Source: Bacteroidales bacterium (GTDB lineage: Bacteria; Bacteroidota; Bacteroidia; Bacteroidales; F082). Taken from it: a stretch of DNA of 32,049 nucleotides. Of this stretch, positions 1 through 32,049 are shown piece after piece. A program made the translations under genes and the position numbers. Under the pieces are notes generated by a model. That model saw nothing but the letters and a program-made list of their open reading frames with translations. It was not told the origin of the DNA and searched no databases. Where the stretch lies: contig JAILBC010000010.1 of assembly GCA_024681295.1 (NCBI GenBank), forward strand, positions 1-32,049, read 5' to 3'. Within the stretch, counting starts at the first letter, position 1; each line of letters starts with the position of its first letter.

Positions 1-12
1 GCTCCTTTCTTT

Positions 13-1932
13 TTAAATGGTGATGACAACAGACCCATTTAACAATGTTACAACACGTTTGTCGTTGCCGCCCTTGATTTTCAACACGGGCTTCATCCGT
101 TTTGTTAGCAGGACCGGTGGGTTGGACTCGTCGTCAACGACGTAGTAGGTGGATTCCTTGATCACTCCGTCAACGCACTTGTACGCCTTGCTTTGGTCTT
201 TCAGGATGTCCATCACGACACCAGTTTGATAAACCGCATTGTACTGGGCTTTGAGTGTCGCCCTGTCCGTTCCCGAGTAGAAGGCGCCGAAGCCCGGATG
301 TGAATGAATCCAGCAGACAGGAAACACTTTGTGCGCTTCACAGTAATCGGAAATCCGGATGCCGTCGCTCAGCGAAATTTCGCAGGTCACCTGCGTTGAC
401 CCTCCTGAAGCAGGAATGAAATGGGTGCCAACAGTGAATTGACGATTTGGGTTGGCAGGATCCGAACAATAATACCCGACGATGACTCCTGTGGCTTCAT
501 GACCCCGTTGTTCGTAAACGCCAAGGGCATACTCCTTGAAAGCATCCAAGGCACTCTTGTTAAGGTAGCAGGTGCATTCATCGTCTTTGGACAGGGGATG
601 GAATTCGGGATTGGCAAAGACCTCCTTCACTTTCGCAAGGGTCTTCACATCTTCTTCAGCGTCCTCACAGCCTCTGTAGTAGTCGGCCGGGCTGTCTTTC
701 AGGCTGAAAGGCTCCACCTTGCGTGGCCCGCTGATTTTGCATTTCGGTTCGCTTTCATCAAGCCTCACATGATAAGTCTCAAAATCACCGTTCACACTCA
801 CTGTAGCTTCCAATACATCATTCTTGGGGATTCCGATGTCGCGCAGTTTACTTCTCAAGATCTCGGGTGCGGAAGCGTTCGACACCTCCTGAAGGGTGAC
901 CCACTCGTCATTGTGATAAAGGTGACTCTGATAGTCCTCCTCTTTTCTGCACTCCTCGCACCAGCGCTCATGGTTCCAGATTTTCGACTTGCGCCTGTTA
1001 TAGGTAATCAGTTTCCCGCAATTGTTGCAGTGGCCGGTGAAGACGAATGTGTCGGGAAGTTTGATCACGGCAGCGTGGCCTAAGGCCTTCTCCACCGCTT
1101 TCAACAACTGGCCAACGGTGGGATTAACTACGGTCTTCACGGTGGTGATAGGCATGAAAGCCTCTTGACGGATCTTCAAATTGGGATTGGGCGTGATGAT
1201 CATGTCGAAAGTCTCGTTGTTCAGACCGAAGAAAAACAAGGTCTTGCCGACGATGGTGGATCTTCCCTCCAGGTAAAGGACAAGTTCCTTTGCCACGATG
1301 GCTCCAGCGATGGCGGCGGTGCATTCGATGGTCGGAATGACCTTTAACTCAGTGTCCTGGATTTTCAATCCGGAACAGCTGTTGCGCTTGCCTTCGAAGT
1401 CGCCTTCGCCAATCTGGTCTCTCAGGCACACTGGGTAGGTCTTGTTCTCGAAATCAGGAGCGAAGAAGCTGACATTCACCTGAAAGTCGGTCATGCCAAC
1501 CTCAATGAACGGCTTGCCAGCCCTGACGCACCCGTCGTTGATATAGGGGCGACAGTTTCTGGTATCGACAGCGCCGATGAAGATGTCGCAATCCCAAAAG
1601 ACACCCTTCCCAACATCTTCCATGAAATTGCCGTTGACGAACTCCACATCTGGATGGTCGTGGAGGATGTTCTGTCGGGCATACTCCGCCGCCACTTGAG
1701 CCTTGGGCTTCCCGACATCCTTTTTCTTGAAACATTGCGATTTCGACAGGTTCGACTCTTCTACATGGTCGAAATCCACTAGGAAGAACCGTCGGAATCC
1801 CATACGAATCAGGATTCCCAGGATGGCATTGCCAATGGAACCGAGACCGATGATGGCGATACGAATTCTTCTGATAATCTCACCTGTGCCAGGTTTTAGC
1901 ACAAGGTCTTGACGGCTGTGGTAATTAGTCAT
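13..1932 (-). CDS. E1-like (ThiF fold) / zinc ribbon / JAB-JAMM protease fusion of a ubiquitin-like system
   Basis: A 639-residue three-part protein. Residues 24-220 form an E1/ThiF adenylation domain: the nucleotide loop GLGSIG is at 29-34, the acidic strand end VDFD at 52-55, then NLSKSQ at 61-66 and a conserved Lys near 75. Cys186 and Cys204 are the candidates for the thioester cysteine; I cannot choose between them. Residues 302-328 hold a CNNC...CEEC zinc ribbon (Cys302, 305, 325, 328). Residues 455-590 are a JAB/JAMM metalloprotease with Glu479, His543-Ser-His545-Pro, Ser553 and Asp556, the full zinc and catalytic set. By family knowledge the E1 part adenylates the C-terminus of a ubiquitin-like modifier and passes it to the E2, and the JAB part trims the precursor or removes the modifier. 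It is the last gene of the operon visible here. An AAGGAG-like stretch follows its stop, so another gene may lie beyond position 1. No signal peptide is seen, so it should be cytoplasmic. Confidence 0.9.
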   Translation of the reverse strand: MTNYHSRQDLVLKPGTGEIIRRIRIAIIGLGSIGNAILGILIRMGFRRFFLVDFDHVEESNLSKSQCFKKKDVGKPKAQVAAEYARQNILHDHPDVEFVNGNFMEDVGKGVFWDCDIFIGAVDTRNCRPYINDGCVRAGKPFIEVGMTDFQVNVSFFAPDFENKTYPVCLRDQIGEGDFEGKRNSCSGLKIQDTELKVIPTIECTAAIAGAIVAKELVLYLEGRSTIVGKTLFFFGLNNETFDMIITPNPNLKIRQEAFMPITTVKTVVNPTVGQLLKAVEKALGHAAVIKLPDTFVFTGHCNNCGKLITYNRRKSKIWNHERWCEECRKEEDYQSHLYHNDEWVTLQEVSNASAPEILRSKLRDIGIPKNDVLEATVSVNGDFETYHVRLDESEPKCKISGPRKVEPFSLKDSPADYYRGCEDAEEDVKTLAKVKEVFANPEFHPLSKDDECTCYLNKSALDAFKEYALGVYEQRGHEATGVIVGYYCSDPANPNRQFTVGTHFIPASGGSTQVTCEISLSDGIRISDYCEAHKVFPVCWIHSHPGFGAFYSGTDRATLKAQYNAVYQTGVVMDILKDQSKAYKCVDGVIKESTYYVVDDESNPPVLLTKRMKPVLKIKGGNDKRVVTLLNGSVVITI

Positions 1933-1952
1933 GATCTTGATTTTTGGTTGGT

Positions 1953-2585
1953 TTATAACGGTTTGATGGTAAATGTTTTCTTTTTCGGTGCCGACACCGG
2001 CTTGATGGTGATGTGGGTGTCACGGAGGTTGAAAGGCCAGCGGATGTCGTTGGTGGGCTGCCTGTGGCGCTTCTTGACATAGAAGTCCCAGGCCTCGGCG
2101 TTGAGATGGCCGCCATTGGAAGCCTGCCACGAAGGATCGAGGTTCAGCAAGGCGCCCACGGCAATCACGAAATACCACAGGCCATAGCCTTGCATGGCCA
2201 CTTGCCAAGCGTTGCCCGTGCAGATAAAGCCAGCATTGACGTGCTTGTTATAGGGCACTGAATCGGGTGGGAAGCTGCCGCCGTCAATGATCACGCCGGT
2301 ACTGCCATTGCCCAGTAGGGATTCTTCGGAAACTTCGAAGACGATGGTTCCTTCCCAATCCTTTTTCAGCTTGCCGCCCGTGACATACATGGGCATCTTG
2401 TAACGGACCTTGTATCTGACAGGATAGTACTCCATCGTGTTCTCCTGCAGGATTGGGATCCAATTGCCTGCTCCCTGGCGCGGCTGGTACCAGATGGTGA
2501 CGATGTCTTTTACATTGGAATTGCGTTGTAGTTTCTGCAGGAGTCTGAACTCCTCTCTTAATCTGATTTCATAAATTTTACTCAT
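1953..2585 (-). CDS. E2-like ubiquitin-conjugating-fold protein
   Basis: A 210-residue protein that I assign to the E2 fold. The N-terminus is a basic amphipathic helix (residues 3-22, EIRLREEFRLLQKLQ), as in E2 helix 1. The core carries a proline-containing stretch at 105-111 and then HVNAGFICTGNAW (115-127). This places His115 and Asn117 before Cys122, matching the HPN...C active site of E2 enzymes with a shorter loop. The following residues are hydrophobic and helical. A further helix, HLNAEAWDFYVKK (160-172), resembles the E2 C-terminal helix region. The last 25 residues hold two similar short strands (ITIKP and FTIKP) of unknown role. It would accept the modifier from the E1 on Cys122 and pass it to a target. 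It sits 20 bases before the E1-JAB gene and 11 bases after the OB-like gene, in one transcription unit. Overall similarity to classical E2s is low, so the call rests on the motif and the neighbours. Confidence 0.77.
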   Translation of the reverse strand: MSKIYEIRLREEFRLLQKLQRNSNVKDIVTIWYQPRQGAGNWIPILQENTMEYYPVRYKVRYKMPMYVTGGKLKKDWEGTIVFEVSEESLLGNGSTGVIIDGGSFPPDSVPYNKHVNAGFICTGNAWQVAMQGYGLWYFVIAVGALLNLDPSWQASNGGHLNAEAWDFYVKKRHRQPTNDIRWPFNLRDTHITIKPVSAPKKKTFTIKPL

Positions 2586-2596
2586 GGCTATATGGT

Positions 2597-2965
2597 TTAC
2601 TGTTTCGTGATTCTAAAGATGATTCCGTTGTGGTCACCAAATCGGAAGTGCTGCTTAACAACACCTTCCACTTTGACTTCTTCCCCATCGGCGGGCGAGA
2701 GGACCTTTCCGAAGACATGGATGCTGCCCGTATGATCGGTCAGCAGAAACCAGCTGTATCCGAAGAGTCCGGTCGATTCGCTCACCTCCCCCTTGATGCA
2801 GATGGTCTTGCCATCATACACCTGGGGGGACGAAAGGATGTGCCCGATGGGCACTGTGCGGTCTAGCCGTGTGTGAACACCGGGTTCCTGGCGACTGCAG
2901 GTAGCCATCGGTAACACTATGGCTACTACGATGGCTACTATGATGATAACGAGCAGCTTTTTCAT
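2597..2965 (-). CDS. small membrane-anchored OB-fold-like protein
   Basis: A 122-residue protein. Residues 4-19 are a strongly hydrophobic segment followed by MATC (Cys23). This is either an imperfect lipobox or a plain N-terminal membrane anchor. The remainder (about 38-122) alternates beta strands of the kind YDGKTICIKGEV, YSWFLLTDHTGSIHVFG, GEEVKVEGVV and HNGIIFRIT, which looks like a small OB barrel of the tRNA_anti-like type. The start lies 4 bases after the stop of the tandem-Ubl gene and the end lies 11 bases before the E2 gene, so it is a core member of the operon. A membrane-side OB protein is not a usual partner of ubiquitin-like conjugation, and I cannot say whether it binds nucleic acid, sugar or protein. 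The fold call is inference from strand pattern; the gene itself is clear from spacing and coding character. Confidence 0.65.
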   Translation of the reverse strand: MKKLLVIIIVAIVVAIVLPMATCSRQEPGVHTRLDRTVPIGHILSSPQVYDGKTICIKGEVSESTGLFGYSWFLLTDHTGSIHVFGKVLSPADGEEVKVEGVVKQHFRFGDHNGIIFRITKQ

Positions 2966-2969
2966 GGCA

Positions 2970-4070
2970 TTAATGGGTTACGTTTACGATGGGCTCGGGA
3001 ACACTGAGCTTGTCGTTCAGGAACGAAACGAATTCTTCGATCAGCTTGAGCTGGAACTCCACGGTCAGGTCGAGCTGACGTGACAAAGATTCCTCATACT
3101 TTTTCTTGAAAGAGGGAACGGTCATGGACTGGCAGCTCTTGTAAGTCTGCTCAAGGTGCTTGATTTCGCGGTCCTGGATTTCAATGAGATTGTTCTGCAC
3201 CTCCTCCAACTTGGCCCTGGCAAAACGGACCACGTCGCCTCGGAGTTGACCCTTGTAAACGCTGAGGGCGGCATTGAAACGTTCTGTGAGCGCCTGGAGC
3301 TGGGCGTTATGGGAAAGTTTGCAGAGACGGAGGTAGAAATCCGACGATTCCTTTACCGAGTCCTTTTTGAAGTCATTGACGATGCGCTGCTGCGCACTGG
3401 GGAAGAAACGTGAGATCAGCGAAGACTTGGCCATCAACAGGCGCGTGGTGTTCAAATCCGTGATGCCCGCATCGCGGATGAGACGCTCCGTCTGGATGGT
3501 CTCGGGGGTTTTGCCCCCCGAGACCATTAGGCCGCTGTCGCCGGCCGCCGCCTCGCCTTTTGCCACGAGGCGGATGGTGTCACCGTCCTTGAAGCCCAAC
3601 TCCTCCAACGTCTTGTTCATGTCGGTGTCGGGAACCGCGACGTGCGTCTGGTTGCTGACCACAAACCAAGTCATGCCCGGTTTGGTTTCCAGAAACCCGC
3701 AGTTGATAGCCTCTTCGACGAGGTCGTGGGCGGTGACGGTGGCAAAGTCGAGATCCTCGACGTCACGCCGTTCCATGTTGGAACTCTCAAGAAGCGAGGC
3801 GCCAGCCGCCGCCTCGCCTTTTGCCACAAGGCGGATGGTGTCGCCGTCTTTGAAGCCCAACTCCTTCAACGTCTTGTTCATGTCGGCGTCGGAAACCGCC
3901 ACGTGCGTCTGGTTGCTAACCACATACCAAGTCATGCCCGGTGTGGCCTCAAGAAACCCGCAGTTGATACCCTCTTCGACGAGGTCGTGGCCTTTAGTGT
4001 TGGTAGGATCGATATTATTTACATCTCTTTGTTCCATGCTGGAGCTTTTGATCATTTTGAGGTTTGCCAT
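2970..4070 (-). CDS. tandem ubiquitin-like (beta-grasp) polyprotein with helical C-terminal domain
   Basis: A 366-residue protein with two tandem units at about residues 9-90 and 96-177, period 87 residues. Over residues 12-90 against 99-177 I count 62 identities in 79. Each unit has a central helix with HDLVEE.INCGFLE, a strand (MTW[YF]VVSNQTHVAV), a short helix (DMNKTL.ELGF) and the terminal strand KDGDTIRLVAKG. This order matches a ubiquitin-like beta-grasp domain, and the end resembles the DG(D)T.RL...G end of many bacterial Ubls. After unit 2 comes LMVSGGKTPE (181-190), with Gly185-Gly186 as a possible processing point, then a 175-residue helical region rich in Leu, Lys and Glu (about 190-366). 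Position upstream of E2 and E1-JAB makes this the likely modifier precursor. The helical part may be a carrier, anchor or leader removed by the JAB domain; that is inference. No signal peptide is seen. Confidence 0.78.
   Translation of the reverse strand: MANLKMIKSSSMEQRDVNNIDPTNTKGHDLVEEGINCGFLEATPGMTWYVVSNQTHVAVSDADMNKTLKELGFKDGDTIRLVAKGEAAAGASLLESSNMERRDVEDLDFATVTAHDLVEEAINCGFLETKPGMTWFVVSNQTHVAVPDTDMNKTLEELGFKDGDTIRLVAKGEAAAGDSGLMVSGGKTPETIQTERLIRDAGITDLNTTRLLMAKSSLISRFFPSAQQRIVNDFKKDSVKESSDFYLRLCKLSHNAQLQALTERFNAALSVYKGQLRGDVVRFARAKLEEVQNNLIEIQDREIKHLEQTYKSCQSMTVPSFKKKYEESLSRQLDLTVEFQLKLIEEFVSFLNDKLSVPEPIVNVTH
3496..3527. repeat. 13-bp perfect inverted repeat inside the polyprotein gene
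   Basis: The left arm is 3496-3508 and the right arm 3515-3527; the arms are perfectly complementary, with a 6-base loop (TTTTGC on the plus strand). Nine of the 13 pairs are G-C. It lies in frame in the Ubl gene and encodes M-V-S-G-G-K-T-P-E-T-I, exactly the boundary between Ubl unit 2 and the helical domain. There is no following T-run in the sense direction, so it is not an ordinary intrinsic terminator. Confidence 0.9.
3540..3785 (-). repeat. tandem Ubl repeat, unit 2
   Basis: Encodes residues 96-177 of the tandem-Ubl polyprotein. It aligns without gaps to unit 1 at an offset of 261 bases. The 3' two thirds of the two units are nearly identical in DNA, while the 5' third (encoding the first strands) has diverged. 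This pattern suggests a fairly recent duplication or ongoing gene conversion of the helix-to-last-strand part. Confidence 0.85.
3801..4046 (-). repeat. tandem Ubl repeat, unit 1
   Basis: Encodes residues 9-90 of the tandem-Ubl polyprotein and is the partner of unit 2. Both units end in the same KGEAAAG segment, which could be a spacer or part of a cleavage site between modifiers. Confidence 0.85.
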
Positions 4071-4074
4071 AGTT

Positions 4075-4173
4075 TTAGATTTTTGATTGTTGTGTTTTTT
4101 GGTTGATTTGGTTCTTACGCTTCCAATCTATTATTTTGGCCGTTGCGGATGTAAGAAGCCTGTTGCCTTTCAT
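4075..4173 (-). CDS. possible 32-residue leader or small protein between the exported protein and the Ubl gene
   Basis: An ATG reading frame of 32 codons plus stop on the minus strand, filling most of the 137-base gap between the 475-residue exported protein and the Ubl polyprotein. It is preceded by a perfect AGGAGGTGA (plus-strand positions 4192-4200) at a long spacing of 18 bases. The peptide is basic, rich in Lys, Gln and Asn, and has no recognisable domain. Its stop lies 4 bases before the Ubl start codon, so translational coupling is possible. Strong Shine-Dalgarno sequences are rare in Bacteroidota, which is why I list it, but it may equally be non-coding. Confidence 0.22.
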   Translation of the reverse strand: MKGNRLLTSATAKIIDWKRKNQINQKTQQSKI

Positions 4174-4207
4174 TTTTTCGACTTTATGCTTTCACCTCCT
4201 TTTTTCA

Positions 4208-5635
4208 TTATGGTTTGTTTTTGGGTTCCGTTATATAACCATTGGGACCGTTTCCCCCGAAACCCCGAAAACAACATGATTTGGTCTTTTTCAACAAGGT
4301 CTCGAATCGCCCCTTGTCAACATTGTATTGCAAGGCAATGAAGAGTCGGATCTCATCGTCGCGGTATGGGTTCTTGTCCTTGGTTCCGTAGCAGACGTGG
4401 CCGTGACGGATAATGAAGCTGTTGGGCTCATACTCGATGGCGAAGCCAGGCGAAAATGGACCTACAAGACGTTCGTACTCAAGATCGCGTTCGTAGGAAC
4501 CGTTATGAAGGTAATCCAACAAATGGTCGATGTGATGGTTAAAGTCTTGTTTCGCATTGGTGGTCATGTCGTTCAACAAGGCTGTTACAGTAGGCGACAT
4601 CCAGTTGACGAGGGCTTTGAAGATCTTGGGGTTGTCGAGGATTTCTCCCCTGACATACCGTATGACGTAGTCATTTTCCAAATAAAAGTCAAAATTGTTT
4701 CCGATCACGTTTCCTAGTTCAAGGCCTTCGACAAACCGATCCCACTCATCGGTATGATTGTCGACCAATGCTTTCAGTTCAGCAGTCCAAACCAAGGCAA
4801 TATCGGTGAGCCACAGGGTGTCCCTTTCCAAATCGAAGTAGGTGTCGGCTATCAACTTTGGCGGTGGTGTAAGTTCACACTGGGTAATGATAGGATGCTC
4901 GTAGGTAAGAAACACGGGAGGATACACATCAAGCCACTGGCGAATGGTTTCGGCGGAAATGTCAAAGTCTTCAACCAGTTCCAGCACAAAGGTTTCCCAA
5001 TGCCGGTATGGGTTGACGATGGAATCCCCGTCGAGGTAGAGCATTCCTGACTCTTCGAAAATCAGGCCTTTACTGTTGAACCAGTCTTGGATTCCATGTT
5101 CCTTGCAGTATGCGTAGAAGAAAGCGTCGTGACGAAGTTCATCGGTATCGAGATAGGTCTTGAGGTGCTCGGTGATAAGATAGAGTACGGCATCGGAGCC
5201 TTGGGTGGCCGGTCCATAATATTTGATGGATTGACATACCCACTCAAAGAAGTCGTTACGGAGTTGAGGGTCGGCGATAAGGTCACTGATGAAGTCATCG
5301 GTTTTCTGAAGGGAAGTGGCGAGGGGTGGTTCCATGACTGCGACATAGTGTCGTTCGAATTCAGAGATGTCGTCACCCCAAGCCAGGTTCAAGGGACGGA
5401 TGGAATAATGGAGTTTTTTGATCTGCTGGTTGAAACTATGCAGAAAGAATCGGTGCGGGTCGTTTTTGACGAGGAAGGCCTGCACATTGTCAGGAGCTAC
5501 GAGGAGATGGTCGTAGTAGTTCCAGTTGATTGAAGGTTTGTCGTTCTTTTGGTCAGCTGCCTTCGCGCCGCTTGCGGCTAGGAGGATTAAAGCTACAAAG
5601 AGTACTACCGAAGCTAGATTTTTCAAATTTTTCAT
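4208..5635 (-). CDS. exported protein of unknown family (475 residues)
   Basis: I do not recognise this protein. It begins with a clear signal peptide (MKNLKN, hydrophobic core VVLFVALILLAAS, signal peptidase I site AKA-AD near residue 27), so it should be periplasmic or surface-exposed. The mature part is about 450 residues, acidic and mostly helical, with many aromatic residues (for example NWNYYDHLL, NDFFEWVCQSIKYYG, DAFFYAYCKEHG). The C-terminus is different: a short TKSCCFRGFGGNGPNGY segment with two adjacent cysteines and many glycines. It lies 11 bases after the LRR gene and upstream of the Ubl gene on the same strand, so it is probably co-transcribed with the conjugation genes. Why an exported protein is in this unit is unexplained; it could be a target, a sensor or a cell-surface effector. 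The coding call is firm, the function unknown. Confidence 0.85.
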   Translation of the reverse strand: MKNLKNLASVVLFVALILLAASGAKAADQKNDKPSINWNYYDHLLVAPDNVQAFLVKNDPHRFFLHSFNQQIKKLHYSIRPLNLAWGDDISEFERHYVAVMEPPLATSLQKTDDFISDLIADPQLRNDFFEWVCQSIKYYGPATQGSDAVLYLITEHLKTYLDTDELRHDAFFYAYCKEHGIQDWFNSKGLIFEESGMLYLDGDSIVNPYRHWETFVLELVEDFDISAETIRQWLDVYPPVFLTYEHPIITQCELTPPPKLIADTYFDLERDTLWLTDIALVWTAELKALVDNHTDEWDRFVEGLELGNVIGNNFDFYLENDYVIRYVRGEILDNPKIFKALVNWMSPTVTALLNDMTTNAKQDFNHHIDHLLDYLHNGSYERDLEYERLVGPFSPGFAIEYEPNSFIIRHGHVCYGTKDKNPYRDDEIRLFIALQYNVDKGRFETLLKKTKSCCFRGFGGNGPNGYITEPKNKP

Positions 5636-5646
5636 TTTGTTTATTT

Positions 5647-6744
5647 TTATTGGTTAGATTTGTTGTTCTTCTTTTCAATAATCGTTACGCCCTCAGGGAC
5701 ACTTGCGTTTACCAGCAGTGATGCGTCGCTGATGATGATTTCTTCTAAATTACCGCAGCCACAAAAAGCATGTTTGCCGATTTTTTCTACTGAATCCGGT
5801 ATAGTGATGCGCTTTAGTCCCGTACATTCAGAAAAAGCTTCTGTACCGATGGCCTTAACCGTGTTGGGAATCACCGTTGTGGCGCAGCCATTGATTAGGA
5901 TATTATTTGGAGTATCGATGATGGCGTTACAGTTATTTCTGGAATCAAAGAATTTGTTTTCTTTTGATACCTCAATGGAAACAAGATTTTCGCATCCACT
6001 AAGCACAGAGCCCTCAATGGTCCACAGATTCTCGGGAATGAAGACAGACTTTAGGGGGGTGTCAGACAAGGCATGTTTTTCGAGGACTTTCAGCGTGGGG
6101 GGAAGACTGATGGTTTCCATGTCCCAACAGTTGTCAAAGGCCCAACTTCCAATCTCGGTGACGGGGATGCCTTTTACTTCGCTAGGAATGACCAGATGCT
6201 TGATATCATCCATTTCATCCATATGACAGAGTTTCAATCCTTTTTTGTTGTTTGTTACATTGAACTCCATAACTCGACCGTCAAGATTTGAGGTGATGCG
6301 GATATCGGGTTCCAACCGTAGGTCCTCTACTTGGAATGATTCTGTCGCTATTTCCACGCCTTCGGGAATATCCACATCTTTCAGCAACGCTGGGTTCTGG
6401 ATGACAATCTGTTTAAGGATTTTGAGATCGCCGTACGTTATGAACGCCGAGGGATCGATGTTGGTAACCGTATTTGGAATGATCAGTATTTCAACTCCCA
6501 AGCCAATATTACCACCTATGGAATTGAGGGTGTATTCTGTTCCCTTGTATTCAACAGCTGATGGCAATTCGGCTTTTATCTTTCCATTATCACAACAAAA
6601 ACCTATTTGGGCTAAATCTTCGATTTTTTCCAAGCGTAGGGTTTTTGTGTCTTCATTAACATCGAAAACAGCGTAAAGTCTGCCTTCGTTATAAATAACT
6701 TGCAATTGATTGGTGAAATGACCGTTTTGTTCGTTAAGTTTCAT
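5647..6744 (-). CDS. BspA-type leucine-rich-repeat protein (LRR_5), no signal peptide
   Basis: A 365-residue protein with about six LRR_5 units from residue 75 to the end. Typical pieces are GSWAFDNCWDMETISLPPTL, GTEAFSECTGLKRITIPDSV and GKHAFCGCGNLEEIIIS, the hallmark of the BspA/Treponema LRR family (A-F-x-x-C-x-x-L-x-x-I-x-[IL]-P-x-x-[VL]). The first 70 residues are a separate beta-rich segment. Most BspA relatives are secreted, yet this one starts MKLNEQNGHF with no signal peptide or C-terminal sorting domain, so it is predicted to stay in the cytoplasm. It is the first gene of the operon that carries the Ubl, E2 and E1-JAB genes. LRR domains bind proteins and often give target choice in eukaryotic ligases, so a target-binding role is a tempting idea, but nothing in the sequence shows it directly. 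Confidence 0.88.
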   Translation of the reverse strand: MKLNEQNGHFTNQLQVIYNEGRLYAVFDVNEDTKTLRLEKIEDLAQIGFCCDNGKIKAELPSAVEYKGTEYTLNSIGGNIGLGVEILIIPNTVTNIDPSAFITYGDLKILKQIVIQNPALLKDVDIPEGVEIATESFQVEDLRLEPDIRITSNLDGRVMEFNVTNNKKGLKLCHMDEMDDIKHLVIPSEVKGIPVTEIGSWAFDNCWDMETISLPPTLKVLEKHALSDTPLKSVFIPENLWTIEGSVLSGCENLVSIEVSKENKFFDSRNNCNAIIDTPNNILINGCATTVIPNTVKAIGTEAFSECTGLKRITIPDSVEKIGKHAFCGCGNLEEIIISDASLLVNASVPEGVTIIEKKNNKSNQ

Positions 6745-6852
6745 AGTGGTAATTTTTTAGGTTGTTTGTTTAATTGAAAAAAGTTTTCTTGCTATATATC
6801 CGTTTTCCAGAAAAATTGCCCCGAATTATCCCACTAGCAAAAAGCCTAAAAC
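6745..6852 (-). promoter_or_regulatory. leader and probable promoter region of the Ubl operon
   Basis: A 108-base A/T-rich gap between the start of the LRR gene and the recJ terminator. It must hold the promoter of the minus-strand operon if the terminator at 6853-6890 isolates it from recJ. I see no perfect TAnnTTTG box on the minus strand; TATATAGC around 6790-6800 is only a partial match. No operator-like repeat was found. Confidence 0.35.
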
Positions 6853-6890
6853 AAAAACAGGGTTCATATGGCCATATGAACCCTGTTTTT
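6853..6890. terminator. bidirectional intrinsic terminator after recJ
   Basis: A perfect palindrome with 19-base arms (6853-6871 and 6872-6890). The stem is flanked by AAAAA on the left and TTTTT on the right, so it can form a hairpin followed by a U-run in either direction. It starts 27 bases after the recJ stop on the minus strand and separates recJ from the Ubl operon. Confidence 0.9.
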
Positions 6891-6917
6891 TAAAGCTTAT
6901 CCGAAGATTGGAAAAGC

Positions 6918-8699
6918 CTAAATGTTTTCCTTGAACTTGATGTCCTTGACGTTGAGCTGGAGGGTGGTCTTGCCCTGCCAGTAGTTGTATTCCAGGTTGT
7001 AGCAGATGCTGAAAGGTTCGCCGCTGTGGATGCGCGAGAAGAGGTCGCCTTTCTGGAAGGCGATGCCCGAGAAGACGTTGCGTTCGTCGTCGCCAAGCTG
7101 GCGCACGGTGAGTTTCAGGTGCTTGTGGCCGCCCACGGGACGTGAGCCTCCGGCATCGATGATGTTGTCGGACCAGAACACCGGAGCGCTGTTGCCCGGA
7201 CCGAAGGGAGCGAACTGGTTGAGGATGCGCATGAACTTGGCGGTGATGTCGCGGAAGTTGATCTTGAGGTCGACTTCCAGTTCAGGTACCAGTTCCTCGA
7301 CGCTAAGGTGTTCGCGGATGTAGGCCTCGAAACGGCGGCGGAACTCGTCGACGTTCTCCGGTTTCATGGAGAGGCCGGCGGCGTATTTATGACCACCGAA
7401 GTGCTCCAGCAAGTCGGAGCAATGGTCTATGGCGTCGTAGATGTCGAAGTTCTTGATGGAGCGCGCTGAGCCAGTGATGAGGTCGTTAGCGCGAGTAAGC
7501 ACAATGGTAGGCCTGTAGTAGTAGTCGGTGAGGCGCGAGGCCACGATGCCGATGACGCCCTTGTGCCAGTTCTCGTTGAAGATGACGGTGCTTCGGGCGT
7601 TGCGCAGTTCCTCGTCATCGGCAATCATATTGAGGGCCTCTTCGGTGATGCCGTTGTCGAGCTCACGACGGGTGTCGTTGAGTTCGTTGATGTTGGCTGC
7701 GAGTTTGAGGGCGTGCTCGTGTTTCTCGGCCAGGAGGAGGCGCACTGAGTCGGAGGCCTTGTCGATACGGCCTGCGGCGTTGATGCGGGGACCGATGAGG
7801 AACACCAGGTCGCTGATGGTGAGTTCGCGGGTCAAGGCATTGGCGCTTTCGCCGTCAACGCGTTCAGGATCTTCTTCGCGGCGGTAGATGTTAGCATGTT
7901 GGAGGATGGCTTCGATGCCTGGGCGCGGCTTTTTGTTGAGTTGTTTCAGTCCGTAGTAGGCCAACACACGGTTCTCACCGGTGATGGGCACGATGTCGGC
8001 GGCAATGCTGACGGCCAGCAGGTCGAGCAGCTCGTAGACACCTTCGATGGGGAGCCCTTTACGGATAGAGAGGGCGGTGATGAGTTTGAAGCCCACGCCG
8101 CAGCCTGAGAGTTCCTTGTAGGGATAGGTGCAGTCGGGGCGTTTCGGGTCGAGCACGGCCACAGCGGCAGGAATCTCATCACCGGCGCGGTGATGGTCGC
8201 AGATGATGAAGTCGACGCCTTTCTCGTTGGCGTACTGGATACGTTCCACCGCCTTGATACCGCAGTCGAGGGCGATGACGAGCTTGAAGTCGTTCTCAGC
8301 AGCATAGTCGATGCCCTTGAAGGAGATGCCGTAGCCCTCATCGTAACGGTCGGGGATGTAGAACTCGATCTTTTTCTTCTTGAAGAACTTCTTCAGATAG
8401 GTATAGACCAGAGCGACAGCCGTAGTGCCGTCCACGTCGTAGTCTCCGTAAATCAGTATTTTCTCGCCGTTGTCGATGGCTTGCACCACGCGGTCCACGG
8501 CGCGGTCCATGTCCTTCATCAGGAAGGGGTCATGCAGTTGGGAGAGCGCTGGGCGGAAGAAAACTTTGGCCTCGTCGTAAGTGGTAATTTCGCGTTGAAC
8601 GAGCAAAGTAGCCAGGTGCTCGTCGATGTTGAGCGCCTTGGCAATCTCTGTAACCTGCTGGTTATCAACGGCTTTATTTAAAATCCACCTTGTCTCCAC
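6918..8699 (-). CDS. recJ: single-stranded-DNA-specific exonuclease RecJ
   Basis: A 593-residue protein, the usual size for RecJ. The DHH-family phosphoesterase motifs are intact: motif I GDYDVDGTTA (85-94), motif III CDHHRAGDEIP with Asp168-His169-His170, and the DHHA1 part with GGHKYAAGLS, followed by the OB domain (about 455-593). RecJ degrades single-stranded DNA 5' to 3' in recombination repair and in processing of stalled forks; it is cytoplasmic. The start is GTG; no in-frame ATG exists before the conserved N-terminal region (METRWILNKA). It is transcribed away from purH and ends just before a strong terminator, so it is probably a single-gene unit. Confidence 0.96.
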   Translation of the reverse strand: METRWILNKAVDNQQVTEIAKALNIDEHLATLLVQREITTYDEAKVFFRPALSQLHDPFLMKDMDRAVDRVVQAIDNGEKILIYGDYDVDGTTAVALVYTYLKKFFKKKKIEFYIPDRYDEGYGISFKGIDYAAENDFKLVIALDCGIKAVERIQYANEKGVDFIICDHHRAGDEIPAAVAVLDPKRPDCTYPYKELSGCGVGFKLITALSIRKGLPIEGVYELLDLLAVSIAADIVPITGENRVLAYYGLKQLNKKPRPGIEAILQHANIYRREEDPERVDGESANALTRELTISDLVFLIGPRINAAGRIDKASDSVRLLLAEKHEHALKLAANINELNDTRRELDNGITEEALNMIADDEELRNARSTVIFNENWHKGVIGIVASRLTDYYYRPTIVLTRANDLITGSARSIKNFDIYDAIDHCSDLLEHFGGHKYAAGLSMKPENVDEFRRRFEAYIREHLSVEELVPELEVDLKINFRDITAKFMRILNQFAPFGPGNSAPVFWSDNIIDAGGSRPVGGHKHLKLTVRQLGDDERNVFSGIAFQKGDLFSRIHSGEPFSICYNLEYNYWQGKTTLQLNVKDIKFKENI

Positions 8700-8844
8700 G
8701 ATACTAATTTTGAATCTGTAAAAATAAGAATTTTTTCAATAAATTGTAAAAGAAATAAAAAAAATATTTTTTTAGGTGTCGGGGTTGCGTAGTGTTTCTA
8801 TTTTTAATAAAATTGCAATACGAATTTTTCCTAATTTTATTCCT
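8700..8844 (+). promoter_or_regulatory. divergent intergenic region recJ/purH with a TAnnTTTG box
   Basis: A very A/T-rich 145-base gap between divergent genes. On the plus strand TAATTTTG at 8705-8712 is a perfect match to the Bacteroidota -7 box TAnnTTTG. A -33 TTTG at the right distance is not present. If used, it gives a purH leader of roughly 125 bases. No matching box for recJ was found on the minus strand. Confidence 0.4.
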
Positions 8845-10323
8845 TTGAAAAAAATTGCAACTGCTTTAATATCAGTATTTTATAAAGATGGAATTGATAC
8901 TGTTGTCGAGCTGCTGAAGGCGCAGGGCGTGCAGATTTATTCCACCGGGGGGACGTACGACTACATCCACAAGCTTGACCCTACGGTGAAGACGGTGGAG
9001 TCGCTGACGACCTATCCTTCCATTTTGGGTGGCCGTGTGAAGACCTTGCATCCCAAGGTATTTGGCGGCATCCTGGGAAGGACCCAACTGGAGTCAGACC
9101 GCGCCGAGATGGCCCAGTACGGCATCCCTGCGTTCGATCTGGTGGTGGTGGACCTGTATCCCTTTGAGGAGACCGTGGCCAGCACCGACGACCAGAGCGC
9201 TATCATCGAGAAGATTGACATCGGCGGCATTTCGTTGATTCGCGCCGGAGCAAAGAACTTCAACGAGGTGCTCATCGTTCCTTCTAGGGAGCATTATGGT
9301 GAGTTGATCCACCTGCTGGAGACACAAAACGGAGAGACTTCGTTGGAAGACCGCAAACGTTTTGCGGGCTATGCTTTCGCGGTGAGTTCGCATTACGACA
9401 CGGCCATCTCTCGTTGGTTCTGTCCCGACACCGAGCTTCGTTATGGCGAGAATCCCCATCAGAAGGGCTATTTCCGTGGCAACCTGGATGCCTTGTTCGA
9501 GAAGCTGCATGGCAAAGAACTTTCGTACAACAACCTTCTCGACCTTGAAGCTGGACTCTCGCTCATCAGGGAGTTTGACGACCCGACCTTTGCCATCCTC
9601 AAGCACAACAACCCCTGCGGCATCGCCAGCAGACCCACGGTGAAGGAAGCCTATCTGGCCGCTTTGGCCGGTGACCCCGTGTCGGCCTTTGGCGGCGTGT
9701 TGGTGTGCAACCGACCCGTCGATATGGCGGCGGCCGAGGAAATCAACAAGCTCTTTGTGGAAGTCATCGTGGCCCCTGGCTATGAGCCTGGCGTGCTCGA
9801 CCTGCTGTTCTCGAAGAAGAACCGCATCATCCTGCGGCTAAAGGAAGACCTTTACGACCGCGTGATGGTGAAGAGCGTGCTGAACGGCTATCTGGTGGAG
9901 GACCGCGACCTGCATACGGAGACGCCCGACGACTTCAAGGTAGTCACCGAAAAGGCACCGACAGCTGCTGAAATCGACGACATGGTATTTGCCAACAAGG
10001 TGGTCAAGCACAGCCGTTCCAATGCTATCACCTTAGCGAAAAATGGACAGTTGTGCGCTTCCGGCATCGGTCAGACCTCGCGTGTCGATGCGTTGCGCCA
10101 AGCCATCGAGAAGGCCCATTCCTTCGGCTTCGACCTCCACGGTGCCGTGTTGGCTTCCGATGCTTTCTTCCCCTTCGACGACTGCGTGAAGTTGGCCCAC
10201 GAAGCTGGCATCACCGCCATCGTGCAACCCGGCGGCTCCGTCCGTGATCAAGACTCCATCGAAAGATGCAACGAATTTAACATAAGTATGGTATTTACTG
10301 GATATCGTCACTTTAAACATTAA
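8845..10323 (+). CDS. purH: bifunctional AICAR transformylase / IMP cyclohydrolase
   Basis: PurH carries out the last two steps of purine synthesis: formyl transfer to AICAR and ring closure to IMP. From the start chosen here it has 492 residues, near the family size. The N-terminal IMP cyclohydrolase domain shows STGGTYDYI, YPSILGGRVKTLHPK and GGISLIRAGAKN. The C-terminal transformylase domain shows KHNNPCG (Lys253-His254, the catalytic pair) and KHSRSNAI. I chose TTG at 8845 because the protein then begins KKIATALISVFYKDG, as in relatives. The open frame extends upstream to a GTG at 8776, but the extra 23 residues (MSGLRSVSIFNKIAIRIF...) do not look like PurH. The first gene of the plus-strand run; mreB follows after 18 bases. 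Confidence 0.95.
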   Translation: MKKIATALISVFYKDGIDTVVELLKAQGVQIYSTGGTYDYIHKLDPTVKTVESLTTYPSILGGRVKTLHPKVFGGILGRTQLESDRAEMAQYGIPAFDLVVVDLYPFEETVASTDDQSAIIEKIDIGGISLIRAGAKNFNEVLIVPSREHYGELIHLLETQNGETSLEDRKRFAGYAFAVSSHYDTAISRWFCPDTELRYGENPHQKGYFRGNLDALFEKLHGKELSYNNLLDLEAGLSLIREFDDPTFAILKHNNPCGIASRPTVKEAYLAALAGDPVSAFGGVLVCNRPVDMAAAEEINKLFVEVIVAPGYEPGVLDLLFSKKNRIILRLKEDLYDRVMVKSVLNGYLVEDRDLHTETPDDFKVVTEKAPTAAEIDDMVFANKVVKHSRSNAITLAKNGQLCASGIGQTSRVDALRQAIEKAHSFGFDLHGAVLASDAFFPFDDCVKLAHEAGITAIVQPGGSVRDQDSIERCNEFNISMVFTGYRHFKH

Positions 10324-10341
10324 CTTCTAAATTCTAAAAAA

Positions 10342-11364
10342 ATGGGAGCTTTTTCATTCCTGAATAAAGAGATCGCTATTGACCTGGGTACGGCCAATAC
10401 GATCATCATATACAACGACAAGGTTGTCGTTGACGAGCCTTCCATTGTGGCCTTGCAGCGCGACACGAAGAAGATCATCGCAGTGGGCAAGCGCGCCATG
10501 ATGATGCACGGCAAGACCCACGAGAACATCAAGACCATCCGTCCCTTGCGCGACGGTGTGATTGCCGACTTCCAGGCGGCCGAGTACATGATGCGCGAGA
10601 TGATCAAGATGATTCAATTCAAGAACACCCTGTTTCCGCCCAGCCTGAAGATGGTAATCTGCATCCCTTCAGGCATCACCGAAGTGGAGGAGCGTGCCGT
10701 GAAGGACTCGGCTGAGCAGGCTGGCGCCAAAGAGGTGCGTCTGATCCACGAGCCCATGGCCGCAGCCATCGGTATCGGCATCGACGTGCTTGAGCCCACG
10801 GGTAACATGATCATCGACATCGGCGGTGGTACCTCCGAAATCGCCGTCATCGCCTTGGGTGGCATCGTCAACAACAAGTCCATCCGTATCGCTGGCGACG
10901 ACTTCAACGCCGATATCGAAGAGTACATGCGCAAGCAGCACAACATCATCGTGGGCGAGCGTTCCGCCGAACGCATCAAGATCGAGGTCGGTGCCGCCAT
11001 CCCACAGCTCGACAACCCGCCACAAGACTTTGCCGTGCAGGGTCGTGACATGCTCAGCGGCATCCCGAAGGAGATCAAGGTGAACTACTCCGAGATCGCC
11101 CACTGCCTTGACAAGAGCATCATGAAGATCGAGACCGCCGTGCTCAACGCCTTGGAGCAGACGCCTCCTGAGTTGGCTGCCGATATCTTCCGCACGGGTA
11201 TCTACCTCACTGGCGGTGGTGCCTTGCTGCGTGGCCTCGACAAACGTCTGGCCGCCAAGACCAAGCTGCCCATCCATGTGGCCGAGGACCCGTTGCGTGC
11301 TGTGGCCCGCGGCACCGGTATTGCACTGAAGAACTTCGACCGCTTCACCTTCCTCATCAAGTAA
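10342..11364 (+). CDS. mreB: rod-shape-determining actin-like protein MreB
   Basis: A 340-residue actin homologue that forms membrane-bound filaments and directs lateral cell-wall synthesis. The ATP-binding motifs are intact: phosphate-1 IDLGTANTIIIYNDK near residue 13, phosphate-2 MIIDIGGGTSEIAVIALGG near 155, and the adenosine motif GIYLTGGGALLRGLD near 285. Length is normal for the family. The start follows an A-rich tract. It lies between purH (18 bases) and mreC (3 bases), the standard Bacteroidota order, so it is probably expressed from the purH promoter or one inside purH. Confidence 0.97.
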   Translation: MGAFSFLNKEIAIDLGTANTIIIYNDKVVVDEPSIVALQRDTKKIIAVGKRAMMMHGKTHENIKTIRPLRDGVIADFQAAEYMMREMIKMIQFKNTLFPPSLKMVICIPSGITEVEERAVKDSAEQAGAKEVRLIHEPMAAAIGIGIDVLEPTGNMIIDIGGGTSEIAVIALGGIVNNKSIRIAGDDFNADIEEYMRKQHNIIVGERSAERIKIEVGAAIPQLDNPPQDFAVQGRDMLSGIPKEIKVNYSEIAHCLDKSIMKIETAVLNALEQTPPELAADIFRTGIYLTGGGALLRGLDKRLAAKTKLPIHVAEDPLRAVARGTGIALKNFDRFTFLIK

Positions 11365-11367
11365 GGA

Positions 11368-12192
11368 ATGTACAACCTTCTGCGTTTCATACAGAAACAC
11401 CACTTCGTGATCCTCTTCCTGGTCCTCGAGGTGCTGTGTGTTGTGATGCTGACGATGACCCAAAGCTACCATCGCCAGAAGCGGATCAACACCACCAACG
11501 ACATTGTGGGGAGGATCTACCAGACCGGCACGCGTGTGGGCGATTATTTCCGCCTGGGCAAAATCAACAGCGAGCTGGCCGAGGAGAACGCCATGCTGCG
11601 TCGTCAGCTGGCCGTGGTGACCGACACGACGCAGGGGTACCAACAGGTCGTAAATGCCGACACTATCTACAACTTCATCCCTGCCAGGGTGGTTAACAGC
11701 ACCGTCAACCGGCCCAACAACTACATCATGATCGACAAAGGCCGCGAGGACGGCATCGAGAAGGACATGGGCGTGATTTCTCCTGAGGGCATCGTGGGCA
11801 TCGTCACCGACGTGAGTTCCCATTACGCCTCGGTGATGAGCCTGCTGCACAGTTATTCCATCACCAGCGTGCGCCTGAAGAACAACGACGATCAGCTGGT
11901 CACGTTGCGTTGGGAGAACACCAACTACCGTTACGGCACCGTCGACGGCATCCCCACCCATCTGCGACCGCAGAAAGGCGACACCGTGGTCACCAGCTCC
12001 TACTCTTTCATCTTCCCCGAGAACCTCATGGCCGGCACCATCGAGGAACTCATCCCCTCCCCTTCCGGCACCCTCAACACGGCCAAGATCAGGTATGCCA
12101 CCGACTTCGCCTCGTTGAAGACTGTGTACGTCATCCAACACACCAACAAAGCCGAGCTCGACTCGCTATACCAACACCAGCAGCATCAATGA
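11368..12192 (+). CDS. mreC: rod-shape-determining protein MreC
   Basis: A 274-residue membrane protein with one N-terminal membrane segment (residues 11-30, HFVILFLVLEVLCVVMLTM), a short coiled-coil stretch (about 60-80) and the periplasmic beta domain with NRPNNYIMIDKGREDGIEKDMGVISPEGIVG and SDVSSHYASVMSLLH-type sequence typical of MreC. It links MreB filaments to the periplasmic wall-synthesis machinery. The stop overlaps the mreD start (ATGA), so the two are translationally coupled. The last 20 residues are Gln/His-rich and not conserved. Confidence 0.95.
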   Translation: MYNLLRFIQKHHFVILFLVLEVLCVVMLTMTQSYHRQKRINTTNDIVGRIYQTGTRVGDYFRLGKINSELAEENAMLRRQLAVVTDTTQGYQQVVNADTIYNFIPARVVNSTVNRPNNYIMIDKGREDGIEKDMGVISPEGIVGIVTDVSSHYASVMSLLHSYSITSVRLKNNDDQLVTLRWENTNYRYGTVDGIPTHLRPQKGDTVVTSSYSFIFPENLMAGTIEELIPSPSGTLNTAKIRYATDFASLKTVYVIQHTNKAELDSLYQHQQHQ

Positions 12193-12710
12193 ACAGAACC
12201 CTGATAAACATATTGCGATTTGTGCTTTTGGTAGTGGCCCAGGTATTGTTGGTGAACCACATCCGCCTCGGCGGCTATGTGCATCCATACATCTATCTCA
12301 TCTTCGTGATGCTGCTTCCGCTCAACATGCCCGGTTGGCAACAGTTGTTATTAGGATTCGGCATTGGATTGGTCATCGACCTGTTCATGGGCACCTTGGG
12401 CATGCATGCCGGCGCCACCACAATGATGGCCTTCTGCCGACCCGGCATCATCCGGCTCGTGTCGGGAAGCCAGAAGTTCGACAATATCCGCGAACCTAAC
12501 ATGGTCCAACTTGACTTCCCTTGGTTCCTACGTTATACCCTCTGCATGGTCTTCGTGCACAACTTCACCTACTTCATGCTCGAGGGCTTCAGCTTCCACC
12601 TCGTTGGTCAGGCGCTGCTGCGTATTGTGGTCAGCGTGCCGGTGTCGACGTTCCTCATCCTCATGATAATTATGTTGTTCTCTCCCACGAAGAATAAAGT
12701 GAAGAGTTAA
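12189..12710 (+). CDS. mreD: rod-shape-determining protein MreD
   Basis: A 173-residue protein with about five membrane segments (for example INILRFVLLVVAQVLLV, YIYLIFVMLLPLNM, LLLGFGIGLVIDLFMGTLGMHA, and two near the C-terminus). LLLGFGIGLVIDLFMGTLGMHAGA is the conserved MreD region. The start ATG at 12189 overlaps the mreC stop; a longer reading frame in the same phase begins inside mreC, but that part shows no membrane protein features. The last codons and stop fall inside a short direct repeat (12696-12729). In many Bacteroidota mrdA and rodA follow; here radA follows after about 20 bases. Confidence 0.92.
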   Translation: MNRTLINILRFVLLVVAQVLLVNHIRLGGYVHPYIYLIFVMLLPLNMPGWQQLLLGFGIGLVIDLFMGTLGMHAGATTMMAFCRPGIIRLVSGSQKFDNIREPNMVQLDFPWFLRYTLCMVFVHNFTYFMLEGFSFHLVGQALLRIVVSVPVSTFLILMIIMLFSPTKNKVKS

Positions 12711-12729
12711 AAGTTAAAAGTGAAGAGTT
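12696..12729 (+). repeat. 13-bp direct repeat spanning the mreD stop and radA leader
   Basis: AAAGTGAAGAGTT occurs at 12696-12708 and again at 12717-12729, period 21, separated by TTAAAAG-like units. The first copy encodes the last residues of MreD (KVKS) and the second ends three bases before the radA ATG. Similar short purine-rich repeats are common at gene borders in Bacteroidales; I recognise the type but do not know a named family. Confidence 0.75.
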
Positions 12730-12731
12730 CC

Positions 12732-14099
12732 ATGGCTACCAAAGAAAAGAGCATATTTTTCTGCAAGTCGTGCGGCAATGAGTCGCCGAAGTTTTTTGGG
12801 AGATGCCCTGCCTGCGGGGAGTGGAATACGTGTGTGGAAGAGAAAGTAGTGGAAAGTGGAAAACGGAAAGTGGAAAACTCTCCACTTTCCACTCTCAACT
12901 CTCCACTTCCCATTCGGGAGATCACCAATGCTGAAGAACAGCGGATTGTATTGCCTTTTGAGGAGCTGAATCGTGTGTTGGGGGGAGGATTGGTATTGGG
13001 ATCGTTGGTTTTAGTTGGCGGTGAGCCTGGAATTGGTAAATCTACACTATTATTGCAAACTGCTTTACAATTAGACGGTAAGAAGGTGTTGTATATCTCT
13101 GGTGAGGAGAGTCAGACCCAGATCAAGATGCGTGCCGATCGTATTGGGATTCGCAACGAGAACTGCTTGATTTTGACCGAGACCGACACCAAAGAGATCG
13201 TGAAGCATTTCAAGGACGTGCAGCCCGATATCGTTATTGTCGACTCCATACAAACTTTGAGTTCGCCATACGTCGACGCCACGGCGGGAAGCATCACCCA
13301 GATCCGTGAGACGGCGGCCGAGATGAACAAGCTCGCCAAGTCGTATCAGGTGCCCGTGTTTCTCATCGGTCACATCACCAAAGACGGCAGCATCGCCGGA
13401 CCCAAGATCTTAGAGCATATCGTCGACACCGTATTGCAGTTCGAGGGCGACCGGCACTATGGTTTCCGCATTTTGCGCACCATCAAGAACCGTTTTGGTT
13501 CCGCTTCGGAGTTGGGCATCTTCGAGATGAATGCTACGGGCTTGCGTGAGGTGACCAACCCCAGTGAGTTTTTGCTCTCGCAGCGCGACGAGGAGGTGAG
13601 CGGCATCGCCATCGCCGCCACCATGGAGGGCCAGCGCCCCATGCTCATCGAGACCCAAGCCTTGGTGAGCACCGCAGCCTATGGAACGCCGCAGCGTTCC
13701 AGCACCGGTTTCGACACCCGAAGGATGAACATGTTGCTGGCGGTCTTGGAGAAGCGCGCCGGCTTTAGGCTCAACATGAAAGATGTGTTTTTGAACATCG
13801 CTGGAGGCATCCGCAGTGATGATCCCGCCTTGGATTTATCGGTGGTAACTGCTGTGCTCTCGTCGAATGCCGACATCCCCATTGACAACCGTTATTGTTT
13901 TGCCGCTGAAGTGGGTCTGTCAGGAGAAATCAGGGCAGTCACCCGCATCGAGTCACGCATTGCCGAGGCCGACAAGCTTGGTTTCGAGAAGATTTTCATT
14001 TCCAAATACAACGCCAAGGGTTTGAACACCCAACGTTTTCATATTGAGGTAGTTCCAGTGGCCACGGTGTACGACTTGGCTACCGAACTGTTTGGATAA
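12732..14099 (+). CDS. radA: DNA repair protein RadA (Sms)
   Basis: A 455-residue RecA-like protein that promotes branch migration in recombination intermediates. It has an N-terminal zinc finger CKSC...CPAC (Cys11, 14, 25, 28), Walker A GGEPGIGKST (97-106), the RadA motif KNRFGS with SASELGIFEM after it, and a C-terminal Lon-like domain (DVFLNIAGGIRSDDPALDL). I start at ATG 12732 because it gives MATKEKSIFFCKSCG; a GTG 12 bases upstream lies within the direct repeat. Residues 39-60 are an insert made of repeat DNA (see 12846-12911), longer than the usual linker between finger and ATPase core. It probably belongs to the purH-mreBCD transcript or has a weak promoter in the repeat-rich gap. Confidence 0.96.
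   Translation: MATKEKSIFFCKSCGNESPKFFGRCPACGEWNTCVEEKVVESGKRKVENSPLSTLNSPLPIREITNAEEQRIVLPFEELNRVLGGGLVLGSLVLVGGEPGIGKSTLLLQTALQLDGKKVLYISGEESQTQIKMRADRIGIRNENCLILTETDTKEIVKHFKDVQPDIVIVDSIQTLSSPYVDATAGSITQIRETAAEMNKLAKSYQVPVFLIGHITKDGSIAGPKILEHIVDTVLQFEGDRHYGFRILRTIKNRFGSASELGIFEMNATGLREVTNPSEFLLSQRDEEVSGIAIAATMEGQRPMLIETQALVSTAAYGTPQRSSTGFDTRRMNMLLAVLEKRAGFRLNMKDVFLNIAGGIRSDDPALDLSVVTAVLSSNADIPIDNRYCFAAEVGLSGEIRAVTRIESRIAEADKLGFEKIFISKYNAKGLNTQRFHIEVVPVATVYDLATELFG
12846..12911 (+). repeat. repeat-derived palindromic insert within radA
   Basis: A 14-base tandem unit GGAAAGTGGAAAAC lies at 12851-12864 and 12865-12878. TCCACTTTCCAC (12881-12892) is the perfect complement of GTGGAAAGTGGA (12849-12860), and a further partial copy follows at 12901-12910. 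The block stays in frame and encodes VVESGKRKVENSPLSTLNSP, residues 39-58 of RadA. The same peptide style (NSxLSTLNSxL) is known to me from repeat insertions in other Bacteroidales proteins. Confidence 0.85.
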
Positions 14100-14122
14100 C
14101 TACACCTTATTTATTATATTTG
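14091..14122 (+). promoter_or_regulatory. Bacteroidota-type promoter overlapping the radA end
   Basis: TTTG at 14091-14094 and TATATTTG at 14115-14122, separated by 20 bases, match the -33 TTTG / -7 TAnnTTTG consensus exactly. The next gene starts at 14127, only 4 bases after the box, so the transcript would have almost no leader. Confidence 0.6.
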
Positions 14123-14126
14123 CAGC

Positions 14127-15905
14127 ATGAAAACCCGGAGCGTCATAGTGTTCCTGTTTTATGCTGTTCTATTGACAGCCTGCCATCGTCCCAACGTAGA
14201 GATGCGGTATGCCACGTCCTTACGACAATCTTCGGAATTGCTGGCCATCGACAGCATGATGTGGACCCTGCCCGACAGTGCTCTTACGTGCTTGTTGTCC
14301 TGTTACGATACTGTGGAGGATCGCCATTATGCCAACCTCTTGTTGGCTGAGTTGTTGTACAAGAATTATTACGAACAGATCAACCGTGCTGAACTGTTGG
14401 AGGCTGTGGCGTATTACGACTCGGTTTCATGTCCGTTTCTGGCAGCGCGCTCCCATTACATCAATGGTGTGGGCTACTATGAACATGACAGCGTCGTTCC
14501 CGCCTGTGTGGAATACCTGAAGGCGGCGGAGATTATGGAGGAGTCTTTTTCAAAAGAAGATTTAGTGGGACAGAAGGCTCAATTCATGGCATTGACCTAT
14601 ACGCATCTTTGTGCGCTATTCTCCAACCAATACCTGCATGAGCAGGCGATTTATTTAGGGAAGCAAGCAGTGTTTTATTACGATCAGTATGATGCCACAC
14701 CGTGGCATAAAGCATGGATACTGGACGAAATAGGATTGCAATATGCTCTGACTAAACGCTTAGATAGTGCAAGTTTTTATTGTGACAGGGCCATAATGTT
14801 TTTACCCGATACAAACAATCAGTCATACAGAGATATTTCGGCCTTATGTACGGTATTATCCTATAACAAGGGAGAGACTTCACAAGAAACACTAAAACGG
14901 CTTCGGTATCTGTTCTTCATGGCAGAGAGCTCACAAGAACAATTAGCTCGTTGTTTAAACATAAGCGAGATTTATTTTCATGAAAAAAAATATGATTCAG
15001 CATGGGTTTATTTAATAAAGGTATTCAATGAATCCACAAACATCAATTCCAGAAAACAGGCTGCGGAATGGTTGGTAGAGATATGTAAGTTTCAAGGGAA
15101 AAACCCTGAAATATATGCCGACTTTTTAATTCCCTTTGCCAATAAAGAGGAAAATAAAAGTGCAATAAAATCACAATTAACCGAATTATACAACGCTTTT
15201 CGTCAGAAAAAGTTAGAGTTACAACATCGGTTGTTGATAAGGAGAGCAACAATACAAACTATGGTAGTTATTGGAGTTCTTCTCATTGTCATACTCTTCA
15301 TTTTGCTAATTAGTTTTCATAGAAAACAAAACTACAAAACAAAATTAGAAACCGAAGAATATGTCCACAAAATGAAACAAAAAGCTTTGGCGGGCAGATT
15401 AAAAACAAGTAATAATGCACTTCGCGACGCGCAACATGAAATAAAGAAACAAAAGTTAAACAGTGTTTTCTCCAAATCCTCTAATCACAATAGTTCTGAA
15501 CATAGAAGTTATGAGGCGTTTATGCAATCTATGATTTGTCAAGAAATAACCACAATGGTTGACAGATTGCATTCCGACAAACGGAAAACTCTCAAAACCA
15601 ACATTGATGTATTGGATTATAAAGATTTTGCCTTGTCTGCAACACAAATAACATCACTTACAAAAACGGTGGATAATAGTTTTCCTAATTTTTATTCTAC
15701 AATAAAAGCGTTGTATCCACATCTTAGCCGAAATGAATGGTTACATTGCTGTCTTTATCTTATGAAATTAGATAAGATGAGCATTTGTGTATTACTGCAA
15801 GAGCCATATTATACCTGTCGGCGATATACGTTGAAAATGGAAAAGACTTTTGATTGTAGGCATGGTTTATCTTTTTTTCTGATAGAGAAAGCAGAAAGTT
15901 GTTAA
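14127..15905 (+). CDS. TPR-transmembrane-HTH regulator-like protein
   Basis: A 592-residue protein of a layout common in Bacteroidales. The N-terminus is a lipoprotein-type signal (LLTACH, Cys19). Residues about 30-365 are helical TPR-like repeats outside the inner membrane. One membrane segment lies at 377-398 (VVIGVLLIVILFILLISF), then a basic coiled coil (400-450). The C-terminal region has YPHLSRNEWLHCCLYLMKLDKMSICVLL followed by YTCRRYTLKMEK, which resembles a LuxR-like helix-turn-helix. It would sense something in the periplasm and act on DNA inside. It has its own promoter and lies just upstream of the toxin locus, so that locus is a possible target. Base composition changes inside the gene: the first 450 bases are G/C-balanced, the rest is clearly A/T-rich, which suggests mosaic origin. 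Confidence 0.8.
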   Translation: MKTRSVIVFLFYAVLLTACHRPNVEMRYATSLRQSSELLAIDSMMWTLPDSALTCLLSCYDTVEDRHYANLLLAELLYKNYYEQINRAELLEAVAYYDSVSCPFLAARSHYINGVGYYEHDSVVPACVEYLKAAEIMEESFSKEDLVGQKAQFMALTYTHLCALFSNQYLHEQAIYLGKQAVFYYDQYDATPWHKAWILDEIGLQYALTKRLDSASFYCDRAIMFLPDTNNQSYRDISALCTVLSYNKGETSQETLKRLRYLFFMAESSQEQLARCLNISEIYFHEKKYDSAWVYLIKVFNESTNINSRKQAAEWLVEICKFQGKNPEIYADFLIPFANKEENKSAIKSQLTELYNAFRQKKLELQHRLLIRRATIQTMVVIGVLLIVILFILLISFHRKQNYKTKLETEEYVHKMKQKALAGRLKTSNNALRDAQHEIKKQKLNSVFSKSSNHNSSEHRSYEAFMQSMICQEITTMVDRLHSDKRKTLKTNIDVLDYKDFALSATQITSLTKTVDNSFPNFYSTIKALYPHLSRNEWLHCCLYLMKLDKMSICVLLQEPYYTCRRYTLKMEKTFDCRHGLSFFLIEKAESC

Positions 15906-15955
15906 TCATTTGATTTTTAAGTCGTTATTAAAAGAATTGTTAAAATTGCAATTTC

Positions 15956-15963
15956 TATTTTTG
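15956..15963 (+). promoter_or_regulatory. -7 box upstream of the toxin locus
   Basis: TATTTTTG matches TAnnTTTG. A -33 TTG is present at 15937-15939 but only 16 bases away, shorter than the usual 19-21. The expected transcript would have a leader of about 55 bases, containing a weak 7-base stem (15995-16001 with 16012-16018). The 15906-15955 stretch shows no other signal. Confidence 0.45.
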
Positions 15964-16023
15964 CTACCGTCGTAAAAAACAAGCATATTTTTGAAAGCGT
16001 TAAACTTAAAAAACGCTTCAACT

Positions 16024-16401
16024 ATGCAAAAAACAAAACTAAAACTTTTCGTTCTATTAGTAGTCTTTTTATTGCCAACTAAATTATGTAATGTTTTCTG
16101 TGCGGTTCATAATGATGAATCCACCAATATTTGCATTATGGCTACGCACACCCAAGGCACGCCAAGATCCTCCTCCATCATGGCCTCCATTAACGGCCAC
16201 ACGCTCTCTATAGTTTTTTTGGATAATCTTGGTAATGTTCATGTTGAGGTGATGTCTGTTGGCGGCGGAGAGACACAGTATCAGTCGACCCCCACCCCAG
16301 ACGGTGTGGACTTCTACATCACCGACACGGGCAGTTACATTGTTTATTTCAACCTTTCCAACGGTGACGTTTATTACGGTGAGTTTGAGGTGACTGATTA
16401 A
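16024..16401 (+). CDS. small exported DUF3244-like protein
   Basis: A 125-residue protein from ATG 16024, chosen because it gives a clean signal peptide (MQKTKLKLFVLLVVFLLPTKLCNVFCA). An upstream in-frame TTG at 15991 would put charged residues before it. The mature part has the beta-sandwich style of DUF3244 proteins of Bacteroides: INGHTLSIVFLDNLGNVHVEV, then GGETQY and a closing DTGSYIVYFNLSNGDVYYGEFEV. The last strand pair also resembles the end of secreted-protein sorting modules. Its function is unknown. It is the first gene of the run leading to the RHS protein (12 bases to the next gene). Confidence 0.75.
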   Translation: MQKTKLKLFVLLVVFLLPTKLCNVFCAVHNDESTNICIMATHTQGTPRSSSIMASINGHTLSIVFLDNLGNVHVEVMSVGGGETQYQSTPTPDGVDFYITDTGSYIVYFNLSNGDVYYGEFEVTD

Positions 16402-16413
16402 CCTAAAAATGCT

Positions 16414-16845
16414 ATGAAAAGACTATTGTTGATAGGCTTGTGCCTATGGTCCTTCTTGTTATCAAAAGGACAAACAGTATCATACGAATACGACTATGAC
16501 AACGCTGGCAACCGCATCAGGAGCGTTGTGGTTCATCTTAACGACAGAGGTGGCTATGAAACCGATTACGGAAAGAATCCCAGCCCTTCAACCGAAATGA
16601 TGGCCAACGGATTGACCATGACCCTGTTCCCCAACCCCACCCAGGGGACTGTCCGTTTCGAACTATCTGGAAACGAGAGGATTGGAGACTATGTCCTGTC
16701 GGATATCTCGGGAAGAATTATTGAAAAAGGATACTGTGAAAATGCGTGTCTTACGCTAGACCTATCCTGCCAAAATGACGGAATTTACATTTTGGAACTT
16801 TTCATTGAAAAAAAGCCGCATACTTACAAAATAATCAAGCAATAA
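16414..16845 (+). CDS. small secreted protein with one YD motif and a T9SS type A sorting domain
   Basis: A 143-residue protein with a signal peptide (MKRLLLIGLCLWSFLLSKG-Q). The mature protein opens with YEYDYDNAGNRIRS, a single RHS/YD-type repeat, and ends with a type IX secretion C-terminal domain: LFPNPTQGTVRFELSG (the PNP motif), YVLSDISGRIIEKG, then GIYILELFIEKKPHTYKIIK. Proteins with this tail are exported across the outer membrane by the Por machinery and anchored to the surface. Only about 75 residues lie between the two modules, so it looks like a minimal carrier. It precedes the large RHS gene by 7 bases and is surely co-expressed; it may help display or export the RHS product, but that is inference. 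Confidence 0.82.
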   Translation: MKRLLLIGLCLWSFLLSKGQTVSYEYDYDNAGNRIRSVVVHLNDRGGYETDYGKNPSPSTEMMANGLTMTLFPNPTQGTVRFELSGNERIGDYVLSDISGRIIEKGYCENACLTLDLSCQNDGIYILELFIEKKPHTYKIIKQ

Positions 16846-16852
16846 TTTCCCC

Positions 16853-19800
16853 ATGAACAAGTTTATAATCATAAAGCAACGTGCATTTTTTGTCGGATTT
16901 CTTTTGTTAATGAGTTGTTTTGTCATGCCACCTTTTCATTGTTTTGCCCAAACTGGCGTTGTAGGCAGTTTGGGTGGAGAAATGTACGTGTCACCCATGG
17001 GAACTGCAACGTATAGTATCCCTATAGAAGTTTCTCCCGGCACATGCGGCGTTCAGCCAAGCCTTTCCATTACCTACAATAGTGTTTCCGGGAGGGGGCT
17101 GCTGGGGGTTGGCTGGGACCTTGACGGGTTTTCCTCCATAACAAGGACACCGCGCAACATTTATTTCGACAACGCAACGGGTTCTGTCAATTTTGACGAA
17201 AATGACCGCTTTGCCTTGGATGGCGCCAGACTTGTCAATCTATCCAACGGAAACTACATGTTGCAAAACGCGGTATATGGAACTGAGATTGAAAACTTTA
17301 CCCGCGTGACGCTGAAAGGGACCCCGAATGACAACTCTCAATATTTCATAGCCGTAACAGACCAAGGCCAAATCATCGAATACGGCAACACAAGCGACGC
17401 AAAACAGACATTAAATGGTAAAGTTCTCGGTTGGTGGGCCAATAAAATAACGGATCCTGACGGCAATTATATGAATTTTCAATACTCGTGTTCTTTGGGA
17501 GAAATACGCCCCACACAAATATCATACACGGGAAACACTTCTGCGGGCGTTGGAACTTACGCCAGGGTCACATTTCAGTATATCTCGGATCCCTGCTTGA
17601 ACAAAATGTGGGTAGGCGGACAGTCTATTACCTTGTCGCATCTGTTGTCAAGTGTCAATGTTTATTACGGAAACGATTTGATCCGCTCCTATTGTTTTGA
17701 GTACAACCATGACAGAAGCACTCGCTTGGCCGCCATCATTCTGAAAGACGGGACGGGAAATGAACTTACCAGAACAAGGGTCGGTTGGAATAATGACGAA
17801 GCAACCGTCTCGTTCCAAAGCATATACGGCTTGCAGGGATACGTTGTCCTTCCGGGGGATTTTAACGGCGACGACATTCAGGACCTTTTTCTTTATGTGT
17901 ACGACAGCGGCACAGGCACCACAACATGGATGGTCAAGAAGGGAAACAGCGGAGGTGCATACGAACAAACCAATCTTTCGGGTTCCTTGAACGGTTTTAT
18001 AAATCCCGATAAAATCTCAGTCGTCGATTTCAACGACGACTGTATTGACGATGTAGGATTCGTCCTCAACGTTCCAGGAACAACCAGTTTCTCATACCAA
18101 AAGATTGTCTTCAACGGATCCGGTTTTGAGACAAGCACTCTCGCACAGAGCGGAATAAACGCATTCTATTTGGGAGATTTCAAAGGGACTGGACAGCTAC
18201 AAGTGTTTAAAGTGGTGAATCAGCAGGGAAACAATAACACTTTAACTATTGAGAATGACAATCTTTCCCTCACGGTACCTTCCTCTGGCTGTATCAGGGT
18301 GACGGATATCAATGGCAACGGGAAAAACGAATTGTATGTCTGTGATAACAGGTTTTTCGAAATTTACGAGTACGATGAGACGACAGGCGGTTTTTCCATG
18401 ATTTTGAACGAACCTCACTGGATGCCTTACGACACTTCTATTGAAGGCTATGGGGACTTCAATGGAGACGGGGCGCAAGACCACGCCTTTGTCATAGACG
18501 ACAAGACTTATATGAGGCTGTCCAAGGGAAACGACTACACGCCTTCGTATCACATGACGGTTTACGACAACATTCCCAGTGGCAGTCCAATGCTGGTTGG
18601 TGATGTAAACGGGGATGGCAAAGACGATATTGTCCGGTTGGTGTTTAACTACCAGTCTCAAAAATTGACACTTCACGTGTTTTATTCCCGGACCTATTCC
18701 GACACAACCCTGTATTGTGACACCATCCAGATCCAAGACGACCGTGTCTTTCTTAATACGCAGAACATGTACCATTTTACCGATCTTAACCATGACGGGA
18801 AGAACGAACTGCTCTATACGGGAACCATCAACCATGACCCTGTTGTAGTTGGTTTCCCCGAGCGGCGTGAACACGACCTCCTAAAGTCCGTAACAAACGG
18901 CTTAGGGAAGACTGTTTCCTTAGAATACCAATTCCACAACTCGCCCCAGTTCGGTCTGCTCGGAATGGACGGACGGCGCGTTTCTTTTCCCTTGGTCAGT
19001 AAGAAAAGACAACCCGACGGAATAGGAGGCACCAATGAAACAACGTACAACTATGGCTCTGTCGTTTTTGACCATGAAAGGCGTCAATTTCTTGGATTCA
19101 ACTATCATAACTCCTATTGCAACGGAACATGGACAGCCCTCGAGTTTGAAAAAAACAACATATACCATCATTTGGCTCTCGTTCAATCTGACACCTATTA
19201 TTATCAGAGCAACCGTGAAGACCCCGGGGGGTATGTCCCCGATTCGTCTTATTGGAGACCCTATCGTTTCTTCTACCATTACGAGACCTTCAACACCCCT
19301 GCGTATCACGCCCTGAATTATGGCAGGTTCATCCCTTATGATTCCATTAGTTCCAACGTCAACAGACTGGAAAACACGAAAGAGATGACCTATTGCTGGC
19401 TGAACGGGGAAGGGCGCGTCGTCAGGACCTCCAACGTTCACCTAAAAGCCAAGACCGAAAACGAGATAATTCCCTGGGTTTCCCGCGACAGCACCAAATA
19501 CACTTACACGACCGTCAGCCTCCCCAACGGGAGAACCGCCGTGAAACCCTCCCGGGTGGTGCATTGGAACAAAAGGCACGGCTTCAGCCAGATGCCCTCC
19601 GACACAGTGGAATACACCTATTCAGGCGGCAGGCTTGCCTCGGTCGCCGTGTCCGACTCTGACGGATCCGTGGGTGAAACAACCTACACTTACAACAATT
19701 TCGGACTGCCCGCCACGGAGACCTACACACCTAACGGGTTGACGGCCAGGACAAAAACATTCGGATACGACAACAAGGGGCGATTCATGACACAAGAAAC

Positions 19801-22800
19801 CGACGTGTTGGGCCACACGCAGTCGGCTACATTCAACAAATATACAGGAACTATGTCGACGGAGACTGACGTCAATAACCTCACCACCCAATACCAATAT
19901 GACAGCTTTGGAAGAGTCATCCGAATCACACGTCCCGACCATACCGTACACAGCATCAGCTATCGCTGGAACAACAACAGCAATTTTGGCAATGCTGTGT
20001 ACTATTCCACGGAGACGGAAAGTGGGACCCCGGAAACCAGGACCTACTACGACATCCTGGGTCGGGCTATCCATTCCTATTGCGAGGGACAGGGTTACAG
20101 CGATGTCGTCTATGACACCAGGGGAAGGGTGGAGAAAACGACCTTTGTTCCCTACAACAACCCCTCCGCAGCTTCATCCTCAAAAGTGTGGCACAACTAC
20201 AGTTACGACAACTTTGACAGAATTGTCGGGGAAAGCTGCCCCTACACCAACCTGTCGTATTCCTATTACAACCATGGTGAAGCGGCGCAGCACGACTATT
20301 TCGTGACCGTCGTGGACAACCTGCGGGAAACTCAGCGGACTACGAAGTACGACGCTCTGGGCAGGCCATTCATGGTCGTGGACGAGGGAGGCGAAATCAA
20401 ATACGATTACGCGTACGTGACCGTCGCGGGAAAGACGCGCGACAGCATCGCCGTTAAGGTCGGAACCGCCGTCACCTCCATCGTGTCCGACCTGCGGGGC
20501 AACCGCCTTCGCATCCAGGACCCCGACGCCGGAACCGTCACGAGTGCCTACAACGCTCTCAACCAGCTCGTCAACCGCAACGACGCCAACGGCAATGAGA
20601 CGGCCTACACCTACGACCTTGCGGGGCGGACCACGCGGATCGTACGCTCCCATACACCGGACGAGGAGACGGTAGCTTTCGTTTACGACAATGCGCCAGG
20701 GAAGGGCATCGGGAAACTCGCCAGCGTCCAGCACAACTCAGACATTGAGTGCGGGTATGCCTACGACACCCTCGGACGCCTCGCGAGCCGGATGGTGTAT
20801 GACGGCCACACGGAATACGAACACCTGTACGGGTATGACACTTTGGGAAGACTGGCATGCCTCACCTATCCGGATGGCTTTCAGATAAGCTATTCCTACA
20901 ATGATTTCGGGGAACTGAGGCAAATATGCAATGCCAGCGACAACAGTTGTATCTATCTGGTTAGCACACGGAACTCGTTCCGCCAGCCGGTGGTTTGTGT
21001 CTTCGGCAACGAGACAGGAACGAAGTACAACTACAACTCGTACGGAATGCTCACGGGCATTAGAAACGGCAACGCCACCTTGTACGGCAATCCCGTCCAA
21101 GGCGGAGTCATAGGGGAACTCCCCGTGTTCGGCTATGATATCGGATCCCAATACCGGAACCTGAACTACATCTATAACTACAAAGGGTTCATCCAGACAA
21201 GGACAGATTCCTTGACGGGACAGTCGGAGACCTATTACTATGACAACCTCGACCGCCTTGAGTCCTACCGGGTGAACGGTGTGACGGCGGCCTCCTTCAC
21301 CTATTACGACAACGGAAACATCAGGACGAACTCCAAGGTGGGCACCTACAGTTACGACTCGCAAAAGACACATGCCGTAACCAGCATCGAGAGCTTCCCC
21401 CGTACCACAGCGCCCTCTCTTTGCGATGTAACCTACAACCTGCGCAACCGGCCGGAGACGATTTACAAGGACGGCTACAACATTGCCCTCGACTACGACG
21501 CCTCTGGCATGAGGCGGCACACGGTGATCACCAACGGGCAAACTCTTGTCAAGGAGAAGACCTGGGTATCCGACCTTTATGAATTGGAGGCCACCCCCAC
21601 CACTTCCCGCAGGCTCGACTACATCTACGCCGAAGGCAAAGTCGTTGCCATGCATGTCAACGAAGGTGGGCACGAGAGTCTCTACTACGTGCTCACCGAT
21701 CACCTTGGCAGCTGGGAGAAGGTGCTCGACGAGAACAAGAACACCGTGCAGCAGACCCACTTCGACCCCTGGGGCAACCGCATGAGCTTCACCGCCTGGA
21801 ACACCAGGCAGACCCAGACCACGTTCACCTTCGACCGGGGCTTCACCGGCCATGAGCACTACGACTATGTTCACGTCATCAACGCCAACGCCCGGCTCTA
21901 CGACCCCATCATCGGGCGTTTCTTCTCGCCCGACCCCTTCGTGCAAACGCCCGACTTCACGCAGAGCTTCAACAGGTACTCCTACTGTATGAACAACCCG
22001 GTGATGTATAACGACCCGGATGGAGAATTCTTAAAACTATCAATGTGGGGTCTTGCGTTTGTTGGTGATTTTATTAGTAATGTGGTAAACGGAATAGATA
22101 ACCCTGTTCAAAACGCATGGAATAATGCTAAGACCATAGTAAACGGTATGGATAATTGTTGTCGGTTTTCCAAACAAATTGGAGAGAATACTACTTTTGA
22201 TGTTGGCGTATCCCCTTTTACCTTAAGTGTTTATGGTGGCGTGTCGTATGACGATGGTTCAACTGTCACAAGTGCAGGACTTAGTTATGGAGTAGCTGGG
22301 CTTAATGGATATTTCTACAACACTTTTACATCTGATAACATCTCTTTGACAATGGGTGTGGGTGGCGGAAAAAATTACTTTGGTTGGAATGTGGCTGGAA
22401 CGGCTTATGGATATGGTTTGGGGATTGGTGGAACACGGTATGGTGATGCCATTGGTCATGACGGAATGTCAAATCCGCAAACAACGGGAACTATTAGTGT
22501 TTATTTCAAAAATGGTTCATTTAGAATAGAAAATGACTATTTCGGTGATAAAGGAGACCGTTGGCGTACAAATGCTTGGGAGCTAACTGTCGGTGATTAT
22601 TCCTTGGGCTCAAGAATCTACACTAATGATCCCGAAGGCATGGGAAATGGTACGTCTAATAAACCTAGTCCGCTTTGGGGGTTAAATAGAGGTACATATG
22701 GGGCTTGGGATGACGGTTTTGTATATAGTTGTCCGTTGTGGATTGGTATAAGACGAGGAAATAGTATTAGCAGATTTGGATATAGCCATCCTCTGTTTCA

Positions 22801-22930
22801 AGACGCAACACAAAATTTTGTACATAAGTATTGTGATTTTGGAAGAATGCATTTTTACATAGATTACAATCATTTTGAATCTGGCCTATATCATTATTTT
22901 GGCTATTATAATCCTTTCTCCTTATATTAA
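16853..22930 (+). CDS. RHS/TcB-TcC-like polymorphic toxin with variable C-terminal toxin domain
   Basis: A 2025-residue secreted protein with a signal peptide (about 1-33, ending CFAQ). Residues 35-330 are a SpvB-like domain (GGEMYVSPMGTATYSIPIEV, PSLSITYNSVSGRGLLGVGWDL). Residues 330-655 are FG-GAP/VCBS repeats (GDFNGDDIQD, GDFNGDGAQD, GDVNGDGKDD, TDLNHDGKNE). Residues 676-780 match the TcdB middle region. About 915-1640 are YD repeats. The RHS core ends with YYVLTDHLGS, RLYDPIIGRFFSPDPF and NRYSYCMNNPVMYNDPDGEF (to about 1723). In the family these parts build a shell that encloses the toxin, which is cut free at the core end. The last 300 residues are an A/T-rich, unrelated toxin module with GDRWRTNAWELTVGDYSLGS and YTNDPEG, resembling polymorphic toxin type 23; that name is a memory-based match. 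It has no T9SS tail. Confidence 0.93.
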   Translation: MNKFIIIKQRAFFVGFLLLMSCFVMPPFHCFAQTGVVGSLGGEMYVSPMGTATYSIPIEVSPGTCGVQPSLSITYNSVSGRGLLGVGWDLDGFSSITRTPRNIYFDNATGSVNFDENDRFALDGARLVNLSNGNYMLQNAVYGTEIENFTRVTLKGTPNDNSQYFIAVTDQGQIIEYGNTSDAKQTLNGKVLGWWANKITDPDGNYMNFQYSCSLGEIRPTQISYTGNTSAGVGTYARVTFQYISDPCLNKMWVGGQSITLSHLLSSVNVYYGNDLIRSYCFEYNHDRSTRLAAIILKDGTGNELTRTRVGWNNDEATVSFQSIYGLQGYVVLPGDFNGDDIQDLFLYVYDSGTGTTTWMVKKGNSGGAYEQTNLSGSLNGFINPDKISVVDFNDDCIDDVGFVLNVPGTTSFSYQKIVFNGSGFETSTLAQSGINAFYLGDFKGTGQLQVFKVVNQQGNNNTLTIENDNLSLTVPSSGCIRVTDINGNGKNELYVCDNRFFEIYEYDETTGGFSMILNEPHWMPYDTSIEGYGDFNGDGAQDHAFVIDDKTYMRLSKGNDYTPSYHMTVYDNIPSGSPMLVGDVNGDGKDDIVRLVFNYQSQKLTLHVFYSRTYSDTTLYCDTIQIQDDRVFLNTQNMYHFTDLNHDGKNELLYTGTINHDPVVVGFPERREHDLLKSVTNGLGKTVSLEYQFHNSPQFGLLGMDGRRVSFPLVSKKRQPDGIGGTNETTYNYGSVVFDHERRQFLGFNYHNSYCNGTWTALEFEKNNIYHHLALVQSDTYYYQSNREDPGGYVPDSSYWRPYRFFYHYETFNTPAYHALNYGRFIPYDSISSNVNRLENTKEMTYCWLNGEGRVVRTSNVHLKAKTENEIIPWVSRDSTKYTYTTVSLPNGRTAVKPSRVVHWNKRHGFSQMPSDTVEYTYSGGRLASVAVSDSDGSVGETTYTYNNFGLPATETYTPNGLTARTKTFGYDNKGRFMTQETDVLGHTQSATFNKYTGTMSTETDVNNLTTQYQYDSFGRVIRITRPDHTVHSISYRWNNNSNFGNAVYYSTETESGTPETRTYYDILGRAIHSYCEGQGYSDVVYDTRGRVEKTTFVPYNNPSAASSSKVWHNYSYDNFDRIVGESCPYTNLSYSYYNHGEAAQHDYFVTVVDNLRETQRTTKYDALGRPFMVVDEGGEIKYDYAYVTVAGKTRDSIAVKVGTAVTSIVSDLRGNRLRIQDPDAGTVTSAYNALNQLVNRNDANGNETAYTYDLAGRTTRIVRSHTPDEETVAFVYDNAPGKGIGKLASVQHNSDIECGYAYDTLGRLASRMVYDGHTEYEHLYGYDTLGRLACLTYPDGFQISYSYNDFGELRQICNASDNSCIYLVSTRNSFRQPVVCVFGNETGTKYNYNSYGMLTGIRNGNATLYGNPVQGGVIGELPVFGYDIGSQYRNLNYIYNYKGFIQTRTDSLTGQSETYYYDNLDRLESYRVNGVTAASFTYYDNGNIRTNSKVGTYSYDSQKTHAVTSIESFPRTTAPSLCDVTYNLRNRPETIYKDGYNIALDYDASGMRRHTVITNGQTLVKEKTWVSDLYELEATPTTSRRLDYIYAEGKVVAMHVNEGGHESLYYVLTDHLGSWEKVLDENKNTVQQTHFDPWGNRMSFTAWNTRQTQTTFTFDRGFTGHEHYDYVHVINANARLYDPIIGRFFSPDPFVQTPDFTQSFNRYSYCMNNPVMYNDPDGEFLKLSMWGLAFVGDFISNVVNGIDNPVQNAWNNAKTIVNGMDNCCRFSKQIGENTTFDVGVSPFTLSVYGGVSYDDGSTVTSAGLSYGVAGLNGYFYNTFTSDNISLTMGVGGGKNYFGWNVAGTAYGYGLGIGGTRYGDAIGHDGMSNPQTTGTISVYFKNGSFRIENDYFGDKGDRWRTNAWELTVGDYSLGSRIYTNDPEGMGNGTSNKPSPLWGLNRGTYGAWDDGFVYSCPLWIGIRRGNSISRFGYSHPLFQDATQNFVHKYCDFGRMHFYIDYNHFESGLYHYFGYYNPFSLY
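21911..22008 (+). repeat. RHS core-end repeat, copy 1 (98 bases identical to 23866-23963)
   Basis: Encodes IGRFFSPDPFVQTPDF and the NRYSYCMNNPVM end of the RHS core, directly before the variable toxin region. The identical copy lies in the orphan tip downstream. Similarity extends upstream to about 21822 (matching 23777). Confidence 0.92.
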
Positions 22931-22945
22931 ACAACAACTGGAAAT

Positions 22946-23689
22946 ATGAAAAAAAGAACGTTATTTTTGCTCATCATAATTCTGTGCCCGCTACTTAATG
23001 GTTGCGTAACAATATCCGTTCTTGACAACGCCTTTCCTGACAACAAAACCATTCAGAATATTTCCGATGCTGCCGTAGAGTTCTATTTCGACCTCTTCCC
23101 GCCTCGTAACCAAAATTACGTCATTGAATATATGAACATGTGTTTCAGCAACGATTCCATGAATATCAATGGACGGATTAGAACTGATGGGTTTTATTAT
23201 TACCCCAAAAAACACGAGAGCATCGTCGCTGACACAATATACAAGTATGATTCCGAAGATCCTTGGGGACGCGAAATCTATAGAAACGTTTTTTATCCTG
23301 ATGGAATGTTTGGAGGAAGTCTATGGTTTAAAGACGGGCGTTGCGGAAACGGAGAATGGGGAATGTATGAGATCCATGACGACACCATCATAATCGAATG
23401 TATAACCCACGGCTCAATAAATGGACCAACCGAAGGATATCGTGACACACTGGTCATAAAATCTCCAGACACGCTGGTCCTTTTAAACAGAACCACAATT
23501 TATTCAGATGAACCAAATGATGGTTATTATTTTTGGTATTACCGAGGAAAACGAGGAGATGAGCTCTATTTTATGCCTTTTGACAGTCTACCCGATCCAA
23601 ATGAAGCCTGGATAAAGAAGAAAAAATGGTTCTGGTGCGATGAAAACAATTGGAAGGAAAACAAAAAAACTAGAAAAAAGATGGATTAA
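22946..23689 (+). CDS. lipoprotein, candidate immunity protein for the RHS toxin
   Basis: A 247-residue protein with a lipoprotein signal (LLIIILCPLLNGC, Cys20). No known domain is seen. The mature part is rich in aromatic and acidic residues (GFYYYPKKHES, GGSLWFKDGRCGNGEWGMYEI, DGYYFWYYRGKRG) and is likely beta-rich. It starts 15 bases after the RHS stop, the standard immunity position, and is A/T-rich like the toxin domain, which supports transfer as a pair. Being a lipoprotein suggests protection in the periplasm or at a membrane. The start region, including 21 identical bases, recurs at 25065. Immunity function is inferred from position only. Confidence 0.7.
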   Translation: MKKRTLFLLIIILCPLLNGCVTISVLDNAFPDNKTIQNISDAAVEFYFDLFPPRNQNYVIEYMNMCFSNDSMNINGRIRTDGFYYYPKKHESIVADTIYKYDSEDPWGREIYRNVFYPDGMFGGSLWFKDGRCGNGEWGMYEIHDDTIIIECITHGSINGPTEGYRDTLVIKSPDTLVLLNRTTIYSDEPNDGYYFWYYRGKRGDELYFMPFDSLPDPNEAWIKKKKWFWCDENNWKENKKTRKKMD

Positions 23690-24456
23690 TGATTGGTTCC
23701 CCCTCCTATACCACCACATTACGCAGGCTCGACTACATCTACGCCGAAGGCAAGGTTGTGGCCGTGTGGGAAACCTCGTTCACCTTCGACCGTGGCTTCA
23801 CCGGCCATGAGCATTACGACTACATACACGTCATCAACGCCAATGCCCGGCTCTATGACCCCACCATCGGGCGTTTCTTCTCGCCCGACCCCTTCGTGCA
23901 AACGCCCGACTTCACGCAGAGCTTCAACAGGTACTCCTACTGTATGAACAACCCGGTGATGTACAATGATCCGAATGGGGAGTTTGTCGGAACAGTGTTA
24001 GGCTTGATTTCCGATTTATTCACTAACCTTTTCGTTAAGCCTTTCACGGGAGAAGAGGATGATTGGGACCAAACGATTCACGGATGGGAAATAGACATGG
24101 GACTGCTCGAAACCGATCCCAACAAAAGCGGATGGGGAAGATTCTGGGAAGTTGTGTCGCGTTTCACCTGGCAAGCGCCTCAGACTTCGACGGGACATCT
24201 TTTCGTTTCCGTTGCCAATGCCTTTGAACAGGTAAACGGTGTAACCTACGGATACGGCACAACTGCGGTGGACATGGGCTTGGACCGCGGAGCGATTACC
24301 ATTGGGAATTACTCCGCTGGTCCCGATGGCTACAAGACCGACTGGCGTGATCATCTGTTCGTCCACGAATACGGACACTACATCCAAAGCCAACAGTACG
24401 GGCCTCTTTATTTCCCTGCGGTGGCTATCGAAATAATTATTTATCATGAAAACTAA
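23689..24456 (+). CDS. orphan RHS tip with a second toxin end (HEYGH metalloprotease-like)
   Basis: A 255-residue protein. Residues 1-98 repeat the RHS core end of the large gene: RRLDYIYAEGKVVA, then TSFTFDRGFTGHEHYDY, RLYDPTIGRFFSPDPF and NNPVMYNDPNGEF. The middle part present in the large gene (YYVLTDHLGS to the DPWGNR region) is missing, so the copy is internally shortened. Residues 99-255 are a new C-terminal domain with a VHEYGHYIQSQQYG motif near residue 225, a HExxH zinc site of a type found at RHS ends in Bacteroidota. No signal peptide is present, so it is unlikely to be exported by itself; it looks like a stored cassette that could replace the main tip by recombination. Its ATG overlaps the preceding TAA by one base. 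The end comes about 27 residues after HEYGH, so the third metal ligand may be missing. Confidence 0.88.
   Translation: MIGSPSYTTTLRRLDYIYAEGKVVAVWETSFTFDRGFTGHEHYDYIHVINANARLYDPTIGRFFSPDPFVQTPDFTQSFNRYSYCMNNPVMYNDPNGEFVGTVLGLISDLFTNLFVKPFTGEEDDWDQTIHGWEIDMGLLETDPNKSGWGRFWEVVSRFTWQAPQTSTGHLFVSVANAFEQVNGVTYGYGTTAVDMGLDRGAITIGNYSAGPDGYKTDWRDHLFVHEYGHYIQSQQYGPLYFPAVAIEIIIYHEN
23866..23963 (+). repeat. RHS core-end repeat, copy 2
   Basis: 98 bases identical to 21911-22008; similarity begins at about 23777. A second, shorter matched block at 23725-23753 pairs with 21611-21639. These are the segments through which the two tips could recombine. Confidence 0.92.
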
Positions 24457-24970
24457 ACATCTTTTTTTAATTACAGCCTTTTTAGTGTTGCTAACCAGTT
24501 GTGATCCGGTGACCACTTTTTCGATGGTTAATAATTATCATAATCCTGTTTATGTGATATCACCTGAATTAAATTGCATTTCACTATATCCTGATACGAT
24601 TTTACCAAAAGATATTGAAATATCTAGTGTTTTAGTAATTCAAGATAAGTTAAAGACCTTTGATAAAGTACTGTTGTTTCAAGAAATAACTCCACCCACT
24701 GAGGAAATTTTTTGTAACAACGACACATTATCCCTCTACATCTTCAATGCGGACACTGTTGACTCGTATTCATGGGATACTGTCTTGAAATACAATATGG
24801 TATTGCAACGATATGATTTAAGTATGCAGGATTATAAAGAATTGAACAAAGCCCGTGTGCTGGGGGAACTGGTTACGCTCTTTTTCCCGCCCTCAGAAGA
24901 CATGAAGCACATCCACATGTGGCCGCCTTACGGCACTTACGACGAAAACGGACAAGGAAGAAAAAAATAG
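24446..24970 (+). CDS. lipoprotein, candidate immunity protein of the orphan cassette
   Basis: A 174-residue lipoprotein (FLITAFLVLLTSC, Cys19). No recognised domain; the mature part has VVTTFSMVNNYHNPVYVIS-like beta character with several Asp/Ser-rich turns, and a C-terminal IHMWPPYGTYDENGQGRKK. It overlaps the end of the orphan tip by 11 bases, so the two are coupled, as toxin-immunity pairs often are. The first 450 bases are A/T-rich and the last 75 are G/C-richer. Function is inferred from position. Confidence 0.65.
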   Translation: MKTKHLFLITAFLVLLTSCDPVTTFSMVNNYHNPVYVISPELNCISLYPDTILPKDIEISSVLVIQDKLKTFDKVLLFQEITPPTEEIFCNNDTLSLYIFNADTVDSYSWDTVLKYNMVLQRYDLSMQDYKELNKARVLGELVTLFFPPSEDMKHIHMWPPYGTYDENGQGRKK

Positions 24971-25055
24971 GACAAACCATTGGGAAGAAGATTAACACGT
25001 AGACAGTGGTCAAGCAATAAGTGTCAGAACCGTTTGATAGCAAGATTACTTTAAG

Positions 25056-25174
25056 CAACAACCTGAAATATGAAAAAAAGAACGTCCTTGAAGGAGCACT
25101 TCGACAACGTCTCACGCGCCAAGCGCCATGTAGGGAACTTCATGGAAATGTTAATCATTGATAGGTTATTATGA
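25056..25174 (+). pseudogene. remnant of a further immunity/cassette start
   Basis: The 30 bases at 25056-25085 repeat the leader and first codons of the lipoprotein gene at 22946 (21 identical bases, 25065-25085 with 22941-22961). The frame from ATG 25070 (MKKRTSLKEHFDNVSRAKRH...) runs only 34 codons to 25174 and, after the first five residues, no longer resembles a lipoprotein. I read it as a junction left by cassette loss. Confidence 0.5.
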
Positions 25175-25326
25175 ACTCAGTTGGTTGCTCCGTGTCGGCT
25201 ACGAACATCGTCTTTAAAAACTTCTGTGCGACTGGTAAAAGAGATTCCTTAAAGAGTAGTTAAACATTAATTCTCTTTGTTGACGATTATTAATTAAATA
25301 TTTATTAATCATTAATACATTTCTGT

Positions 25327-25334
25327 TATCTTTG
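25327..25334 (+). promoter_or_regulatory. TAnnTTTG promoter box of the AAA-ATPase/PD-(D/E)XK gene
   Basis: TATCTTTG is a perfect -7 match, 32 bases before the start codon. The -33 position has only TTTA (25301-25304). The surrounding 80 bases are strongly A/T-rich. Confidence 0.55.
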
Positions 25335-25366
25335 CAGGCTGAAAAGATTTAAAACCATAGCCTGCG

Positions 25367-26959
25367 ATGAAAAAAACGATTAAATTTGCTGGTGATAACC
25401 CAGACGACATGAAGTATTCGATTGGAATACAGACTTTTAAGGACATCCGCACGGATAACTTTGCATACGTTGACAAGACCGCTCATATTTACCGACTGGC
25501 TTCGGAGGGAAAGTGCTATTTCCTAAGCCGGCCCCGCAGGTTCGGCAAGAGCCTGCTGCTCTCCACCCTCAAGTCCTACTTCCAGGGAAACAGGGAAATG
25601 TTCGAGGGCCTGGCCATCTCTAAGTTGGAAAAGGAGTGGAAAAAGTATCCTGTGTTGCATTTAGACTTAAGTGCGGAGCAATACAATACCAAAGAAGCCC
25701 TTATCGCAAGACTCAACACACACCTTGAGCGATGGGAAAAACAATACTGCGTCGGCAACTATGTTTCGTTAAGCCCGGCCGCTCGGTTTGAGCGTGTCCT
25801 CAGGGAATCCGCCCAGCAGTCGCCCGAGGGCAAGGTGGTCATCCTCATTGATGAGTACGACAAGCCCCTGCTGGAAGCCATCGGAAAGCCTGAGCTTCAG
25901 GAAGAATATCGGCAGATCCTCAAGGCCTTCTATTCCAACATCAAGAGTTGCGACGAGTACATCCGGTTCGCCATGCTCACCGGCGTCACCAAGTTCTCCC
26001 ATCTGAGCATCTTCAGCGGGCTCAACAACCTAAGGGACATCTCGATGCTACCCCAATACGCCGCCCTCTGTGGCTTCACCCAACAAGAGTTGGAAACAAC
26101 GTTTTCGGAAAGCATCGATGAGTTTGCCGCTTCCATGAATGTGGATAGGGAGGAGATGTTGGAACTGTTGAGGAAGCATTATGATGGCTATCACTTCTCA
26201 CGTGATCTTTCCATAGGCGTTTACAATCCTTTCAGTATCATCAACGCTTTTGCCTCCAACTTCCTGGATGCCTATTGGTTCGCCACGGGAACGCCCAATT
26301 TCCTCGTGGAGGTCATCAAGCACAGCGACTATGCGCTCGACAGGCTCTCCACCGAGCCGAAGACCGCCGAGGACCTCGACGCCATCGACACCATGTTCAG
26401 CGACCCCATCCCTTTGTTCTTCCAGAGCGGATACCTCACCATCAAGGACTACGATGCGCGTCTTGAGGCTTACCAACTCGACTTCCCCAACAAGGAGGTC
26501 GAGCAAGGATTCGCACGGTTCATGGCGCTCTATTACAACGGGGGCAATCGCCATGGCTCCTTCAACATCTTCAGGTTCGTCAAGGCGGTGGAAGACGGCA
26601 AGGTCGAGGAGTTCATGACCCTGCTCCAGGCGTTTTACGCCGACGGCGACTACCAGCTCGTCGGCCGGCTCGAGGTCTACTTCCAGAACTCCCTGATGGT
26701 GCTCTTCAGGCTGATGGGGTTCTACGTGCAGGCGGAACGCCACACCAGCAAGGGACGCATGGACGTGACCCTGCAGACCAAGGACTATGTCTATATCCTC
26801 GAACTCAAGGTTGACAAGACCGCCGACGAAGCGTTACAACAAATAGAAGACAAGCAATACGCCGCGCCTTTCAAAGCCGACACGCGCAAGCTCTTCAAGA
26901 TCGGGGTCTGTTTCAGCAGCGAAGAACGCGGCATCAAGGATTGGAAGGTAACGACTTAA
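25367..26959 (+). CDS. AAA_ATPase-like / PD-(D/E)XK nuclease-like protein
   Basis: A 530-residue protein of a family with many copies in Bacteroidota. The N-terminal AAA_ATPase-like domain has YVDKTAHIYRL, the P-loop SRPRRFGKSLLLST (Lys61-Ser62) and Walker B VVILIDEYDKPLLEAIG (Asp162-Glu163). The C-terminal PD-(D/E)XK domain has GRMDVTLQTKDYVYILELKVD with Asp466 and Glu479-x-Lys481, followed by a conserved Gln/Tyr-containing helix (ALQQIEDKQYA). All catalytic positions are present. The cellular role is not established; a defence or mobile-DNA function is often supposed. It has its own promoter. Its last 26 bases overlap the end of the convergent mechanosensitive-channel gene. Confidence 0.93.
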   Translation: MKKTIKFAGDNPDDMKYSIGIQTFKDIRTDNFAYVDKTAHIYRLASEGKCYFLSRPRRFGKSLLLSTLKSYFQGNREMFEGLAISKLEKEWKKYPVLHLDLSAEQYNTKEALIARLNTHLERWEKQYCVGNYVSLSPAARFERVLRESAQQSPEGKVVILIDEYDKPLLEAIGKPELQEEYRQILKAFYSNIKSCDEYIRFAMLTGVTKFSHLSIFSGLNNLRDISMLPQYAALCGFTQQELETTFSESIDEFAASMNVDREEMLELLRKHYDGYHFSRDLSIGVYNPFSIINAFASNFLDAYWFATGTPNFLVEVIKHSDYALDRLSTEPKTAEDLDAIDTMFSDPIPLFFQSGYLTIKDYDARLEAYQLDFPNKEVEQGFARFMALYYNGGNRHGSFNIFRFVKAVEDGKVEEFMTLLQAFYADGDYQLVGRLEVYFQNSLMVLFRLMGFYVQAERHTSKGRMDVTLQTKDYVYILELKVDKTADEALQQIEDKQYAAPFKADTRKLFKIGVCFSSEERGIKDWKVTT

Positions 26960-29417
26960 CGTAGACATCCGTCTGCGGGAAAGGAATCTCTATGCCATTT
27001 TCATTCAACGCATTATAAATCAACTCTTTGGCACGAGCTGGGAAGGTATAGTGCGTATCAACCGTAGTGTAAAGGAACACGATTAAATCCACCGAACTGT
27101 CGCCGAACTTGTCGAAACGGATGTCGATACCACGTTTCGGGTCGATGATGTCACGGCCGAACTTATCTTTCTTTTGCAAGGGTTTCAAGGCGTTCAGAAT
27201 CACCTCACGGGTTTTCTCAATGTCGGTACCGTACTTCACACCTACCGGAATCTTCAACATCTCATAGTTCTTGCCACCTGTGAGGTTCTTGAAGTTCTTC
27301 GAGAAGAGATTGGTATTGGTGAAGGCGATCAACGAGCCGTCTTCCTCCTCCACCAAGGTGGTCTGGTAACTCACACGGCGCACCACGCCACGCATACCCT
27401 CACAAGAGATGACGTCGCCGACACGGATTCGTCCCGACATGAGCTGCACACCGTAAAAGAAGTTGTTCAACACGTCCTTCAAGGCGAAACCCATACCAGC
27501 AGCCAAACCTGCGGCAATGGTGGTCAGCGCGGAGACCGGCAGTTGCAGCAATGAGAAACCGATGATGGCATAAAGCATCCAACAGAGCACTGATATCAAG
27601 GTATTGGCCAAACTCAAGTTGACGTCGGACTCTTTGATCTCTACGTCCTTGCTCAGCTTTTTCAGGGTCTTCCTGATTCGGTTCACTCGCATCAGGGAGC
27701 AAATCAGATAGACCAGGTATTTGAAGAAGAAGAAAAGGCCCACCAAGATGCAGAGGTGGCTCAGCGAGAGGGAGAACCAGCCTTCGAAATGCAGCAGCGG
27801 CGCGTAGAAAACCTGCTTGAATGTGGGGCTCATATTGAACACGTCGCCTGCCATGAACACGCTCATCGGGATGGAGTTGATGACCGCCAGGGGCATGGCC
27901 ACGTCCTTGAAGAAGTCGTAAAGCCAGGTCACCTCGATGAAGGCACCGTTGCCATTGAGGGGAAGTCCCGGGTTCTTCTCATGGTAACTGGCCTTGAGTT
28001 TGGACACTCTTCCGTCGTAATAGCTCTTCAACAAGACATACAAGGCCGTGATGGTCTGGAAGAGCGTCAACTGGAAGAACCACCAGATGAGCAGCAGCAG
28101 GCCCGCCATGGAGTAGCCGCAGATGCCCATAACGAAACCTACCACCATCACGCCGAAGGAGATCCACATGTAGAACATGTCGGGACGCGGCACCCGTTTG
28201 TTGCGGCGGACGTTGACGATGAACTGCCAGATGAAGAAGCCCAGCAGCAGCACCGGAAACACGAAGGCCAGCAGGGTGTTGGGGATGAAGATGATGCGGA
28301 AGATGATAGTGAAGAACGACAACAGCAAACTCGGGATATAAACCGCCACCACGTTGCGGGTGAAGCTGCTTTCGGTACGGATGAGTAGCGAGGCAAAGAT
28401 GGCCACCAAAAGCCAGGTATACTGTCGCAACAACTTGGAGATCAACATTCCGTAAGGGTTGTTATGCGAACCCAAAACGAAGGAAAACACCCCAAAGAAG
28501 ACAATGCCCAGCAGTACGGTGATCATCCTGCGACGGGTCTTGAAGAGGTCCTTCTGGAGGAAAGGGATGAAGCGGAAGCACAGCCAGGAAATCAGCCAGG
28601 CCAGTAGGAAGCAGCCCACCAGGGCTACCAAAGCCATCACGCCGAATAGCAATACGGCTGAGCCGCTCCAGATTCTAGGTGAGGTGAGGTCGGAGGCATC
28701 CGTGGATCCGTATTTTTCGGTCACTTCCTGACGAAGCCTCGGGAAATAGAAATCGTGGCGCTGGATCATCGTCCAAAGGCTTGGTTGGCCTTTCAGGAAG
28801 ATGCGTTGTTGGACGGTTTCGTAGCTTTTCTGGGCAAATTCATAAGCCTCGTCGAGTTGGGTCTTCAACGCTGCATAGCGTTTGCTATCGTTTTCGAGCC
28901 TTGTCAGGCTTTGGTTATAGATGTTGACCATTTGCCCTGCAACGACCACACAACTGTCGCGTACGGCGTTGTATTCGGGGTTATCGGGTATGTTTTGGAG
29001 TGTTTTGACCAAGCGTGTGTAGCGATCATGGCCAGCCTCCATGATTGCCAGTCGTTGCTCGTAGGGTTGCGCTTTGGTGTTGAACGTGTTGTATTGCGTC
29101 GACACTTGGTCCAAGGCGTACGTCAGGTCAAAGGTGAAGTTGAATGACGACTGGGAGTAGAGCATCAGGGCAAGTGCGTTGCATTGTTCGGTCAGTTCGT
29201 CCAAATCCACCCTTTGGGTGCCTCGTTGTCCCGTACGTTGCTGATTGCTGGGACGTGGAGTTGAATTGAAGTTCCTGAATTTCTCCTGGGTTTGCCTTAG
29301 TTCTTGCAGAAGGATCGACAGGGTGGTTTTCATGTCCTTTTCGTAGAAAACGGCCCATGCCGGTTCCGAAACAAGCAACGCTAGCATGACAATAGCGATG
29401 ATGCGGATTTTTCTCAT
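26934..29417 (-). CDS. large MscS-family mechanosensitive channel
   Basis: An 827-residue protein from ATG 29417, which gives a proper signal peptide (MRKIRIIAIVMLALLVSEPAWA). The reading frame extends 15 codons upstream into ruvC, but that part is not signal-like. Residues 23-245 are a periplasmic helical region; about ten membrane segments follow. The C-terminal MscS core has the pore helix AALTTIAAGLAAGMGFALKDVLNNFFYG with its Gly/Ala pattern, then GRIRVGDVISCEGMRGVVRRVSYQTTLVEEEDGSLIAFTN of the beta domain. It is a large MscS-type channel (MscK/YbdG-like class) that releases solutes on osmotic downshift. It is the last gene of a minus-strand run, 4 bases after ruvC, and overlaps the convergent gene by 26 bases. 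Confidence 0.93.
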   Translation of the reverse strand: MRKIRIIAIVMLALLVSEPAWAVFYEKDMKTTLSILLQELRQTQEKFRNFNSTPRPSNQQRTGQRGTQRVDLDELTEQCNALALMLYSQSSFNFTFDLTYALDQVSTQYNTFNTKAQPYEQRLAIMEAGHDRYTRLVKTLQNIPDNPEYNAVRDSCVVVAGQMVNIYNQSLTRLENDSKRYAALKTQLDEAYEFAQKSYETVQQRIFLKGQPSLWTMIQRHDFYFPRLRQEVTEKYGSTDASDLTSPRIWSGSAVLLFGVMALVALVGCFLLAWLISWLCFRFIPFLQKDLFKTRRRMITVLLGIVFFGVFSFVLGSHNNPYGMLISKLLRQYTWLLVAIFASLLIRTESSFTRNVVAVYIPSLLLSFFTIIFRIIFIPNTLLAFVFPVLLLGFFIWQFIVNVRRNKRVPRPDMFYMWISFGVMVVGFVMGICGYSMAGLLLLIWWFFQLTLFQTITALYVLLKSYYDGRVSKLKASYHEKNPGLPLNGNGAFIEVTWLYDFFKDVAMPLAVINSIPMSVFMAGDVFNMSPTFKQVFYAPLLHFEGWFSLSLSHLCILVGLFFFFKYLVYLICSLMRVNRIRKTLKKLSKDVEIKESDVNLSLANTLISVLCWMLYAIIGFSLLQLPVSALTTIAAGLAAGMGFALKDVLNNFFYGVQLMSGRIRVGDVISCEGMRGVVRRVSYQTTLVEEEDGSLIAFTNTNLFSKNFKNLTGGKNYEMLKIPVGVKYGTDIEKTREVILNALKPLQKKDKFGRDIIDPKRGIDIRFDKFGDSSVDLIVFLYTTVDTHYTFPARAKELIYNALNENGIEIPFPQTDVYVKSLPSNP

Positions 29418-29421
29418 GACA

Positions 29422-30003
29422 TTAAGGGTTTTTCGACAGGCGGTCGGGGTTTTGTTCCACAAACTTGGCCCAGCTGGAAGCGGCTGATTTGTGTTGTTTT
29501 TTCTTGGTGTAGTTGACGTCCTTGCCGCGGTCGAGGTGATGGCATACAGCGGCGGCCAAGGCGTCGGTGGCGTCGAAATATTTAGGCATCTCCTCGAATT
29601 TCAGCATGGCTTGAAGCATCTTCGACACTTGTTCTTTCGAGGCGTTGCCGTTTCCTGTGATAGTCTGTTTAATGGTACGTGGTGCGTATTCAAAGATGGG
29701 AATGTCGCGGTATAGTGCAGCGGCCATGGCCACGCCTTGGGCGCGGCCCAGTTTGAGCATCGACTGTACGTTCTTGCCGTAGAAGGGTGCCTCGATGGCC
29801 ATCTCGTCAGGCTTGTATTCCTCGACGATTTCGAGCATACGTTCGAAGATGGTCTTGAGCTTCATGGCCTGGTTTTCCAGCTTGTTCAGCTTGAGCACGC
29901 CCATGCGGATGATGCTCAGCGACTTGCCTTTTTGGGAAATGAGGCCGTAACCCATCACCATGGTACCCGGGTCGACGCCTAATATGATCTTCTCGGTTTC
30001 CAT
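29422..30003 (-). CDS. ruvC: Holliday junction resolvase RuvC
   Basis: A 193-residue endonuclease that cuts four-way junctions with RuvAB. The four acidic catalytic residues are present: Asp11 (GVDPGT), Glu71 (AIEAPFYG), Asp144 and Asp147 (DATDALAAAVCHH). I start at ATG 30003 (METEKIILGVDPG); 13 upstream codons in the same frame (MVAVLPKVDVNRT) lie in the preceding gene's end and do not belong. The C-terminal 35 residues are a basic extension. Spacing is 8 bases to the upstream gene and 4 to the channel gene. Confidence 0.96.
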   Translation of the reverse strand: METEKIILGVDPGTMVMGYGLISQKGKSLSIIRMGVLKLNKLENQAMKLKTIFERMLEIVEEYKPDEMAIEAPFYGKNVQSMLKLGRAQGVAMAAALYRDIPIFEYAPRTIKQTITGNGNASKEQVSKMLQAMLKFEEMPKYFDATDALAAAVCHHLDRGKDVNYTKKKQHKSAASSWAKFVEQNPDRLSKNP

Positions 30004-30011
30004 GGTACGGT

Positions 30012-31187
30012 TTACATCAACTTTTGGTAGAACTGCCACCATTTGTCGGGCAGTTCGTTGTTCATGGCTTGGTCGTAGTCTTCTTTCGAGCAGGGGATGT
30101 AGTGATGCCGTTCGTAACGTGGGTCATCGGCGTGCATGAACGACATGTCGATCCACCATTTGCCAGTGACTTTGTGGCAGAGGAAGATGACGTTTTCCTC
30201 GCCTTCGCCGATTTGCACATTGTAGCGTTTGAAGTCGTCGCTGTCGGAGTTGGGCAGGTCGTCCTGACGGTTGCTGTAACCATCGATGAAGTACCAGATC
30301 ATCTCGGCGATGAGGTTAGCGGTACGAGCGTTGATATCGTAATGCGGGTTATACTCGAAGATACCTACGGAGGAGAGTTTGAAGTTTAGTCCAGCGTAGC
30401 GAGTCATAGTACAAGCATCTTCGCCGTTGAAGCCGTTAGGTGAGGCGTTCTTCACGCCTGGGGCATCGGCGGCACGGAAGGCTCCCATGTCGATGCTGAG
30501 GATGTTGGCATTGCGGATCAGGGGCTCGGTCTGCTCAATACGCGATTTAATAATGCCGAGACGGTAGGTATCGAACAGCAGTTGTTTCATCAGTTCTATA
30601 TTCTCATTATCTACATAATACGACTGATAGCCGATGTTGGTGAAGTTAAAGAGATAATTAGGCTGATGGAGGATGATGTGACTCAGGTAGGAGTGAGAAT
30701 TCAGTCCCTCGTTGTCGTTGCCCAGGTCGAAGAGTGGGTCGATGGCGGTGATGTTGACCAATTTGCCGGTCGGTTCGTACACCTGGTACATGGGGTAGGT
30801 CATATCCTGACTGCCGCCGATGACGATGGGGAGGATGTGTTGTTTCATCAGCTCCGTGAGCACCTGGTTGAGGGCGTAGTAAGTGTCGGAGATTTCCTGA
30901 CCGGTCTTGACGTTGCCGAGGTCGACGATTTTGAGGTCGTCCCAATGGTTGAAGAGTTGGTAGAAGGCTTTACGGATATGGTCGGCAGCGTCGGCGCAGC
31001 CGCGGTTATCGACGCAGCCGCGTTCTTCCTTGACGCCTACCAAGGCGAGTTGGAAGCCTTCCAGTTCGGGGAAATCCTCTTCGTCGCGGAAGACGGTGAG
31101 GGTTTCCCCGAAGGTATTCTTTCCGGGTCGGAGGATGGGTGCAAAGCACTTCGCCGGCACCGGATCAAGGAACATGCTGATGTCCAT
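30012..31187 (-). CDS. ureohydrolase-fold (arginase/agmatinase family) protein with degraded metal site
   Basis: A 391-residue protein of the arginase/agmatinase/formimidoylglutamase fold. The three metal-binding motifs are visible but altered: GGSQD (124-128) where active enzymes have GGDHS, DPLFD (150-154) where they have DAHxD, and SIDMGAFRAADAPG (231-244) where they have SxDxDxxDPxxAPG. Both metal-binding histidines and one aspartate are therefore lost. The C-terminal third (EENVIFLCHKVTGKWWIDMSF) is not found in classical agmatinase. It is 22 bases from the deoxyhypusine synthase-like gene, a polyamine-type neighbour. It may have a different chemistry, or be a regulatory or binding protein; the fold call is good, the function open. 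Confidence 0.82.
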   Translation of the reverse strand: MDISMFLDPVPAKCFAPILRPGKNTFGETLTVFRDEEDFPELEGFQLALVGVKEERGCVDNRGCADAADHIRKAFYQLFNHWDDLKIVDLGNVKTGQEISDTYYALNQVLTELMKQHILPIVIGGSQDMTYPMYQVYEPTGKLVNITAIDPLFDLGNDNEGLNSHSYLSHIILHQPNYLFNFTNIGYQSYYVDNENIELMKQLLFDTYRLGIIKSRIEQTEPLIRNANILSIDMGAFRAADAPGVKNASPNGFNGEDACTMTRYAGLNFKLSSVGIFEYNPHYDINARTANLIAEMIWYFIDGYSNRQDDLPNSDSDDFKRYNVQIGEGEENVIFLCHKVTGKWWIDMSFMHADDPRYERHHYIPCSKEDYDQAMNNELPDKWWQFYQKLM

Positions 31188-31209
31188 CTGTCTTCTGACT
31201 TCTGTCTTC
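31188..31209 (-). repeat. purine-rich spacer repeat
   Basis: The whole 22-base spacer between two operon genes is made of GAAGACAG / AAGTCAGAAGACAG units (minus strand). It belongs to the same kind of short border repeats as seen at mreD-radA. Confidence 0.6.
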
Positions 31210-32049
31210 TTATTTCTGATACAACTTCTGCCAGTTCTTGTACTCGCGCTCTTGCCACGGGGCGTTGTGGTAGGCGTAGCTGACGATGGCGGGGATGACG
31301 GTGGTGCCTTCGGCGTAGACCATCTGCTGAAGTTCTTCGCTCACCTTGCCCCATGAACCGGCTTCGAGCAGGGTCGATGAAGAGCAGGCGCCGTCGCGCA
31401 CGTCGGCCACGGTGATCTGGATGGCATATTTGTGCATAGGCACTTCGTGTCCAAGGATCTCAGCGCAGACCACGGTGTCCTGGGCGAAGTTCTTGGGGGT
31501 GCCACCACCAACCATGAAGAGGCCCGACTGAGGGCTGTTCATTTTGATTTCGGTGAGTTCGAGGAAGTCGGCCACGCTGTCGATGCTCACGTAGGGTTTG
31601 CCGGCTTTTTTGCGAAGCCATTGGTGTTTGCCGATGCCGAAGCCAGCCGAGCTGTCGCTGAAGGCGGGGCAGAAAATCGGCACGCCGCACTCGTAGCAGG
31701 TCTGGATGAGGCTTTCCTTCTTCACGCCGTGGCCGTTGGCGAGCCATTTGCCTACTTCATAGAGGAACTCGCGGCTGCTGTAAGGACGGCATTCGAGAGT
31801 GTCGGCCACGTCGCAGGTGGCTTGGTCGCAAGCCTGAAGTTCTTCTTCGTCAATGAAGGTATCATATATACGGTCTATGTAGAGCTCACGCAACTTGGTG
31901 TCGGGAATGACGTTTTCCTTGGTGCCGATGTAGTGCTTGTAACCGAGGGCTTCGAAGAGGTCCATGTCGATGATGGAGGCTCCTGTGCTGACCACGGCGT
32001 CAACCATCTTGTTGCGGACCATCTCCACGTACACCTGCATGCAGCCGGC
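31210..32049 (-). CDS. deoxyhypusine synthase-like protein (5' end outside the window)
   Basis: The C-terminal 279 residues of a deoxyhypusine synthase-family enzyme; the frame is open to the window end (PAG-CMQVYVEMVRN), so the N-terminus is missing. Recognisable features are VVSTGASIIDMDLFEALG, the NAD-site region with CPAFSDSSAGFGIG, and LEAGSWGKVSEE, whose Lys corresponds to the catalytic lysine of deoxyhypusine synthase. Bacteria lack eIF5A, and bacterial members are thought to act in polyamine chemistry such as homospermidine formation; which reaction applies here is not shown by the sequence. It heads (or is inside) the run with the ureohydrolase-like gene, ruvC and the channel gene. 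Confidence 0.88.
   Translation of the reverse strand, partial: AGCMQVYVEMVRNKMVDAVVSTGASIIDMDLFEALGYKHYIGTKENVIPDTKLRELYIDRIYDTFIDEEELQACDQATCDVADTLECRPYSSREFLYEVGKWLANGHGVKKESLIQTCYECGVPIFCPAFSDSSAGFGIGKHQWLRKKAGKPYVSIDSVADFLELTEIKMNSPQSGLFMVGGGTPKNFAQDTVVCAEILGHEVPMHKYAIQITVADVRDGACSSSTLLEAGSWGKVSEELQQMVYAEGTTVIPAIVSYAYHNAPWQEREYKNWQKLYQK

What the first reader, a model, noticed from the sequence alone, without database searches (positions are those of the whole stretch)
1..6744. Ubiquitin-like conjugation operon with LRR and envelope partners
Seen: six minus-strand genes with gaps of 11, 137, 4, 11 and 20 bases encode an LRR protein, an exported protein, a tandem Ubl, an OB-like membrane protein, an E2-like protein (His115-x-Asn117...Cys122) and an E1-zinc ribbon-JAB fusion. 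Known: bacterial Ubl systems (Bil, Bub, CBASS Cap2/Cap3) combine Ubl, E2, E1 and JAB parts in antiviral operons. Inferred: this is a complete write-and-erase system, but its first two genes and the OB-like gene differ from the described sets and point to the cell envelope or to an added target-recognition part. It may be an undescribed subtype.
Basis: partly seen in the sequence, partly recalled or inferred. Interest (0 to 1): 0.9.

Follow-up and report, generated by a model that had tools for sequence, protein, structure and literature searches.

The report
Rare bacterial ubiquitin-like tagging operon
A Bacteroidales genome carries a compact and very rare set of genes that looks able to attach and remove a ubiquitin-like protein tag, and the set seems to run on into a neighbouring contig with a peptidase related to the ubiquitin-activated DA1 enzyme of plants.

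Summary
The six minus-strand genes are there with exactly the stated gaps. Four form the core: an E1 fused to a zinc ribbon and an intact JAMM domain; an E2 without a database family that models as an E2 fold, with His115 and Cys122 invariant in 10 of 10 sequences; a tandem ubiquitin-like protein (four relatives have a single domain, so a recent duplication); and a small OB-like protein. Contig C104 overlaps the window's left end by 141 exact bases and adds a 75-residue Cys-rich protein sharing the E2's FTIKP tail, a DA1-like LIM-peptidase and a DUF4407 membrane protein. The last two also lie together in two other genomes of the order, beside kinase/PP2C genes rather than ubiquitin-like genes. 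The LRR and 475-residue genes are not shown to belong: the only large gap sets them apart, and the 475-residue protein loses homology at that junction. The layout fits none of the described types I could test, but key recent papers were not readable. Best reading: a new variant of the bacterial ubiquitin-like conjugation systems, with reversible tagging possibly controlling a peptidase/membrane module. The coupling and any defence role are inferred.

The parts
13..1932 (-). E1-zinc ribbon-JAB protein, 639 aa: ThiF/E1 domain 18-245, candidate E1 cysteine C169 (by recalled motif), ribbon C302/C305/C325/C328, JAMM residues E479, H543, H545, S553, D556
1953..2585 (-). free E2-like protein, 210 aa, His115 and Cys122 invariant in 10 of 10 sequences, C-terminal FTIKPL tail
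2597..2965 (-). small protein with N-terminal hydrophobic stretch and possible lipobox, OB-like by sub-cut-off matches only
2970..4070 (-). tandem ubiquitin-like protein, 366 aa: two beta-grasp domains (about 2-83 and 90-172), linker with Ser184-Gly185-Gly186, helical C-terminal domain
4208..5635 (-). 475-aa protein with signal-peptide-like N-terminus; membership in the system not shown
5647..6744 (-). BspA-type LRR protein without an evident signal peptide; membership in the system not shown
1..141 (-). exact 141-base overlap with the start of contig C104 (locus L009), which carries on: 75-aa Cys-rich protein L009:147-374, DA1-like peptidase L009:371-1057, DUF4407 protein L009:1092-2162, receiver-domain protein L009:about 2456-4546 (open at the contig end)

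Best explanation
A rare Ubl conjugation and deconjugation system of Bacteroidales with a new layout. Proposed cycle: the JAMM domain cuts the Ubl precursor after the conserved Ser-Gly-Gly, releasing the helical tail. The E1 domain adenylates the new glycine end and passes the tandem Ubl by way of its own cysteine to Cys122 of the free E2. The E2, perhaps with the 75-aa Cys-rich protein that carries the same FTIKP tail and could be an adaptor or E3-like factor, tags a target; the JAMM domain can also take the tag off. The downstream DA1-like peptidase and DUF4407 membrane protein are the likely output or sensing module, controlled by the tag. Shown by computation: genes, motifs, predicted folds, rarity, the overlap with C104, and the company of DA1-like and DUF4407 genes in three loci. 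Inferred: the processing site, the transfer steps, the role of the shared tail, the coupling to the peptidase, and the trigger and target. I put about 0.75 on reversible conjugation and about 0.35 on the coupling to the DA1-like/DUF4407 module.
For: E1 and JAB domains over cut-off with intact motifs. E2 fold and invariant His115/Cys122. Beta-grasp folds of the Ubl domains. SGG invariant in 5 of 5 sequences of A4, while none of the five C-termini ends in Gly. Ubl and E2 relatives share contig lengths 10439 and 31738. Tight gaps of 4, 11 and 20 bases among the four core genes. Exact 141-base overlap with C104, found in these two contigs only, then gaps of 17 and 34 bases and a 4-base overlap on the same strand. 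FTIKP motif only in the E2 and the 75-aa protein among 21 proteins checked. DA1-like gene near a DUF4407 gene in 3 of 3 loci.
Against: No biochemistry. The two other DA1-like/DUF4407 loci have kinase, PP2C and VWA genes and no Ubl genes in the stretches read, so the link to Ubl conjugation is seen once. The home DA1-like protein is just under the Pfam cut-off (24.0 against 25 bits). The Ubl model is weak as a whole (pTM 0.38) and its SGG linker is disordered. With the distant P0020 included, only G185 of SGG stays invariant. The contig join is not read-supported.
Confidence: 0.6

Rival explanations
1. One reading: an anti-phage system of the Bil/CBASS sort, in which the LRR and 475-aa proteins are real parts that recognise the target or act at the envelope.
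For: Bacterial Ubl systems are tied to phage defence in print (PMC12687455, passages). The locus is accessory: 8 of 8 relatives read lack it beyond recJ. The 475-aa protein is as rare as the E2. No minus-strand terminator-like site in the 137-base gap.
Against: 137-base gap, loss of homology of the 475-aa protein at the junction, no shared contig length with E2 or Ubl relatives (weak). LRR-like genes also lie beyond recJ in 3 of 8 relatives without the system. PADLOC matches only the E1 domain, partially.
Confidence: 0.2
2. The Ubl protein is never cut or conjugated; the E1/E2-like proteins act in another transfer reaction, such as sulfur carriage or non-covalent assembly.
For: No free C-terminal glycine in five of five Ubl proteins. 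YukD-type Ubls are not conjugated (PMC1779556, passages).
Against: Invariant SGG in the linker, intact JAMM site beside the E1, E2 with invariant Cys122.
Confidence: 0.15
3. C104 does not follow the window in the real genome: the overlap is a branch point, and the 75-aa, DA1-like and DUF4407 genes belong to another strain or place.
For: Contigs end where an assembly graph branches (general knowledge); the assembly is in 174 contigs with 4.67% contamination.
Against: Exact 141-base overlap shared by just these two contigs; the overlap contains the end of the E1-JAB gene itself, and the next gene starts 17 bases later on the same strand; shared FTIKP tail.
Confidence: 0.1

Closest known systems
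Type 6E polyubiquitin operons (Iyer 2006), which I take from recall to be the group now called Bub
   Same: One to three Ubl repeats, an E2-like part, E1 and JAB on one chain, an extra small Zn protein
   Different: In 6E JAB is mostly N-terminal to E1 and the E2-like domain lacks the cysteine; here JAB is C-terminal after a zinc ribbon and the E2 cysteine is invariant
Type 6A operons (E2-E1-JAB triple protein plus metallo-beta-lactamase)
   Same: JAB at the C-terminus of the E1; E2 with conserved His and Cys
   Different: Here the E2 is a separate gene, there is a tandem Ubl gene, and no metallo-beta-lactamase match among the genes scanned
Bil (BilABCD; recalled as Iyer type 6D)
   Same: Tandem Ubl, separate E2, E1 and JAB activities in one operon
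   Different: Bil has a separate JAB gene and an E2 with a CEHH pattern (passages); here JAB is fused to E1 and the pattern is absent by reading the sequence
Plant DA1 family (ubiquitin-activated peptidases)
   Same: LIM-like Cys pairs followed by an HExxH peptidase; two relatives pass the Pfam DA1-like cut-off; bacterial relatives are noted in print (passages of PMC5322733, citing Burroughs 2011)
   Different: Bacterial and shorter; activation by a Ubl is untested

Membership tests
E2 (UBC) superfamily | UBC fold | tested here: met
E2 (UBC) superfamily | Active-site cysteine with upstream histidine | tested here: met
   His115 and Cys122 invariant in 10 of 10; Asn117 in 2 of 10
Type 6E polyubiquitin operon | One to three Ubl repeats | tested here: met
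   Two beta-grasp domains; definition
Type 6E polyubiquitin operon | JAB (in most cases) at the N-terminus of the E1 module | tested here: not met
   E1 at 18-245, JAB at 477-571
Type 6E polyubiquitin operon | E2-like domain without catalytic cysteine | tested here: not met
   Cys122 in 10 of 10
Type 6A operon | E2, E1 and JAB on one chain in that order | tested here: not met
   E1-JAB order is the same, but the E2 is a separate gene
Type 6A operon | Metallo-beta-lactamase gene | tested here: inconclusive
   No such match among the 6 window and 4 C104 proteins; C104 is cut off
Bil | JAB as a gene of its own | tested here: not met
   JAB fused to E1; definition
Bil | CEHH pattern in the E2 (Cys, then Glu at +6, His at +8 and +13) | tested here: not met
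   Window E2 has Gln, Ala and Gly at those offsets from Cys122, read from the sequence; pattern
CBASS with Cap2 | E2-E1 fusion beside a cGAS-like nucleotidyltransferase | tested here: not met
   E2 is free; no nucleotidyltransferase match among the 6 window and 4 C104 proteins
DA1 family (PF12315) | Match over the Pfam cut-off | tested here: inconclusive
   Home protein 24.0 bits against 25; two relatives 48.6 and 35.2
DA1 family (PF12315) | LIM-like Cys pairs and HExxH | tested here: met
   C9, C12, H34, C39, C42, C53, C56, H147, E148, H151 invariant in 3 of 3
DA1 family (PF12315) | Activation by ubiquitin or Ubl | not testable with these tools
   Known for plant DA1 (passages)

The most novel reading that the evidence does not exclude
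A bacterial operon in which conjugation of a tandem ubiquitin-like protein switches on a DA1-like LIM-peptidase at the membrane: a bacterial counterpart, perhaps a forerunner, of the ubiquitin-activated peptidases of plants, with E2 and adaptor docking through a shared FTIKP tail.
Probability: 0.25. Interest if true: 0.87.

Novelty: new variant of a known kind. Interest (0 to 1): 0.64.

Why it matters
Bacterial Ubl systems are models for how ubiquitin signalling arose. This one has a free, active-looking E2, a tandem Ubl that looks freshly duplicated from a single one, and a JAMM domain on the same chain as the E1. If the C104 link holds, it also stands in one operon with a relative of DA1, a peptidase that ubiquitin activates in plants. 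That would make an origin of ubiquitin-controlled proteolysis in bacteria testable with a handful of small genes.

Tried and rejected
Rejected: that the set is complete within the window; that His-x-Asn is a family motif; filing under 6A, 6E, Bil or CBASS as described (membership test). Left open: the LRR and 475-aa genes as parts.

Led nowhere: genome-contig scans with the E1-JAB sequence and the E2 alignment; viral-contig scans with the E2, DA1-like and Ubl alignments; tblastn with the E2 in plasmids and phages and with the DA1-like and Ubl proteins in plasmids: no relative. These contig scans rest on two or six short exact patterns each, and records of the home genome may be left out. PDB sequence searches with the E2, the Ubl, and the DA1-like and E2 profiles gave nothing usable. 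A weak JAB match in G444 led to a different Ubl system; its E1 resembles the window's (24.6% over 395 residues), its E2 and Ubl do not by sequence. The far end of C104 matched only itself. Promoter and terminator scans found no more sites than shuffles.

Caveat on contig lengths: one search does not list the window's own 475-aa protein, and some clusters have more members than contigs, so the lack of a shared contig for that protein is weak evidence; the shared lengths for Ubl and E2 are positive evidence. Also, Ubl cluster P0019 lies on a 90,963-base contig that no E2 row names as its longest.

Print: the nine answered paper searches listed no paper that, by title and abstract start, joins a DA1-like peptidase to a bacterial Ubl conjugation operon. 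The papers most likely to bear on it (Chambers 2024, Gong 2025, Ye 2025/2026, Burroughs 2011) are not held, so this is weak.

Full report
What is in the window. The contig ends 12 bases after the stop of the last one, the E1-JAB gene, so the list could not be known to be complete.

The operon goes on. Searching genomes with the C-terminal 400 residues of E1-JAB found its last 42 residues again at the start of contig C104 of the home genome. The overlap is exactly 141 bases and only these two contigs carry it; that length is a common largest k-mer of an assembler (recalled). C104 continues on the same strand: 17 bases, then a 75-aa Cys-rich protein; a 4-base overlap; a 228-aa protein with LIM-like Cys pairs and an HECGH site; 34 bases; a DUF4407 membrane protein (5e-37); a gap of some 290 bases or more; and a receiver-domain protein (9.2e-11) open at the contig end. 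The 75-aa protein ends in FTIKP...FKIKPL and the E2 in FTIKPL; the other 19 of 21 proteins checked (10,299 residues in all) lack the motif. Seven of ten E2 family members end in FTIK or FSIK tails, and three have FSFG-like tails. A shared docking tail is the simplest reading, and it supports the join.

The DA1-like module. The home protein scores 24.0 bits against the Pfam DA1-like cut-off of 25; the two other matches, among 393 genomes of the order (3 of 393 with the home genome), score 48.6 and 35.2. In all three loci a DUF4407 gene is next door or one gene away. In the other two the neighbours are PP2C and kinase genes, in one also VWA genes, and the window's E1, E2 and Ubl found no match there. 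So the pair is a portable module, and its company with Ubl genes is seen once. Plant DA1 is a latent peptidase activated by ubiquitylation, and its LIM-like part has bacterial relatives (passages of PMC5322733). Ubl control of the bacterial peptidase is therefore an attractive, unproven idea.

The LRR and 475-aa genes. They are set apart by the only large gap, though no terminator-like site was found in it on the minus strand. The 475-aa protein matches two relatives at 87% identity up to about residue 453, where those proteins end, and runs on for 22 unrelated residues, as at a recombination junction. Relatives of Ubl and E2 share contig lengths 10,439 and 31,738; none links the 475-aa protein to either, a weak point because the window's own copy is missing. 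In its favour, the 475-aa protein is as rare as the E2: a strong match only in the home genome among 99 of the genus and 393 of the order, with one marginal match (4.7e-4, a stop inside) in G033. In 8 relatives read for 6-12 kb beyond recJ, none of the core, C104 or 475-aa proteins was found; LRR-like genes were found in 3 of 8 (gene lists made for 5 of the 8). The site is variable, and the LRR gene may be ordinary local content.

Rarity. The E2 was found in 1 of 100 relatives, 1 of 393 of the order and 1 of 99 of the genus, each time the home genome, and in no GTDB 220 species contig, viral contig, plasmid or phage record, within the limits of those searches.

Comparison. The section of Iyer 2006 on types 6a-6e was read in full and passages on Bil in a review (PMC11354881). 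JAB at the C-terminus of E1 is like 6A, but here the E2 is free. Ubl repeats are like 6E, but there JAB is mostly N-terminal and the E2 is inactive. A free E2 is like Bil, but here JAB is fused and the CEHH pattern is absent. I call it a new variant of the bacterial Ubl conjugation systems and not a member of a named type. The main recent papers on Bil and Bub were not readable here, so a described match cannot be excluded.

Mechanism and function. Reversible conjugation is likely (about 0.75); a link to the DA1-like/DUF4407 module is plausible (about 0.35). Defence against phages is possible and untested; Bub operons too have not been shown to protect against phage (passage of PMC13373217).

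Noticed in passing
L010 (G444:C19:236000-254000), 627-12967: Another Ubl system in the same order: a 109-aa protein ending in Ala-Gly beside an E2-like gene (UQ_con 1.7e-5, under cut-off), a JAB-like membrane protein, a RING-like membrane protein (under cut-off) and an E1, next to T6SS-like genes (TssK 7e-8 and gp25, both under cut-off).
   Followed up: partly
L047 and L048: DA1-like and DUF4407 genes lie together in operons with PP2C and protein kinase genes (L048 also VWA domains and, by reading, M48-like peptidase and dynamin-like genes).
   Followed up: partly
window 16853-24456: A 2025-aa Rhs/YD-repeat-like ORF is followed by a 255-aa ORF (23689-24456) that repeats its core end and carries another C-terminus, like a displaced Rhs cassette (read).
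   Followed up: no
L009:2456-4546: A receiver-domain protein (Response_reg 9.2e-11) after a longer gap, cut by the contig end; it may or may not belong to the system.
   Followed up: no
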